Positions 1 to 62,412 of a stretch of 62,412 nucleotides of DNA are shown here, piece by piece; the stretch's first letter is position 1, and each line of letters opens with the position of its first letter. The notes below the pieces were generated by a model. That model had not been told where the DNA came from. It was given only the letters and a program-made list of their open reading frames with translations, and did not search any database. Source of the DNA: Gammaproteobacteria bacterium (GTDB taxonomy: Bacteria; Pseudomonadota; Gammaproteobacteria; Pseudomonadales; Azotimanducaceae). Where the stretch lies: assembly GCA_009837185.1 (NCBI GenBank), contig VXUA01000013.1:1-62412 (forward strand). The letters are read 5' to 3'. The translations under genes and the position numbers were made by a program.

Positions 1-32
1 ACTAAATTTAAAAAGATCTATAGATACGCAAT

Positions 33-248
33 ATGGCAAAAAAAGAAAACAAACGAGGCTCAGAATCAGTTCGTCAGCGAGAACAAGAAGCACTTTTGAA
101 GGAAGCACTTGCTAAACCTGGCGTTCGTGAACTAATGAAAATTTACGGTCATTGGCAGGAGAAAGATCGGGAACTTGACGCTTACCGGGCTGGTACAACA
201 GCATATGGTCGCTTGACTGCAGCGTCAAATTCGTCAGATGTTTTATGA
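33..248 (+). CDS. Small hypothetical protein
   Basis: This 71-residue protein starts at ATG and is rich in Lys, Arg and Glu in its first half. It has no signal peptide or membrane segment, so it is probably a cytoplasmic, possibly nucleic-acid-associated, protein. I do not recognise the family. It ends 24 bases before the broken protease gene on the same strand, so the two may be co-transcribed. The charged N-terminus followed by a predicted helical segment (around residues 20-50) looks like a real protein rather than a chance reading frame, but no function can be given. Confidence 0.5.
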   Translation: MAKKENKRGSESVRQREQEALLKEALAKPGVRELMKIYGHWQEKDRELDAYRAGTTAYGRLTAASNSSDVL

Positions 249-272
249 ACTGATCTAAATCTGAGTATTTAG

Positions 273-1235
273 ATGCCTGTTTGGAGTGAAGTCCTCGCAG
301 AGTTAGCGAGGCAACAAACACCGAACTATGACGAAGTTCGCCGAGAATATCTCTACGAACTGTATCGGCATACTAATCGTAATGCCATTCTTTACTGTTC
401 CGGGTGGCTACAAAAAGAATCTCCAGCTATTCTTGTATCCATTGGAGATGAAGACATCCAAGCCCTTATGGAAGTCACTCACGGGCTTGAAGGTACAACT
501 TTAGATTTAATCTTACATAGTCCTGGGGGATCCCCTGAAGCAGCAGAAGCCATCGTTTCCTACTTAAGATCGAGATTTTCGTACATTAGAGTGATTGTGC
601 CACAACTTGCAATGTCGGCTGCAACTATGATTGCATGCGCTGCGGATGAAATTGTTCTCTGAAAGCATTCTTTTCTCGGTCCTATCGATCCTCAACTTGT
701 ACTTCATACTCCGCTCGGGGCACGAGCAGTATTAGATCAATTCGATCGATCGAAACGAGAGTGTAGAATTCGACCGGATGAGCTCGCTGCTTGGATTCCA
801 ATGCTGAGTCAATTTGGTCCCGATTTACTCGAACAGTGTGAATCTGCTTTGAGAATGTCACGAGAATTAGTCACCACTTGGTTAAAGCGCTACATGTTTA
901 GCGAATCGGTTGACGGCGAAGGGCGGACCGAGACAATATCTAATTGGCTTGCAGATCATCAAAACTTCATGAGTCATAGTCGGCACATTCCTAGAGAGGA
1001 TGTTGAAGCATATGGGTTAAAAACATCGCGTTTAGAAAGTGACGAGCAGCTTCAAGATCTTGTACTTACGATATTTCATGCTACCACTCTCACTTTTGGA
1101 GGGACTCCTGCGGTAAAAATCGTAGAAAACCATCGTGGTAACGCGTTTATTAAACAACAAGTCGTTCAACAAGGTCCTCCTATCCAAGTTGGTGTTTTAC
1201 CGACAACACCCACAGAAAATCTTCAGCACTCTTAG
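273..1235 (+). pseudogene. SDH/SppA-like serine protease gene with internal TGA stop
   Basis: The frame encodes a Clp-fold serine protease of the SDH_sah (PF01972)/SppA-like type. The first part has the LILHSPGGSPEAAEAI oxyanion-side motif and the AMSAATMIA segment expected to hold the nucleophile. A TGA at 660-662 then stops translation at residue 129. The same frame stays open after it to 1235 and continues with KHSFLGPIDPQ, the conserved segment expected to supply the catalytic Lys. TGA sits where the family normally has Gly (GK-S-LGPIDPQ), so one GGA-to-TGA change explains it. A 129-residue product would lack the Lys and the C-terminal half. Restart at the ATG at 801 would give only a 144-residue tail. 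Nearby genes use TGA as an ordinary stop, so recoding is unlikely; a recent nonsense mutation or a base-call error is simplest. Confidence 0.75.
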
Positions 1236-1474
1236 AACGTACAGGATCAGTAGCCGGATTCCCTTGTACGTGCTTTCAAGGCATGTCGCATCGGATATAG
1301 TTTATCACGCGGACATTAAGGTGAATAGTTTTCCGCGGCACTGAGTAGATCTCAGTCAATGTCTATATTCGAGAATGCGACGGTTCCAGGCTGATGTTAT
1401 TCGCTCAATAATCTTTCAGAACATTCGAAGTAGGAATTTTTCTTGCTTCTCTTGTCTCTGTCCTTAATATATGT

Positions 1475-1485
1475 TCATATTAACA
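1475..1485 (+). promoter_or_regulatory. Copy of the ICE-upstream motif (TCATATTAACA)
   Basis: This 11-base stretch, 31 bases before the parB start, matches 9 of 11 positions of the ACATATAAACA motif found upstream of two other ICE-core operons. It lies in an AT-rich patch that could hold the parB promoter. It is a candidate operator, supported only by recurrence. Confidence 0.3.
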
Positions 1486-1515
1486 GTAATTAACCAGTCA
1501 ACTTAAACGCATTTC

Positions 1516-2916
1516 TTGTCCGAAACTTCATATCTTTCATCTAGCGAATCGCAGATCCCAAACCAAACCAACATCGTCGAAGAACTGATCCCGTTAGATC
1601 AAATTCGATGTCTACCGTACGCGGTTCGGGAGAGCATGCGGGAAGATTACGAAAGGCTCTATCAGTCCATCAAAGAGGAAGGTGTGCAGCAACCTCTCGT
1701 TGTAGCAAGACCACCAGAATCTGAACACTATGTGTTAATTGCTGGTGGCAATACCCGTCTTGAAATCATTCAACGATTACACGAGGAGAGTAGGGGATCG
1801 CGATTTCGCGACATAAATTGCGTTGTTGTGTCTTGGCCAGGGATTTGTATCGCGAAGATTAGTCACCTCGTTACTAATGATCTTGTAAATGGAGCAAGAT
1901 TTTTTGAACGTGCCAAAGCAATCTTGAAATTCATCGATGGAAACTCAGATCTTCCAATAGACCATACCACCAGTGATCGGGAAGTTTCCAAGTTTTTCAC
2001 GGAACACGGTTTCCCACTGTATCGCAGTACCTATGCCGCAATGAGGTATGCGGTGGACTTTCTCAATAGTTATTTACCGTTGTCGTTGGCCTGTTCTTTT
2101 AGTACTCTTGATGTCAAACATATTCAAAGACTTGAGAACCGACTAAAAAGTGACTGGGTCGCAGAAGGAAAATCAGAGTCAGAATTCAATCAACTGTTCA
2201 TCGAGGTCGCGCAGAGTTGCGATCACGAGGATTTGGATTATGAGACGTTTCGAGATTTACTGACAGAGCAGGTTGTAGCTGAACTGCAAGACATTGAAGA
2301 GAGTTCAGTGAATACGTTATCAAGAGAGACTGTAACAAAAGAAAATTCAGCCACAGAACACTGCCCTCAAAAGAGCGACATCGCACCTGAATTTGATACA
2401 CCTTCTACATATGTAGTTACTAAGGACGAATTTTGTACAGCAAGTGAATTCTTGAACAAGTGCATGGATCAAGAACCCAGCGAACGGATCCGAAATTTAG
2501 CAATGGAGTTAGCACGTCGTTTTGGTTTTCGTGAATGTATAGTACTGGGAGATAAGGGAGAGTTTGGATTCTTTGTCGTAGATCTTCCATCAGAAGAATC
2601 TTCACTGACTACTCGTTTGGTTTGGGAATACTTGGTGAATTTTTCTGGAACCTGTGAGATGTCTAAGGATGAACTAATTCCGAACCTCAAACCTGATTCA
2701 AGGCTCTACGGCGAGTTTCAAGATCAGGAATTTTCACCGTCTCTTCAGATCGCCAAAGAAATAGATCTGTCTGTGATGTGGCGTGTGGATTCTGAATCCT
2801 TTGAACTATTACTCCATCTCTGGAGATTAGTGTTCGAACATACAGAATTTAGACCCGACTTGGGGGATACAGAACTGCCGATTGAATTTGGTGAGCAGTT
2901 TCGCATCGCGGCATAG
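1516..2916 (+). CDS. parB: ICE ParB-family protein (PFGI-1 class)
   Basis: A 466-residue ParB-type protein starting at TTG. The N-terminal ParB/Srx-like domain (about residues 20-110) contains the IPLDQI-type opening, a GVQQPLVV strand and the LIAGGNTRLEII box at about 73-84, typical of the ICE class TIGR03764 rather than chromosomal ParB (GERR box). A helical DNA-binding region follows, then a long acidic C-terminal extension (about 260-466). In related ICEs this protein helps stabilise or replicate the excised element, and a ParB-like protein takes part in activating ICE transfer in some relatives. It is the first gene of the replication/partition module, followed 203 bases later by the PFL_4669 gene. 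No ParA gene is visible in the window. The start is uncertain because TTG has only a weak ribosome-binding site. Confidence 0.85.
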   Translation: MSETSYLSSSESQIPNQTNIVEELIPLDQIRCLPYAVRESMREDYERLYQSIKEEGVQQPLVVARPPESEHYVLIAGGNTRLEIIQRLHEESRGSRFRDINCVVVSWPGICIAKISHLVTNDLVNGARFFERAKAILKFIDGNSDLPIDHTTSDREVSKFFTEHGFPLYRSTYAAMRYAVDFLNSYLPLSLACSFSTLDVKHIQRLENRLKSDWVAEGKSESEFNQLFIEVAQSCDHEDLDYETFRDLLTEQVVAELQDIEESSVNTLSRETVTKENSATEHCPQKSDIAPEFDTPSTYVVTKDEFCTASEFLNKCMDQEPSERIRNLAMELARRFGFRECIVLGDKGEFGFFVVDLPSEESSLTTRLVWEYLVNFSGTCEMSKDELIPNLKPDSRLYGEFQDQEFSPSLQIAKEIDLSVMWRVDSESFELLLHLWRLVFEHTEFRPDLGDTELPIEFGEQFRIAA

Positions 2917-3076
2917 ATCTCACTGATTTGCTGCCGTGGGGAAAAGTGATCACACACTAGCCAGCAACAAATACATATATACCAATGAGTTTATATTCGC
3001 GGTTTGCTTAATAACAGCGAATTAAGACTCAAAATCAGATCGAATAGCGAGTTGATTGTGTCTTGAAGTCTCATCG

Positions 3077-3103
3077 TTGAGTCTCTAAAAATTCCTGTAT
3101 AAT
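3077..3103 (+). promoter_or_regulatory. Candidate promoter for the PFL_4669 gene
   Basis: A perfect TATAAT -10 box lies at 3098-3103, with a TTGAGT -35-like box at 3077-3082. The 15-base spacing is short. The transcript would begin about 10 bases before the ATG at 3120, giving an almost leaderless message. Confidence 0.4.
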
Positions 3104-3109
3104 ATATGG

Positions 3110-3120
3110 ACATATAAACA
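3110..3120 (+). promoter_or_regulatory. ICE-upstream motif ACATATAAACA
   Basis: This 11-mer is identical to the one at 48763-48773 upstream of the second transfer operon. It overlaps the expected transcription start and the first base of the PFL_4669 start codon, where a bound protein would block expression. Confidence 0.35.
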
Positions 3121-3884
3121 TGTTATTAAATCAAGATTTAAAACTGGTCGATTCAGTTAATGGAAAAACTTCACCCCACGATCGAGCGCAAAGCATCCAG
3201 ACTGACGTTTGGCTTTCCTTGCACACTAGATATGCACAACTGTTAGTTCGCGGGCGACAGGTTAAGGGAAAAGCACCGATTGTTGGACTGCTTCGATTTG
3301 CCGATTCGCTTCGAGTTATCTGGCATGCAGCTGAAGCTAATGATCCTTATGCAGACTGGTGGCTCATAAAACTGCAAGACACTTACCACGTCATTGACAA
3401 TCGGATAGGGAACCTCATGGCAAAGTTCCTAGCCAAACTGCCAGCTCGCGAAACATTTCAAATCGCTCCACCGGAAGATAAAGATCCGTTTCGAATTCGA
3501 TTAAGTTTCGCTACTCCCTACGCATATCAAGCAGCAGAACTGTTGAGTAAGTTTGACTCACTCGTACGTTGTGTTCTAGGCTGCAAACATCTAGGAGTGA
3601 TCGATAACAAAACTGCGAAAAACACTATTTATCAAGTAGCCCGCCTTATTCGAGGGTTGTTCGCGCTCGCAACTCGGTACCGTCATCTGGGTATCGATCG
3701 AAACAACCCTCTATCGTTTGAAGCGGATGGCAAAACCGCTCGACGATACATGGGCGAACTACCAGAAGACGTAAGAGCAGGCACTAGACGTGCTCGACTC
3801 GCGCCTGCAATAATCAAGGGATTACCTCCTTATGTTCCTCCCGTCACCGAAAACAACGAAGCCTACGAAGGACTGGGAGATTGA
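3120..3884 (+). CDS. ICE protein, PFL_4669 family (TIGR03761)
   Basis: A 254-residue soluble protein. The segments WLSLHTRYAQLLVRGR (about 31-46), GLLRFADSLRVIWHAAEAND and the C-terminal LATRYRHLGIDRNN match my knowledge of the PFL_4669/TIGR03761 family of integrating conjugative elements. The family's molecular function is unknown. It lies in the replication/partition cluster between ParB and STY4534/DUF3577 genes in PFGI-1-like and SPI-7-like elements, as here. It has no signal peptide or membrane segment. The ATG is preceded by a good TATAAT box. Its TGA stop overlaps a TTG that opens a poorly conserved frame, see 3881-4074. Confidence 0.85.
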   Translation: MLLNQDLKLVDSVNGKTSPHDRAQSIQTDVWLSLHTRYAQLLVRGRQVKGKAPIVGLLRFADSLRVIWHAAEANDPYADWWLIKLQDTYHVIDNRIGNLMAKFLAKLPARETFQIAPPEDKDPFRIRLSFATPYAYQAAELLSKFDSLVRCVLGCKHLGVIDNKTAKNTIYQVARLIRGLFALATRYRHLGIDRNNPLSFEADGKTARRYMGELPEDVRAGTRRARLAPAIIKGLPPYVPPVTENNEAYEGLGD

Positions 3885-4074
3885 TCAGTCTTTTTCTAGA
3901 TACTCGGCACCACTGCGATTCAGTGGTAGAAGCGTCGGCGGATCGTGAAATCGACGCACACGTACAAACTTTACGGGGTTTGTATGCGATCCTAATGTCA
4001 CCGTCAATTTTGAAGAATTCAAGATTGATGCAATCATGCTTTTTCAAGCTCGCTTGGAAGAGTTTTAACCGACC
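3881..4074 (+). pseudogene. Possible remnant of a small ICE gene
   Basis: The interval between PFL_4669 and STY4534 genes holds coding-like sequence in two frames. From TTG 3881, which overlaps the preceding TGA, one frame reads EASADREIDAHVQTLRG and then becomes atypical. A second frame gives DPNVTVNFEEFKIDAIML and ends in LEEF and TAA near 4072, just before the ribosome-binding site of the next gene. One frameshift around 3980 would join them into a protein of about 60 residues. The first frame stays open for 1.1 kb only because it runs through the next gene out of frame. Relatives have short genes of unknown function here, so a decayed one is plausible. Low confidence. Confidence 0.25.
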
Positions 4075-4091
4075 AACCTGGAGGCAGCGTT

Positions 4092-4493
4092 ATGTCAGTA
4101 ATAGCAAATGCGAAGCAGTTCGCACTGCTTACTACTGGGATTGGCTACCTGAGTCGAGTTCGAGAGATCGAACCCAACGAAGGTTTACCCTTTCTTGTAG
4201 TAACTATTTCCGCCCTCAGAGGCTGGGACGAGGAAGTTCGGTATACGTACATGGACTGCCGTGTCTCGGGCCGTTCCTGTCACGCGTACGTGACCAGTTT
4301 AGCACCGTACGTGGAAGCAGGCGACAAAGTCCTGGTTCGCTTTCGAACGCACGATATGTTCGCGGAAACGTTTACTTATCGACAAGGCCCGAAACAGGGC
4401 AAAGTCGGGGTAACCGTGAAAGCCAAACTGATCGGCATCGAATGGGCACGAGTCAATGGTGTTGCATATGCCGAGCTGGAAGAAACAGCTTAG
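4092..4493 (+). CDS. STY4534-family ICE replication protein (DUF3577)
   Basis: A 133-residue protein starting at ATG after a GGAGG ribosome-binding site. The segments TTGIGYLSRVREIEPNEG, a VSG (residues about 58-60) inside an RYTYMDCRVSG strand, and the DMFAETFTYRQGPKQG region closely match the DUF3577/STY4534 family. The strand-rich layout suggests an OB-like fold, consistent with a single-stranded-DNA-related role in ICE replication, but the biochemical role is inferred. It sits between PFL_4669 and the DUF6573 gene. A strong hairpin with a T-tract follows before the next gene, so this gene may be expressed at a different level from its downstream partner. Confidence 0.88.
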   Translation: MSVIANAKQFALLTTGIGYLSRVREIEPNEGLPFLVVTISALRGWDEEVRYTYMDCRVSGRSCHAYVTSLAPYVEAGDKVLVRFRTHDMFAETFTYRQGPKQGKVGVTVKAKLIGIEWARVNGVAYAELEETA

Positions 4494-4555
4494 GTACTCT
4501 AACTGATTCAGTTACCAAGTATTTAACTCGGATTCCACCTCAAATATTTACCACC

Positions 4556-4612
4556 CGGCCGGGGAGTACCACTCCCCGACGGGCGAGAGGTCGACTCGGC
4601 CGTTTTTCTTTT
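4556..4612 (+). terminator. Intrinsic terminator or attenuator before the DUF6573 gene
   Basis: CGGCCG at 4556-4561 and again at 4597-4602 can close a long stem, because the hexamer is self-complementary. It is followed directly by TTTTTCTTTT (4603-4612). Inside lies a second perfect hairpin, CGGGGAGT-ACC-ACTCCCCG (4560-4578), which overlaps the outer stem by two bases. AGGAG for the next gene follows at 4613-4617. This geometry would end most STY4534 transcripts or act as an attenuator for DUF6573. Confidence 0.6.
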
Positions 4613-4624
4613 AGGAGAATAGCA

Positions 4625-5044
4625 ATGTCAGACTTCTTCGACAACAATCCTGAACAATTGGCTGTTGACCCAGCATACACTGGTTCGAGAGCTGAAGCAA
4701 TTACCGAGGGCACTATCATTGATGTCAGTGATCTCGGTCGCCAAGTCGGTTTCAAATGGCCGGTCGCAATGACCAAAGCTGTTTGGGATGATTCCGTATC
4801 TTGGAGCGATGATGACAGCGAGCAACAGGTTCCTCAGAACCAGAAATCTCGTTTGTTTTCTGTCGTCGGTGCGTGTGCTGACTATGTCAGAACTCGCGGA
4901 CCAAAGGCGGACCGAATGCGTTTTCGCATTAACCGCATTCCACGCGATGGAGTATCACGGGGTGCACAACAACGTCTCCTACAAGTCGTCGCTCATCCGG
5001 GCGATGATGGAGAACCGGTGTTAACCATCCGAATTCCCGCGTAG
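4625..5044 (+). CDS. DUF6573-family protein
   Basis: A 139-residue protein starting at ATG 4625, chosen because AGGAG lies seven bases upstream and the preceding in-frame sequence is out-of-frame translation of other genes. The segment AEAITEGTIIDVSDLGRQVGFKWPVAMTKAVWDD (split here as residues about 22-55) is typical of DUF6573 proteins, which occur near replication and single-strand-binding genes on plasmids and ICEs. The C-terminus (VLTIRIPA) is the usual ending. Function is unknown. The gene follows an attenuator-like hairpin and is closed by two strong inverted repeats at 5049-5117, so it is the last gene of the module. Confidence 0.75.
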   Translation: MSDFFDNNPEQLAVDPAYTGSRAEAITEGTIIDVSDLGRQVGFKWPVAMTKAVWDDSVSWSDDDSEQQVPQNQKSRLFSVVGACADYVRTRGPKADRMRFRINRIPRDGVSRGAQQRLLQVVAHPGDDGEPVLTIRIPA

Positions 5045-5048
5045 GAAC

Positions 5049-5070
5049 GACACAGTTTCTTAACTGTGTC
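5049..5070 (+). terminator. Hairpin downstream of DUF6573 gene
   Basis: GACACAGTT (5049-5057) and AACTGTGTC (5062-5070) form a perfect nine-base stem with a TCTT loop, five bases after the stop codon. No T-tract follows, so it may be a pause or a transcript-end stabiliser rather than a classic terminator. Confidence 0.45.
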
Positions 5071-5085
5071 TCAGGATCAGAGCAT

Positions 5086-5117
5086 GTTAGTTTGAGTAGT
5101 TCTTTACTCAAACTAAC
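5086..5117 (+). terminator. Second hairpin downstream of DUF6573 gene
   Basis: GTTAGTTTGAGTA (5086-5098) and its exact reverse complement (5105-5117) form a 13-base stem with a six-base loop. With the 5049 hairpin it forms a tandem structure marking the end of the replication/partition module. Confidence 0.5.
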
Positions 5118-5417
5118 GTGATTCTGTTTCAATACGGTCCAACACATTTGTTGCTTCTCTATCCCAACTTTTCTACATATAGTTAGCTAGGACGATTCTT
5201 AAATTCCTACTCATTATTGATCTGATCTTCATTTCGATTAACCTCTAAATTTCAGTGCAAAAATACGGAAACCTGTTTCAAACGTGTTCTTGAACATGAT
5301 AAAATTGACGAGACTTACGTTTCAATTAAACTCCCATCGGAATTAACAACTGAATTAAACAGTAGTACAGTCTGTTGAAGGGATGAGCTCGCACACCCAA
5401 TACAGTGAGATCAAGAA
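5118..5417. other. Gap between core module and cargo
   Basis: After the two hairpins the sequence is AT-rich and shows no coding frame, tRNA-like fold or direct repeat that I can support. It presumably holds the promoter for the membrane-protein gene at 5418. Confidence 0.4.
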
Positions 5418-6074
5418 ATGAATGACATAGAACACACCAAATCTGGCAAGACGTTTGATCGGATCAAGACAAAGATAAAGACAGCTTCTTCAACTATCGT
5501 GAGGTTATTCGCTGAACTTGCCGTGGTGTTTATAGGGGTCTATCTCGCGTTTCTCTTAACCGACTATCAGGAGGAACTTGAGAAAGGGGAAATTCGCATA
5601 AAGTTCTACGAAAGCCTCATTGTAGAATTGAGTGGGGTGGTTCAGCATCTTTTGGAAGAAGAGGAACATATGCTTTGGCACACAAGTACTCGGGAAGAAA
5701 TTAGAAAAGGAAATCGTCCCAAAATTCCCGCTCAACCCCTTAACTGCGCAATCCCCGCTTCATTATTGACCGCAGCCTTTGACAGTCGCAACTTCGAGTC
5801 CCTTAAAACTCCGACGATTAACAATGTCGTGCTGCTCACTCCAGTAATAGAGTCTCTCAATCAAAAAGTCCAAAACTTTAATAATCTTTTAGTTTCGCTT
5901 CTCGCGGCGCAGAAGTCCGATGAAGATTGTTGTTATGACATACATGGCAACATTCTTGACGACTATATTTGGTATCCAACGCTCGTCAAGGACATACACG
6001 ACCTAAATGTAGAAATTAGAGAGATCATTCTTGACAGAGCGATTCCTGACTTACAACAACTAACGAAATCTTAA
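5418..6074 (+). CDS. Membrane-anchored hypothetical protein
   Basis: A 218-residue protein with one clear transmembrane segment at about residues 26-48 (VRLFAELAVVFIGVYLAFLL), followed by a charged helical region with a short acidic run (about 80-87, EEEEH). This N-terminal pattern (AELAVVFIGVYLAF then DYQ) is common in uncharacterised bacterial proteins in which a single helix precedes a periplasmic or cytoplasmic helical domain. Topology is not clear from sequence: positive charges before the helix suggest an inner N-terminus and an outer C-terminal domain, which holds Cys residues at about 110 and 173-174. Flanked by the ICE core on one side and lipoprotein genes on the other. Function unknown. 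Confidence 0.6.
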   Translation: MNDIEHTKSGKTFDRIKTKIKTASSTIVRLFAELAVVFIGVYLAFLLTDYQEELEKGEIRIKFYESLIVELSGVVQHLLEEEEHMLWHTSTREEIRKGNRPKIPAQPLNCAIPASLLTAAFDSRNFESLKTPTINNVVLLTPVIESLNQKVQNFNNLLVSLLAAQKSDEDCCYDIHGNILDDYIWYPTLVKDIHDLNVEIREIILDRAIPDLQQLTKS

Positions 6075-6340
6075 TCGGGCTTGAGTTCAAACTGGCCGAG
6101 TCAGTAGATCAAAGGAACGACGGGTGTGATTAAAGGGAATGGATACACTAATGTCGGAAAAATTCATTGCCATTAAATTGAAGTAGCGATCAAGCCTACC
6201 GAATTTTCTGGAGGCTAGCAATTTGTACATCGATTGGATCAATTCTCCGAGTTCCCCCAAAATCGATCGAATATTGTGAATTGTCAAATAGGATGTACCT
6301 ATACATCATCCACACAGAATTGGAATAATAAAATTTACTT

Positions 6341-8221
6341 ATGCACATGGAACGAACTATTGGACTGAAACACTACGAACCAAGCCATTCGATTAGCTTG
6401 TGCGTAGTGTTGCTCTTATCGTTTGTAGTCTCTGCTTGCAGTGTCGATCCTTCCAAGCAATACACAATTTCTGTGGAGTACCTTCCAATTGAACTTAATG
6501 CACGAGGTGTAGAAGACTCAACTGACTATTCAACTGCAACTGTTTCCATCACACGCGTCGATGTGACCGAAACAGATGAGGAATCCCATAGTGAACTCAT
6601 AGTGTCTCCTTTCCGAAACGGCAGGGTAGACCTGCGAGGACAGATTGAGCATCCAATGTGGGTGGAGGTGCACGTCGTATCTGAAAACGCTGCGACACCA
6701 TTGAAACTTAGATCGTTTGTCGAACCTGGTGAGAGTGTCCCTATTGCGGTTGTAGATTTCAAGATCCCTTTCTACGACGACACGATTGCCCATGTTGGGA
6801 CATCGTCTAACGTGCAGGACCAAACAAAGAAATTTACGTTGTTGGCGGATTTCAACCTATCAAATTTCGACACTCAAAACGTAATCGCAGAGATAAACAT
6901 CGCGTTTTGGAATGAGAGGGGGATGCGACAATGGAGACCGATATCATCGATAGTTGTTCAAGAAGGAAGGTTTAAAGTTGAAATGGAGGTGGACGATCCT
7001 ATTGTCCTCTCAATAGAAATTGCGGATTTGCGCTCATATTATTTCGGTACTCGTTTGATTGCTGAACCTGGTACAACGATTCGTCTAGAACCTTCGAAGC
7101 GTACTGCGTACACCGCAGAATATTTGACAACAGGATGGTTTCAGGATAGAGAAAACACTTCGGAACGTTCACAGCGCCAAGTGTTAGTCGCCGTCGCCGA
7201 TACCGGACGACACAAGAGGATTGTGGAGAGTTGGCATAGGAGCTTTACCTACAGATTAAAGCAAAAATTGTTAGACGAAGCCCTAAGAGAGGAATCGATC
7301 CGTTTCAATGAGCAGATGACTATGAGACCACATGTCGAGGAAGCTAGCGAATCTCAAAGTGAAGAAATTTTGGCGAGTCATACAGAAACCTCCTGGGTGA
7401 AGACCGATCCCATGGAGGGATGTGAGCACGTTGACTTATCGAAAGTCCGTCCGGATATGTGGCTTGAATCAAGCGATACTAATGGTTCTCAATCGAGCGC
7501 GTTGTATGATGAAATTTTCAACATTGAGTTCACGAACCTGAATGACATAGCACGAAGAGCACGAGACCCTTTCGACTCTTTGCTTGCATTAGAATTCGGA
7601 GCTTGGTATTCGCTAAAAGATCATTCCGAAGTTATAAATATTCTCGATCGATTGGCTCTAAATGTACCGCCAATCGTAGCTGAAGAGAGAATCGCACCGA
7701 TGCGCAGATTTCTGTCAGCGATAATGCAATCGGAAATAAATGAACCCCTCAGAGTACCTGGTCAAAAAGCACCAGACTTTGAACTTTCCGATCTTCACGG
7801 AACCGCTCGGAACCTTAGTGAAATTTTTAAAGAGAATGATCTCGTATTCTTGGAATTCATAAGAAGTCCTGAATACTACGTCGATGACAGTCCAACTCTA
7901 TCTTCATCACTCTACGACGAGTATAACGACGCGGGATTGGAGATCGTCACAGTGCTATTTAATTTCGATTCTGACCAAGAGCAGGAACTCGTAGCGAACC
8001 AGAACAACACATGGATTCAATTATTCGATCCACACGTTCCTCTAGATTCGGACTTAGCGAAGTCTTACGCGATAGTACACCGTCATGTGAACTACTTTAT
8101 CGACTCCAATGGTTGCATAATTCAAAGGAGTCTTCGTCTTGCAGACTTACGCGGCTTTTTGAACTCCTACTTCGATATTTCTCCCAGCAGCGATCCGTTG
8201 GAGGATGTCAACTCTCCTTGA
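6341..8221 (+). CDS. TlpA-like lipoprotein lacking the CxxC motif
   Basis: A 626-residue protein with a signal sequence ending in the lipobox VSAC, so the mature protein should be lipid-anchored at about Cys 33. The middle is strand-rich with two similar domains resembling DUF4369. The C-terminal part, from about residue 473 (VPGQKAPDFELSDLHG), has the AhpC/TSA-thioredoxin fold. Where the paralogue at 60442-62193 has WASWCGPCID, this protein has IRSPEYYVDD, so the redox Cys pair is gone. Homology to that paralogue is also clear in CEHVDLSKVRPD versus CQHVDLSSVAPD and in the final CIIQ/CIVQ strand. Thiol oxidoreductase activity is therefore unlikely; a binding or scaffold role is an inference. 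The start could be the ATG two codons later. Confidence 0.75.
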   Translation: MHMERTIGLKHYEPSHSISLCVVLLLSFVVSACSVDPSKQYTISVEYLPIELNARGVEDSTDYSTATVSITRVDVTETDEESHSELIVSPFRNGRVDLRGQIEHPMWVEVHVVSENAATPLKLRSFVEPGESVPIAVVDFKIPFYDDTIAHVGTSSNVQDQTKKFTLLADFNLSNFDTQNVIAEINIAFWNERGMRQWRPISSIVVQEGRFKVEMEVDDPIVLSIEIADLRSYYFGTRLIAEPGTTIRLEPSKRTAYTAEYLTTGWFQDRENTSERSQRQVLVAVADTGRHKRIVESWHRSFTYRLKQKLLDEALREESIRFNEQMTMRPHVEEASESQSEEILASHTETSWVKTDPMEGCEHVDLSKVRPDMWLESSDTNGSQSSALYDEIFNIEFTNLNDIARRARDPFDSLLALEFGAWYSLKDHSEVINILDRLALNVPPIVAEERIAPMRRFLSAIMQSEINEPLRVPGQKAPDFELSDLHGTARNLSEIFKENDLVFLEFIRSPEYYVDDSPTLSSSLYDEYNDAGLEIVTVLFNFDSDQEQELVANQNNTWIQLFDPHVPLDSDLAKSYAIVHRHVNYFIDSNGCIIQRSLRLADLRGFLNSYFDISPSSDPLEDVNSP

Positions 8222-8547
8222 CTTTGATAGAGTCCAGATAAAAGTCCTTTCCGATTTCTTATTTTCGGTCTCCAATTGATATGAGTCGAAGTACTTCTCA
8301 CCATCAATCGGTATGAACTGTCGGGAGGATCGAACAATTCCAGTGAGTTTCCAGCTGAGACAACCGTGCTTCAAGCAGTAATTGGACTCGAAACTTCTAC
8401 TATGTAATCCGCTCATTCAATTTCTTCAACGGAGCATGCGCATGCTCACCGATGCATCCGTCCCTAGCTCAATCACAATCACCAACATCCACTTACAATA
8501 TTATGAAGTAGGGCACAGACTGTGTTGTTACAGGTACAAGTTTTTGC
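8222..8547. other. Gap between lipoprotein genes, with a 16-base palindrome
   Basis: No convincing gene is visible. It contains a perfect 16-base palindrome, GAGCATGCGCATGCTC, at 8432-8447, about 100 bases before the next start codon, which could be an operator or a small cruciform. Confidence 0.35.
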
Positions 8548-9489
8548 ATGAAGACTCTATTTAGAATTCTCGTGATTCTGTTAGTGGCATCATCTATCGT
8601 TGCCTGCAGCTCATTGTTTGATCGCACTTCAGTCAATGTTAAGAAACTCATTTGGCTCGAAAGAGATGGCATGTTTGATCCAGAAGTACCCAACAGTGAA
8701 GTGCACGCTATTCTGACCAAAGGTCTCTACCACAAAAAACCAGAGATTGTCGCGTGTTCTATTAGTGCAATCTTTTGGTACGTCAGTATATCGGATACTG
8801 CCGCTGTGATTGGAAACCCTCGTCCGATAGATCGACAATTGGCGGAAATTCCGGGGATCTATGATCTGTTTATAGGGCTATGGGATGAAGGTTGGACGAC
8901 ATCTGGCGGCATAGTGCCGAACTCAGAACCTTCTGCAGACGTGTTTTGGGACAGAGTCATGAACAAAACTGATTGTATTGTGTCCGATGGAGATCCAGTG
9001 TGGATATCACTGCTAGGTCCTTTGGTCTATATGTTTCCTGGAGACGAGAAAGTTCATGAGATCCTCTGGAAGCAGATGCCTCAAGTTAATCCGGATGGTC
9101 TGATTCGTGAATTGCGGGAAGGAAAATTTGACACTCCAGAAGGTGAACAGCATCGAATCGATATTCTTACAAACCCCGACACAGAAGAGGTAACTGCAAC
9201 GCTAGCCGCGAAGAGTCTGGGCGTGTTTCGGTCGGAAGAAGGTCTGGAAGGACTAGTAACAGTGCTTCAAAGAGGTATTCACGGATACGTGCCTACAAAG
9301 ATGACAATCGTTGACTCAATTATGAAGTACGAGGAGGATGGGGTTCCTCATATTGCTTTGATGCAACAGACTTTGGACACGGTGCCAACGGATGACGCAG
9401 AAGATCGTAATCTTAAGGAAGAGTTGCAAGAACGATTAGTCTGGTTCGAAGAGGATTATGCCGACGAAGTAAGCGATCCTAGTAATTAA
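8548..9489 (+). CDS. Lipoprotein, helical repeat-like, unknown function
   Basis: A 313-residue protein with a short positively charged N-terminus, a hydrophobic segment and the lipobox IVAC (Cys at about 20), so it is probably lipid-anchored. The rest is largely helical; segments such as VTATLAAKSLGVFRSEEGLEGLVTVL resemble HEAT-like repeats. An acidic C-terminus follows. It starts at ATG in a weak ribosome-binding context and ends 15 bases before the tail of a convergent WAxxDP protein gene. I do not recognise a named family. Secretion to the periplasmic face and the neighbourhood suggest an envelope function. Confidence 0.6.
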   Translation: MKTLFRILVILLVASSIVACSSLFDRTSVNVKKLIWLERDGMFDPEVPNSEVHAILTKGLYHKKPEIVACSISAIFWYVSISDTAAVIGNPRPIDRQLAEIPGIYDLFIGLWDEGWTTSGGIVPNSEPSADVFWDRVMNKTDCIVSDGDPVWISLLGPLVYMFPGDEKVHEILWKQMPQVNPDGLIRELREGKFDTPEGEQHRIDILTNPDTEEVTATLAAKSLGVFRSEEGLEGLVTVLQRGIHGYVPTKMTIVDSIMKYEEDGVPHIALMQQTLDTVPTDDAEDRNLKEELQERLVWFEEDYADEVSDPSN

Positions 9490-9503
9490 TAGTCCGCTTG
9501 GAT

Positions 9504-11285
9504 TTAGTTACTATCGGCAACAATTGACCGAAGGTGTTTGACTTGTTCATCCGAAACTATACTCTGTACATCCTCATGCCATCGTAAAATTTCTCGCGCC
9601 ATGGTGGTGCGCATTTCACTTGATGGAAAGGTGTCGAGCTTTTCTATCAAAGTGTGCACATTATTTTGGATTCCATGGAATGCTAGTCGTTTATAGTACC
9701 AAGTTTGTAAATCCTCTGGAACGCTGTCTGTCAACTGAACAACATCTTCCCATCTTTCATCACCGACTAAGTGCCAAGCAATCGCCGAGAAAGTTCCAAG
9801 TTCCGCGGCCTTAGGTATTTGGTCGAGAATCGACATTACCTGGTCAATATGTCCGAGCGTACCCAACGTTCGAACAAGACTTTCAAAATAGACCTGAGTG
9901 AAGATGGAGCGACTTGGTTGGGATAGGGCGATTTCTAATGCTCGTTCTGGATCATCTGGTGCTATATTTAATACCACATCCTTTACCATGTCCGCTAAAC
10001 CGGGGTGAGCTTCGGCGACGTTTTCTTGAATCCAAGTAAGGGCATCTTCAGGGTTTTGGCGCGCCCAATCCTTAACAAATATTTTTTCGAGGTTGTGGCC
10101 GTCTACTCCTAGTACTTCTTTCCAGTTCGACAACAACTCCTTTGCTATTTGCGGGTCTTGAGAAGTGAGTTCCGACATTGCTGAAGTAGCGGCGTCTTCG
10201 CGCAGACTTCTCGGTAGAGTCTCGAGCTCTTGTAGTACCCTTACTGGGTCGCTACCTGCCCATTCACTAACAATTGTTGAACGCAAAAAACTTCCGCTAA
10301 ATTTCTCGACCGATTCAAGAGCATAGTAGGCTGCTTCTGGATCTCGTTTTGCCCAAGCTTCCAATACGATTGGTAAAAGCCAGTCGCGTTTCTCTTTTGA
10401 TAACGCAACAATATCACGAAAAGCTTCCTCCGGTTGTTGTTGAACGACTTCGGACAATACTTCTCTCAAACGAAACCGATCAATTTTGTGTCGAAATTCA
10501 TAAATTTGATCCAATACTTGATACCCATCTTGATATATCCATGTATTTAGGACTTCAATGATTAGGTCTGTTTGCAATTCGTTTGATATGTCATCATCCA
10601 AAACAGCGTGCCAGGCTTCCTCTGGTCGTTGATTTAACAGTTCTAGAGTCTCATTTTCTTCGATCAGATTGACAAGTTCACTCTCCATTCCTTGAGCGTT
10701 CACATGCTCTTCTGATCGGTGACTTTGATTCGGTTGAGTTCTGAGGATCGCACGGATCGCAGTTTGCCATTGTGAAGGGCTCAGCTGCTCTGTAGCTTGT
10801 AAAGCCGCATTTAGGTCTGTGTTTGACCACTCTTCAAAGACTATTTGAACAAGATCGTGTCCATCGGACAGAGTCCAATATGGCACTAAGTCCAACGTCG
10901 CATCCGGATTATTTCGAGCTAACTCTCTAATCAACAAACTCTCCAGCGACTGAGGAGGCATTGGACCGTCCAGTTGTTCCATCTCGTTAATAAAGTCGGC
11001 GATACCAACCAATGTTTCTCCACTAAATCGTTCGAACACAGGCAAAACGTCGTCATTTAATGTCAAGAATCGTTGTAGTTGTCGTGCGGCTTCAACCTTT
11101 TGTCCATTGATGTCGCTTTCATTCTGCTCTGTATTGAACTGACGATGCTCAGGTTTTTCAGGGTCCTGTTCTGTAGAAACGAATTGAGTGATCAGGAAAA
11201 CAGCAATTACTCCAATGCATGCACCTAATACGAACCCACAACTCGCAGTTATTTTCGCGGTACTCGAAGCTAGAATAGATTTCAT
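9504..11285 (-). CDS. Membrane-anchored WAxxDP-repeat protein, copy 1
   Basis: A 593-residue protein with a single N-terminal transmembrane helix (about residues 14-36) and a large, probably periplasmic, helical domain. The domain is built from degenerate repeats of 35-40 residues carrying a W-[AS]-x2-[DN]-x3-A signature: EEWSNTDLNAAL, EAWAKRDPEAAYYAL, SEWAGSDPVRVLQEL, KDWARQNPEDALTWI. Such arrays normally fold as alpha-solenoids that bind other proteins. Two paralogues lie at 11360-13129 (tandem, same strand, 74 bases upstream) and 21743-23674. I do not know a characterised family; similar tryptophan/Asp-Pro repeats occur in uncharacterised proteins of several phyla. A regulatory or scaffold role in the envelope is inference. 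Confidence 0.65.
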   Translation of the reverse strand: MKSILASSTAKITASCGFVLGACIGVIAVFLITQFVSTEQDPEKPEHRQFNTEQNESDINGQKVEAARQLQRFLTLNDDVLPVFERFSGETLVGIADFINEMEQLDGPMPPQSLESLLIRELARNNPDATLDLVPYWTLSDGHDLVQIVFEEWSNTDLNAALQATEQLSPSQWQTAIRAILRTQPNQSHRSEEHVNAQGMESELVNLIEENETLELLNQRPEEAWHAVLDDDISNELQTDLIIEVLNTWIYQDGYQVLDQIYEFRHKIDRFRLREVLSEVVQQQPEEAFRDIVALSKEKRDWLLPIVLEAWAKRDPEAAYYALESVEKFSGSFLRSTIVSEWAGSDPVRVLQELETLPRSLREDAATSAMSELTSQDPQIAKELLSNWKEVLGVDGHNLEKIFVKDWARQNPEDALTWIQENVAEAHPGLADMVKDVVLNIAPDDPERALEIALSQPSRSIFTQVYFESLVRTLGTLGHIDQVMSILDQIPKAAELGTFSAIAWHLVGDERWEDVVQLTDSVPEDLQTWYYKRLAFHGIQNNVHTLIEKLDTFPSSEMRTTMAREILRWHEDVQSIVSDEQVKHLRSIVADSN

Positions 11286-11359
11286 AGTTCTAACATCTCT
11301 ATGACCCTGTTAAAGTTCGATCTAGATTTGTGATTTGTCATTGACAACAATTTGTTCTT

Positions 11360-13129
11360 TTATTCGTCAGTAATGTAACTTTTCAGTTCCTCCACTTCTT
11401 GTTCCGTCAACCGAGGATAGAGTGCATTGAAAGGTAACGCACCCTTCGCAAGTGCTCTGGCATTCTCGTTGGAAAGTTTCGACGCTGTAGCAACGAGAGT
11501 TTCCGATCGTTCGCGAAACCAAGCCAAAGCTAGTTCTTCGAAATATTCGATCTGAAATTTACTAGGTAAATCGTCAACCAGCTTTGCCGCCTCATCCAGC
11601 TGATTGAAATATATCAAATTTTTTCCTACCTGTTGGTATGCCACTCGTCTTTCCGAGTTACTCACGTTCTTCAACAGACTCTTTACGGTTTCTATATCAC
11701 CTTGCAACGATACGTAATAGAGAACTGACGCTTCAAGTGGTATAGTGGTTAAGCTAGAGTTCGCTTGTGCAATCTCTAGAGCCTGGTGTGGATCGATTTG
11801 GGAGAGTTCCGACAGTGTTTCATCCAGCAAACTAGCCCTTACGAGGTCATCCTCTTCTGTTGTTGAAAGAATCCAAGCAACTGCGGCTTCAACATCTTGT
11901 TTTGCCCACTCTTCGATTAAGAATCGGGTTGCCAATTCAACACTCTCTCCTTGTTCTTTCAAGGTGGTTAGATGGACAATTGCGTCCTGTGCCCCCTGTT
12001 TTCGAAATAGTTGCCGAATAGCCCACGCAATTGTGGATCGACGATGTTCGATCGATACGTCATTGAGGTTGTTCAACACAGACAGTGGCGCTCGAATCGC
12101 CTCAGCTCGGAACAATGACCGATAAATCTGTCCCTGTAGTTCAACGTCATCGAGTCTCTCGAGAGCTCTCAGTGCCTTTTCAAAATCATCTCGTCCCCAT
12201 GCTACTAATACGGGAGAAGCAAATTGATTTCGTATTTCAGCGGATTTGCTGAGCACGAGTTTCCACATAGATTCAGGGTGGTATCGTGTAATTTTGGCAA
12301 CAACATTAGACAACATGCGCAGAGTTTCGCGGTCATTTTCTCGCGTAGTTTCGAACCGCTCTATGATCTCGTCTAGCAAGGGATAAAACATACTAGATCC
12401 TTCTCTGCTAGCCCAAGATTCGGCGACCGTTATCAAGAGTCTTTCCTGTTCTACATCGTTTAAGGTATCCGAAAATACGATATCGAATGCTCGATGCGGA
12501 TCGTGTAATGACTGCATAACTTCCAACTCAATACGAGCGAATTCGACATCTTTCACAATCCCAATGGACTCTGCTATCTTTAGTACTGCGGCGGTATCGG
12601 AAACTGTTTCAAGAATGGTCTTGATAGCCGTTCTTCGAGGATTTCCCATCAATGTCGCAGCAGTCTGTAGTGCGTGGTCAGGATTCAAGGACGTCCACTC
12701 TGTGAATACCGAACTCACTAGACTATTCCAGCGATCGAATTTGAACTGCCAAATTCTGTCTAACGCAATTTCGGGATCTATGCGAGCGATACTTTCGATG
12801 AGTAGACTCTGAACATCAGCTAAGTTTTGGTCTTCTTCTAGTTCGATGGATTGTTCTAATAGCTGCAACAGTTGCGAAATATCCAGTCCGTCCAATTGTT
12901 TGCGTAGCTTAATGTTGCGGACTAATAATTTTTCTTCTGAAACAAGTTCCTGAACATCCGTCGGTTTATTAATTGTGTGTTGTGAGTCCCGGCCTATAGA
13001 AGATACATGAACTTCACTGTCCTCGGTGTCTGAAGAAAACAACGCAAATGACCACTGCGCCGCGAAAAATCCTGCACCGCCTAGCACCATTCCAATGCAA
13101 CTAGCAGCTATAAAAAGTTTGGTCTTCAT
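11360..13129 (-). CDS. Membrane-anchored WAxxDP-repeat protein, copy 2
   Basis: A 589-residue paralogue of the neighbouring protein, with an N-terminal hydrophobic segment (about residues 5-30) and the same solenoid-like repeats: TEWTSLNPDHALQTA, VAWGRDDFEKALRAL, EEWAKQDVEAAVAWI. The C-terminal quarter matches copy 1 in pattern (SLQGDIETVKSLL, RRVAYQQVGKNLI, ELKSYITDE). The two genes form a tandem pair on the minus strand and may share a transcript beginning near 13160. Sequence identity between them is low apart from the repeat signature, so the duplication is old or under fast divergence. Unknown function. Confidence 0.65.
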   Translation of the reverse strand: MKTKLFIAASCIGMVLGGAGFFAAQWSFALFSSDTEDSEVHVSSIGRDSQHTINKPTDVQELVSEEKLLVRNIKLRKQLDGLDISQLLQLLEQSIELEEDQNLADVQSLLIESIARIDPEIALDRIWQFKFDRWNSLVSSVFTEWTSLNPDHALQTAATLMGNPRRTAIKTILETVSDTAAVLKIAESIGIVKDVEFARIELEVMQSLHDPHRAFDIVFSDTLNDVEQERLLITVAESWASREGSSMFYPLLDEIIERFETTRENDRETLRMLSNVVAKITRYHPESMWKLVLSKSAEIRNQFASPVLVAWGRDDFEKALRALERLDDVELQGQIYRSLFRAEAIRAPLSVLNNLNDVSIEHRRSTIAWAIRQLFRKQGAQDAIVHLTTLKEQGESVELATRFLIEEWAKQDVEAAVAWILSTTEEDDLVRASLLDETLSELSQIDPHQALEIAQANSSLTTIPLEASVLYYVSLQGDIETVKSLLKNVSNSERRVAYQQVGKNLIYFNQLDEAAKLVDDLPSKFQIEYFEELALAWFRERSETLVATASKLSNENARALAKGALPFNALYPRLTEQEVEELKSYITDE

Positions 13130-13360
13130 GTTCTGTGGCAGATATTAGTCGATTACTCTAACAATCTTGTTAAATTGAAACAGCCCAAAATTACAAAGAT
13201 GATAGGAGACCGTGCTAGGGTCACACACAAAATTTAGGCTTACACGTCTTATTATGCGGGCACGGTTGAGTTGAAATTAAGAACGTGGAAAACAAACTCA
13301 GTCGTGTTGAAACCAAATTTGCTTCGAGGAAAAGAGAGAGTACTGATTCTCTCTCACGAG

Positions 13361-13993
13361 TCATGCGCTCGAATCCACCATCCACTCTCGCTCTTCTATA
13401 TAAGCAAGAGCGTCCTTCAAGCAGTCTTTACCGTTCTTGAACCTCACGAGACCAGTATTGCAACTATCACAAATGAAGTCTCGAATATCACCAGTGTGAT
13501 GATTGTGATCGACGACTATTCTTGCAGTGATACCAACGATTGATCGTTTTTTGCAGATCGGACATTGAAAAGGTGTCCCTATTTTTGGTTTTCTTTTTGC
13601 CGCTCGCTTAGCCTGAAGAGATTTTGGGGCTCGTTTATCGATGTCTGTTCGACACTCTCGGCACGACGGTCTTCGAACGAGTCCGTGTTTGTTTCTTTGG
13701 TTTACCTCAAACTCCTTGACCGGTAACAGACAATGACACTTGTTGCAAATTTTGTGTTCCCACTTGTCGCCCGTTTTCACAACGTCGACATCTAAAACAT
13801 CTTTAACGGGGACGTTCCACGTTTCATTAGTACCGATGAGCCAGATTACTGCGAAGTCGCCATCAAAATCTGTTCTAATACCAACAGCGTTGACTTTGAA
13901 ATGACTCTTTCGTGGGGAAACTGCGCTACTTTCGTGCAATAAGCCCCCGTGAAGAAAGCCCTGACCTTTAGGGCAATAAACCCAATCAGTCAT
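13361..13993 (-). CDS. HNH/Endo VII-fold restriction endonuclease (Hpy99I-like)
   Basis: A 210-residue protein. Its C-terminal part (about 139-200) is an Endonuclease VII/HNH ribbon: CPIC, then VVDHNHHTGDIRDFICDSCN with the catalytic His, the zinc-binding Cys pairs and the Asn of the CN box. A second zinc ribbon lies before it (CNKC at about 84-87 and CREC at about 111-114). Two zinc ribbons around a beta-beta-alpha-metal nuclease recall the type II enzyme Hpy99I. Its start overlaps the methyltransferase stop by four bases (ATGA), a typical R-M pair. The recognition site cannot be read from sequence. Alternative: a phage-type HNH nuclease fortuitously next to a methyltransferase, which the overlap makes less likely. 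Confidence 0.7.
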   Translation of the reverse strand: MTDWVYCPKGQGFLHGGLLHESSAVSPRKSHFKVNAVGIRTDFDGDFAVIWLIGTNETWNVPVKDVLDVDVVKTGDKWEHKICNKCHCLLPVKEFEVNQRNKHGLVRRPSCRECRTDIDKRAPKSLQAKRAAKRKPKIGTPFQCPICKKRSIVGITARIVVDHNHHTGDIRDFICDSCNTGLVRFKNGKDCLKDALAYIEEREWMVDSSA

Positions 13994-14835
13994 TTCAATA
14001 CCAGCATTCGCTGCTTCGCGATGTTGATATAGTCTTCAGAGACGTCGATACCAAGCCATTTACGACGGTGCTTCTTAGCCATCTTGCATGTAGTACCGCT
14101 TCCGCACATTGGATCCATTACCACGTCACCAGGATTACTCCATGAGAGGATATGGTCTTCTGCCAGCTTTTCGGGAAAAATTGCAGGATGATCAAACGCA
14201 ATCTTATCTGTGGTGCTCCCTCCAAATCCAACTGCATATTGCCATATGTTGGTCTTGGTCTTTTCTTTCTTCAGTTCAACTGGACGTTTTTTGTTCACCG
14301 CATCTGGCCCTTTGTTAAATACTGCTGTTTCCCACCCATTACGAACGGTGGGAACTTTGATAGGGTTAAACGTATTTGGCTTGCCTTTTGAAAAAATAAT
14401 CATCAGCTCGTAGCAGTTCGTATAAGCGTTGGCTCTCATAAAAGGAGTATTTTTCTTTTGATAGATCATGACGTCATGAATATTGAAACCACACTCTTGG
14501 CCGATAAAAGCATGTCGGAAACTGGATAGACTTCTCTTTTTATTAATTTTTTCTCCTACAACCCACACGCACACGCCACCGGGTTTGGTTACTCGAAAAA
14601 TTGCCGACAACATCGATTCTGCATCGAACCGATACCCCTTGTAATCCCTCAAGTCGTCGTACGGAGGACTTGTTACGGTTAGGTCGACAAAGTCGCTCTT
14701 CCACCTTTTTAGTTTCTTAATAGCATCACCGACGTAGTAACGGTCTAAGTCAGGTGTGGGTAACTTTGGTCGATGTGAAATAATCTTAGCAGACACGGCG
14801 TCCAACTGTACCATATCGGTGTTCATGAAGTCCAC
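13990..14835 (-). CDS. DNA methyltransferase, beta class (TSPPY)
   Basis: A 281-residue class I SAM-dependent DNA methyltransferase with beta-class motif order: catalytic motif IV VTSPPYDDL at about residues 53-61 precedes the SAM-binding motif VVMDPMCGSGTT at about 237-248, followed by WLGIDVSEDYINIA. The TSPPY form is most usual for N4-cytosine enzymes, although N6-adenine enzymes can carry SPPY. No long target-recognition insertion is seen beyond the middle region (about 120-220). It overlaps the HNH nuclease gene and should protect its site. The gene is preceded 79 bases upstream by the zinc-ribbon/HTH gene on the same strand, so the three may form one transcript. Confidence 0.82.
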   Translation of the reverse strand: MDFMNTDMVQLDAVSAKIISHRPKLPTPDLDRYYVGDAIKKLKRWKSDFVDLTVTSPPYDDLRDYKGYRFDAESMLSAIFRVTKPGGVCVWVVGEKINKKRSLSSFRHAFIGQECGFNIHDVMIYQKKNTPFMRANAYTNCYELMIIFSKGKPNTFNPIKVPTVRNGWETAVFNKGPDAVNKKRPVELKKEKTKTNIWQYAVGFGGSTTDKIAFDHPAIFPEKLAEDHILSWSNPGDVVMDPMCGSGTTCKMAKKHRRKWLGIDVSEDYINIAKQRMLVLK

Positions 14836-14914
14836 TCCTCGAAAGAAAACTGTTTACGAGACAATTTCACGGATGTTCTGTTAAACGTCTGTTTGCTTCG
14901 CACATTTTCTAAAC

Positions 14915-15334
14915 CTACTGTGAAAATAAGTCCAACTCCACGTCGTCACCTCCGTCGATTAAGGCATCACGTATCCTTGCCTGCATCTTCCAAGCTGTTT
15001 TCTGGGTTACTCCAATTTGAGCGGCGAGCAGAGTACTGGATAATTCATGGTGCATTGAAACAGTGAGAACGATAGCATGAATCCACTTGTGAAGAGGAAC
15101 GTGAGATCGTTCGAAAATAGTATTAGTTCGCACTGAAAATTCTTCTTTACAGGAACCGCAGCAATAATACCCGGCACGTTTTCCTTTGCGGGCGGTTATT
15201 TTGTCATCCGCACCACAATGAGCACACACTATACGCCCGTTCCACCGTTGGCGTTCAAAGTAGAGCCTTCCGGATTCAGCGTTAGGGAAATGATCGAACA
15301 GGTGTTTGGTTGATATCTGAACGTTTTCTTCCAT
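14915..15334 (-). CDS. IS1595-like zinc-ribbon/HTH protein without transposase core
   Basis: A 139-residue protein that matches only the N-terminal half of IS1595-family transposases: a zinc ribbon (CAHC at about 38-41, CGSC at about 58-61), the FSVRTNTIFERSHVPLHKWI segment and a helix-turn-helix (LLAAQIGVTQKTAWKMQARI at about 104-123). The DDE nuclease domain of about 150 residues is missing, and no remnants follow; the sequence ends in DVELDLFSQ and TAG. The reading frame is intact and it is positioned as the first gene before methyltransferase and nuclease on the same strand. It could be a truncated transposase, or a domesticated DNA-binding protein acting as the R-M controller. The second is inference. 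No IS ends were seen. Confidence 0.7.
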   Translation of the reverse strand: MEENVQISTKHLFDHFPNAESGRLYFERQRWNGRIVCAHCGADDKITARKGKRAGYYCCGSCKEEFSVRTNTIFERSHVPLHKWIHAIVLTVSMHHELSSTLLAAQIGVTQKTAWKMQARIRDALIDGGDDVELDLFSQ

Positions 15335-15582
15335 GTCTCCATGGATTATTATACTGTTTCTTTTTTGGAATTAAGTATATAAATACGTATTTGAACGAAA
15401 AACTCTACTCTTCCTGTTAAGAAATAGATAGACGGATATAATTCAATGAACACAATTTTACATTATGATAATATGTATAATACAAAAAATTCGCAGCAAA
15501 ATGGTATTTTCAACTGTGGAGTTAGCTCAAGTCGAGCGAGTAAGTTCTTCGATCGGTATGTCTAATTTGCAGGTTACCTGAA

Positions 15583-16698
15583 GTGAACAGCAATAAACGA
15601 AATCTTGGTCAGTTTTTTACTCCCCCCAAAGTTGCATCGAATATGCTGGGATTACGACGAAATTTCGGGACTGTTCTAGAACCTGCTGGGGGAAAAGGTG
15701 TATTTCTAAGACTTTTAGAAAAGAACGCAGTCGCAATTGAGTTCGACGAGTCCCTAAACACTGATCCTCGGTTGATTGTTGTAGACTACTTTGATTACCC
15801 CACTCGGCACAAGTTTGATACGATAGTGGGCAATCCACCGTATGTTCGGTTTCAAGACATCATTCCGAGAACTAAAGAAAAACTACCGATGGAACTTTTC
15901 GACTGTCGTAGTAATCTTTATCTTTTTTTCATTGCGAAAAGCATTAAACACCTTGAGCCTAACGGCGAACTAATTTTCATCACGCCGCGAGAGTTTCTTA
16001 AAGCTACATCTGCGAAAAAATTGAACGAAGTTCTGTTTCGCGAAGGGACCATGACTCACTACTTTGAACTAGGAGACACTTCAGTATTTGACGATGTGAC
16101 TCCGAATTGCGCGATTTGGCGATGGGAAAAGAACAACTTTGACAGACTGATGGAGACTGGAGGTAAGTTCCAGTGCGTTAATGGTCAAATTTATTTCGGT
16201 GAATCAGCAAGGACGACGGTCAATGACTTCTTCGACGTCAAGGTCGGTGCTGTTAGTGGCGCGGATGACGTGTTTGCTGACCGAAGATTCGGTTGTACCG
16301 ATATGGTTTGTTCCACGACGGTAAGAGAGGGCAATCTGCGCCGCATGATTTACGATCGCTACCACAAAGCGTTAGAACCACACAAAGATCGACTGCTGAA
16401 CAGAAAAATACGGCGATTCAACGAGCGGAACTGGTGGGAGTGGGGAAGGAAATACTGCTCAAGACAGGGGGTACGAATCTACGTCAATTCGAAGACTCGG
16501 AACAAAAAACCGTTCTATATAAGTGAGATCGAGGCGTATGACGGTTCGGTATTGGCTTTGTTTCCCAAATTGGGAGTTGATCTAGATCGAGCAGTACAAA
16601 AACTTAACGCCACTGATTGGGAAAAACTCGCTTTTGTTTGCGATGGTCGACTACTATTTTCGCAACGCAGCTTAGCGAACGCACCATTCGAAATGTAG
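15583..16698 (+). CDS. N6-adenine DNA methyltransferase, gamma class
   Basis: A 371-residue enzyme starting at GTG. It opens with LGQFFTPPKVASNM, the N-terminal signature of Eco57I/TaqI-like gamma-class methyltransferases, then motif I LEPAGGKGVFL (about 31-41) and motif IV VGNPPYVRF (about 81-89). The C-terminal region (about 210-371) should recognise the target. It is divergent from the zinc-ribbon/methyltransferase/nuclease operon, sharing a 248-base AT-rich intergenic region. No nuclease gene follows on its strand. It may be an orphan enzyme, or a second methyltransferase for the adjoining R-M system, which would suit an asymmetric site. Both are inferences. Confidence 0.8.
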   Translation: MNSNKRNLGQFFTPPKVASNMLGLRRNFGTVLEPAGGKGVFLRLLEKNAVAIEFDESLNTDPRLIVVDYFDYPTRHKFDTIVGNPPYVRFQDIIPRTKEKLPMELFDCRSNLYLFFIAKSIKHLEPNGELIFITPREFLKATSAKKLNEVLFREGTMTHYFELGDTSVFDDVTPNCAIWRWEKNNFDRLMETGGKFQCVNGQIYFGESARTTVNDFFDVKVGAVSGADDVFADRRFGCTDMVCSTTVREGNLRRMIYDRYHKALEPHKDRLLNRKIRRFNERNWWEWGRKYCSRQGVRIYVNSKTRNKKPFYISEIEAYDGSVLALFPKLGVDLDRAVQKLNATDWEKLAFVCDGRLLFSQRSLANAPFEM

Positions 16699-17027
16699 AA
16701 ATAGGATAGTAATTCGTTCAAACAGGACTTTCCGATCAAGATACGTTGGGAAAACACATTGCACATCGAACTACTCATCATCACAATCCTGCATTAACAA
16801 AACCGTACCGCACGGAATTCGCGGACAGATCGTTCAGATCCTTGAAAACGAAGTCTTGATTGACGGATCTAACTGTTTCCACCACATCATGTTCAAATCC
16901 TTCGATTTGTAAACCAAAGCACGTAAGCAAACTGAATGTACGCGGCGAGATTTCCAATTTCAAAGCGTGTCTCTAAGATGGAGAATTCCGCGAGCTAATG
17001 GACTCGGGACGAGATTGCAAAAGCGCT

Positions 17028-17049
17028 GTTTAGGTTTGAAGTCCTAAAC
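17028..17049. other. Inverted repeat in the boundary region
   Basis: GTTTAGG (17028-17034) and CCTAAAC (17043-17049) form a seven-base stem with an eight-base loop. It lies downstream of the gamma-class methyltransferase and upstream of the PilL-like gene; role unknown. Confidence 0.35.
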
Positions 17050-17115
17050 TGGTCAGCACCACTAACCGCTTAATTCCATTTTGAATTCTCAGATTCAGTA
17101 GTAAAACCACCCCAA

Positions 17116-17145
17116 GCTCGATGTTTCCAGTACGGAACATCGAGC
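17116..17145. terminator. Hairpin, possible terminator
   Basis: GCTCGATGTTTCC (17116-17128) pairs with GGAACATCGAGC (17134-17145) except for one bulged T, with an AGTAC loop. No T-tract is seen on either side. It lies about 100 bases before the first transfer gene and could separate it from upstream transcription. Confidence 0.4.
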
Positions 17146-17249
17146 ACCCCCAACATCTATCACTTCACGCGTCGTTCGGAAATTCACTTCCATAGAGCTG
17201 TAGTGTTCTGGATACTTCGCACTTCCTCATTTATTGGATCAACCCCCTA

Positions 17250-17684
17250 ATGATGTCTATCAAATATTTGCTTGGACTTGTATTAGTCACAACGTGCATC
17301 CTAACCGTATCAGCCGTATATGAGATTCAAGTTGGTCGATATTCCACAATGAAAACACTTCCCACTGAAGCACAACAGAACATATTCGCTACGGTGACTA
17401 ACGTTCAGTTCGACTCTTCGATTACAACAGTTGGGGAAGCTATGCGGCACTTATTGGAAAACCAAGGAATCCGATTGGCTGTACCTAGAACCCAAGAGAA
17501 TCAAGTCCACACCTTGCTTGCGTTGCCTTTGCCTCAAATTCACCGACAACTTGGCCCGATCAGTCTTCGACACGCGTTGGAAACTTTAGCTGGTCCTGTG
17601 TGGCGTTTGGTGCAAGATCCGATTCATCGTTTGGTGAGTTTTGAATTGTGTAACGAAGTAGTAGAGGAGGGAACTGACGAGTGA
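17250..17684 (+). CDS. PilL-like conjugative transfer protein (TIGR03748)
   Basis: A 144-residue exported protein with an N-terminal signal or anchor (about residues 5-24). The segments VGEAMRHLLENQGIRLA (about 61-77), LPLPQIHRQLGPISLRHALE and LAGPVWRLVQDPIHRLVSF match TIGR03748, the N-terminal PilL-like proteins of ICEs. In the family this periplasmic domain resembles secretin-associated domains and is part of the transfer region's pilus/T4SS set. Two ATG codons are adjacent (17250, 17253). Its stop overlaps the GTG of the next gene, so it opens a short operon with 17681 and 18019. Confidence 0.82.
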   Translation: MMSIKYLLGLVLVTTCILTVSAVYEIQVGRYSTMKTLPTEAQQNIFATVTNVQFDSSITTVGEAMRHLLENQGIRLAVPRTQENQVHTLLALPLPQIHRQLGPISLRHALETLAGPVWRLVQDPIHRLVSFELCNEVVEEGTDE

Positions 17685-18019
17685 TTGAGACGATACTCGG
17701 CATTCTCTTGATTTTTGTATTAGCACCAAACGATGACAAAGAGCACGATCCTGGGTTCGAATTCAAAAACTCTACGGTACCGGTAGAACGTCAAGTAGAG
17801 CAAGATGAGCATTCGGATGAAGATTGTCGATATACAGCTGAATCAATCCCCCACAGAGACCTAAGCGACTATGTGGTTCTTGAAGAGATCTCATCTGAAT
17901 CAACCGGCGAATTGAACGAGGAACGCTCCGAAATAACTGAACAAAAGGACTCTGAGAAAATTGAAGAAGTTCAAGATCAGTTAGAACTCACTAGCCCAAA
18001 CGAGGAAGAGCAAGACTAA
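17681..18019 (+). CDS. Small acidic membrane-anchored protein
   Basis: A 112-residue protein starting at GTG, which overlaps the stop of the PilL-like gene (GTGA); its own TAA overlaps the next ATG (TAATG). The tight coupling argues that it is real. The first 15 residues are hydrophobic (ETILGILLIFVLAP), and the rest is extremely acidic (many Glu and Asp, almost no aromatic residues), so it is probably an anchored, disordered protein. I recognise no family. Other ICEs usually have no such gene at exactly this spot, or have a different small one. It may bridge transfer proteins, but that is a guess. Confidence 0.55.
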   Translation: MIETILGILLIFVLAPNDDKEHDPGFEFKNSTVPVERQVEQDEHSDEDCRYTAESIPHRDLSDYVVLEEISSESTGELNEERSEITEQKDSEKIEEVQDQLELTSPNEEEQD

Positions 18020-18774
18020 TGCAAAGGGCAATATTCATTTACCTGTGCTTCTTTGGTACGTTGATCGGCGCAATCGAACGAGAAACAACAACTACGATCA
18101 ATACTTCAAGTAATTTGTTAGAAGAGACAAATGTTAAGTTATCGCTTCTTGATCAATGGGAACTCACAGAACAGGAATGGAACAGATACGAAGAACTCAT
18201 GCAAGGAATCCGAGGGCGATTGAGCCAGTCGAACATCTCTCCCATCGAAGTACTAGGGATTCACGCGCGTTCGGAGACAGAGCGCTCACACTATGCGCGA
18301 CTCTGGGCTCGCATGATGCGGGAAGATGCGATACGAGTACTACAGTTCCAGCGCGCTTACGATATCGAAGCAACGGCGTTAAACGAAGACGAGCCATTGA
18401 TTGATGTGAGTCTCCTCCCTGAGCCCACCGATGACAAAGAATCGATACTCACCGATTCCGATCGAGTGTTGGTGTTCTTGAGTCTCGACTGTACTTTGTG
18501 CGACATCGTGTTTGACGAAGTCTACAACCTCATTCCCAAACTGAATGGTATTGATCTTTATTTCGTTGACTCGAACGAGAAAGATGAGAAACGAATTCAA
18601 GATTGGGCTAAATCTCGAGCCATCGACATTAAGCACGTCCAATCTGGTCAAGTAACTATCAACTTTGACAATGGGCTATTGGAATCAATCGACGCAGACG
18701 CTAAGTCTTTGCCAAGTTTAAAACTTCTGAACGACGATGAGACCAAATCCTTGAGGCTTGACCAACTACCTTGA
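18019..18774 (+). CDS. ICE protein, TIGR03759 family
   Basis: A 251-residue exported protein with a signal sequence. LLDQWELTEQEWNRYEELMQG (about 43-63, shown in part), the following ARSETERSHYARLWARM and VLQFQRAYD match TIGR03759 (PFL_4693 family). The C-terminal half resembles a thioredoxin-like fold: VLVFLSLDCTLCDIVFDEV, where TLCD gives a CTLC pair (Cys-x2-Cys) at about residues 155-158. In relatives the protein works in the T4SS periplasmic part, possibly aiding disulfide formation; that role is inferred. It overlaps the previous gene and precedes traD by 86 bases. A lytic transglycosylase gene often lies between these two in relatives and is absent here. Confidence 0.85.
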   Translation: MQRAIFIYLCFFGTLIGAIERETTTTINTSSNLLEETNVKLSLLDQWELTEQEWNRYEELMQGIRGRLSQSNISPIEVLGIHARSETERSHYARLWARMMREDAIRVLQFQRAYDIEATALNEDEPLIDVSLLPEPTDDKESILTDSDRVLVFLSLDCTLCDIVFDEVYNLIPKLNGIDLYFVDSNEKDEKRIQDWAKSRAIDIKHVQSGQVTINFDNGLLESIDADAKSLPSLKLLNDDETKSLRLDQLP

Positions 18775-18795
18775 GCAATGTCATGCTTAACACTC

Positions 18796-18824
18796 TTGAC
18801 AAGCTTACGTATAGCATGTTTTAT
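18796..18824 (+). promoter_or_regulatory. Candidate internal promoter for traD
   Basis: TTGACA at 18796-18801 is a perfect -35 box and TTTTAT at 18819-18824 a moderate -10 box, separated by 17 bases. The -10 box ends 36 bases before the traD ATG. This is in the only sizeable gap of the block. Confidence 0.4.
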
Positions 18825-18860
18825 TGACACACAAGAGATTTAAGCAATGTGCTTAAATAG

Positions 18861-20888
18861 ATGAAATTTCCGGTCGAAGCACTCTTACGCGCTCCTGTAG
18901 AACTCTGGTCGGCGTTTGTTTGCTGCGCTATGAGCTTCGCACTCTTGATTTTTGGTAGCGAATTACTGCTCCCGAGATCGATCACTTATGTCGCTGCGGT
19001 TGTGATTGCATGTCTAGGGTGCTATCGATTCGTTGGCGGCCTGTACGTCATCGCTTATCAAACATGTTTATCCAATTCTACCCCCTGGTCGCTATCGTTC
19101 GCGCGCATCCCAAAGCAAAAGGGGTTCTTGTATTTAGGTAGTGGTTTTCGTTGGACCTACAAACATACGCAACGTCTCAAAGATACCGAGATTCCAGAGG
19201 CGCAACAGTATCTCACAACGAAATGGACGAGATTAATGGGAAATTTTCAATGTGTTTGCTCAAAACAAGACTTGACAAAGTCGGTCAAACATCTTTCTAT
19301 GAGTGGAAACGTAAGACTACACGGCGTCGAACTTCGGAAACAGAACGTCTGGTTGAACTCTCAAGATCGAGTTGGACACACGCTCGTAGTTGGAACGACT
19401 AGGGTCGGTAAAACTCGCTTGGCTGAATTATTAATAGCACAAGACATTCAGATGGGAGAAGTGGTCTTTGTCTTTGATCCGAAGGGGGATATCGAATTAT
19501 TGCAGCGAGTATATACCGAGGCTTATCGTGCTGGAAGACAAGATCAGTTGCACGTGTTTCATCTTGGATATCCAGAGGTATCGTGTCGATACAACGCCAT
19601 CGGTAGATTCTCTCGAATCACCGAAGTTGCGACGCGCATTGCCAATCAGTTACCAGGCGGAGGTAGTTCCTCTGCGTTCAAGGAATTCGCTTGGCGTTTT
19701 GTGAACATCATCGCGCGAGCATTACACGAACTGCGGCAAGTGCCCGACTACCGTAAGATTCGGCAGTACATCAATGACATTGAACCGTTGTTTGTCGAAT
19801 ATGCACAAAGTCTGCTGAGTCGAACTCAACCAGCTGGTTGGGCAGGGGATATCAAACAGATTGCGCGCTCATTGAACGATCGAAATTTAACGAGTGCTTT
19901 GAAGGGTAGGGATCCAACCGCTGTTGCACTCTACAAGTACGTACAAAAGAAAAACATCGACGACCCAGTCCTTGAAGGATTGGTTTCGGCGTTTAAATAC
20001 GATCGAACCTATTTTGACAAGATTGTGAGTTCCGTAGGACCATTGATGGAAAAACTCACTACCGGTGCAGTTGCTGATCTTATAGCCCCCACCGTCTCCG
20101 ACGATCCTCGTCCGATTTTCAGTTGGTTGGACGTCATTCGCAATAAAGGTATCGTTTACGTAGGTCTCGACGCACTATCCGACACCACTGTTGCCGCTGC
20201 TGTTGGAAATTCAATGTTCGCCGATCTTGTATCAATAGCGGGGTACCTTTACAAGTATGGCATTAACGGGGAGAAAGAGATCTACGTCGAACCACCGAGA
20301 GTCTGCATTCATGCGGACGAATTCAACGAACTCATCGGTGATGAATTTATTCCATTGCTTAACAAAGCCGGTGGTGCTGGATATCAAGTGACCGCCTACA
20401 CCCAAACGATTTCAGACCTAGAGGCGAGGGTAGGGAGTAAAGCAAAGACTGGCCAGATCTTGGGAAATTTCAATAGTCTCGTCATGCTCCGAGTTAAAGA
20501 ACTTGCGACTGCTGAATATCTCACGAAACAATTACCTCAAATCCAAGTTCGGGGCCTGAGAACTTCATCAAGCGCATCAGACACAGATACAAATCGGCTC
20601 AGCACAGAATTTAGCTCTCGAACCGATGATCAACTTACCATGTCAGATACTCCTCTATTAACTGCTCCAAATTTAATGGGGTTGCCGCGAGGTCATGCGT
20701 TTGCGATTCTTGACGGTAATAGCCTTTGGAAGGTGCGCTTCCCGCTACCCCAAAAGAGCGATTCCTTTGCCCCTAGCAGTATTGAAGGAGTATTTGAAGC
20801 GTTGCACTCGAGTTATAAGAGGAGACGTCAAGATCCTCTCGCTCAACCGAAAATCTCTGAGGACAGAGCAGAAAAACTCGACAAATAA
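18861..20888 (+). CDS. traD: Conjugative coupling factor TraD (SXT/TOL type)
   Basis: A 675-residue T4SS coupling protein. Two transmembrane helices lie in the first 75 residues (about 13-35 and 38-60). The Walker A motif GTTRVGKTRL is at about 177-186 and the Walker B segment VCIHADEFNEL at about 481-491. The sequence VFVFDPKGD, following Walker A, and GYQVTAYTQT are typical of TIGR03743/VirD4-like ATPases. It would bring the relaxase-DNA complex to the transfer channel at the inner membrane. The gene is followed by TIGR03747 after 14 bases, as in related ICEs. Length is close to the family norm. Confidence 0.92.
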   Translation: MKFPVEALLRAPVELWSAFVCCAMSFALLIFGSELLLPRSITYVAAVVIACLGCYRFVGGLYVIAYQTCLSNSTPWSLSFARIPKQKGFLYLGSGFRWTYKHTQRLKDTEIPEAQQYLTTKWTRLMGNFQCVCSKQDLTKSVKHLSMSGNVRLHGVELRKQNVWLNSQDRVGHTLVVGTTRVGKTRLAELLIAQDIQMGEVVFVFDPKGDIELLQRVYTEAYRAGRQDQLHVFHLGYPEVSCRYNAIGRFSRITEVATRIANQLPGGGSSSAFKEFAWRFVNIIARALHELRQVPDYRKIRQYINDIEPLFVEYAQSLLSRTQPAGWAGDIKQIARSLNDRNLTSALKGRDPTAVALYKYVQKKNIDDPVLEGLVSAFKYDRTYFDKIVSSVGPLMEKLTTGAVADLIAPTVSDDPRPIFSWLDVIRNKGIVYVGLDALSDTTVAAAVGNSMFADLVSIAGYLYKYGINGEKEIYVEPPRVCIHADEFNELIGDEFIPLLNKAGGAGYQVTAYTQTISDLEARVGSKAKTGQILGNFNSLVMLRVKELATAEYLTKQLPQIQVRGLRTSSSASDTDTNRLSTEFSSRTDDQLTMSDTPLLTAPNLMGLPRGHAFAILDGNSLWKVRFPLPQKSDSFAPSSIEGVFEALHSSYKRRRQDPLAQPKISEDRAEKLDK

Positions 20889-20902
20889 TCTCGTCTTAGA
20901 TC

Positions 20903-21616
20903 GTGAAAAACAGCAATCTCAAAGTCAATCCGTTTCTGAGCGCGTTGGGAAGTGTTCTTAAAACGATTTCCTTTGTAATTGGTACGTTCATTCTTGCAAC
21001 GATCTTGGAGTGGGGTGGAATGCATTCTTGGTGGAAGAACGCAAGTGAAACTCGTCTATATGAGCGCACTCAACTTGAAATCCATAGACTTGAAGGCTCT
21101 ATTGGTACGAGATTGGAAAAGCACTGGTTTCTACGTGCTACTTCGTACTGTTCAGCTTTGAGCGATCGTCTCCTTGTACCTATCGAACAGTATCTTGAAG
21201 CTCAGCAGCAAGAACTAGAAGAGACGCCACAGTCTATGTCTTCCGTAGTTAACGCTACGGCACACATCCGACACGCAATCAACTCGCATCTTGTGGAAGG
21301 TATTGAAGTCTATCGTGCATGGTCGTTTCGCATGCTGACGTTCATGTTCGGAATCGTATCGATATCACCATTGCTATTTGTAGGGCTAATCGACGGATTG
21401 GTTAGGAGAGAAGTTCGCCGTTGGGGAGGAGGACGTGAGAGTGCATGGATTTTTACCTTTGCCAGTAAATCTTTATTCCCTACGTTCATATTATTCTTGG
21501 GAATTTATGCACTCTGGCCTTGGAGTATTTCGTTTGTATGGATAAATAGTCTAATGGGAGTGTGTTGGGGCGTTGCCCTCTTCCTTGCAATCGCAAAGTT
21601 CAAGAAGTACTTGTAA
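20903..21616 (+). CDS. ICE membrane protein, TIGR03747 family (DUF4400)
   Basis: A 237-residue integral membrane protein starting at GTG, 14 bases after traD. It has four hydrophobic segments (about 16-37, 145-168, 192-212 and 215-232) and a soluble loop between the first and second. The central GLIDGLVRREVRRWGGGRESAWIF motif, shown here in part, is the hallmark of TIGR03747/DUF4400 proteins next to TraD in ICEs. Its role is likely to be inner-membrane assembly of the coupling complex, but is not established. It is the last gene of the first transfer block; in relatives the RAQPRD gene would follow, whereas here 27 kb of cargo intervenes. Confidence 0.88.
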   Translation: MKNSNLKVNPFLSALGSVLKTISFVIGTFILATILEWGGMHSWWKNASETRLYERTQLEIHRLEGSIGTRLEKHWFLRATSYCSALSDRLLVPIEQYLEAQQQELEETPQSMSSVVNATAHIRHAINSHLVEGIEVYRAWSFRMLTFMFGIVSISPLLFVGLIDGLVRREVRRWGGGRESAWIFTFASKSLFPTFILFLGIYALWPWSISFVWINSLMGVCWGVALFLAIAKFKKYL

Positions 21617-21693
21617 GGCTGTCAGGACAGCAATTTGGGAAGTGTCCTAGCGAATCGTTGCTGCCGTGAGGCAGAATGAACGACTAACTAGAC

Positions 21694-21720
21694 AACCCGC
21701 GTTTATTAGATAAACGGGTT
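21694..21720. terminator. Bidirectional hairpin terminator
   Basis: AACCCG-(CG)-TTTAT at 21694-21706 pairs with ATAAACGGGTT at 21710-21720, with a two-base bulge. It lies between the convergent ends of the TIGR03747 gene and a WAxxDP protein gene, where a two-way terminator is expected. Confidence 0.5.
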
Positions 21721-21742
21721 CTTGATAGTAAATCAGTGACTA

Positions 21743-23674
21743 TTAGTACCCATGGTAAGAGTCTGGAACGTTAATTCCTTCCTCTTCGACTTTTATCAAC
21801 AACTCACGGTCTTCATCAGTTAGGTATTCTTTCAGGCGATCGGTCTGGTCGTCATCATATAGGTTAGAACTTAGATTACTAGCGAGTTGCGTGGTTGCTA
21901 TTCGCGATCGCGCCATCTCCGAGGGTAACATGTCGAGCCTCGCAAATATTGACTCAGGATCTCTCATAACGTTAATGTTTGAGCCTACGCTGGTATAGTA
22001 AAGTATTTGATCTTCTCCGGAAAATTCTTCGCCGTTCGCGATCGCCTCATCTAGCCGTTCATTCCGTACTAACGAGTGTCCAACGTCTGTATAAGCAGAT
22101 AATTTAGTCGGTCCCCCTCGAACTAAAGGAAGTAGTTTCATGGCATCTTCGAGGTTTCGAAAAGCAAGTATGTTTATTACAGTCGCTTCTAATCCAAGTT
22201 CTTCATCACCACCGACACCGACGGGTTGATCTCGAGCGACCTCAAAGGCAGTTTGAAAATCCTTGTTGGTCATTTCTGAAATGATGATATGTATCAGAGT
22301 AGGTCTCTGGGATTCTGTGGAAGGGTCAGTTAGAACCCAGTCTAGTGCTGCAACTCCGTCTTTACGACTCCAATAGTTTGCTATCGTGCGTGCGGCTGCT
22401 TCTTTAGAACTGTTGTTCTCGATTTTATCATACATTGCTCGCGCTGCTTGTGGCGACTCTTTAACTAAGTCAAAAATGAGTGTTGCGCGAGCGATATCTT
22501 GTACGTCGTTGGGGAATTTTCCCAATGAATCCATCAGATGTTGGGCATCATTGCTGACCCACGCACTAAATAGCGTTTTAGTAAGATCCTCTCGTTCACT
22601 AGGGGGCTCCAAAATTGATATACGTTCCCAAGCGGCGACTGGATCTCTCTCAGCCCACGAGTATAAGACTGAAGAGGCCGGATTCGAGAATCCAACATTT
22701 GGTAGAGTTATCGCGTATTCGAACGTTGATTTAGCATCCTTTAGCTCCGCAACACGCAGTAATAGATACGTTAATTGATCTCGTAATCCTTGATCCTCGA
22801 TCACCTCGGTTATTCTCGGGATGGCACTTACCCCAATTTCTTTGATCCAAGCCTCAGCAATATTCGTAATACGCCTTAAATTTTCGTACGTCAACCGGGT
22901 TGGATCCCTAGCGAGTTCATTCCAAGACTGTTCAGGATGTCTCGCGTCTTCAATAAAGAGATTTTTTTCTGCAAGGTCAGCAATATATTGTTCGTTTTTA
23001 AATCGTTCAGCGAGTGTTTTCAGTTCATCTATGGGGAGCACAGAGCTTTGTGCGTCCAATACTCCATCTGAGGCAGTCATCCTCAAGTCGGAGTCTGAAA
23101 AACTATTTACAAAGTTCGTAGCTCGTTCTAAATTCACAGAAGCCCATTCACTGGCAATACCGTACGCAAGTTTCCTTTGTGTGTCTTCATTCAAGCCCCA
23201 GAAAATTGAGTGAACTTTTTCCTCATTGAAATGAACAAGCTTAGACATTAGGATCAAAAGTGCATCGGTTCTCCAATTTTGAGTCGTCGCGTCGAATTCA
23301 AAGTCGACGATTTCGTCAATGAGGAACACGAGACGATCTTCATCTAGTCGATTCGCGAGTTCATATAGAGTAGAAAAACGCAGAAATCTGCTCGAGTGTT
23401 TGTCCAACAAATCCGAAAATTTTCTGATGGTCGTTGAGTCAGGTGTGCTGTCTGCCGACTCACTGTTTAGATTGGAACTGCTGGATGATTCTGATGAAGG
23501 TGGTGGACTGCTCGTGTTAGGGTCTACGGGATCTTCAGTTCTCTTTGCCGGTAAAACAAAGTAAACTGCTATGAGTACTACTGCAGTAAGGGTAGCCCCC
23601 AATACTAACGACAATACGTCTGGGAATTTCTTGGTTGCTTGTGGAGTTGCTTTCATGGGTTGAAATTTTCCCAA
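21743..23674 (-). CDS. Membrane-anchored WAxxDP-repeat protein, copy 3
   Basis: A 643-residue protein, third member of the family at 9504-13129. An N-terminal transmembrane helix (about residues 18-42) is followed by a Pro/Ser linker (about 50-75) and a long helical repeat domain: SEWASVNLERATNFV, YSWAERDPVAAWERI, SAWVSNDAQHLMDSL, NYWSRKDGVAALDWV. The repeats imply an alpha-solenoid outside the inner membrane. Like copies 1 and 2 it is on the minus strand next to an R-M module. Its final residues end the gene only about 25 bases from the terminator hairpin. No catalytic motif was seen. Function unknown. Confidence 0.65.
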   Translation of the reverse strand: MGKFQPMKATPQATKKFPDVLSLVLGATLTAVVLIAVYFVLPAKRTEDPVDPNTSSPPPSSESSSSSNLNSESADSTPDSTTIRKFSDLLDKHSSRFLRFSTLYELANRLDEDRLVFLIDEIVDFEFDATTQNWRTDALLILMSKLVHFNEEKVHSIFWGLNEDTQRKLAYGIASEWASVNLERATNFVNSFSDSDLRMTASDGVLDAQSSVLPIDELKTLAERFKNEQYIADLAEKNLFIEDARHPEQSWNELARDPTRLTYENLRRITNIAEAWIKEIGVSAIPRITEVIEDQGLRDQLTYLLLRVAELKDAKSTFEYAITLPNVGFSNPASSVLYSWAERDPVAAWERISILEPPSEREDLTKTLFSAWVSNDAQHLMDSLGKFPNDVQDIARATLIFDLVKESPQAARAMYDKIENNSSKEAAARTIANYWSRKDGVAALDWVLTDPSTESQRPTLIHIIISEMTNKDFQTAFEVARDQPVGVGGDEELGLEATVINILAFRNLEDAMKLLPLVRGGPTKLSAYTDVGHSLVRNERLDEAIANGEEFSGEDQILYYTSVGSNINVMRDPESIFARLDMLPSEMARSRIATTQLASNLSSNLYDDDQTDRLKEYLTDEDRELLIKVEEEGINVPDSYHGY

Positions 23675-24069
23675 TTTGACAAGAGATTATTAAATATCAG
23701 TCGTACTCATATTGTACCTTGCGTTGCTGTTCATATAGTCGTGGTGACCGATAGTTCACTATTGGTGAAATCAGCTCGATTGAGAGAGAATCGGGCAACT
23801 GGTAATACCGATTAAATTTCGGAGACACGCAACTCATGAAGGTTTCTTCAGTTTGAATTTTGACTCCGAGAGATCAGTAGAACGACGTTCATTGATGCGT
23901 ACGAATTGGATACTGTTCAATCGTATTTTCCGTAAAATACAATATTAACATGTAGTCAAAAGTTTTCACTACTCTATATAAGTAGTAGCCAATTAGATGT
24001 CGTGAACTACTTGGGCAATTGCAGAATTGAGAATGTTTACAGTTTCGGAGTAAAACAAACGGACTTCAA
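23675..24069. other. Divergent promoter region with palindrome
   Basis: The gap separates the minus-strand WAxxDP gene from the plus-strand R-M pair. It is AT-rich and holds the palindrome ACTACT-CTATATA-AGTAGT (23968-23986). No coding frame is supported. Confidence 0.45.
23968..23986 (+). promoter_or_regulatory. Palindromic operator-like site
   Basis: ACTACT at 23968-23973 and AGTAGT at 23981-23986 frame the -10-like TATATA (23975-23980). A palindrome over a promoter upstream of a methyltransferase gene resembles autoregulatory or controller sites, but no regulator gene is visible at this locus. Confidence 0.4.
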
Positions 24070-25554
24070 ATGGAGACTCATGAACCGGAGAGCATGAACG
24101 GCCAGAAGACTTTAGGACAATATTTCACTCCTGAGCCTGTTGCGCGATCGTTGGTGGCGTGGGCCAAGAGGTCTCAGAAGGATCGTATGCTAGATCCATC
24201 GTGTGGAGACGGAATATTCCTCGCGCTTCACAAAAGGAGCGTTGGCGTCGAACAGGATCATCGAATCTACTCTAGAGCCGTGGCGAATGCACCTTGGGCA
24301 TTGGTGCACGAAGGGAATTTCTTTACCTGGGCGAATTCGACGGTAGAACGGTTTGACTTTGCCACTGGTAATCCTCCTTTCATCCGATATCAACACTTCT
24401 CCGGTCGTACTCGCCAAACGGCTTTAGATTTGTGTCGGACACTCGGAGCAAGTTTTTCGGGGCTGACGTCTTCTTGGGCACCCTTTCTCGTTGTTACCGC
24501 TAATCTTCTTAAACCGGGAGGACGCTTGGCGTTTGTAGTTCCGGCCGAAATCGGACATGCGCCATACGCCCAACCTCTTCTAACCTATTTAAAGCAACAT
24601 TTTCGAACTGTACACTTTGTAGCAGTTAAAGAGAAGCTGTTTCCAAAACTCTCTGAAGATGTATGGCTTCTTTATGCTGATGGGTATGCCGACACGCAAA
24701 AAACGTGTACGCTCAAATTTACTGTTCTGAATACGTTTAGACCTTCAGCAACTCCACCGAAGAGTGGGACGAAATTAGATTTTTGCGAGCTGGAACACTG
24801 GCGTGGACGACTACGGCCATTTCTTCTACCTCCTGTTCTAAGAAAGTTATATCTTTCTCTTGTGCAATCGAGCGAGACGGTACGACTTGGAGACATTGCA
24901 AAGGTTGGTATTGGATACGTTACGGGTGCGAACGACTTTTTCCATCTCCGTCCGTCCGCCGTGGAACGATTGAAAATCCCGTGGAGCTTTCTTCAGCCAA
25001 CCGTTCGAGCTGGTCGATTTTTACCCTCTGTAGCCGTGACTCCAAAAACGGTTGCAAATTGGCTTGATAGAGATGAGCCATCACTGTTGTTGAAGTTAGC
25101 TAGCACGAAAGATTTACCAAAGTCTGTAAAAAGATATTTAAACACCAAAGGAGCTAGACAGGCACAAGCTGCGTACAAGTGTCGAACCAGAACTCCTTGG
25201 TACTCGGTACCCAACGTATCAATCCCCGATGGATTCCTATCCTACTTGAGTAGTACAGGACCTATGCTCGTAGCCAATCGTGCTGATTGCTCCTGTACTA
25301 ACTCAGTTCATGCGGTTCGTTTATCTAACGGCATTCGATTCGATTCTGTGCAGCGAGTCTGGTCTCACGATCTAGTTACCCTAAGCACCGAACTTGAAGG
25401 ACATCCTTTAGGCGGAGGACTGCTAAAGCTAGAACCTAGGGAAGCATCCCGAGTTTTGGTACCAATGCAGTTGAAATTAAATTCTTCCGAGCACTCTGAT
25501 CTCCGAGAGGGAGTTAATTTGTTACGATCTTGGAGGCACAGTGCCTCGTCCTGA
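24070..25554 (+). CDS. N6-adenine DNA methyltransferase of second R-M system
   Basis: A 494-residue gamma-class enzyme. It has the LGQYFTPEPVARSLV N-terminal signature, motif I MLDPSCGDGIFL (about 39-50) and motif IV ATGNPPFIRYQ (about 98-108). The C-terminal half (about 270-494), beginning with a KVGIGYVTGANDFFHL segment, should be the target-recognition part. The start has two possible ATGs (24070 and 24094). The stop overlaps the following nuclease gene start by 14 bases, which marks a coupled R-M pair. It is related in architecture to the enzyme at 15583 but longer by about 120 residues. Confidence 0.85.
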   Translation: METHEPESMNGQKTLGQYFTPEPVARSLVAWAKRSQKDRMLDPSCGDGIFLALHKRSVGVEQDHRIYSRAVANAPWALVHEGNFFTWANSTVERFDFATGNPPFIRYQHFSGRTRQTALDLCRTLGASFSGLTSSWAPFLVVTANLLKPGGRLAFVVPAEIGHAPYAQPLLTYLKQHFRTVHFVAVKEKLFPKLSEDVWLLYADGYADTQKTCTLKFTVLNTFRPSATPPKSGTKLDFCELEHWRGRLRPFLLPPVLRKLYLSLVQSSETVRLGDIAKVGIGYVTGANDFFHLRPSAVERLKIPWSFLQPTVRAGRFLPSVAVTPKTVANWLDRDEPSLLLKLASTKDLPKSVKRYLNTKGARQAQAAYKCRTRTPWYSVPNVSIPDGFLSYLSSTGPMLVANRADCSCTNSVHAVRLSNGIRFDSVQRVWSHDLVTLSTELEGHPLGGGLLKLEPREASRVLVPMQLKLNSSEHSDLREGVNLLRSWRHSASS

Positions 25555-26389
25555 TCGTTGTCGTTGGATCACGCTAAATGATGCGATTAAAAATTTTGTT
25601 TCCGAAACTCACTCGACTGAGAGTGCTAGACATATAAAACCACTCCATTGGCATGTAGCATGTCGCTTAGTATTGGAAGGTGGTTTTCATCCAGATGATG
25701 TTACTCCTAGACCTCCTTTTACTGCGGAGAAAACAAAAACCGGCTATTTTCTTCATTATGTGTCGAGTGAAGGGGAAGGTCGCGAGTGCACTCTGTTAGG
25801 AGGCCTCAAAACAAAAAAAGTAGATGTAGTAGTGGCAAAACAAGGAATCGGTCCTGTAATTGCTATATCCTTGAAAGGCACCATAAAAGCGTTTCGAAAT
25901 CTTACAAATAGAATGGAAGAAGCAGCCGGAGATTGCACGAATCTGCACATATCGTATCCCGCGCTCGTTTACGGATTTCTTCATGTACTAAAAGCAAATA
26001 GAGAGAGTAAGAGTGTTAGATCCAACGATGTTTTTGTTCATACCGATGATCGAATTGCCGATCAAATTGTTCGTTACCACGATGTCATGTCTCGATTAAC
26101 TGGTCGTAACGATGTTCGCGCAGAGGTTAGCAGATATGAAGCTGTTTCGATCTTAGCAGCGAATGCTCAACGTAATCAACACGGAGAAATCTTTGAATCT
26201 TATCCCCAACAGGACAGTCCTCTTCATTTCAATCGATTTATGAGAGATCTCTATAGAAACTATGATGAACGATTTGTGTATGCTGCACCTGCTCTTTCCA
26301 GCACGACGCGCAGGTTGGAATGGCGTTCAGACTCATTGGCTCTGACTGATTTGAATATTATTGACTTTCCACCAAGAACCAAAAGGTAA
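25541..26389 (+). CDS. Probable type II restriction endonuclease
   Basis: A 282-residue protein starting at GTG inside the methyltransferase gene. A PD-(D/E)xK-like core is seen in KKVDVVVAKQGIGPVIAISLKGT (about residues 86-108, shown here in part): an Asp in one strand and S-x-K in the next, where many nucleases have E-x-K. The rest is mixed alpha/beta without other clear motifs. Overlap with an adenine methyltransferase is the main reason for the call. I do not recognise a named endonuclease family and cannot predict the site. Replacing the usual Glu by Ser is known in some active restriction enzymes, so it need not mean loss of function. Confidence 0.65.
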   Translation: MPRPDRCRWITLNDAIKNFVSETHSTESARHIKPLHWHVACRLVLEGGFHPDDVTPRPPFTAEKTKTGYFLHYVSSEGEGRECTLLGGLKTKKVDVVVAKQGIGPVIAISLKGTIKAFRNLTNRMEEAAGDCTNLHISYPALVYGFLHVLKANRESKSVRSNDVFVHTDDRIADQIVRYHDVMSRLTGRNDVRAEVSRYEAVSILAANAQRNQHGEIFESYPQQDSPLHFNRFMRDLYRNYDERFVYAAPALSSTTRRLEWRSDSLALTDLNIIDFPPRTKR

Positions 26390-26621
26390 CGGTTCAATGT
26401 TGGACAGTTGAAATCTCGTTGATCACGCAAAGTTTAGCAACGAAATTTTTCGGTCAAATTTTTACGCATTCAACACAAAATCAGTGTGGACGTTTCGTCG
26501 CGAATATAGATAAGAGGGTACTCTTGGATGGGTACCTAGCGTTCGCTCCTTAATTATCAGAGGATCACAAAATCCTTCAATTTGAAGAGTTGAGAAATCC
26601 ATAGGAACATCTACCCACTTC

Positions 26622-27137
26622 TCAATGTCTTCCGCCTCTGATCTCCCACGCAGAACGTTGATTCATGAACATCAAATCTTTGACGTGCCTATTTGCTCGC
26701 CACTCTTTACTTATTGGTGCACCTAAAGGTATTAGACCCGCGAGTCGCATGCATAGTCGATACGACCGCGTCGAAACTTGACCGGGTTGGAGTTGTTGCA
26801 ACATATTAATCCAGTCTTTTCGATCAATTTGATTCCAAAGGTAAAGGTAATCTTCGTGGGTAGCCCAGTCCATCGAGTGAGCTAGAAAGGCATTTCGATT
26901 GCGAAGTATCGTCCACGGATCTCCGTTCCACCACATTTTCTTCGCGATTGCGACCAATTTATCGCTCGCAGGCAGGGGGTTATCACATGGAGGTATGGGG
27001 GTCCCATGCCAAACTTCGATATCTGGATGTGGGTTGTATCCAAGTTTTTCAATCAAATTGTTGGTTGGCTGAATGTTCTTGACGGTCTCAGTAACTGTCG
27101 AGGTATCTCTACGAGTCATCATGAAATTATGCCACAA
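26622..27137 (-). CDS. Unknown protein, possibly 5'-truncated gene
   Basis: An open frame of 171 codons with TTG 27137 or ATG 27122 as the possible start. It contains Trp-rich helical segments (HPDIEVWHGTPIPPCDNPLP, AKKMWWNGDPWTILRNRNAF, NQIDRKDWINMLQQLQPGQV) that look like real protein. There is no signal peptide. I do not recognise a family; it is not the missing C-terminal part of the alpha-2-macroglobulin pseudogene, since none of these segments matches the paralogues there. It could be the surviving end of a gene brought in when that pseudogene was truncated. Function unknown. Confidence 0.4.
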   Translation of the reverse strand: MWHNFMMTRRDTSTVTETVKNIQPTNNLIEKLGYNPHPDIEVWHGTPIPPCDNPLPASDKLVAIAKKMWWNGDPWTILRNRNAFLAHSMDWATHEDYLYLWNQIDRKDWINMLQQLQPGQVSTRSYRLCMRLAGLIPLGAPISKEWRANRHVKDLMFMNQRSAWEIRGGRH

Positions 27138-27325
27138 TTCTGCTGCTGGTCCCTAGAAAAAGTCCTCGTCTCATGGATCCGATCCCGTAGCACAGGGCAA
27201 AAAAAACTAACTCAGATTGAAGGGCCGTTTAATCGAAGTACCGCATTAGAAAGCATGGTGATCGGCAGGGATAGTATGTTGCCCCCAATCCAGATTCCTC
27301 ACGCACCTTTTAATTGAGCGGTGCA

Positions 27326-30300
27326 TCAATGTTGATGTGAGTTTGCGTTCACGTTAAACGATGTAGTCGCAAATCCGAAACGACCATCAGCAGAGGTAGC
27401 CAAAACCATCACGTTCCATTTGGTGATGCTATCAGGTAAGGCGAAATCTAATTGAGTATTTTCATCACTAGTAACGATGGAAGGATTCCAGTACGCAATA
27501 AACGAGTCCACAGAGTCGATTTCTGGGTCAGCAACCGTGGTTGAGGAGAAGGAGGGCGCAATGTGTGGAGGGTAGCGCGAGCCGTGAGAGCTTGTAACAT
27601 ATTCAAAATCGTCTTCAAAAAACCATGGTTCTGGAGGAACTGGAACTACAGACGATTCAAGCAATACGTCGATCAAACCAAAAGTTCGAACGAGTTTGTT
27701 AGTGCTAGGTTCAAATGACACTATCGAAGAGTCAAAAATGGACACTCCCCTGTGTGTTTCAATTGCTTTGAATTCATCGTCATAGAATTGGGCGCGGGCG
27801 CGTCGCCATTCTCTGTATTCCGTGCTTATGTAGTTTGTTAGTCGATCGTCGACCACTACGACCGCGTACTCGATCGGTGTCGTGCTGTTTGTTTCTCTGT
27901 CGAAAGAGTCAAAGACACTCTATTTTTGGTTTGATTTATTTGCAGATTCGATGAAACACTAATATTGAGCGGAACATCAGGAACTTCCAACGTGAACTGC
28001 TCTGTGCCGAAAAGCCATATAGAGCTTGATCTGGATTACCTTCAGGTGGTCTTGGAGACACCATGAGAACCGATAATACAAAGCGAGGAGCATATTCTTC
28101 ATGAACAATGAACTCTATTACAGGATTTGCCGGGTCAATGAAGTTCAACCAGTGATCAATAATTCCGGCACGTTCAATAGTAACCAGTGTCTGTCCGGGA
28201 TCTAAGTAGTTTTCAACGATACAACGAATTGTGCTACCAACCTCGACAGCTTGCTCGTTGCAGATCAATTTCAATTGGCTGCGCTTGACAAACTCGGGTC
28301 GTTCCGGAGGGCTTTGTAAATCGACAACGGCTTCCACTTTGATGGTGGATCGTTGTGGATTCCCTTGCGAATCTACTATATTTGCATCAATTCGGTAACT
28401 TGTTTCCTCGGTCGGAGTCAGGTCGCAAGATACAGGTTCGTTCTTGGACTCGAGCTCACATCTCTGGACCTCGACCCACAAACGATCCTCAGGATCAAAC
28501 TGGTGAATCGAAATTTGAACCTCTTTTCCAGAAACTACTTGACTGTCTTTCGATACTACGAATGTTTGAATTGGCCAAGTTTCCCCAACTCTAATCTGTC
28601 CGTCTCGTAAGTCCAGCTGCCAACTTCGTGGTTTTTGAATTCCGACAAACTGATCCACTCCGTAGTGCGAGGCGATCGCATATGTATTAACAGATTTACC
28701 GTGGTCACTGAAAACCGAACCTTCAATCACAAATTTTCCATAATAGATGTTGTTGTCTAGAGAATCGATGGTCAATGTACTCTCACCCTCTTTGTCGAGT
28801 TCAAATGCATGCTCAATACGAGAATCGCGGAAACCCCAGTAGCCTTCAGTTACAAAGTCTCGACCACTAAATTCATACAACCAATCTCCTGCGATATCAA
28901 GTACTAGAGGCGGTTCCCTAGGGTACAAATCAATCATTAAGTATCCCAGAGCGTTAGCATGCATTTCCCCAGAATGCAACTTTGAAGCTGTTGTGATCGT
29001 CATGTTGCCGCCGCGGTAGTATGTTTGCGCATCGAAATCTAGCGAAACGTGAATTGGATTTGTACGAAAATCATTTACTTCAAACCATCCGCCGGTCGCA
29101 ACATATACACCCGGAGTAGAAGTAGCTTTACTTCCGAAGGTGTGCGACCGAGTGTGCGAACAAGGATTAGTGACCGGTTTATTAAGGTCATAGATCAGAT
29201 TCACTCTGTAATCGTCAGATTTCGCGTGTTCGCTCAATTTGAACGAAGCGTGATATGCTCCGAATTGGTTCAAGTAGATCGGCGCGATCTCAATTTCTTT
29301 AAAAAGCGACTGTTTGATGCACAACGCGAAGTGATAATCGGAAGGAATGAACGGAACCTCTCCGCGTTGGCTTTGAACGTATCCTTTAATGTGTACAGTG
29401 TCACCCGGTCTATACAACTTTTGAGAAGTAGCGATCCAACTCTCCACGTTTTCATAAATGGAATCAATCCGTCCCCAGCCGCTCAAAAGATAGTCTCTCT
29501 ACAAAGGCAACACTGCTAGTCCAGATTTTCCTCGTACTCTCAGAAAATGTCCGCTACAGTCTCTGTCCTCTGTACCGTCTTGGATGGTGACATTTCGGAA
29601 TTGATCCCCATTTGGATCAAAGGCTTCGTACCCCGGTAAACTAACGAGGCCGTCGTTATCGGTTGTACCTGAGAAAATAGTTTCGCTCGTTTCAGAAAAG
29701 TCTTTTGGCGTTCCGATGTAAAGGTCTACATCGGTGTTAGCAACAGGTCTACCTGTTTCTATATTCACAACCCACGCTAACGAACTAACTTCGCCTAACT
29801 TAAAAAATACGGAATAGGGTGTTGCTTGCACAAAAAAGTGCTGTTGTAGTTGTTCGTCCGACCGTTCAATTCGTGATTGGCCAACGATTTTGCCGAACAT
29901 TAATCCTGAAGAAGTTCTGAGCGAAGTGTGGAGGTCTATAGTCTGTGGTTCCAAGACGTTGACTTGCTCTGGACCAGGTAATGGGCGCGTCTAATTTAAC
30001 AATGCTCCTTGTTCGTCAAGGATACTGTAATTGAGTGATAGTTCATCAACGTTCTGAACATAAATCATTGGCTCAAACTGTCCGTAAGAATTGACGGTGG
30101 TAATGGGTTGTGCTAGTAGAATCAATGCTGGCGAGTCTGTAGTTTTAAAAGTGATGTCCGTAGGACCAATTATCGGTTGCCCGAAACCGTCTTTCACCGG
30201 GGTTGTATTTTTGGGATCGTCGGTGGCGGCAATAAAGAGCTTATACGTTGTGCTTGGTTCAAACTTCGTACGAATGCGATACTTGACACCTCTCATGCCG

Positions 30301-31334
30301 GACCGATAGTACTCGTTGTCGACCAATAAGAACCTGTCTTCCTTCGCTGTCTGTGGAAGAGTATGAACAATTTCATCGAGCGTGTGATTCTCGAGGCTGG
30401 ACGAGAACACTAGCGAGATTTCTAAATCTACATTGCAAGTTTCATCGTGTGATTTACCAGCCTCCAAGAAATGAGACACTTCATTTGAATCGTAGCAAAG
30501 AAGACCTAAAAACCTGAAAGCATCGGAAAATTCAATGAAGGTGTCAATTAGTCTTCGTTCGGTAGTCTTTAATTCTCCTTGTGCTCCTTTCACCCCCGGC
30601 AAGAGAACTACCGAAACTTCTACATTAGGCGAAAGCGGTTCGCGTGGTAATACAAATACGCGATTTCCCGTACCGTCTTCATCGTCTCGTAGTCTGTCGC
30701 GACCAGCGAAATTTTGATGTCTTTGCTGTATTCCGAAATAGTCTGTTAAAAGAGCTTGGCGCAACGCCCACGTGTAAGGCAGTACGGTTGTCGGTATCTC
30801 TCGCTCAGTAACAACGTCGTACATAAAGACTCGATCCTTGAGCGAAGCGATCTCAATGTTTTGATCGAAGTAAACATCTATGATAGGTTTATCGCGAGAG
30901 ATCCATGAGTGTAGCCGAGCTCTCCTAATTGTCGGTACGACTGTATCGAAGACATGAACGTAATCGTCCTTTAAAGTATGCCCGTTTAGCGTAACTAGTC
31001 CAGAATTGATCTTTATCACATACCTAGTTGAAGGATCTAGTGTTGTCGCTTCTGGTAGCGAACAACGAAGCCTGTCAGCTCTGACCCATTCCCATTTACA
31101 CGGCAGAGTTGGTTTTATGTCGATAGGTACTTCGTCATCGGCGTAACGGGAGGTAAGAGAAGAGACGACGTCTTGATTGAAGTCGATCTCAATCAGTTTA
31201 TCGACCGGAACGTTGGTGCCCACGGGATAAAATTCCGAGACTCTTAACGGAGTACCCTTCGAGTCGTCGGTACCGTGAGTTCCGGCAAAATTACAGAGAA
31301 TCAAAAAAACAGCAGCGACTGTTCTTTTCTTCAT
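27326..31334 (-). pseudogene. Decayed alpha-2-macroglobulin gene
   Basis: Read on the minus strand, the region encodes, in order, segments collinear with residues 1 to about 1360 of the intact paralogue at 37758-43778, including a signal peptide. It is broken by a TAG at 29991-29993, a TAG at 29499-29501, frame changes between about 28030 and 27850 (one frame reads QFTLEVPDVPLNISV, then TPIEYAVVVVDD resumes in another), and a TGA at 27326. The thioester domain and everything C-terminal are absent. No single product longer than 516 residues is possible, so it is a pseudogene. It shows that this array once had at least three members and that one is being lost. Confidence 0.85.
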
Positions 31335-31516
31335 GGTCCTTCCCTATTACGTTTTTGAGTGAGTGTCATGAACTGTGACAAACTCAAACCTAGACTGTGA
31401 ATTGGTTTCCAAGATGCATCGTTTGTGATCAATATTGATTCCTCGACACTAATTCGTTGCATGATTCTCTACACTCTTTGAGTATCCCATCAATAAGCTA
31501 CAACTATTAAAGCAAA

Positions 31517-34500
31517 TTAGGGCTCAACCTTCAAAATCCATGGCTTAGACTTGCTAAACATCACCGGTCGATATACTTCTTCTACGTGAGCAGGTAATAC
31601 CCTGAACTCACCCGAGGTGATCGCTCGACCAATCCAAGCCGCATGGTACTTATTTCGAAGTAAGTACTCTTCGAAGAATTGCACTGTTTGCAGTCCTAGT
31701 TCTCCGTTCCAACCTCTTAAAGCATCCTTTTTGAACTCTTCATACCATTTACTAGTGGGTAGGACATCTTCGAACTCTGATGTGGAATTAAAGTACGATT
31801 CTGGATACCAACCAAATTCTTCGAAGCTCACTGGTTCTAAGCCACCCGGTACTGGATCTTCAAGTACAACGTGGAACCGATTAAATTTATTGTTCAAAAA
31901 TAAATTGACCAGTACTGTATCGCCTTTTTTGACATGGTCGCCAGGTTCAAGAATCTCCCAACCCTCTTCACGAAACACTACGTATTCTCGATGGATTTCT
32001 AAACCAGAATAACGATTAATTTCTTGGTTGAGGATTGCTTGGTACGACAACTCAACATCGTAGAATGCAGTCCCAGTGCCTTGGCGATTAATCTTGAGAA
32101 CACTCGTTGGCGTTAATCTTTGATCTTGCAAGAGGTGCGCGGTATGCAACTGAGTGAATTCCTGATTCATTTGCCATCCATCGACAAGCCGGATAGATTT
32201 TTGGTTTTCTTCCATGTACAAGTCAACCGTTGCCTGCAGATTACTCGCTTGAGAATCCACATGATCGAAATACGTAATCAAAGCGTTTGTGCAAAAGACG
32301 TTCTCCTGAGTGTTAGCCCAGTGGAAAGAACCTTGCCGAACGAATCTCACTGAGTTAGCTAGTTCTTTTAAGATTCCAATATCAATGCTATTGGATTTGG
32401 ACTTAGAGAACTTTGTAAGTGCCTCCAACACTGAACAAAGCGTTCGTGTTTTTGAATGATGTATTTGAGTGAATGTGCTAGGTAATGACTCGAGAATTGT
32501 TACTGTTCCGTCATCAGCGGAAAGATGATGCATGATGCGTTTCATTACCTTGTCGTTGAGTGGATGAGAGGAGTTTAGTTCGAGTGTCGCTAGTAGATAA
32601 TGAGACATGCCAAATACGTCCATGTGATCAATTCGATCTGAGTACTTGTCTAGGTCTGTTTCGGTTAGGTCTTCTGCAAGTGCTAAAGCATGAAACATCA
32701 CCGCGCTCGTGGTTGCCTGTAGTCTGTGCCTGAGATCTTCATCTTCATCTGCCAGATGACTCCACGTATCACCGTTTTCATTTTCTAAGAAATCATGGAT
32801 GTATGCCGTTAATTTCTGGCTAGTCGTTTCCGGAATGTCATAATTTGCATCACTGAGCCACCCCAACACAAGAGCGGTATAGGCCGATAAATAAGGACTG
32901 ACGGATGAATTTTCCGGACTCTGAGAATAAACCATACCCCCACTAGGTTTTTGAAATTTGGAAATCGATGCCAATGTTTGAGCTACCAGTTGGTCAGGTT
33001 CAACTGAGAGATTTTCGTGCTTCACCTCACGCTCTTCTAGTTGTATGTACTGCATCGCGAGAATTGCTTGAGACAATCTCTGCTCCCAAAGTAAATATGG
33101 TTCTTTAGTCACGGTTCGAAAAACTCCATTGAGATTCACTCTGTCATTTGAAGTCAAGGTCAAATCTATCTTGCGATCCTTGATCGAGCTGTCGCTTGGA
33201 AATAGAATGGGTACGTTGGTTTCAGTATCTTTGAGTGTGCCGTAGGCTACATTGGAGATACGTATTCGATTACTACGCACAGGAATGCGCATATCTAGTT
33301 CCTCGTTGTTTCTACGACCACGGACACTAGCAACAACTCGAATTTCCGAGGGATCGTTTAGTTGACTCATACCAAGAGGTACTGCTTCAGCTTTCACATC
33401 CATCGTCAAGATCTTGGTTTCAAAGGGAGCCACATCAACGTGTTGTCTGATCTGTGTTTCTGAATCGCTCACTAGCGACCCTGAGGCTTTTAGATCAACC
33501 GTGAATCGACGTCTGCGTTCTGTAGGATTCTCTATCAATGTTCCAACCTGAAATGTATCACCTTCAGTGACTACGTTAGGTTGGACCGTACGGACTATTA
33601 CTTTAGTTTGAACGTCGTGGTTAGTGATGTCTCTCTTTGAGGTAAATGAAGTAGTCGCATAGCCGAAGCGATGATCCCTAGATGCAGCAGTCACCATGAC
33701 TTTCCAACTAGTGCTATCTTTCGGCAAGTCGAAGCTCAATTTCGCTTGACCGCTGGGCGTGACAAGAGATGGATTCCAGTACGCAACCCAATTCTTTGTT
33801 TCTTGCAGTGTTGGGTCAGACATATCGGTGGGACTCCAGCGTATTCGAGGGTACCTGCTTAAGGGACGCCAAGTGTTTACAAAGTGCGATTGGTCTCTAG
33901 TTTCTGGTGTCGTATCAGGCGCGACCGATTGATCCCTAAAGGCAACTAGCAAACCAAGAGTGTGTACCCCGCTGTCAACCGAATGCCACAGTTTCTTAGT
34001 CGGGTCGAAATACCTGTTTGCTGTATCCTTTTCGGGCGGCAGCAACTCGTGCAGGACCGGAAAGTCTACAAAGTTGTGCTCATCTTCAAGCTCGCTTACG
34101 AAATCTAAGAGAGTCTCGTCAAGTACAGCTACGGTATACTCAATTGGTACCACACCACTCACGTTTTCTGCCGATATTGACAACATCACCTGATCTCCAA
34201 CATCGTAGGACTTCTTATTAGTCGAGATCGCAATTTCGAGCGGTTTGTAATAAGGATGTTCCACAATAAATTCCGCATTGCCAATACGAGCTATAGCAGT
34301 ATCGAGATCGTTTGGGGAATCTAAAGGTTTCTGGTTTAGTACAGACAGTGTAAAGTTCGGTACATATTCCTCGCGGATGTCAAATTCAATGATAGGGTTT
34401 GTGGGATCTAGTCGAACCAACCATTGGTCGATCACGCCATTGTGTTCAATGGTCACCAACGTCGGTGCGTTACTCATACTATTTTCAACAGTACATCGAA

Positions 34501-37500
34501 CAGTGTCACCAACTTTAACTTCCTGTGCTTCACACAGCAACTTTAGATCGTCTAATTTTGGGCGTTCGCTGAGCAAAGAAGTCCATGCTGTCAGACCGAC
34601 GGCTTCCACTAATACGCTCGATTGATGAGAATGTCCTTTGGAATCAACTATTTGGGCATCGATTCTGTAGTGGCCTATTTCAGTTGGAATGAAGTCACAT
34701 GAAATCGGTGTCAAGGCGGACACTACTTCACACTTAAATACTTGACGCCATTCGTAAGTAGAGTAACTCAATTCTTGCCCGCGGGAATAGACCGTTATTT
34801 GAACCTTTTTTCCGGCAACTAGTTCATCATCTTTGGACACAACCAAAACTTCTACGGGCCACGCACTATCGACTTTAATTTCAGTATTTTTCCATTCTTG
34901 ATAGCTTATTTCAGGAGAGGCCACCGGATGGCGAATTCCGACAAATTGATCGACACCGTAGTAGTCTGCCATAGTTCGTTTAGTAACAACGTCGCCGTTA
35001 CTACTACTCACCCAGCCTTCTATCCGAAACGTAGCAAAATAAAAGGGCGCTCCTAAAGAAGAAAACGTCAATGTGTGCTTACCTTCGTCATCCAACACGA
35101 TATCGAAGTCGGTTCGTTTTTGAAACCAATCACTGTCCAACGGAACTAACGGAATACCACTAAATTCATACTCGGTGATATCGACGGTTTTAATAGGTGG
35201 GGGTCCAGGAATTAGAACCACGTCCATGCTACCGACACCATGAGAGTTCGGTCTTCCGTCATAAAACTCTGATGACGTGTGGATTGACATACGATCACCA
35301 CGACGAAAAATTTTTGAATTCAAGTCCAGGGAGACTTGTAGGGGACTTGTTTCGAATTCGTACACTTCAAACGAACTTCCGTCTGCAACATGAACTCCGG
35401 GTGTATCGTAGTTTTTCTCGTCGTAAAGGTAAGAACAGGAATCGTTTATTGGTCGTTTATGTGAAAAAACCAACCGTATGTCGAATTCACCAAATTCGGT
35501 AGATTCGTGTAAATCATACGATAGATGAAACGCTCCAAACTGATTCAAAGTAATATCCCGATGATCATGCAGATCTCCACCCCGGATACAGAGTGCAAAA
35601 TCCATTCCATCTGGAATTTCGAGCTTGTTTGCTGATATATCCCGGATATAGCCCTTAATGTGGACGGTATCACCCGGTTCATACAAGGGTTGAAGTGTTG
35701 TGATCCATGCCTCAATATTGATGTCTCTCGGATCAGAAAAGTACTGCTCCTGATACTCGAAATCATCAATGACAGGCATCATTGCAATACCCTTTTTTCC
35801 TTCGACACGAATAGAGTATCGTTTCGAGAACAACCACTCAGGGTTAGTTGATTGACGGGTCTGAAATGTGATCAAACCGTTTGTGTCGGTCACTCCTGAA
35901 GCAAAGGATTCCAGAGTATCAAAATAGTCATCTATATCACCTTGAAATAGTTTCACTTCAGCATTCGAAACAGGTTCCCCTGTACGGAGGTCAACCACCC
36001 ACACTAGGGCTTTAAAGTCTCTTACTTTGACAAAAATGGAATAAGGAGTGGCTAGCACTTGAAAGTAATCCGTTACCGATTCTTCTGGTCGATCAAATCG
36101 TGGTCGACCAGAGATTGAACCGAACATCGCACCAGAAGATAAACGTAAAGCAGAACGGAAGCCTAAATTTTGAGATTCAAATATGTCGTCGTATTTAGGA
36201 CTCGGCTTAGTCAGTGTTAGATTTCTTTGTTCGCCTTCTAAGTCGAATAAGTCATAGGTGACGATAATGTCTTCCACGTTCCGTGTGTAGAGTAGAGGAT
36301 CAAACGAACTGTTTGAGTCGATGACCATCCATGAATCTTCCAACAAGACTCTTGGCGATGAATGAGCAGTTCGGAAACTAATTTTGTTAGTACTAATCAA
36401 CGGCCGATCAAATCCATCTCGGACCCGTGGATCAGGGTGAGTTTTGTTGATCGTGCGTCTCGTCTCACCAACATAGAGTTGATATTCCGTACTTGGTTTG
36501 AAATCGTTGCGAAACGAGTATTTGAAGCCGGACAGTTCCCCGTCGGAGTACCAGTCTACTCGTCGAAACGACCCAGGCCATTCATCACTTTTTACTTCTT
36601 GTGTGTGGGGGTCTGTTTGAACAAGCTCTTGGATTTCTCTCTTTAAAGGAGAAGATAAGAGGACTGCAAAATCAGCACTAGCGTCGCAAGCGACGTTCCC
36701 CGATTGGGATGGAGTCACGACAACACTCTTTCCATGAACGTCTTGGCAAATAAGACCAAGTAATTGAAATTTTCCAATCGTTGAGACTTCTGCGTCGACA
36801 GTGTGTCTTTTACGGGACCTTACATTGCCATGCGCACCTTCAATACCCGGTAGTAAGAGTACTGACAAAGTAATCCCAACAGGCAAAGGTTTGTCCGGAA
36901 ACAATAGCACGTGGTCAGTATTAACACTAGTATTTGATTGTTCATTCAAATGATTGAATTTTTGAAAAGTCTGCTTTTGGCCATATTTGTCATCAGATAG
37001 CGCATACCGCACTTTTCTGGAGTAAGGCCATACTCTAACTGAATACTCTTGTAAAGTACGTGAATCAATTAAATGAATTCGGTCTTGCACCGATTGCAGT
37101 TTAACTTCTTGATCAAACGAAACATCGATGATCGGTCGAGTGGGGGAGATCCAAGAAATCAGGTTCGTATTCCTAATGTTGGGAAGAGCGGTTTCAAAAG
37201 TGTGCAGGTACTCTTCCTCCAACTCATGCCCCAACAACGATGTAATTTCCGAACGCACTGTTACAGTAAACATCGTCGCATCAAAAAGGTCCTCATCCTC
37301 CTGTAGATCGCACCTCAGCACATTAGATTCGATCCAAATCCAATCACAATCGAGGGCGGGATCAACTTCAATTGGAACGACTTTGTCCGCATACACGGAA
37401 GGGCTCATGTCAACCATGACTTGAGTGAACTCAATAGTGATTCGCGCTTCAGAGTCCACGTCTTCGCCTGAAGGATAAATTGCGTTAATCTTCAGAGGAT

Positions 37501-37582
37501 TCTCTGATGAGTCTCCTTCGCCTTGAATGCTCAAGCAGATGCAGAGTGACATAAATACTACAAGTTTTAAGCGTATGTTCAA
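31517..37582 (-). CDS. Alpha-2-macroglobulin family protein without thioester Cys
   Basis: A 2021-residue exported bacterial alpha-2-macroglobulin. A signal peptide of about 22 residues lacks a lipobox, so it is probably periplasmic and not lipid-anchored like E. coli YfhM. It has an N-terminal Ig-like domain, the macroglobulin domains (PGDTVHIKGYIRD at about 645), the MG8 segment (WVAYWNPSLVTPSGQ at about 1270) and a helical domain. At the thioester site the motif is LWEQ (Leu 1498 encoded by CTT at 33089-33091) instead of CxEQ, so no covalent trap can form. Thioester-less members exist, e.g. YfaS. The usual pbpC partner gene is absent. It probably binds or shields proteases or other proteins non-covalently. 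Confidence 0.88.
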   Translation of the reverse strand: MNIRLKLVVFMSLCICLSIQGEGDSSENPLKINAIYPSGEDVDSEARITIEFTQVMVDMSPSVYADKVVPIEVDPALDCDWIWIESNVLRCDLQEDEDLFDATMFTVTVRSEITSLLGHELEEEYLHTFETALPNIRNTNLISWISPTRPIIDVSFDQEVKLQSVQDRIHLIDSRTLQEYSVRVWPYSRKVRYALSDDKYGQKQTFQKFNHLNEQSNTSVNTDHVLLFPDKPLPVGITLSVLLLPGIEGAHGNVRSRKRHTVDAEVSTIGKFQLLGLICQDVHGKSVVVTPSQSGNVACDASADFAVLLSSPLKREIQELVQTDPHTQEVKSDEWPGSFRRVDWYSDGELSGFKYSFRNDFKPSTEYQLYVGETRRTINKTHPDPRVRDGFDRPLISTNKISFRTAHSSPRVLLEDSWMVIDSNSSFDPLLYTRNVEDIIVTYDLFDLEGEQRNLTLTKPSPKYDDIFESQNLGFRSALRLSSGAMFGSISGRPRFDRPEESVTDYFQVLATPYSIFVKVRDFKALVWVVDLRTGEPVSNAEVKLFQGDIDDYFDTLESFASGVTDTNGLITFQTRQSTNPEWLFSKRYSIRVEGKKGIAMMPVIDDFEYQEQYFSDPRDINIEAWITTLQPLYEPGDTVHIKGYIRDISANKLEIPDGMDFALCIRGGDLHDHRDITLNQFGAFHLSYDLHESTEFGEFDIRLVFSHKRPINDSCSYLYDEKNYDTPGVHVADGSSFEVYEFETSPLQVSLDLNSKIFRRGDRMSIHTSSEFYDGRPNSHGVGSMDVVLIPGPPPIKTVDITEYEFSGIPLVPLDSDWFQKRTDFDIVLDDEGKHTLTFSSLGAPFYFATFRIEGWVSSSNGDVVTKRTMADYYGVDQFVGIRHPVASPEISYQEWKNTEIKVDSAWPVEVLVVSKDDELVAGKKVQITVYSRGQELSYSTYEWRQVFKCEVVSALTPISCDFIPTEIGHYRIDAQIVDSKGHSHQSSVLVEAVGLTAWTSLLSERPKLDDLKLLCEAQEVKVGDTVRCTVENSMSNAPTLVTIEHNGVIDQWLVRLDPTNPIIEFDIREEYVPNFTLSVLNQKPLDSPNDLDTAIARIGNAEFIVEHPYYKPLEIAISTNKKSYDVGDQVMLSISAENVSGVVPIEYTVAVLDETLLDFVSELEDEHNFVDFPVLHELLPPEKDTANRYFDPTKKLWHSVDSGVHTLGLLVAFRDQSVAPDTTPETRDQSHFVNTWRPLSRYPRIRWSPTDMSDPTLQETKNWVAYWNPSLVTPSGQAKLSFDLPKDSTSWKVMVTAASRDHRFGYATTSFTSKRDITNHDVQTKVIVRTVQPNVVTEGDTFQVGTLIENPTERRRRFTVDLKASGSLVSDSETQIRQHVDVAPFETKILTMDVKAEAVPLGMSQLNDPSEIRVVASVRGRRNNEELDMRIPVRSNRIRISNVAYGTLKDTETNVPILFPSDSSIKDRKIDLTLTSNDRVNLNGVFRTVTKEPYLLWEQRLSQAILAMQYIQLEEREVKHENLSVEPDQLVAQTLASISKFQKPSGGMVYSQSPENSSVSPYLSAYTALVLGWLSDANYDIPETTSQKLTAYIHDFLENENGDTWSHLADEDEDLRHRLQATTSAVMFHALALAEDLTETDLDKYSDRIDHMDVFGMSHYLLATLELNSSHPLNDKVMKRIMHHLSADDGTVTILESLPSTFTQIHHSKTRTLCSVLEALTKFSKSKSNSIDIGILKELANSVRFVRQGSFHWANTQENVFCTNALITYFDHVDSQASNLQATVDLYMEENQKSIRLVDGWQMNQEFTQLHTAHLLQDQRLTPTSVLKINRQGTGTAFYDVELSYQAILNQEINRYSGLEIHREYVVFREEGWEILEPGDHVKKGDTVLVNLFLNNKFNRFHVVLEDPVPGGLEPVSFEEFGWYPESYFNSTSEFEDVLPTSKWYEEFKKDALRGWNGELGLQTVQFFEEYLLRNKYHAAWIGRAITSGEFRVLPAHVEEVYRPVMFSKSKPWILKVEP

Positions 37583-37757
37583 GTTCCTATTCCAACGAAT
37601 CGTAGTGTAACGTAATCGATCCAGTATTTCTTAAATATAAACATCTACGCGACTCTTAGATGTGCAAACATCTGTTCATAAACCAAAAATTTCAGCACAG
37701 CTTTGGTGGTTGTCAGCATATGACGAGTCCATGACGATTAAATACAGGGCGATATGA

Positions 37758-40700
37758 CTACGGTTTTACTTTGAGAGTCCAAGTTTCGGATTTACCAAAC
37801 ATGATCGGACGGTACATTTCCTCAACATGAGTTGGCAAAACTGTAAATTCACCCGCAGCAATCGCTTGTCCTAGCCACGTCAAATGGTATTTGCCCCGAG
37901 TCAATGCCTCATCGTAGAACCGGACGTTTTGAAGACCTAATTCACTGTGAAATCTGTGACGACGGGGAGGCCATATGCCTTCGTCGACCCGGAAGTTTCT
38001 GTACCACTTACTTTGGGACAGGATTGCTTCCAACTCCTCTTGACTATAGCTTGGACGGTATTCCGTGCCTAAACTTGGATTCACTGGTTCTAGCCCGCCT
38101 GGAACGGTATCATCGACGACGACGTGGTAGCGCAAAAACCTATTATTGAGAAAGAGATTGACAAAGACAAAGTCTCCTTTGTTTATGTAGTCTCCAGGAT
38201 TTAAAACGTGCCCCCGGCCGTTACTATCTATAGTGAAGTATTCTCGATGGACTTCAAACCCTGAGAACCGATTTATTTTTTCATCAACTGTCGTTAAATA
38301 CGCTAACTCAACACTGTAAAAGGCATGTCCACTCCCAGTGCGATTGATTTCCAATGCCCCTGTCAAACCAAAACTTTGAGCATTCATGGGATGTAACTTT
38401 TGAAATTTAGTATTGTTTGAATTGAACTGCCAAGCATTTGCCAGTTTGATTGAACTGCCGGTGTCGGTACTCTGCAGGTCTACAGTTGCGATCCAATCTT
38501 GAGCGTCGGACTCCACAAAGTCATCGAAATCCATAAGAGCGCGAGTACAAAATACATTTTCTTGCGTATTCACCCAATGAGGTGAATTGGCGCGAGCGTA
38601 GCGTACGGAATTTGAGAGTTCTTTCAATTCTCCAACGTCGACCCCGTTTGAAGTTGAATCTGAGAATTTGGTAAGAGCATCCAACACGACACAAAGCAAT
38701 CTAGTGCCCGAATGGAGCATCTGTGTGTAGGATAGGGTGATCGCTTCAACGAACTCGACCGCCCCGTCGACCAAAGATCGATAATTCATGATGCGGTCAT
38801 AAATCATTTGACTCATGGAAGGATACCTGTTTAACGATATAGACGCTTGTAAATAATGAGCTAAACCAAATAGTTTCATTTGGTTTGCATAGTGAGAAAA
38901 ATGTACGAGATCTGACTCCTTCAATTCTTCAGCAAGTGCTAACGAGTTCAATATGACTGCATTAATGGTCGCGTCTCTGTTGGAAAGCTCTGTTTCTTCT
39001 TTTTGTTTATCCAAATATTCGCGCAAGTAATCGATGAGTTTTCTTTGTACTTTTTGAGGTACCTCGTAGCCAGCATTCTCTAACCATGAGAAAGCGATAG
39101 CGGTATAAGCGGATAAGTAGGCGTCACCACCAAAGCCAAAGACAGCATAGGGATTGTCATCCTGAGCGCCAAAGTAAACCATGCCGCCGTTTTGAATCTG
39201 AAAATTTACTGCTGAGTCAAGGACGCGAACGATCGTGGCTTTTGGATCTGGCCATTCAATTCCGTGTTTGACACCTCGTGCTTCGAGTTCTACGTATTGC
39301 ATCGCAAGGAGGGCTTGTGTTAGTTGTTGCTCCCAGCATGTGTACGGATATTCGATCGCATGACGAAAAACCCCATCAAAATTCACCTCTTCGTTAGTGG
39401 TCAGTGTGAGATCGAGTTGTCCATCTTCTGTAGCAAGCTTCGCCGGGACCTCTATAGGAATGCTCGTCGTATCTTCTACGAGTGCACCGTATGCAACGCT
39501 CGACACTCTAACGCGTTTCGGACGGACCGGAATTCGAATGTCTAGAGCGTCTGCATCCCGACTATCACCAGCACTTGCAATAACTCTAATCTCTGAATTA
39601 CGAGAAATTTCTTGCAAATTGGTCGGACGAACTCCAGCTTGTACTTCCCACGTGACAACCTTTCTCTCAAAGGGTTTAAACTCGAGTTCCTGTCGAACTC
39701 CTGTTGCGGATTCTTCGTCAAGTAAACCCGATGCTAGCAGTTCAATCGTGATCGCACGAATACTGTCTGCGCGATTGAGGATTGATGCTCCGACGTGAAA
39801 CTTATCTCCTTCAGTGACTACGTTGGGTGCAACCGCTCGAATCTCCGTATCCTTGATCGAACCGAATGACGTAGTGGCATAGCCAAATCTATCGGTGGCT
39901 GAAACGGCCAAAACCACTACTTTCCAACTAGTCAGGTTGTCCGGTAGATCGAACGTTATGATCTCTTGGCCAGTTTGCGAGATCACTGAAGGGTTCCAAT
40001 ACGCGACGAATCTATCAAGTGTTCGAATGTTGGCAAGCGGTCTCGCAGAGCTTCCCATCCCGGCCCCGAGAGCGGACGACGCACTTGCCACCACTGTTTC
40101 ACCGTAGTAAGGATGGACGGATCGGTGATCCCAATAGGGTTCCGGAGTTAAGGATAGCAGATCAAAATCCTCCATTAAAGAGTCGATCAAGCCATATGTT
40201 CGCAGACCCCTTGCTCTTAAAGCCCAACGCTTGCTGGTTGGATCAAAGTATCCATCCTCCGCACTACTTAAATCTAAGAGTGATTCATCGATCACTGCTA
40301 TTGCGTACTCTATTGGAACGTCCCCACTTTCTTGGTTATCAATTGACAGAGACAATTCGACTCGTTCTCCTGGACCGTAGAACTCCTGATTCGCTGAAAC
40401 CTCGATAGGGATCGACTCAACAAGGGGATTGTTCAAGGTGAACTTCTGACTCCCCAAACGATATCTAGCGTCCCCCGACTGATTCGCGATTTTGGTAGGA
40501 GACACGCTTAAAACTGATAGATTAAAGTGTGGTGCATACTCTTTGCGAACGGTGAACTCGACAATGGGGTTTGTAGGGTCAAATCGAACCAACCAGCTAT
40601 CTATGACTCCTGAGCGCTCAATCGTTACAAGTGCGGGCGAACTGCCGAGGTGATTTTCGACCGTACACTGAACGTCATCCCCAACGGCAACTTCAATGAA

Positions 40701-43700
40701 ATCGCAAGAAATCTCTAACTGGATCTCCTCCGTGGGTTGCGCTATTGAAAACGGCGAACGTTTTTCGTCGTGCGCTTCAAATCGAACAGAGGTGCGATGA
40801 GTATTTCCATTAGTATCGACGATTTGTGCTATGACGCGATAGAAATTTTTCTTTTCGGGAATGAAGTCACAAGAAACAGGATCTTGACCTGAAACTAAAG
40901 TACAGTCAAATATCTCCCTCCACAGAATACCGGGGTCATAAAGAGAGGTATGCTCATCGACGTCCAATATACTTTCAGAGACCGTGATCTGGACTTCTTT
41001 GCCGATCACCACCGCGTCTTCTTTTGATAAGACCACGACTCGAATCGGCCAAGGTTCATTGACGCTAGCCCAATGGGAATAGTCAAAACCATGATCAAAT
41101 GCCTGACGGTTCCTTTGAATCCCCACGAATTGATTCACACCAAAATACGGTACCGAGACTCGCTCTGCAACGGACTTACCTCTGTCGCTGATAACTGAAC
41201 TTGTGATCCAATACTCTCCGTAGTAGAGGTCATTGTTTAACGATTCGATTGTATGCGTGTGATTTCCGTGATTATCTAATTCGATCTCGACCCCAAACTC
41301 TCTACCAAAGGGACGAATCTTCTCAATTTTGAAATCAAAGTGATACATCCCTGCTTCTACTGATTCAAAAGGCAGCCAGCTCGACCGCAACCGAATGTCT
41401 AATTGCCCCTTTGCGTGAGCGTAAGGTCCGCCTGCATGCAGTTCGGCGCTGCTAGTGATCGACATGTCGTCACCGCGCTCGAATTGTGTGGCGTTCAACT
41501 GCTGAGTGACGTAAATAGGATTAGTTTTAAATTCGAATACGTCAAATAAGCCGCTCGTAGCGGTATACACTCTAGGAGCATCAGACGTAATCGTACAGGG
41601 TTCAGCGATCGCTCGCGTTGGATGGTACAACAGTTCAATGTCATACTTCCCAAATTCCGTGCGATCGTTCAATTTAAAGGACACGTCATACGCACCGAAT
41701 TGATTAAGAGAAATCGGTGCGATCTCGTATTCTCTCGCAACTGGCCCTTTTACGCACAATGCGTAATGACCTGAGGTAGGAATGATTCGTACTTCGTTTC
41801 GAACACTTCGCACATAGCCTTTGATATGGACCGTATCTCCTGGAGTGTACAAACTCTGCGATGTCGTGGTCCAGTGATCCAAGTTTCGATAAATGGACGA
41901 AGTCGAATCTTCTCCGTTTAAGATGAAGTCAGAGTCTAGTGGTAATAGCGACATTCCTTCGTCTGTTTCCACGCGCACAAAGTACATCAAACACTCTTCC
42001 TCGTCGGGACAAGCACGGTTAATCTCGTGGACGGCACGATTCCAGTGTGGATCAAACGACTCGTAGCCGGGTAACGACACCAAGCCATCCTGATCGGTGA
42101 CTCCCGTGTGAATTGATTCACTGACCGTGCTGAGATCACTTGGATCGCCAATAAAGAACTCAACATTGGCTTCAGCTATAGGTTCCCCTGAATGGAAATT
42201 GACGACCCACGCAATCGTAGTGACAGTGCCTAGCTTGAGATATACGGAGTAAGGTGTCGCCTGCACAAAAAAGATTTCTTGCTCTTCGCCTTTCGGATGG
42301 TCAAACCTCGGTTGCCCATCGATCTTGCCAATTAGTACACCCGATGGAGAACGCAGCAAATCCCTAAGATTGAAAAACTGAGCTTGCCAGACATCGTCTT
42401 GTTTTGGACTTTGTAGTTGTTGAGATTGATTCTGTAGTGTTCCTATTTCGTCAAGCACGTCATACGCAACAGTTACTTTGTCAATATTCCCGATCACAAT
42501 TTGTGGGTCGAGTTTGCCTCTGGAATCGACAACGACATTCGTTCCATTTAAATATGCTTTGGGCGCGGGTGGACCAGTTCGAAACGTCACTTCGTTGTTC
42601 CCTATTAAGGTCCGTCCAAATCCGTCTCGGACTGGGGTTAGAGTAACTGTCCCATCATTGCTTTCTTTTTTTTGAGAAACGTAGAGTCGATACGTCGTAC
42701 TGGATTTGAAATCGCCGACAAGGCTATACACAAATCCTCCATATTCGGCTTTACGAACGCCTCCCCAAACGTTGCTCCAATCGGGTACGTTCGTGGGCGG
42801 TTCAGTATGTACAAAGTTGTCGATGTCTGGATCAGCGAATCGTGAAGAAAAAACAAGATGTATGTCGGAAAGAACGCTACACGCATTTTCGTTAGGTTCA
42901 TCTACCTTGAGGAAAATGTCGGTACCCGAAATATCTTGACACCCAATACCGAGCATGCGGAACTCGTCGAAGGTAGTGATAGCGGTGTCGAAGTGATGGT
43001 CCTCGTTTGACTCTAGGTTACCGTTCGCGCCCGATAGACCAGCTAAAAGAGTGAGTGTTACGTTGATTCCGGGCGAGAGAGTACTCTGGGGACTGACCAA
43101 TGCCGAGTTTCTTAAGAATCTATCAAACCGACTGTTGCCACCCCCAAAACTTCGGCTCTGGAATCTTTTCGATCTACCAAAATAATCTCTTCGGAGAGCA
43201 TCATAAAGACCCCAGGAGTATGCTCGAACGTTTGAGGGTACTTCTTCGCCGGAAACAGAGTCGTTGAAACGAAGTCGATCCCTTAATGAACTGAGATCCA
43301 CTCGTTGGTTAAAGAAAACTTCAATGATCGGTTGCGTAGGGGACGCCCACGAAACTAATTCTGTTCTGATGATTGATGGTAGAACTGTTTGGAAGGAGTG
43401 AACGTACTCTGCTTCTAGTGTTCGACCATTAGGTGCTTTAATACCCGGACGCACCCTCACTGTGTATTCAGTTGAACCGTTAAGGTCGGTATCTCCCGGT
43501 AACTCGCATTTCAAAGTGTCCAGACTAACCCAGTTCCATTCACAATCAAGCGCAGGTTCTATGTCAATGGGAACTTCGTCTTCAATAAACATCGAGATAC
43601 CTAAACCCACAACGTTTTGATTGAACTCGATGGTAATGCGGTTGTAGGGACTTACTTCTTCCCCTTCGGGGTAAATAGCGCGAACTTTTAGTGGTTTTTC

Positions 43701-43778
43701 AGAGGAGTTACCGACGGTCTGTGCGCCTACGCCACAAAGGACACCGACCAGCATGATCGCGACTATTCGATCGAACAT
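37758..43778 (-). CDS. Alpha-2-macroglobulin family protein with intact thioester motif
   Basis: A 2006-residue paralogue of the 31517-37582 protein. It has an uncleaved-looking signal of about 20 residues with no canonical lipobox, an Ig-like N-terminal domain, macroglobulin domains (TPGDTVHIKGYVRS at about 645) and the MG8 segment. The thioester-domain motif is YTCWEQQLTQALLAMQY with Cys 1481 and Gln 1484 (codons 39327-39338), the CxEQ needed for the reactive thioester. Bacterial relatives guard the periplasm by trapping proteases. Usually a peptidoglycan synthase gene (pbpC) is next to such genes; here the neighbours are two paralogues instead. Transcribed leftward, probably from about 43800-43900. 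Confidence 0.9.
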   Translation of the reverse strand: MFDRIVAIMLVGVLCGVGAQTVGNSSEKPLKVRAIYPEGEEVSPYNRITIEFNQNVVGLGISMFIEDEVPIDIEPALDCEWNWVSLDTLKCELPGDTDLNGSTEYTVRVRPGIKAPNGRTLEAEYVHSFQTVLPSIIRTELVSWASPTQPIIEVFFNQRVDLSSLRDRLRFNDSVSGEEVPSNVRAYSWGLYDALRRDYFGRSKRFQSRSFGGGNSRFDRFLRNSALVSPQSTLSPGINVTLTLLAGLSGANGNLESNEDHHFDTAITTFDEFRMLGIGCQDISGTDIFLKVDEPNENACSVLSDIHLVFSSRFADPDIDNFVHTEPPTNVPDWSNVWGGVRKAEYGGFVYSLVGDFKSSTTYRLYVSQKKESNDGTVTLTPVRDGFGRTLIGNNEVTFRTGPPAPKAYLNGTNVVVDSRGKLDPQIVIGNIDKVTVAYDVLDEIGTLQNQSQQLQSPKQDDVWQAQFFNLRDLLRSPSGVLIGKIDGQPRFDHPKGEEQEIFFVQATPYSVYLKLGTVTTIAWVVNFHSGEPIAEANVEFFIGDPSDLSTVSESIHTGVTDQDGLVSLPGYESFDPHWNRAVHEINRACPDEEECLMYFVRVETDEGMSLLPLDSDFILNGEDSTSSIYRNLDHWTTTSQSLYTPGDTVHIKGYVRSVRNEVRIIPTSGHYALCVKGPVAREYEIAPISLNQFGAYDVSFKLNDRTEFGKYDIELLYHPTRAIAEPCTITSDAPRVYTATSGLFDVFEFKTNPIYVTQQLNATQFERGDDMSITSSAELHAGGPYAHAKGQLDIRLRSSWLPFESVEAGMYHFDFKIEKIRPFGREFGVEIELDNHGNHTHTIESLNNDLYYGEYWITSSVISDRGKSVAERVSVPYFGVNQFVGIQRNRQAFDHGFDYSHWASVNEPWPIRVVVLSKEDAVVIGKEVQITVSESILDVDEHTSLYDPGILWREIFDCTLVSGQDPVSCDFIPEKKNFYRVIAQIVDTNGNTHRTSVRFEAHDEKRSPFSIAQPTEEIQLEISCDFIEVAVGDDVQCTVENHLGSSPALVTIERSGVIDSWLVRFDPTNPIVEFTVRKEYAPHFNLSVLSVSPTKIANQSGDARYRLGSQKFTLNNPLVESIPIEVSANQEFYGPGERVELSLSIDNQESGDVPIEYAIAVIDESLLDLSSAEDGYFDPTSKRWALRARGLRTYGLIDSLMEDFDLLSLTPEPYWDHRSVHPYYGETVVASASSALGAGMGSSARPLANIRTLDRFVAYWNPSVISQTGQEIITFDLPDNLTSWKVVVLAVSATDRFGYATTSFGSIKDTEIRAVAPNVVTEGDKFHVGASILNRADSIRAITIELLASGLLDEESATGVRQELEFKPFERKVVTWEVQAGVRPTNLQEISRNSEIRVIASAGDSRDADALDIRIPVRPKRVRVSSVAYGALVEDTTSIPIEVPAKLATEDGQLDLTLTTNEEVNFDGVFRHAIEYPYTCWEQQLTQALLAMQYVELEARGVKHGIEWPDPKATIVRVLDSAVNFQIQNGGMVYFGAQDDNPYAVFGFGGDAYLSAYTAIAFSWLENAGYEVPQKVQRKLIDYLREYLDKQKEETELSNRDATINAVILNSLALAEELKESDLVHFSHYANQMKLFGLAHYLQASISLNRYPSMSQMIYDRIMNYRSLVDGAVEFVEAITLSYTQMLHSGTRLLCVVLDALTKFSDSTSNGVDVGELKELSNSVRYARANSPHWVNTQENVFCTRALMDFDDFVESDAQDWIATVDLQSTDTGSSIKLANAWQFNSNNTKFQKLHPMNAQSFGLTGALEINRTGSGHAFYSVELAYLTTVDEKINRFSGFEVHREYFTIDSNGRGHVLNPGDYINKGDFVFVNLFLNNRFLRYHVVVDDTVPGGLEPVNPSLGTEYRPSYSQEELEAILSQSKWYRNFRVDEGIWPPRRHRFHSELGLQNVRFYDEALTRGKYHLTWLGQAIAAGEFTVLPTHVEEMYRPIMFGKSETWTLKVKP

Positions 43779-44095
43779 TTAGTACTTCCCTAGCCGGCAA
43801 TTAGGAACATTTACAAGAATTTCCAGAACTATATCTTGGCTTCACGCACATCCATGCATCCAATCCTCAATTCTATCCGATTTAGAGAGTCTCAATCTTA
43901 GTAGTATTCACAGTGATAGAAGCGAAAAGGATTTTTTCGATTTCTTACAAGTCACTACATCAACAAAAAAAGTGTACCTGATTTGTAGACATGTAAACTA
44001 AAAACTGTACAATATAACATATCTAAAGCACAGACAAGGTGCAAACCCAATGCAATTCAATACGTCTTAATTCACTACCTTCGAGGGGGTCTTTT
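43779..44095. other. Divergent promoter region, alpha-2-macroglobulin/DUF2857
   Basis: AT-rich spacer between divergent genes. Towards the DUF2857 gene it contains TTGTAG (43984-43989), TACAAT (about 44009-44014) and a copy of the ICE-upstream motif. No gene is supported. A GTG at 44039 would extend the DUF2857 protein by 19 residues, but the ATG at 44096 is preferred. Confidence 0.45.
43989..43999 (+). promoter_or_regulatory. Copy of ICE-upstream motif (ACATGTAAACT)
   Basis: It matches 9 of 11 positions of ACATATAAACA and lies between possible -35 and -10 boxes of the DUF2857 gene, a good place for repression or activation. Confidence 0.3.
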
Positions 44096-44713
44096 ATGGT
44101 GAAAACTAAAGAAGCCGAACTTACTTCGGCTGTCTTCCTATATGTGCTCCGCTGTATTGCCGAAAGTGATCACATCGCGCTCCAGCAACTAAAAATTGGC
44201 GAACGAGAAATCGAACAACTTCGTACGCTTGGCATCCTTGATCTTTATCGAATCGATTCGTTCCGTTCTCACTGTTTGTCCATTAGCTTCAATCGAGAAG
44301 TATTTTGGACGCTGATAAACTACATGAAAGAACAGCGTGACAACGAAACTCAGCTAGAACAACTCATTAATAACGATGCCCCGTACAGTATGCTCGAAAT
44401 GTTTTTTGGTATCAGCAACAGAGAGTACACACAACGACGACGAGCGAAGAAAGGCTTAACCAATGTGGGTCGACCAAACGAACCATCTGATTCGGAAACA
44501 GATTCATTACTAGAAATATGGTTCAAGCGATTCTCGACTAACGACAAAGATGCCGAAGGCAGGCTTCTAGATCCTATTCAATATCTTGATCTCGCGAGCG
44601 AATTAGATATTCCCCTCCGGTCTGTTTGGTTGTTAACTGAAAGATGGGTTGAGCTCGACCGGCAAGCTTTCATCAAAAAGAAAAGCAAGAAAAGAAAAAC
44701 GCTTACGGTTTGA
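44096..44713 (+). CDS. DUF2857 protein, putative ICE activator
   Basis: A protein of 205 residues from ATG 44096, chosen because AGGGGG lies about 10 bases upstream. The N-terminal helical part (AVFLYVLRCIAESDH, then LGILDLYRI) and the MLEMFFGISNREYTQRRRA segment, followed by VGRPNEPSDSETDSLLEIW, match the DUF2857/STY4526 family. This family resembles FlhC-like regulators and includes activators of ICE transfer genes in ICEclc-type elements, from memory of that work. Its basic tail (KKKSKKRK) may contact DNA. It usually sits near parB, yet here it is 41 kb away inside cargo. It is preceded by a copy of the ICE-upstream motif. Confidence 0.75.
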   Translation: MVKTKEAELTSAVFLYVLRCIAESDHIALQQLKIGEREIEQLRTLGILDLYRIDSFRSHCLSISFNREVFWTLINYMKEQRDNETQLEQLINNDAPYSMLEMFFGISNREYTQRRRAKKGLTNVGRPNEPSDSETDSLLEIWFKRFSTNDKDAEGRLLDPIQYLDLASELDIPLRSVWLLTERWVELDRQAFIKKKSKKRKTLTV

Positions 44714-44969
44714 AAAGAGCTCGACGCAGAATCAACATGATCTGCAACGCATAGAGCTTCTAGCACTTAGTTCAGAAAGTTTCGAGAATCACAAGATCTG
44801 TTTTTCTAGGCTTAGGCGTTTCGATAATCATTAAGAATTCTGACCTCGTACAATTGTTTGGGAACTTTAGAATGAAGATTTAATCCAAGACTATCATTGA
44901 TTCGGGTCAGTTCAGTGATCGTTGGACCGAGCCTTTGTTACAACAGTTTAGAATAGGTTTTTTTAAAAA

Positions 44970-45722
44970 ATGGCAAAGATACATAAACGCAGATGGATGT
45001 CATTGAAACAATTTCTCATCGGCACGGCTGTGCTGTTCGCTACGAGCAGTGTTTTTGGACAGTTCTTCCTACAAGGAGGCACAAGTTATTGGCCAAGTTT
45101 TGATGCACCGGAATTTACTCTCTACGATTTTCCAATCGGTAGTCGCGATGACGGTGCGGTCGATAGACGTACGGATCTTTGGATAGGTGCAGGATATCGT
45201 GTAGATGAGGCGTGGAGCTTTGAAGCGTTCTTTTCCAGACTACCAACGACAGAATTTAGCACGGATTTATTCTCTATTTACAGTACTAGACTAATCTTGC
45301 CACAGAGTGTGTCGCTCACCGCTAATACGGACACTACGACTGTTGGATTCGGTGCCGTATATGATCTTTACATTAACGAACGAATCTCGTTAATCGGAAA
45401 GGCTGGTGTCGCCTTCACGCAACAAGACGTAGAAGTTGATGTATCATTTCCGAGATTTCCGAGTCCTCCGATTTATTTTGGAGATGACGACTTCGACGAT
45501 CTTTTTGATAGTGACGGTCTCATTGAAAATTTTTTGGGCGATGATGACTACTACGGCGACTTAATCGGCGACGATGAAAGTACGCTTGACATGTACTTCG
45601 CCATTGGTGTCAGATTACCCATACAAGACTCGCCCGCGTCTGTCACTGCAACCTATAAATTTGTTTCGACTCCTAGAGATTCTGAATCCGGTCTTTATGT
45701 GGGTCTATGTTGGGAGTTGTGA
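44970..45722 (+). CDS. Outer-membrane beta-barrel protein, tandem copy 1
   Basis: A 250-residue exported protein with a signal peptide ending near SSVFG (about residue 31). Alternating hydrophobic/polar strands, the FLQGGTSYWPSFDAPEF opening, AVYDLYINERISLIGKAGVAF and the ending in Trp-Glu-Leu fit an OmpA/OmpW-like eight-strand barrel. A very acidic loop (about residues 170-210, many Asp) probably faces outside. Two neighbours share the same pattern, so this is a tandem duplication. Ligand unknown. Confidence 0.72.
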   Translation: MAKIHKRRWMSLKQFLIGTAVLFATSSVFGQFFLQGGTSYWPSFDAPEFTLYDFPIGSRDDGAVDRRTDLWIGAGYRVDEAWSFEAFFSRLPTTEFSTDLFSIYSTRLILPQSVSLTANTDTTTVGFGAVYDLYINERISLIGKAGVAFTQQDVEVDVSFPRFPSPPIYFGDDDFDDLFDSDGLIENFLGDDDYYGDLIGDDESTLDMYFAIGVRLPIQDSPASVTATYKFVSTPRDSESGLYVGLCWEL

Positions 45723-45851
45723 AGCATACTTTCTGCGATGGATGAGTTGAAATTTGGGTCTTCGACTCATCAAACTTATGACAATGTAGCGGCACAGTGA
45801 AGTTGGAATCGTTGCAGTACAATTCTCTGTCGCCGCCGATGAAGACTCTCT

Positions 45852-46586
45852 ATGTTTCAGTTTCACAATCACTTTTTGAACCTTCAGATATTGGAATACT
45901 TTAAATTGAAAATATTAAACAATGTGTTAAGTTGTACGATCATTAGTACTTTTTTTGTCGCTGGTTTTACGACACCAGTCAATGCTAAGGAAGCAGGTAT
46001 ATATTTGCATGGTGGTGCGACATACTGGCGGGACCTAGAAATACCAGAAGTCATTGATCCAGCTGAACTCAGAGATTCGCTTATCGAGTATGAAATTGTC
46101 GATTCCCGTACTCGACCTTCGATAGCGGTAGGCTACAACATTGACGAGAATTGGGGAATAGAACTGCTTTATTTATCTACACCAAAGCGGATGCTCTCAT
46201 TCAACCAAGTGATTGAACCTGGTGATGCCGATGACTTACAGAGAACACTCACATGGCGTAACACCGTCCAGCATACCACTTATGGTGTTAACGTAGTTTA
46301 CGACATTCCCATTAAAAATAATTTTTCAATCTTTGGCAAACTGGGCATCGCGCAAACTTCGCACGTGGTCGACTCTAGCTTGACCTATAGTGGTCGAACA
46401 AATCCTGTGCCTGAAGCTCTCTATGGATTCGTTGAAGAAGTAGACACGGAAGACCTGTGTGGTGCTATCGGCGCAAGAGTACCATTGAAAAACATTTTTG
46501 CTTCCCTCTCCCTCGCTTATCAGTTTGTAGAAACTTCTGATGGTCGAGAATCAAGCTTTGAAGTGGCGATTCAAATGAAATTTTGA
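45852..46586 (+). CDS. Outer-membrane beta-barrel protein, tandem copy 2
   Basis: A 244-residue protein. The annotated start gives a long N-terminus; the signal core lies at about residues 26-46 and ends near TPVNA, so a later start codon (e.g. the TTG for LKILNN) is possible. The mature part begins KEAGIYLHGGATYW, like copy 3 (KETGFYVHGGVTYW). It has VVYDIPIKNNFSIFGKLGIA and GAIGARVPLKN strands and ends in Met-Lys-Phe, with a terminal Phe typical of barrels inserted by the Bam machinery. Separated from copy 1 by 129 bases. Confidence 0.72.
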   Translation: MFQFHNHFLNLQILEYFKLKILNNVLSCTIISTFFVAGFTTPVNAKEAGIYLHGGATYWRDLEIPEVIDPAELRDSLIEYEIVDSRTRPSIAVGYNIDENWGIELLYLSTPKRMLSFNQVIEPGDADDLQRTLTWRNTVQHTTYGVNVVYDIPIKNNFSIFGKLGIAQTSHVVDSSLTYSGRTNPVPEALYGFVEEVDTEDLCGAIGARVPLKNIFASLSLAYQFVETSDGRESSFEVAIQMKF

Positions 46587-47010
46587 ATCTCGCTATACCT
46601 TCCTATAGATCTTTTCCTGATCGCAACTAACTGTATTCTTGTAGAGCAGACAAAGATATAGAACCTGCGCGACGGTGTATATCGATATCAGTACGCTGTT
46701 CGCGTGCAGAAATATTGCTTTTCGGTCGTTTGATCAATCCCATGAGATTGATCTACTCTGAAGATCTCTCCATGTAATTTCATGACCCCTTTAAACTCAT
46801 AAATCCAATGTACTGTTCCAGACAATATCTCCACATTGGACACCAGGAGTTATCAATTGGTAGAATTGCTACTTTCATTCTTTGTACAGTTAGCTCAGCT
46901 TTGACCAACGAACATCTTGTAGTTGTTCTGTTCAAACTTTCCTGACTTGCGATCAACGTTAGAACTTATCAATCATCCTGCTGTCACAGCAGAAATTTGA
47001 AATTAACTTA
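46587..47010. other. Gap between barrel genes
   Basis: No gene, repeat or structured RNA that I can support. It is longer than the other spacing in this tandem group and probably holds the promoter of the third barrel gene. Confidence 0.35.
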
Positions 47011-47025
47011 TTGGAGAACTTAAAT

Positions 47026-47715
47026 TTGAAGAATTCAAGCTTTTCGCTCCCTTTCACCATTATTGCATGCTCGCTTATATTTGGTCTTACCGCTGGACTC
47101 TCGGCTAAAGAGACCGGCTTCTACGTTCACGGTGGAGTTACTTATTGGGATGGCTTTGATGCGCCGTCGCTGGATGACGAGACCACGTTACCAGGCGTTT
47201 CGATCGAACAAGAACTAGAGGATTCTCGAGCCCAACTTTCTTTAGGAGTGGGCTTTCACCTTGACGAGCGGTGGAGCTTTGAAGGGTTTTACGTTTCGAC
47301 CCCGGAACGAGTCATTTCAGGAAACAATTGGACGTTTCCCCCGTTTGAACCCGGTGGAGATCCTATCTCTTTGACCTGGAATGCAAAAGTCAAACAGACG
47401 ATTGGCGGAGTCAGCGCTGTTTACGATCTTTACCTCAATGAAAATCTCTCACTGTTCGGAAAAGGCGGAATTGCGTTCGTACGACATAAATCAAGCCAAA
47501 CTATTACCTCCGAGAGTCTACCGGATGCAGCTTTTGAAAACATCATCCCAAGTTCATTTACCGACGAAGAAGACACACAAGAACTCTATGGTGCAATCGG
47601 CGCGCGCATTCCATTACGGCAAGGGGCCGCAGGCCTAACTTTTGCATACCAGTTCATACAGACGGATGACGATCCAGAAACTAGTTTCGAAATTGGCTTT
47701 CAGTGGAATTTGTAA
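47026..47715 (+). CDS. Outer-membrane beta-barrel protein, tandem copy 3
   Basis: A 229-residue protein if it starts at TTG 47026, chosen because GGAG (47013-47016) lies nine bases upstream; TTG 47011 would add five residues. A signal peptide ends near GLSA. The mature protein begins KETGFYVHGGVTYWDGFDAP, then shows VYDLYLNENLSLFGKGGIAF and GAIGARIPLR strands and ends Trp-Asn-Leu. It is closest to copy 2 in its N-terminal and GAIGAR motifs. The three genes diverge mainly in loops, as expected for surface-exposed parts. Confidence 0.72.
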   Translation: MKNSSFSLPFTIIACSLIFGLTAGLSAKETGFYVHGGVTYWDGFDAPSLDDETTLPGVSIEQELEDSRAQLSLGVGFHLDERWSFEGFYVSTPERVISGNNWTFPPFEPGGDPISLTWNAKVKQTIGGVSAVYDLYLNENLSLFGKGGIAFVRHKSSQTITSESLPDAAFENIIPSSFTDEEDTQELYGAIGARIPLRQGAAGLTFAYQFIQTDDDPETSFEIGFQWNL

Positions 47716-47862
47716 ACTAGCCTAAAAGTGTACAGCTACCGCCGATTCCATTGAGGAGAGGCGATGTGCTTTCGACGATCCTGATAAGACATCACAACCG
47801 AGCAATTAATTGTTACGATTACTCAAGGCCGGTTTTTTACGCAAGTATTTAGTCGTAGTACC

Positions 47863-48741
47863 ATGAGAAATACTTTACCACATGCGAGAAATCTGCTTCT
47901 TAGTGTCGTATTGTTAACAGTGATACCGGGCTCGGTATTCGGCGAACGTACTGTAACTGCGACGGATTCTGGCGACATAATAGCCAGCGATCTTGTAGAA
48001 ATGCAAGAGTATGCGAAATTACATAAAGCGCGCTTATTAACCGGACTTGAGGTTGCAAGCTCGCTTTCAGACCAACAGAAAGAGTTAGTCGCGACTGCTT
48101 TGAGCAAAGATTTAGAAGGAATACCGCTGTGTTCTTTCAGTCAAGACTTTTTGTATCGCCAAGATACTGAAAAAAGTGAGACCCGCTCGGTTACCGTTCA
48201 TGAAAACGGATTGTTAACTGACGACAAATCCCGTAAGAGGGTGTTTAGTGAGTGGAATTATTCACCGTTCTCAGCTCCTCCTGCGGTAGGGATGGACTAT
48301 TCATCGGCAAAACTAATCGAAGAGACGGAGACTGAAGCTACGTTTCAGTTCAAATTCAATAAAAAGGCGAAATCACCGAGTGAAAATACCACCGAACTAC
48401 TCGGTAATCTAAAACGTGTAGCTAGGAATTTACGGTACGATCTCACAGTTGATACACAAACTGGCGCACCTAAAAAGTTAGTCTTAGAACTCATCAAACC
48501 AACGAGAGTGATGGTAGTAGCACGAGTCAAGAAAATCCGTCACGAATACATCTACAAGTTTGATGAGAACCTGCAACGGTTCTTGATTCCAAATCAAGCC
48601 GTCGAGTTCGCGTATTCAGCACCTACGCGAGGCAAACAAGACGAAAGAATCGAGGTGACCTATTCAAACTTTGAATGTGATACGCCGCTTAGGTACATGT
48701 GGCAAGAGTCAAAAGATTTGACCGAAAAACCGCGTCTATAG
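47863..48741 (+). CDS. Exported protein of unknown function
   Basis: A 292-residue protein with a signal peptide (about residues 1-27, ending SVFG). The mature part is mixed: an N-terminal helical region, then a strand-rich region with antiparallel repeats (KRVARNLRYDLTVDTQTGAP, RVKKIRHEYIYKFDENLQRF). Two Cys residues lie at about 91 and 273. The pattern suggests a periplasmic protein, perhaps a lipid- or polymer-binding beta structure. I recognise no family. It precedes the second transfer block by 104 bases and is the last cargo gene before it. Confidence 0.55.
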   Translation: MRNTLPHARNLLLSVVLLTVIPGSVFGERTVTATDSGDIIASDLVEMQEYAKLHKARLLTGLEVASSLSDQQKELVATALSKDLEGIPLCSFSQDFLYRQDTEKSETRSVTVHENGLLTDDKSRKRVFSEWNYSPFSAPPAVGMDYSSAKLIEETETEATFQFKFNKKAKSPSENTTELLGNLKRVARNLRYDLTVDTQTGAPKKLVLELIKPTRVMVVARVKKIRHEYIYKFDENLQRFLIPNQAVEFAYSAPTRGKQDERIEVTYSNFECDTPLRYMWQESKDLTEKPRL

Positions 48742-48762
48742 CATACGACCCCATAAAAATAT

Positions 48763-48773
48763 ACATATAAACA
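48763..48773 (+). promoter_or_regulatory. ICE-upstream motif ACATATAAACA
   Basis: Identical 11-mer to 3110-3120. It lies 73 bases before the RAQPRD gene that opens the second transfer block, and is followed by a T-run. Confidence 0.35.
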
Positions 48774-48845
48774 GTTTTTTTACCTCGCTGTTAGGTGAGA
48801 AAACTCGTTCCTTTCCCTATGTGAAATTCTCATCATACGCTTTCC

Positions 48846-49169
48846 ATGAATTTGGAATTGCTGATGAGAACTTCAAAACTAATTCTTCTAACCCTGATCG
48901 TCTTAACGATCGACGGGTTTGCGTTTCACTTTGCGGACACGGATGCTGAGCATGCCGCACTCGCACAAATTATTACTGAACTGAAAGGTTTAGACAAGCT
49001 GATTGAGCGCGCGGAAAACGAAGCTAATCCGACCGCACGCATCAGTTTCCAATACGATTGGTTGCGACGGGATTTAAAGCTCGTGCGACGAGGTATTCAA
49101 GATCACCTAGACACCCCTTCCAGCGAACCTCGAGAATTTGAAGCTCTTCAAGGAGATTACCGTCAATGA
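48846..49169 (+). CDS. RAQPRD-family ICE protein
   Basis: A 107-residue exported protein with a signal sequence. The segments ITELKGLDKLIERAENEANP (about 41-60), ISFQYDWLRRDLKLVRRGIQDHL and the terminal REFEALQGDYRQ are typical of TIGR01690 (RAQPRD). The RAQPRD-like signature itself is replaced by SSEPREF-type residues, as in several relatives. Starts at 48846 or 48864 are both possible. It opens the second transfer block and its stop overlaps the next ATG (ATGA). Role: periplasmic T4SS component, exact function unknown. Confidence 0.85.
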   Translation: MNLELLMRTSKLILLTLIVLTIDGFAFHFADTDAEHAALAQIITELKGLDKLIERAENEANPTARISFQYDWLRRDLKLVRRGIQDHLDTPSSEPREFEALQGDYRQ

Positions 49170-49396
49170 ACGGCGTTCAAAAACAAGCTTTCTTGGCTGG
49201 TTCCGGGGTAGAGTCTGCGGCGATGCTACTTGCAATCAAGAGTTCTTTGATCGTGCTGATCTTAATTTGGACTACTTGGGTTGCCATCGGTGCTTTTCGA
49301 GCTTGGCGATTTGGCGACTTGGAAGTCTATGACTTTCTTTGGCAAGTGATGCGCGCGTCCATCATTCTTCTCGTGATCGGTTTTTACATTCAATGA
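49166..49396 (+). CDS. ICE membrane protein, TIGR03758 family
   Basis: A 76-residue protein with two transmembrane helices (about 24-42 and 57-74) around a short polar loop (FRAWRFGDLEVYDFLWQV). This two-helix layout and the AWRFGDL-type loop match TIGR03758. Its ATG overlaps the RAQPRD stop. Small inner-membrane T4SS subunit in PFGI-1-like systems, TraA/VirB-pilin-like in position; the function is inferred from context. Confidence 0.82.
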   Translation: MNGVQKQAFLAGSGVESAAMLLAIKSSLIVLILIWTTWVAIGAFRAWRFGDLEVYDFLWQVMRASIILLVIGFYIQ

Positions 49397-49429
49397 TCAA
49401 CATCTTTTTGCAAATCAACGAGGTGAAAT

Positions 49430-49765
49430 GTGCAATTAATCTCTAACTATTGGGCTTATCTAGTCTCCTATTCTTTTCCAACGCCTCGAGCAGATCTTCC
49501 AACGGCCGTCGCGCCTAGTACAGCTCCGGATGAAGGCGACTGGATCGCGCTTATCTCAGGCTATATCAAAGATGGCGCGCTGGTTCTTGGACTGGCTGTC
49601 GCGGCCGTAGGTTTTCTTTGGGTTGCGTATGTTGGATTCGCTAAATTCAATGAAGCAAGACAAGGCAAAGCGGAATGGGCAGAAGTAGGCGTTCTAGGTG
49701 TCGTGGGGGCTGTCGTATTGATCTTCGCGAGCTACCTGTTAACTGAAGCTTCAAAGATCTTTTAG
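49430..49765 (+). CDS. ICE membrane protein, TIGR03745 family
   Basis: A 111-residue protein starting at GTG after AGGTG. After an exported N-terminus, the sequence has a conserved VLGLAVAAVGFLWVAYVGFAKFNEARQG region (about 54-80, shown here in part) and a second hydrophobic segment (VGVLGVVGAVVLIFASYLL). Two helices with a charged loop between them match TIGR03745, found immediately after TIGR03758. Probably a pilin-like or channel subunit, by position. Separated from neighbours by 33 and 4 bases. Confidence 0.85.
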   Translation: MQLISNYWAYLVSYSFPTPRADLPTAVAPSTAPDEGDWIALISGYIKDGALVLGLAVAAVGFLWVAYVGFAKFNEARQGKAEWAEVGVLGVVGAVVLIFASYLLTEASKIF

Positions 49766-49769
49766 ACCG

Positions 49770-50132
49770 ATGAACGAGTCGCACGAAGAACGGGTTGCTG
49801 ATCGCATGAACTGTGAGCCACCAATCTTTAAGGGGTGCTCAACTTCAGAGTTGTTGTTTATCGCTGTTGGTGCAACGGCGTTCTGGTTTCCTGCGAGCAT
49901 ACTCATCTGCGCACTACTCGGCGCGATCACCATGGGTCTAGGTATAGCAGGAGTGGGCGTAGTTGCGACCATTGTAATTGTGGCTTCGTTTTTTCAGAAG
50001 ATCAAGAATGGACGCCCAGACGGTTACTACCAACAAATCTGTCGTGTTTGGCTCGCCAACAAAGGAGTACAAGCCTGTCCGCTAATCTTAAAGTCAACGC
50101 ACTGGGATCTGGGACGAACAAATAGTGCGTAA
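49770..50132 (+). CDS. ICE membrane protein, TIGR03750 family (DUF3487)
   Basis: A 120-residue protein. CEPPIFKGCSTSELLFIAVG (about 14-33) leads into two transmembrane helices (about 27-52 and 55-74), followed by NGRPDGYYQQICRVWLANKG and HWDLGRTNSA at the C-terminus. These three blocks are diagnostic of TIGR03750/DUF3487. In ICEs it is a small inner-membrane T4SS component (TraL/VirB3-like by position). Its stop overlaps the GTG of the next gene by eight bases. Confidence 0.9.
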   Translation: MNESHEERVADRMNCEPPIFKGCSTSELLFIAVGATAFWFPASILICALLGAITMGLGIAGVGVVATIVIVASFFQKIKNGRPDGYYQQICRVWLANKGVQACPLILKSTHWDLGRTNSA

Positions 50133-50796
50133 ATATCGACATGAAATCGACAATGTTCGGTCCCATGTCCGTTCGCTGTGGGTAGTCATCGGCATTGAAG
50201 CACTCACGGTATTTATTCTGGGCTTTAGTCTAGTCAAAGCTCAAGACGACGTCGTAGTACATTTACCTCCAGATCTCCGTTCTGGTGCGACTTTGACCCC
50301 TGATCAAATTCATCCAGCAAACATCTACGCCTTCGCTTTTTACATTTTTCAACAACTCAATCGTTGGCCAAATGACGGTGCAGAGGACTTTGGAAATGCG
50401 ATTTTTTCGCTTTCAGCTTATTTGACACCAAAGTATCGAACAGCATTACAAAAAGAACTTGAGCTCAAAGGTCGACGCGGTGAGTTAATTCATCGCGTTC
50501 GCGGGATGCAAGAACGTCCTGGTCACACTTTCGATGAATTACGCGTACAAGTATTGACTGCGGGTACGTGGGTCGTGTGGCTCGACTTAGAACTTCAAGA
50601 GTCAGTCAAGGGTATGTCGATTAAGAGAACATTTATCCGCTATCCACTTCGCGTTGTGCGTTATGCAGTCGATCCCGAAAAGAATCCATGGCAGTTAGCC
50701 TTGGACGGGTTTACCGACGAGGGGCCGCGCCGCCTAGAAGAGGACGAACTCAACTCAAACACAGAAGAAGAAAATTCAGATGCAACAAATTCTTAA
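50125..50796 (+). CDS. ICE protein, TIGR03746 family (VirB8/TraE-like)
   Basis: A 223-residue protein starting at GTG. It has one N-terminal transmembrane helix (about residues 17-38) and a periplasmic domain: VVVHLPPDLRSGATLTPDQI, FAFYIFQQLNRWPNDGAEDF and RTFIRYPLRVVRYAVDPEKN match TIGR03746. Position and architecture correspond to the VirB8/TraE scaffolding subunit. An acidic low-complexity tail ends the protein. Its last 17 bases overlap the next gene's start. Confidence 0.88.
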   Translation: MRKYRHEIDNVRSHVRSLWVVIGIEALTVFILGFSLVKAQDDVVVHLPPDLRSGATLTPDQIHPANIYAFAFYIFQQLNRWPNDGAEDFGNAIFSLSAYLTPKYRTALQKELELKGRRGELIHRVRGMQERPGHTFDELRVQVLTAGTWVVWLDLELQESVKGMSIKRTFIRYPLRVVRYAVDPEKNPWQLALDGFTDEGPRRLEEDELNSNTEEENSDATNS

Positions 50797-51574
50797 GAAA
50801 TACTCAAACAACGGAAAAGGTCGGAGGCCGCGAAACTGGTGCAAATTTTTTATTGTTCTCTTTTTCATGTCATCGAATGTCGTGGCCTTTGCCGACCGCT
50901 TGGAATGGGACAAAGTCCCCCTCAAACTTGATCTAGAAGTTGGAACAGAGCGTTTTGTTCATTTTTCCTTCCCGGTTGATGTTGGCGTTCCCGATAACCT
51001 TGTCGAACATGCACGCATCCAGGTAGTAGGAAATTCCGTATATCTGACTGCAACCCAGGACTTCGATCGACAACGATTCTTGTTTCGTTCAAGGGAAGAC
51101 GGTACGGTAATGGTAGTAGACATAAAGGCGGATACCACCGAGGTCAGTTCCGAACACGTTTACATTAACGATGCCTCTAGGACAAAGTCGAATCAGCCCA
51201 AAAAACGATGGACTCCTGCTCAATTGACTCAATTCGCTGCGCGAGTCCTGTATGCACCACAACGATTGCGATTGAGTTCGAACGGACTTACGGAAGTGTC
51301 ATTGCCCAACCAGGCAGTCTCTCTGATAAGACACGAACGAATCCATGTACGTCCATACGCAAGTTGGAAGACTGAACAGGGACTTTTTGTCACCGTATTG
51401 ATACTAACTAATCCTACCAATCAACCCATTGAATTACATCCTTTGATGTTGCGGGGTAGGTGGGTCGCCGCGACCTTTCATCACTATCGTCTGCTGCCAG
51501 TTACAACGAATGCAAATATCACTGCTCTGTACTTGATTTCTGAGCAACCATTTGCTCAAGCATTGGAATTTTGA
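50780..51574 (+). CDS. ICE protein, TIGR03749 family (VirB9/TraK-like)
   Basis: A 264-residue exported protein, signal core at about residues 18-37. The mature part starts with ADRLEWDKVPLKLDLEVGTE and continues with strand-rich sequence; the WTPAQLTQFAARVLYAPQRL and LLPVTTNANITALYLIS segments fit TIGR03749. By position it is the outer-membrane-complex component corresponding to VirB9/TraK. Its stop is followed one base later by the next ATG, so translation should be coupled. Confidence 0.87.
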   Translation: MQQILKKYSNNGKGRRPRNWCKFFIVLFFMSSNVVAFADRLEWDKVPLKLDLEVGTERFVHFSFPVDVGVPDNLVEHARIQVVGNSVYLTATQDFDRQRFLFRSREDGTVMVVDIKADTTEVSSEHVYINDASRTKSNQPKKRWTPAQLTQFAARVLYAPQRLRLSSNGLTEVSLPNQAVSLIRHERIHVRPYASWKTEQGLFVTVLILTNPTNQPIELHPLMLRGRWVAATFHHYRLLPVTTNANITALYLISEQPFAQALEF

Positions 51575-51575
51575 T

Positions 51576-52841
51576 ATGCCTTGGAAATTCAACAACAAAC
51601 TCATTCCCATTATCAGTGTGCTCGCGGTACTAGGAGTGATGTTCATCGTCGTTAAATCATGCAACAATGAAGTCCCTCAAGATCCGGTCATGAATTTCGT
51701 CCCGGAATCTCCCGCACCCGATGCGGATTCTCCTGCAGATACGATCAAAACCCTGACAGCAAATGTCGGAGAACTGATCAGTGAAGTAGACGCTTTGCGT
51801 CAAGATCATGCTTCTCTAAGGGCAGAAAGAGATGACATCGAAGCGAACATTGCACGACAATTTGCTGCGGAGTTTCGAAATTTACGACAGGAACGAAACC
51901 TGCAAGCTTCTACACCAGATGATTGGCAAAGAGTTCAAGATCGTATCGAAGAAATTAGTTCTGCACTGGATGCACTCGCTCGAGACTCAGTTCCTGAATC
52001 CTATCAGATCGGAAGCAACATTGTTGCCGGTATTGAAGGCATCGATGCAGTCGTCTCTTCGTCGTATGTGTGGTTAAATCCATTGGACACAGAAATCAGC
52101 GGTTCGTCGTTTGGTGGGCTGCCCTCCGAAGTGAACATTGATCCTGTAATCACTATCCCGATCAATGCGACCCTTATTGACTCAACAGCTTTAACTGCGT
52201 TGATTGGCCGCGTTCCATCGAATGGTCGAGTACAAGATCCAATGCCATTCAAGGTACTAACTGGAAACATTAACCTAGCTGCAAATGGTGCGACCATCGA
52301 GGGTATCGAAGGAATGATGTGGAGCGGTTGGGCAGTCGGCGACTGGACTCTTTCCTGCGTGTCCGGATATGTTGATTCTGTAACTTTCGTGTTTTCTGAC
52401 GGTACGATCCATTCCATCGAGTCCACACAGAGTTCAGGAGACAGTAGTCAAGCTCTAGGTTGGATTTCCGATCCATACGGTAATCCATGTATTCCTGGAG
52501 AACGCAAGAGTAATGCCTCATCGTATTTACTTCAACAATCGTTACTGAATACTTCCATGGCTGCCAGTGATGCCGCCGCAGCGTTAGAAACGACACAGAG
52601 TCTAAGTCCCGCGGGTGCACTCCAATCCTTGGTTACCGGTGACGCCTCGCGCTACGTATTAGGAAATACTCTTGCTGGCGGACTGCAATCAACCTCAGAT
52701 TGGCTTACAAGGCGTGCCAAACAAGAATTTGATGCCGTATTACTACCAGCTGGACACAAAGTCGCGATTCATGTGGAACAAGAACTTCAAATCAACTATG
52801 ACCGAGAGGGACGCAAACTAAATCATGATCAAGAGCACTAA
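51576..52841 (+). CDS. ICE protein, TIGR03752 family (VirB10/TraB-like)
   Basis: A 421-residue protein from ATG 51576 (upstream TTG 51552 lies inside the previous gene). An N-terminal transmembrane helix (about 9-27) is followed by a Pro/Asp-rich region and a coiled coil (about 55-115). The C-terminal half contains ALIGRVPSNGRVQDPMPFKV and GIEGMMWSGWAVGDWTLSCV, segments typical of TIGR03752. It would span the periplasm like VirB10/TraB, linking inner-membrane ATPases to the outer-membrane complex. Confidence 0.9.
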   Translation: MPWKFNNKLIPIISVLAVLGVMFIVVKSCNNEVPQDPVMNFVPESPAPDADSPADTIKTLTANVGELISEVDALRQDHASLRAERDDIEANIARQFAAEFRNLRQERNLQASTPDDWQRVQDRIEEISSALDALARDSVPESYQIGSNIVAGIEGIDAVVSSSYVWLNPLDTEISGSSFGGLPSEVNIDPVITIPINATLIDSTALTALIGRVPSNGRVQDPMPFKVLTGNINLAANGATIEGIEGMMWSGWAVGDWTLSCVSGYVDSVTFVFSDGTIHSIESTQSSGDSSQALGWISDPYGNPCIPGERKSNASSYLLQQSLLNTSMAASDAAAALETTQSLSPAGALQSLVTGDASRYVLGNTLAGGLQSTSDWLTRRAKQEFDAVLLPAGHKVAIHVEQELQINYDREGRKLNHDQEH

Positions 52842-53217
52842 CTTCCTCTGTTGTTGTACATTAGCATTAGCGTTGCTTTCTGGGTGCATGTCGTCGAAAA
52901 CCATCGAGCAATCCGAAAATGCTGCGACAATGCAGGAAATCTACGACGCACATTTCGTGAATCTAGAGTATGACTCGGATGAGTTCGTATTCACGCTTAG
53001 TTCGGAAGAGACCTCGGAATACTCTCAAACGATCAAAAACGAAGTTGAGAAGACTTTTCCGACATTAAAGAACCCGTTTCTTGTAATGTACGTTTTCCCG
53101 CGTTTGAACACCGAAGACGGTACCCCAATACCGGGGTATTGGACAACCTTTCCCCTTTACGATAAAGTCGAATTTGCGCTACCCGGAGAAGAGGTTTTTA
53201 GTGGTGACACTGATTGA
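52825..53217 (+). CDS. ICE lipoprotein, TIGR03751 family
   Basis: A 130-residue lipoprotein: signal peptide then lipobox LSGC (Cys 21). The mature part, with NLEYDSDEFVFTL and FLVMYVFPRLNTEDGTPIPG, ends with FPLYDKVEFALPGE, matching TIGR03751. By position it corresponds to the VirB7/TraV outer-membrane lipoprotein that stabilises the VirB9-like subunit. It overlaps the preceding gene by 17 bases, and its TGA overlaps the TTG start of the ATPase gene. Confidence 0.88.
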   Translation: MIKSTNFLCCCTLALALLSGCMSSKTIEQSENAATMQEIYDAHFVNLEYDSDEFVFTLSSEETSEYSQTIKNEVEKTFPTLKNPFLVMYVFPRLNTEDGTPIPGYWTTFPLYDKVEFALPGEEVFSGDTD

Positions 53218-55967
53218 ATGTCTTTCAGTCCCTGCTAGGCGCACTCAACAGTACAAAAAAATCTAATAAAGCTTCCCAAAAAGGAAGCAAAGACGATCGT
53301 GCGGTGCCACAGCAAGAAGTGGCTTCATTGTATCAGCGACCACGTTCGTTTACCGATTTCTTACCGTGGATGGAATATATCGAGGATTCGCAGTGTTTTG
53401 TATTAGAAGACGGATCCAGTCTTGGAGCGTTTCTAGAGCTCACTCCAATAGGTACAGAAGCTCGAGACGATAGCTTTCTTACCAATCTTCGCGATTGCAT
53501 TCAAGCGACCTTAACTGATTCCATACCTGAGCATGATTCTGCTCCTTGGGTCATCCAATTCTTTGTTCAGAACGAGCACGATCTCTCGTTTTTGGAAGAT
53601 TGTCTGGCAAATTATGGATCTCCAGCAGCTCTAAAGAGCGAATACCACCAGTTCTATCTCAATGAGTGTAGAAATCATCTTGCAACTATCACCAGTCCAG
53701 GAGGGCTTTATATAGATAGCGCGGTAACCGGGACTCGCTGGCGCGGTCAGTTTCGACGGGTACGTGTGATGATTTACCGACGAAGTGCAAAGGCTGAGAA
53801 GCAAAAAACATCGTTAGTCGATGCAGAAGTAGCGTTAAACGATACTATGTCGCGAGTCATCGCCTCGCTCGAAGTAGCCGGTCTAGTCTGCAGCCGTGGT
53901 ACTGGTGAAGATTTTTATCGTTGGTTGCTTTCGTGGTTTAATCCGCATCCAACGGCTACAAAGTGTGATAGTCCTCAAGAGTTTGTAAAACTCGCACCGT
54001 TTATTGCACCTGAACAAGCAAGTTATGGACATGATTTTGCCGAAAGTCTGTTGTTGTCGTGTCCCCGGTCGGACGCGGAGCAGGGAGTATGGTGGTTCGA
54101 CAATCTCCCCCACGCATTTATTTCGATCCAGAATTTCAGGAATATTCCTGAAATAGGGATTTTGACCGCAGAAAAGACGTTCGGCAACCACACCTATGCT
54201 CTATTCGATCGACTGCCAGAGCACACGATCTTGTGTTTAAACGTGACGATCAAATCCCAGTCTGTAGTTCGCACTCATGTGGCTCGCATAAAACGCGCCG
54301 CGGTAGGAGACAGTGCTGATGCAGCTCTGACTCGCGAAGATGCAGATGCGGTGGATCGTCAGATCGCTCGAGGCAATAAACTCTTTCCAGCATCGATGGG
54401 TCTTTTCGTACGCGGCAATGATTTAATTGAATTACGTAAGAACATGACTGAAGTTAATGCGTTATTGTTATCGAATGGTTTTCAGCCTATTAGTGGAGAA
54501 CAGGATCTACTACCTCTGGATAGCTACATTCGAAATCTACCAATGGCACATGATCCAGCACTCGACAAGCTTCGACGTAGATCTCGGTACGTTTTCTCCA
54601 AACATCTTGCCAATGTCGCACCTATTTACGGACGTTCTCGCGGAACCGGTCATTCAGGTATTTTGTTTTTCAATCGTGGTGCAGAACCGTTGGATTTTGA
54701 TCCATTGCACCCGCAGGATCGTAAGAAGAACGCCCACATGCTGATTCTTGGGCCAACGGGAGCTGGGAAATCGGCGATGTTGGTGTATTTACTTCAGCAA
54801 ATGGTAGCTCGACACCGTCCTCGTGTTTTCATCATCGAAGCTGGTGGATCGTTTACGTTGCTTGGGGAACACTTCAAGGCGCATGGGCTATCGGTGAATC
54901 AAATCACTCTCAATCCAGACGCGAACGTCTCTTTACCGCCGTTTTCGGATGCAATCGAAGTGTTGGACGCCGACTCTACACAGCTGGATAGCGAACAAAG
55001 CGATGGAGAACCATCCAGTCGCGATCGTCTGGGCGAAATGGAGATCGTGGCTCGTGTCATGATTACTGGTGGCGACGCACGCGAGGATCGCAAAGTCTCG
55101 CGAGCAGATAGATTGCTCATTAGGAGTAGCATCATTAAAGCAGCAGAACAGGTTCGAAATGAGGGTAGGGAGCAAGTTCTGATCTCCGATCTGGTCAAGG
55201 CGTTTTCGATGAGTGCCCAAGATGTAAATCTTCCAGCACCTCGACAGTTACGTGCGCAAGAGATGGCAGACGCAATGGCTCTGTTCACATCTGGTATCGC
55301 GAATCACTTCTTTAATCGCGAAGGTACACCGTGGCCAGATGTGGATGTAACTATCTTGGAAATGGGATTATTGGCGAGGGAAGGGTATGAAGATCAACTT
55401 ACTGTTGCATATTTATCAATGATGAGTCATATCAATGACCTAGTCGAAAAGATGCAACATTCGGATCGGCCTACATTAGTCGTGACAGACGAGGGACACT
55501 TGATCACGACACATCCTCTACTGGCAAACTATGTTGTAAAGATTACAAAGATGTGGCGTAAACTTGGAGCTTGGTTCTGGATTGCAACTCAAAACCTGGC
55601 AGATTTTCCGGACGCAAGTAAGCGAATGCTGAATATGATGGAATGGTGGTTGTGTCTGGTCATGCCAAAAGAAGAAATCGATCAAATCGCGCGCTTTCGA
55701 GAACTGACGTCGGCACAACGTACTCTATTGTTATCGGCTAAGAAGGAACCCGGAAAATACGTCGAGGGTGTAGTTTTGTCCGACAATTTAGAAACATTGT
55801 TTCGAAATGTGCCGCCTTCATTGTCGTTAGCTCTTGCGATGACTGAAAAACACGAAAAAGCGCAAAGGCGAAAATTTATGGACGAACTCGGATGTTCCGA
55901 AGTAGAAGCAGTCTATGAAGTTGCGAAAGAAATCTCCCGAGTACGAAAGCAAGAACAAACATCCTGA
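53214..55967 (+). CDS. traC: Conjugative transfer ATPase, TIGR03744 (TraC/VirB4-like)
   Basis: A 917-residue cytoplasmic ATPase starting at TTG, which overlaps the stop of the lipoprotein gene (TTGA); the nearby ATG 53218 is out of frame. Walker A GPTGAGKSAML lies at about residues 511-521 and Walker B TLVVTDEGHLI at about 754-764. Its N-terminal half holds the VirB4-family domain, and WRKLGAWFWIATQNLADFPD follows Walker B. It would power pilus assembly and substrate transfer. The normal next T4SS genes are missing: a methyltransferase gene begins 207 bases downstream. Confidence 0.93.
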   Translation: MNVFQSLLGALNSTKKSNKASQKGSKDDRAVPQQEVASLYQRPRSFTDFLPWMEYIEDSQCFVLEDGSSLGAFLELTPIGTEARDDSFLTNLRDCIQATLTDSIPEHDSAPWVIQFFVQNEHDLSFLEDCLANYGSPAALKSEYHQFYLNECRNHLATITSPGGLYIDSAVTGTRWRGQFRRVRVMIYRRSAKAEKQKTSLVDAEVALNDTMSRVIASLEVAGLVCSRGTGEDFYRWLLSWFNPHPTATKCDSPQEFVKLAPFIAPEQASYGHDFAESLLLSCPRSDAEQGVWWFDNLPHAFISIQNFRNIPEIGILTAEKTFGNHTYALFDRLPEHTILCLNVTIKSQSVVRTHVARIKRAAVGDSADAALTREDADAVDRQIARGNKLFPASMGLFVRGNDLIELRKNMTEVNALLLSNGFQPISGEQDLLPLDSYIRNLPMAHDPALDKLRRRSRYVFSKHLANVAPIYGRSRGTGHSGILFFNRGAEPLDFDPLHPQDRKKNAHMLILGPTGAGKSAMLVYLLQQMVARHRPRVFIIEAGGSFTLLGEHFKAHGLSVNQITLNPDANVSLPPFSDAIEVLDADSTQLDSEQSDGEPSSRDRLGEMEIVARVMITGGDAREDRKVSRADRLLIRSSIIKAAEQVRNEGREQVLISDLVKAFSMSAQDVNLPAPRQLRAQEMADAMALFTSGIANHFFNREGTPWPDVDVTILEMGLLAREGYEDQLTVAYLSMMSHINDLVEKMQHSDRPTLVVTDEGHLITTHPLLANYVVKITKMWRKLGAWFWIATQNLADFPDASKRMLNMMEWWLCLVMPKEEIDQIARFRELTSAQRTLLLSAKKEPGKYVEGVVLSDNLETLFRNVPPSLSLALAMTEKHEKAQRRKFMDELGCSEVEAVYEVAKEISRVRKQEQTS

Positions 55968-55995
55968 GCATAATCGAGCTTCACGGTTATAAGAC

Positions 55996-56020
55996 CCACG
56001 TTCCGCGTTCTCCAACGTGG
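55996..56020 (+). terminator. Hairpin after the TraC-like ATPase gene
   Basis: CCACGTT (55996-56002) and AACGTGG (56014-56020) form a seven-base stem with an 11-base loop about 30 bases after the stop. There is no clear T-tract. It may end the second transfer operon. Confidence 0.45.
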
Positions 56021-56174
56021 TTCATACCTGATTTCAACTGAATGAGAGCCAGTTAAATTTTTTGCGAAATCCATTTGTTGAACTTACACCAAATCGCTTG
56101 CAATTACAATTTGTCATAAAAAATTGTGAAAGTGCACATAGAACATAACATGTCATTTTTACTGATCGATTGAC

Positions 56175-59138
56175 TTGATGGATAGAAAAGAGAAACGGGA
56201 AATCTTGACCCACAGGGTGGGGAGACGAACTGAACCCTCTGTTAACGAAGACTTGGCAGCAGTACTCAACGACAAATTGAGTTGGACGGTAACGGCCCAA
56301 CTTGTTGATGCTCACCAATCCGGCATACCTGACATTGTCATATCAGAACAAGGACGAGCCACCGTTGCTCTAGAAAATGAAATAAACCCAGCACAAACTG
56401 TTCGAAAGGATGCAGAGTCGAGACTAGGAACTAGCATTGGATCACAGAAGATAACCAATGTAGTAGAACTGAGAACTAGCGAGTTGTACCGAGAGCTTCT
56501 TACAAGTAACGATGCGAGAGATTACATTCATAGAGATCCAGGTTTTCGCTACGCTCTACTCTCAGGACTAAATTCAAACGAATATGTACGTTTTCCTACC
56601 AATGGATACCTCAGAGGCAACATCGATGATTTGACTTCATTTATACGAGCGGCAGGTGTTCCAAGTGAGACTCTCAATCGTGCAATTCACATATTGGAAA
56701 AAGCGGTATCGACGGGTATTGAGCATCTCGTGAAAGTTGTTGACCAAAGTTCAGCAACGATGCAAGAACTGGCTGAACTGTTATGTCAAGACTTCGATGC
56801 GGAAGTCGTTGACCAGCGACGTAAGACGGTTGGTCAGGCCCTTGGCATTGTCGCGACAATTATTTTGAACGCAATGGCGTTTCAACAACAACTTGCTGGA
56901 ATTCACAACATTGAAAGCATCGCTCGAATGCGCTCTACAGATCGTTTGAATCAGTCTGGAATCCTTGTCGAATGGCAAAAAATACTCGACATCAACTACT
57001 GGTCGATATTCGCGTTAGCAAAGCGATTACTGGAATCGATCCGCATTCCTGTGCTTGCAGATCAATTTGTGCTTGACATGGCATCTTCTTCGGAAAATTT
57101 AGCCAGTCTCGGCTTGCACGAATCACACGATTTAGCGGGGACTGTATTTCAGCGGTTCATAGTTGACAGAAAGTACTTAGCATCCTTTTACACGAGAACC
57201 GAGTCCGCAACTTTACTTGCGAACTTAGCATTACCCGGTAAATTCGATCCGGACGAGTATTTAAACTTCAAAATGGCCGATTTTGCATGTGGAACAGGAA
57301 CATTAATTCATGCTGCGTACTCCCGAGCTTCGGTATTGAATCAATTGAGTGGCGGAGACTCGCGCGCTTGCCATAAACAAATGATCGAAAAGAACATTGT
57401 TGCTTTGGACATAGTTTCCTCTGCTGCGCACCTAACAGCATCCATGCTGTCTAGTGTTTTTCCCTCAGAACCCTATGAAAACACAAACGTGATGATTCCG
57501 AGGTACGGAGCAGACGACGACAAAGTTAAAAATTGGGAAGATGTCGCACTGGGGTCGTTGGAACTGATTCGTGCCGAGAGCAAATTTAAACAATTGTTTC
57601 CTAGTCAAGTTCAATACACGCAAATTTCGGGTCGACGAGTGAACGATGCAGATCTAGATGTAACTATAGACAGGGAAAGCTATAACCTTGTTATTATGAA
57701 TCCACCATTCACTAGAGCTGCCGCGGACTGGGATCACACTAAACGCGCAGTCAAACAATATCGAGGACTGGGTACGACACAACATGTGCAAGACTTAATG
57801 GCGCAACGCCAACGCAAGCTGTTCCGTAGCACGTGTTTTGATGGTTACGCTGGCCTGGCAAGTGCATTTCCTGCTATTGCAGACGCAATGCTGCGAAATC
57901 ACGGATGTATGGCGTTTGTCCTTCCATTTACAAGTCTGTGTGGTGCTCGTTGGCGTAAGTTTAGAGAAATGATCAGCAAGAACTATGGGAATACAAAAGT
58001 TATTTCCATCTCTCAGCCGAACGACACTCGACGATCTTTTTCCGCGGATACCGATATGGCAGAGTGCTTACTGATTGCGACCAAAGGAGAAAATAATAAA
58101 TCTTGTACATTCGTGAACTTGTACGAACGACCCGCAAGTTCTATGGTTGCGGCTGAAATTGCACGCACTATAAGAGATTTAGAAGTACAGGATGTCAATG
58201 AACGACTATCTGGAGGAACCCCCGTCATCTTAGGGGACGAGATCGTGGGTGTCGCGATAAAAGTCCGATCTCAGGAATTAGAAACATTTGGACCCGCAGG
58301 AATTAAAGACCTACTACTTTCACAAGTAATCCACTCTTTAAGAGAGGGAATTTTGAGATTGCCTCGCTTGGAATCTTCGATTAACATTCCGATTGCGAAA
58401 GTTGGTTTGATAGCGCAATTGGGATTGAACGCTGCCAATATCGCGGGTGGTTCAACCGCAGCATTTCGCAAAACACCTCGAAGTAAACTTGGAACTTTTT
58501 ATCCCATGATCTGGTTACGCCAAGGGAAACGAGACACGTCAATGGTACTTGAACCTGATTTCGAAGGCGTGGTTCAAAACGAAGCCCGACTTCAAAATGT
58601 TTGGTCGACACGCTCTTGGGCTCACTTTGGCTCGAACATTCGAGTAAATTCTCAAGCACTAGCGGCTTGCTTTACGGAAGATGAATCGTTGGGGGGTAGT
58701 GGTTGGCCGAATGTCAAATTTGGCGATCGTCTCATGGAAACCGCGTTCGTCTTATGGAGTAATACAACGTTAGGACTTTTGCTGACTTGGTACTTTGGAC
58801 CTAGACAATATGCTGGTCGTGTTCGACACGGACTGGAAACTTATGCTCACGTACCAACACTAAATGTACGACAACTTGGAAAAGATCGACTCAATGCCTT
58901 CGTAGATGTATTTGAGGAATTTAGACTACTAAACTTTGAGCCTATGCACTTAGCTTATCGAGACCCTGTCAGAATTCGGCTTGATAGAGCTGTTTTGGTG
59001 GGCTGTTTGGGATTAGACGAAGGCGTTCTCGAATCCCTGGATGTTCTAAGAAGGCGATGGTGTGGAGAACCGACAGTCTATGCAAATCGTCGCGACGGAA
59101 TTGAGCATGAACGTGAGGAACCCGACTGTACTATCTAA
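56175..59138 (+). CDS. Large N6-adenine methyltransferase, possible type IIG R-M enzyme
   Basis: A 987-residue protein. The methyltransferase part has motif I ADFACGTGTLIHAAY (about 369-383) and motif IV NPPFTRAA (about 512-519). The first 70 residues carry IPDIVI and then VALENEI, the spacing of a PD-(D/E)xK nuclease, but with Glu where the catalytic Lys is expected. A helical linker region (about 150-340) joins the two parts and the C-terminal 350 residues should hold target recognition. This is the layout of type IIG enzymes, where one chain cuts and modifies. With the Lys changed the nuclease may be inactive or a variant. Alternative: a BREX/Pgl-like or solitary methyltransferase. No partner gene was seen nearby. 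Confidence 0.65.
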   Translation: MMDRKEKREILTHRVGRRTEPSVNEDLAAVLNDKLSWTVTAQLVDAHQSGIPDIVISEQGRATVALENEINPAQTVRKDAESRLGTSIGSQKITNVVELRTSELYRELLTSNDARDYIHRDPGFRYALLSGLNSNEYVRFPTNGYLRGNIDDLTSFIRAAGVPSETLNRAIHILEKAVSTGIEHLVKVVDQSSATMQELAELLCQDFDAEVVDQRRKTVGQALGIVATIILNAMAFQQQLAGIHNIESIARMRSTDRLNQSGILVEWQKILDINYWSIFALAKRLLESIRIPVLADQFVLDMASSSENLASLGLHESHDLAGTVFQRFIVDRKYLASFYTRTESATLLANLALPGKFDPDEYLNFKMADFACGTGTLIHAAYSRASVLNQLSGGDSRACHKQMIEKNIVALDIVSSAAHLTASMLSSVFPSEPYENTNVMIPRYGADDDKVKNWEDVALGSLELIRAESKFKQLFPSQVQYTQISGRRVNDADLDVTIDRESYNLVIMNPPFTRAAADWDHTKRAVKQYRGLGTTQHVQDLMAQRQRKLFRSTCFDGYAGLASAFPAIADAMLRNHGCMAFVLPFTSLCGARWRKFREMISKNYGNTKVISISQPNDTRRSFSADTDMAECLLIATKGENNKSCTFVNLYERPASSMVAAEIARTIRDLEVQDVNERLSGGTPVILGDEIVGVAIKVRSQELETFGPAGIKDLLLSQVIHSLREGILRLPRLESSINIPIAKVGLIAQLGLNAANIAGGSTAAFRKTPRSKLGTFYPMIWLRQGKRDTSMVLEPDFEGVVQNEARLQNVWSTRSWAHFGSNIRVNSQALAACFTEDESLGGSGWPNVKFGDRLMETAFVLWSNTTLGLLLTWYFGPRQYAGRVRHGLETYAHVPTLNVRQLGKDRLNAFVDVFEEFRLLNFEPMHLAYRDPVRIRLDRAVLVGCLGLDEGVLESLDVLRRRWCGEPTVYANRRDGIEHEREEPDCTI

Positions 59139-59404
59139 TGCACGTCGCGGCGAAATGATGACCATTCAATTGCTGAGGAAACGTTGCGAGTTGAATTTTA
59201 AAGCAGAGCCAGTCGGACTCAATTGGCGATTAAACTATCGTTTACTCGAACTAAGACAATTTTTTTAGTTGATCGTTAATAACCTAAAAACGTTGAGGTT
59301 TTCTGTCGCGCTTTTTTGCTAGTGCGTTCTCAGTGTATCAAGTACTACAATCGCATAGTTTTCTGCCTGATTGTCGAAACCTGAGTCTTCTAAATCAGTC
59401 AGAT
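59139..59404. other. Gap between convergent methyltransferase genes
   Basis: No gene or structured element was recognised here. Both flanking genes end in it. Confidence 0.35.
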
Positions 59405-60036
59405 TCAACCTGCCATAACGGCAGTGTTGTAATCATAGGTCGGCCAATCGGGTTGATAGTCCTTTTCTGCTTGATCGCCCCAAACGGTCCAATTCTCGCA
59501 AACTCCTCGGCCGAACAGTTCTAAGTAAGGACCCCAACTACACTGTTCGATGATCTGATATTGCTCGTCAGGTTTTCGGGAGTGTTCTCGTTTTCGGCTA
59601 GCAACAAAATTGACTTGACTCCGACCGGGGTCGAGCGTACGTGCATTTGTTCCTCGAACTCCAAACAGGATCACTTCAGTTACGTTTCGGAAATAAAATC
59701 CAACACCTATCCCGTCCGGCCCCCATCTTTTCGGATTTTGTGCCAGATTAAGTTTGTTTTGTACTCGAATCCCCATGCACTCAGCACCTGTAAGCCTTCT
59801 GGTAAAAGGGCATTTTGGACCCACAAATAGCAATGCGATCTATCAGCGGTATGTTCGATGACGGGAAGTTGGGAGATTTCTTCTACAGAAAGTGTGTCAT
59901 ACCGAGTTAATCGACGATGCTCAGGAGCTACTTTTCCCGTTCGATTTACGAACCGCCACGGTGGGTCAGCGAGAGTCGTACCAAACTTCCTGTTTCCAAA
60001 AAATTCCGACAGTTCCGCTGCCGATGACTTCGCCAT
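59405..60036 (-). pseudogene. MT-A70-family adenine methyltransferase, frameshifted
   Basis: Minus-strand sequence encoding an MT-A70-like N6-adenine methyltransferase in two frames. From ATG 60036 the first frame gives TLADPPWRFVNRTGK with the DPPW catalytic motif (residues about 23-26) and runs to KTNLIWHKIRKDGG. The second frame resumes with PDGIGVGFYFRNVTEVILFG and ends at 59405 after the typical FGRGVCENWTVWGDQ region. The joint falls on a run of five C on the plus strand (59720-59724, GGGGG in the gene); one extra G restores about 210 residues, the normal family length. Either the gene has lost a base recently, or the run varies in length, or the base call is wrong. It is a single intact gene otherwise. 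Confidence 0.75.
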
Positions 60037-60441
60037 ATTACTCTTGTTCTTATTTCACAAACCCACCTGAATTATAACTTGCTATTCTCAAAAATCTGTC
60101 CTCGTATTCCATCGAAAGCATGATTTGTTATTTCTTTTCTCCACGAGGAATATCGTCTGAAACTGAATGTTGCGTGGTGGAAGCAGATTGTCAGATGGGA
60201 ACCACATACAAGACGAGAATCTTAAAAACGGTCATTAAACAAAAATCTTATACTGGGACATAAGACGATCATGCAAGTGACGGATTTTTCCAGTGGATCG
60301 GTTCAGAAGCTCAAGCAGTTGCTTCTAGGTCGATCCAGCCGCTGTTTCATTGAGTGTGTTGGCGGCTTGTGAAGCAAGCTGTCGAAATTGTCGCTCTGTT
60401 GTGGCCGATGTAGTTAAATGCCTTACTTGTTAATCACAGAG
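60037..60441. other. Gap with long hairpin
   Basis: No gene is supported. It contains the 44-base inverted repeat at 60294-60337. The remaining sequence shows no repeat or promoter that I can support strongly. Confidence 0.4.
60294..60337 (-). terminator. Long near-perfect hairpin
   Basis: TGGATCG (60294-60300), AGAAGC (60305-60310), then GCTTCT (60321-60326), CGATCCA (60331-60337): two nested stems of 7 and 6 bases joined by GTTC/AGGT, of which three positions can pair as G-U. The loop is TCAAGCAGTT. It is about 105 bases past the end of the TlpA-like gene, in its direction of transcription, so it may be a terminator or processed RNA end. Confidence 0.4.
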
Positions 60442-62193
60442 TTATTCAGCTGACTCTTCTTCCCATCGACTGGCGAGCACCTTCTCAAGCTCTGCAGTTG
60501 GTAAATCGAGTTGTACGATACATCCTTCTGTGTCGATTAAGAACTTTTTAGGTATGTAATTCACACCATAGGCTGTTGCCATCGGAGCTTGCCATCCCTT
60601 CAACTCGCCGTCGTCCGCTGCGTCTATCACATCGATCCATGGGAGTTCATTGTCTTCGAAACCGGTTTTCCAATCTTCCAATGTACTGTCAATAGAGATT
60701 GTGATAATTTCAAAACCTTCATTCTGATACTTCGAATACATCTCTTTAAGTGCTGGAAAGCTGTCGATGCACGGACCGCACCAAGAAGCCCAAAAGTCGA
60801 CTAACACTAGCTCGTTTTCTTTCAAAACGTTGTGAAGCGACACGGCTTCACCATCGAGATTATCAAGCGTAAACGGTGGCGCGAGTTGGCCCGGAACGAC
60901 CGTGTCTTCGTTTTGTGAGACTGAGATTCGCTGCACAACTTCTTCAATCTCTGGTTTGATGTGTAGCTCAACAAATTCCGCGCTGAAGCGGGGTTCTAAT
61001 TCCTTAAGTGTTGCTAGCTTTTCTTCGTCGCGATCGTATCCAAAAGGATCGAGTTGAAATGCCATCCATGCCAAGACAAGGTCGTCAGAGTTTTGTATGG
61101 TCGGTAGTAATGATTCGATTCGTCTATCTTTGATTTGTTGGTGAAATTCTTCAACACGTTCATAACCTGCTGGAAACGGTGATGTACTACCAGTATCGGG
61201 TGCTACAGAAGACAAGTCAACATGTTGACACTCTGTAGCTGGTGGATTACTGGTTGCGAAAGCAAGAACTGGCGTTTCTTCAATGTCTTCCACGCCTACT
61301 TCTAACTCTTGATTTGTTTCGTCCTTGGCTTCAAACGACTTTTCAAATTCTGCGTAAGCGAGGTGCTGTTGTTCAAGAATTTGTAGGTACTCCGGATCAT
61401 TCATCCAATTCGTGACTAACTGAGTGTGAAGCCCTTCTCGGTCAGCGGATATTACGATCGCCTCTGTATTCTCGACCTGTTCGATACTGTAATTGAAACC
61501 GGGTTCGAATATCCCTTGCATCAGCGTTATCATGGAGTAACTATTGAATTCCTCAATCCACATTGAAAACAGCGTTGGTTTATCGAGGTCTCCTTCTATC
61601 GAGAACTTACCGTTTTCGACTAAAACTGGACCGTACGACGTGTATTCGGTCGAGCCATCAAGTTCGTAGGTTCTTCCATAAACTCGTACCATTGTTAACT
61701 CAGGGTGATAGTCTCTTTTCCTAAACTGTTTAAGGTCGCCGGAAAAAGTAAATTTGCGTTCAGGCTCGGTCGACCGATGATCCGAGCCTTTTAAATAAAC
61801 TTCCTGCGATTCCATGTTGTCGAGTACTTTAAACTCATTCCGTGAATTAGGTTGAAGTAATAATTTCGTTGAGCCAATCACTTCCTCTTCTTTCCAGACA
61901 CTCAATGTGACCGGTACCGGTTGGTCTATCGAACCTCGCAGTCTGACTTTGCGGTTTTTGAATTCCCCAGAGGCTATCTCCATCCCTGGTGTCTCTTCGG
62001 TTTCATTGACTCCATCGGCTACAACCGTCGCACGGAGCTCCGGTATGCTAGTCGGCTCATCGGCGACGTAAATTACTTCGCCAGTAAGGATGAATGTATT
62101 TTTTTGTGAGCCTGAGTCACTAAACATCTGACACCCTGAGATCGTCAAGGTAATAGCAATCAGACCAAGAACGGTTATTAGAACTTTTTTCAT
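60442..62193 (-). CDS. TlpA-like lipoprotein with intact CGPC
   Basis: A 583-residue lipoprotein: signal peptide with lipobox ISGC (Cys about 21), two strand-rich DUF4369-like domains, a helical linker and a C-terminal thioredoxin-like domain. The redox motif WASWCGPCID lies at about residues 470-479, preceded by APPFTLDNLDGEAVSL at about 438. It should be a membrane-anchored periplasmic thiol oxidoreductase. Its paralogue at 6341-8221 has lost the Cys pair. The upstream region (62194-62412) should hold its promoter. Substrate unknown; cytochrome-maturation or general disulfide reduction are family precedents. Confidence 0.82.
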   Translation of the reverse strand: MKKVLITVLGLIAITLTISGCQMFSDSGSQKNTFILTGEVIYVADEPTSIPELRATVVADGVNETEETPGMEIASGEFKNRKVRLRGSIDQPVPVTLSVWKEEEVIGSTKLLLQPNSRNEFKVLDNMESQEVYLKGSDHRSTEPERKFTFSGDLKQFRKRDYHPELTMVRVYGRTYELDGSTEYTSYGPVLVENGKFSIEGDLDKPTLFSMWIEEFNSYSMITLMQGIFEPGFNYSIEQVENTEAIVISADREGLHTQLVTNWMNDPEYLQILEQQHLAYAEFEKSFEAKDETNQELEVGVEDIEETPVLAFATSNPPATECQHVDLSSVAPDTGSTSPFPAGYERVEEFHQQIKDRRIESLLPTIQNSDDLVLAWMAFQLDPFGYDRDEEKLATLKELEPRFSAEFVELHIKPEIEEVVQRISVSQNEDTVVPGQLAPPFTLDNLDGEAVSLHNVLKENELVLVDFWASWCGPCIDSFPALKEMYSKYQNEGFEIITISIDSTLEDWKTGFEDNELPWIDVIDAADDGELKGWQAPMATAYGVNYIPKKFLIDTEGCIVQLDLPTAELEKVLASRWEEESAE

Positions 62194-62412
62194 GATAGTT
62201 TTCCTGTAATAGTAGTGGGCAACTCAAGATGAATCAATTCAACTGAAATGAGTGGCTCTCGTTCAGTTACTACTCGAGAAGTTTACCGACGTGATTCAAG
62301 AAACGGTCTCGGTTTAGAATTGTCGCGAACATTTTATATCATGCGGAGCACTGCATCTTGAAGCTGCCTCAGTTTGATGGACACCTACAATTAGAAAATG
62401 TTGAGGAGTCCA

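Follow-up and report, generated by a model that had tools for sequence, protein, structure and literature searches.

Bacterial alpha-2-macroglobulins (A2Ms) have been described under two types. Type I, represented by YfhM (ECAM) of E. coli and the Salmonella A2M, is recognized by a CXEQ thioester motif accompanied by the pocket residues YPY and EXMY, and type II, represented by MagD of P. aeruginosa and YfaS of E. coli, by a bait region retained without CXEQ. Complement C5, of the animal A2M/complement family, is likewise devoid of a thioester and exists beside thioester-bearing relatives. How macroglobulins act without the thioester is in question: MagD is reported to trap protease with no covalent bond (PMC5764988), whereas monomeric bacterial and animal A2M inhibitors are said to depend on covalent binding (PMC9156758).

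We analyzed a stretch of 62,412 nucleotides (hereafter, the window; contig VXUA01000013.1 of assembly GCA_009837185.1, a gammaproteobacterium of the Azotimanducaceae) that carries two intact tandem A2M genes, 175 bases apart on the minus strand, and the remains of a third. Inspection of the ORFs bore out the first-pass annotation, which had described two adjacent full-length genes of 2006 and 2021 residues, one with CWEQ (Cys1481-Gln1484) and the other with LWEQ (Leu1498). The array and its immediate neighbor are arranged as follows:

44039 to 44713, plus strand: DUF2857 gene, adjoining copy 1
37758 to 43778, minus strand: A2M copy 1 (CWEQ), 2006 residues, ATG start; heads the array and presumably traps covalently
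31517 to 37582, minus strand: A2M copy 2 (LWEQ), 2021 residues, TTG start; thioester-less
27326 to 31334, minus strand: A2M copy 3, broken; pieces 27326-27856, 27936-29486, 29499-29954 and 29991-31334

DUF2857 also adjoins the copy 1 counterparts in G002, G005, G008 and G011 among the genomes of the genus (the G005 counterpart lies in two frames). Copies 1 and 2 are members of the A2M family. Four domains exceed their Pfam cut-offs in both LWEQ and CWEQ copies, respectively: MG2 (37.4 and 39.5 bits; cut-off 32.8), A2M_BRD (38.0 and 40.3; cut-off 22.7), A2M (PF00207; 39.8 and 52.6; cut-off 21) and bMG10 (61 and 74; cut-off 26.2). Chance is ruled out as the source of both genes, since these are ORFs of 2000 codons with family matches. 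Searches of PDB with single sequences gave no match at E 0.01 and a profile was needed to obtain matches; the family profile matched YfhM at E 6e-27. When the C-terminal half of the LWEQ copy was modeled, A2Ms were the top PDB matches (E. coli 4rtd, E 5e-25), and complement C5, which has the same fold, appeared among the profile and fold matches. The TM scores of these fold matches (0.2-0.35) reflect a model that is weak overall, with a mean pLDDT of 56 for the whole LWEQ protein.

The residues that distinguish the two copies, and their bait regions, map to the following positions:

39327 to 39338, minus strand: CWEQ thioester motif of copy 1, aligned to CLEQ of YfhM
37812 to 37823, minus strand: EEMY motif (Met1988, Tyr1989) in the C-terminal macroglobulin domain of copy 1, thioester pocket
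40005 to 40268, minus strand: bait region of copy 1 (approximate), residues 1171-1258, between the A2M_BRD and A2M domains
33080 to 33091, minus strand: LWEQ motif of copy 2, with Leu1498 (CTT) in place of Cys; the preceding residues read EPYL rather than YPYT
31571 to 31582, minus strand: EEVY of copy 2, where Val takes the place of Met in the pocket motif EEMY
33785 to 34072, minus strand: bait region of copy 2 (approximate), residues 1171-1266, between the A2M_BRD and A2M domains
32027 to 33244, minus strand: thioester domain of copy 2 with flanks (about residues 1447-1852), absent in frame from the G008 relative

Copy 1 conforms to type I. The profile match to YfhM runs from the MG2 region as far as the thioester domain, and copy 1 combines CXEQ with YPY before the motif and EXMY in the C-terminal domain, the latter a motif type assigned a role in the thioester pocket in PMC4498604. 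It exceeds YfhM in length by 353 residues, and the two are 23.5% identical across 344 aligned columns. Among its orthologues the least conserved 50-residue block (residues 1201-1250; conservation 0.40 against a mean of 0.70) falls inside the bait region. The array copies differ further from type I in their tandem arrangement at a conjugation-type locus, and in lacking a lipobox, none being apparent by eye at either N-terminus (as the first-pass annotation had remarked), and a pbpC neighbor. The claim that no pbpC-type gene stands nearby holds for the array, none being seen among the window ORFs scanned and a search for PBP1c across the genus genomes giving no match on contig C14. It fails for a fourth intact A2M on contig C36 that had been overlooked, a CWEQ protein of 2001 residues from a TTG start, which is directly followed by a PBP1c-like gene (TIGR02073, 438 bits, below the cut-off of 494).

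Copy 2 has lost more than the reactive cysteine. Two residues of the thioester pocket are altered (Tyr to Glu, Met to Val), so that the sequences EPYLLWEQ and EEVY depart from type I; lacking CXEQ and keeping a bait region, the copy has the outward features of MagD and YfaS. The Met of EXMY is kept in 22 of 22 thioester copies covering the site and in 2 of 5 thioester-less copies; the second pocket Tyr fails to separate the classes (22 of 23 versus 5 of 6). Outside and inside the thioester domain the LWEQ and CWEQ proteins are 41% and 44% identical. Its TTG start is matched by TTG in its closest relative, in genome G008; at the same place, ahead of a shared NTRLI, four paralogues carry ATG. 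In that relative the thioester domain is missing in frame and the remainder, including the bait stretch, is kept, with Val at the position of the EXMY Met, just as LWEQ has. In this pair, the most variable block is a different one from the bait block.

Does copy 2 then belong to type II? By BLAST, the open piece of K-12 YfaS scores 48.5 bits against LWEQ and 61.6 against the domain-less G008 copy, and YfhM 32.0 and 35.8, respectively. Although these bits lean toward YfaS, type II membership was provisionally set aside in view of the kinship with CWEQ and the result for DUF1175 (YfaT), the one type II partner family searched, which was found in 0 of 18 genus genomes with a positive E. coli control. 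The loss of the thioester in LWEQ is better read as probably separate from, and later than, that of type II, because LWEQ shares 41% identity with CWEQ, against 21-23% with YfaS, and falls among the array genes in a tree built without YfaS, and because DUF1175 was not found.

In the genus tree, LWEQ pairs with the domain-less G008 copy with support of 100/100. A clade of four thioester-less rows obtains SH-aLRT values of 98 and 97 on all columns and 78/90 on those before the thioester domain, the latter leaving either one or two losses at its base. Parsimony counts four changes of thioester state among 29 genus copies. Thioester-less and CWEQ copies share an array in G000, G002, G008 and G014 and a genome in G003; G011 and G007 each have three full-length copies, all CWEQ. 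Broken or cut copies are common among the relatives, and truncation before the thioester domain is seen in the last G008 copy and in broken remains in G000 and G005. Copy 3 of the window consists of open pieces, with two TAG codons in the main stretch and an A2M match that stops before the thioester domain; its nearest relative is G008_C1_145577. The ORF at 26622-27137 does not belong to it, having no Pfam hit and matching a separate gene in G005 and G008. Relatives on VXLL01000004, VXNY01000029 and WTGV01000029 may come from sponges. Beyond the genus, a plasmid search retrieved eight records with weak matches only (20-24% identity over at most 52% of the query), a phage search gave no match, and 18 pattern matches in viral contigs included no relative.

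Outside the thioester domain, the LWEQ copy is under purifying selection. A branch codon model gave omega 0.274 for its branch (LR against 1 = 22.6), 0.186 for that of the G008 relative (LR 60.9) and 0.216 for the remaining branches; a single omega for all was not rejected (LR 2.03), LWEQ being nominally higher than the rest. On all sites the test of the LWEQ branch against 1 was weaker (LR 12.2), and the codon test of the thioester domain itself rests on saturated branches. LWEQ and its G008 relative may be old paralogues, since their dS is 1.56 and that of rpoB 0.61; at this divergence all 2021 codons remain open. Copy 3, intended as a control, gives a weak contrast: its pooled omega is 0.41 against the nearest relative (LR 98.5; 0.30-0.54 by piece) and 0.25 against G002_17910. 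Omega below 1 alone is therefore no proof of present function. With that reservation, the relaxed evolution for which the first-pass annotation had proposed a dN/dS check was not seen, and the codon models give no support to neutral decay of LWEQ.

The array is flanked by class-specific conjugation genes of the PFGI-1/SXT type, which include ParB-like and PilL2 genes as well as the following:

18861 to 21616, plus strand: TraD and TIGR03747 (the latter below its cut-off), on one side of the array
48846 to 55967, plus strand: RAQPRD, TIGR03745, TIGR03750, TIGR03746, TIGR03749, TIGR03752, TIGR03751 and TraC_PFL_4706, on the other side

Despite this likeness to an ICE, on which the genes had been supposed to be carried, the locus is probably resident in the genus rather than mobile, since TraC and TraD each occur in 17 of 18 genomes, diverge in dS at about the pace of rpoB, and are unaccompanied by a MobH relaxase (PF07514 and TIGR03760, 0 of 18 genomes each, the control set having no known carrier of this ICE class). 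Recent mobile cargo was set aside on the same grounds. Each gene has one main copy, with extra weak or partial TraC matches in G002, G009 and G013, one TAA inside the TraC of G010, and TraD truncated at contig ends in G003 and G013. At the conjugation locus, A2M genes occur in six genomes, of which G013 is only partly visible, but the link is not general, as the arrays of G007 and G014 sit on contigs other than those of the conjugation genes.

On balance, we consider it somewhat probable that the array is a tandem birth-and-death family of A2M protease traps at a resident conjugation-type locus, in which LWEQ is a functional non-covalent trap. The proteins would be secreted, probably to the periplasm. 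In the CWEQ copy, cleavage of the bait region by a protease would expose the thioester, which would bond to the protease in the classic manner; LWEQ would be a derivative lacking the thioester and part of its pocket, in which bait cleavage still triggers and a protease or other envelope attacker is held with no covalent bond. LWEQ-type copies may trap as MagD is reported to do. What the analysis documents is the domain and motif content, the coupled alteration of pocket residues, purifying selection, the occurrence of thioester-less relatives in other species and the variable bait of the CWEQ orthologues; export, trapping, targets and any division of labor are inferred. A lone thioester-less monomer may not inhibit, given the dependence of monomeric inhibitors on covalent binding stated in PMC9156758.

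Other readings were weighed against this one. Thioester-less copies may have left protease trapping altogether, their scaffold serving in the envelope, for example in defense against rivals' effectors that target peptidoglycan, as an adhesin, or around the conjugation machine. In P. aeruginosa, MagD confers protection from some T6SS peptidoglycan effectors through a mechanism that PMC12663445 describes as unknown, the G008 relative is under purifying selection without its thioester domain, six genomes have A2M genes beside conjugation genes, and variability in the LWEQ pair does not peak in the bait block; but the bait stretch persists in both members of that pair, and the G007 and G014 arrays lie apart from conjugation genes, and we regard such a change of role as unlikely. 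The first-pass annotation had suggested divided roles, with LWEQ as a non-covalent partner or decoy. Divided roles stay plausible, LWEQ being full length and under purifying selection, and thioester-less copies standing beside thioester copies in relatives. An obligate complex with CWEQ, to which the adjacency of the two genes on one strand and the co-occurrence of the two kinds in five genomes would lend themselves, is harder to sustain and seems quite improbable: the thioester-less partner is dispensable, because G011 and G007 keep CWEQ copies only, and the four changes of state suggest independent specialization.

Might LWEQ instead be a relaxed duplicate on its way out of an array that sheds copies? 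The broken copy 3, the frequency of broken or cut copies in relatives, and the nominally higher omega (0.27 versus 0.22) would fit, and a function lost only recently might escape notice, since copy 3 also tests below 1; nevertheless, the codon model rejects omega of 1 on the LWEQ branch and is compatible with one omega throughout, the pooled pieces of copy 3 stand at a higher 0.41 against their nearest relative, and the reading frame is open throughout at a pairwise dS of 1.56, which makes decay distinctly improbable. That Leu1498 is an assembly or read error, copy 2 being an ordinary thioester A2M, is scarcely credible. The genome is an assembly of 86 contigs, but CTT is two changes from TGC or TGT, two pocket residues are changed too, one of them about 500 codons away, and the nearest relative lacks the whole thioester domain.

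Returning to a functional non-covalent trap, one copy minus its reactive center looks preserved by selection, which suggests that a trap can work without the thioester. More tentatively, it is possible that within one genus A2Ms are losing the thioester by stages, with selection still acting on the scaffold; the steps, proposed equally tentatively, may have been loss of the cysteine and pocket with the domain kept (window copy), removal of the domain in frame (G008), and truncation. If so, nature would supply A2Ms that function through the bait-plus-ring scaffold by itself, and their diversifying multigene array would resemble the thioester-protein families of animals. The four changes of thioester state among 29 genus copies suggest that the two types of bacterial A2M do not have to correspond to two clades, and a single genus whose copies keep the thioester, lack it, or lack its whole domain offers a natural series for probing the role of the thioester.

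The window's two intact alpha-2-macroglobulin (A2M) genes lie adjacent, as the first-pass annotation described; they are on the minus strand, in a tandem array with a third copy that is broken:

27326-31334, minus strand: third A2M copy, broken
31517-37582, minus strand: A2M of 2021 residues with Leu1498 in the thioester motif (LWEQ)
37758-43778, minus strand: A2M of 2006 residues with Cys1481 in the thioester motif (CWEQ)

LWEQ and CWEQ alike carry MG2, bait-region, A2M and bMG10 domains above the Pfam cut-off, and neither signal sequence, inspected by eye, has a lipobox, again as first described. LWEQ begins at TTG, as does its relative in genome G008; in four paralogues the same residues follow an ATG instead.

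Proteins related to CWEQ were found in 12 of 58 genomes, comprising 11 of the 18 representing the genus and one other of the order. The fetched stretches held 50 family-matching open frames of at least 60 residues, of which 34 were compared; the 16 excluded were short pieces, broken-copy fragments, contig-end partials and the distant G038, and among them the frame G010 25253-27952 also reads CWEQ. The thioester motif is covered in 29 of the 34 rows, with Cys and Gln kept in 23 (22 CWEQ, one CTEQ) and a thioester-less motif in six (one LWEQ, three SWEQ, two CWEH). The other five are G008_C1_149680, which lacks the thioester domain in frame, G008_C1_145577, which ends before it, and three partial frames that do not include it; the matches of the third window copy and of a G005 piece (3265-3852) likewise stop near query residue 1322. 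When the motif columns are kept out of the tree, parsimony counts four changes of thioester state, which we read as losses; the count may be higher if one four-row clade (support 78/90 before the thioester domain) is not real. A full-length array copy of G008 (L040:3697-9801; G008_3697) shows a further Cys-to-Ser loss, to SWEQ, apart from the LWEQ lineage.

In A2Ms of E. coli and Salmonella, one study describes a thioester shielded by two Tyr before CLEQ and by the Met and Tyr of EXMY (PMC4498604). The EXMY Met is kept in all 22 thioester copies covering the position versus two of five thioester-less copies, the replacements being Val in LWEQ, Leu in G002_17910 and Ile in G008_3697; the domain-less G008_C1_149680 likewise has Val. 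The first pocket Tyr is kept in 23/23 versus 4/6, and the second is similar in both classes (22/23 versus 5/6); Fisher values of 0.003, 0.04 and 0.38 for Met, first Tyr and second Tyr are not clean probabilities, the rows being related. The pocket is retained in the G003 SWEQ and G014 CWEH copies, a pattern that would be consistent with later losses. In four full-length CWEQ orthologues the least conserved 50-residue block is 1201-1250 (0.40; mean 0.70), as expected of the bait region. The same block in the LWEQ pair scores 0.42 (mean 0.56), but four blocks closer to the N-terminus score lower still (0.26-0.40), so that the bait does not stand out in that pair. A predicted model of the LWEQ C-terminal half has mean pLDDT 56; over fragment residues 401-680 (thioester-domain helices), 18 of 28 ten-residue blocks reach 78-93 and ten lie at 42-67. 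In the PDB it best matches E. coli A2M and further proteins of the family (TM 0.2-0.35 by query length), and we consider the predicted model too weak for discussion of the pocket.

LWEQ and G008_C1_149680 group at 100/100 on columns before the thioester domain and share 56% identity across 1599 aligned residues, the G008 protein picking up again at the C-terminal domain past the missing stretch. The next gene of the window and G008 arrays is also of one lineage in both, and the nearest relative of the broken third copy is G008_C1_145577 (66-84% identity by piece). Synonymous divergence (dS) from G008 is 1.56 for LWEQ and 1.17 for CWEQ, exceeding that of rpoB (0.61), so that either the array genes may diverge faster or some pairs may be older paralogues.

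Selection was estimated with purpose-written codon-model programs not benchmarked against a published program, a qualification that applies to all omega values below. The dN/dS values proposed in the annotation were computed pairwise: omega is 0.216 for LWEQ against its G008 relative (LR against 1 = 419) and 0.177-0.220 when CWEQ is compared with five counterpart frames from four genomes, with 0.26 for G002 SWEQ against the truncated G008 copy and 0.287 for the CWEH pair. A branch model without the thioester domain (1684 sites) gives 0.274 for LWEQ, 0.186 for the G008 relative and 0.216 for the rest; omega of 1 is rejected for the first two branches, and a single omega for all is not rejected. 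On all sites the branch values are 0.289 for LWEQ (LR 12.2) and 0.343 for the truncated G008 copy (LR 8.2). The pooled pieces of the third copy, compared with G008_C1_145577, also fall well below 1 (omega 0.41, dS 0.37, LR 98.5), as expected if breakage was recent, and omega below 1 is thus of limited value as a sign of present function.

The window spans bases 1-62412 of contig C14, in an assembly of 2.77 Mb in 86 contigs. The array lies there in the order TraD, TIGR03747, repeat protein, A2M genes, DUF2857, outer-membrane-type proteins, and RAQPRD to TraC. Within the extent of fetched contigs, this order recurs in G002, G005, G008 (two contigs), G011 and partly G013, and the CWEQ counterpart adjoins DUF2857 in the first four. 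TraD and TraC are about 5 kb apart in G006, which places the array, along with other genes, inside the conjugation gene set of this subclade. Three consecutive outer-membrane beta-barrel-type genes adjoin the array (44970-47715; two match Pfam OMP_b-brl and the third gives a weak AcfA-family match below cut-off), and all three occur in G005, G008 and G011. Three large proteins (589-643 residues; 9504-13129 and 21743-23674) have no Pfam family and are mutually related across genomes; the one beside the array holds the same position in G002, G005, G008, G011 and G013, and the remaining two were observed in G008 and G011. The locus also contains several DNA methyltransferases and possible restriction enzymes (13361-16698, 24070-26389, 56175-60036), comprising an HNH-type endonuclease plus methylase, Eco57I-like methylases and an MT-A70 methylase that spans two overlapping frames.

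Carriage of the A2M genes on an ICE, as first proposed, is not borne out. PFGI-1-type TraC and TraD each occur in 17 of 18 genus genomes (TraD above cut-off in 15, with contig ends cutting the G003 and G013 copies), and the sole genome lacking both is 78% complete. Pairwise dS of window conjugation genes resembles that of rpoB: 0.40-0.83 against G008 (seven genes; rpoB 0.61), 0.38-0.86 against G011 (seven; 0.60), 0.41-0.63 against G005 (three; 0.43) and 0.86-1.74 against G002 (four; 1.45). Two MobH relaxase models matched none of the 18 genomes, the control set containing no known carrier of an ICE of this type; a MobP model matched one of the 18, G009. Given this near-universal presence, rpoB-like divergence and lack of a MobH match, the locus looks resident and vertically inherited. 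The conjugation genes spread across the genus without detected MobH may represent a secretion or DNA-handling system that has been domesticated.

The remark that no pbpC neighbour is present holds for the array and not for the genome, where a classic-looking pair confines it to the array:

L033:4048-12246 (G000, the window's assembly, contig C36): fourth A2M and PBP1c-like gene

This A2M (L033 6241-12246; 2001 residues from a TTG start, CWEQ) is 3 bases away from a gene for a transglycosylase-transpeptidase that best fits PBP1c (438 bits; cut-off 494), in a neighbourhood that is the same in G008 and G012.

Among the matches listed, no paper describes tandem bacterial A2M arrays of mixed thioester state, subscription literature being mostly outside the scope of the search. 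Published work divides bacterial A2Ms into type I, with CXEQ, and type II, with none, and reports that MagD traps protease without a covalent bond (PMC5764988); monomeric inhibitors are described as relying on covalent binding (PMC9156758). The main rival reading is that LWEQ serves a non-protease envelope role; MagD is reported to aid against certain T6SS peptidoglycan effectors, by a mechanism that the study calls unclear (PMC12663445). We favor a reading in which LWEQ would act by non-covalent, bait-triggered trapping.
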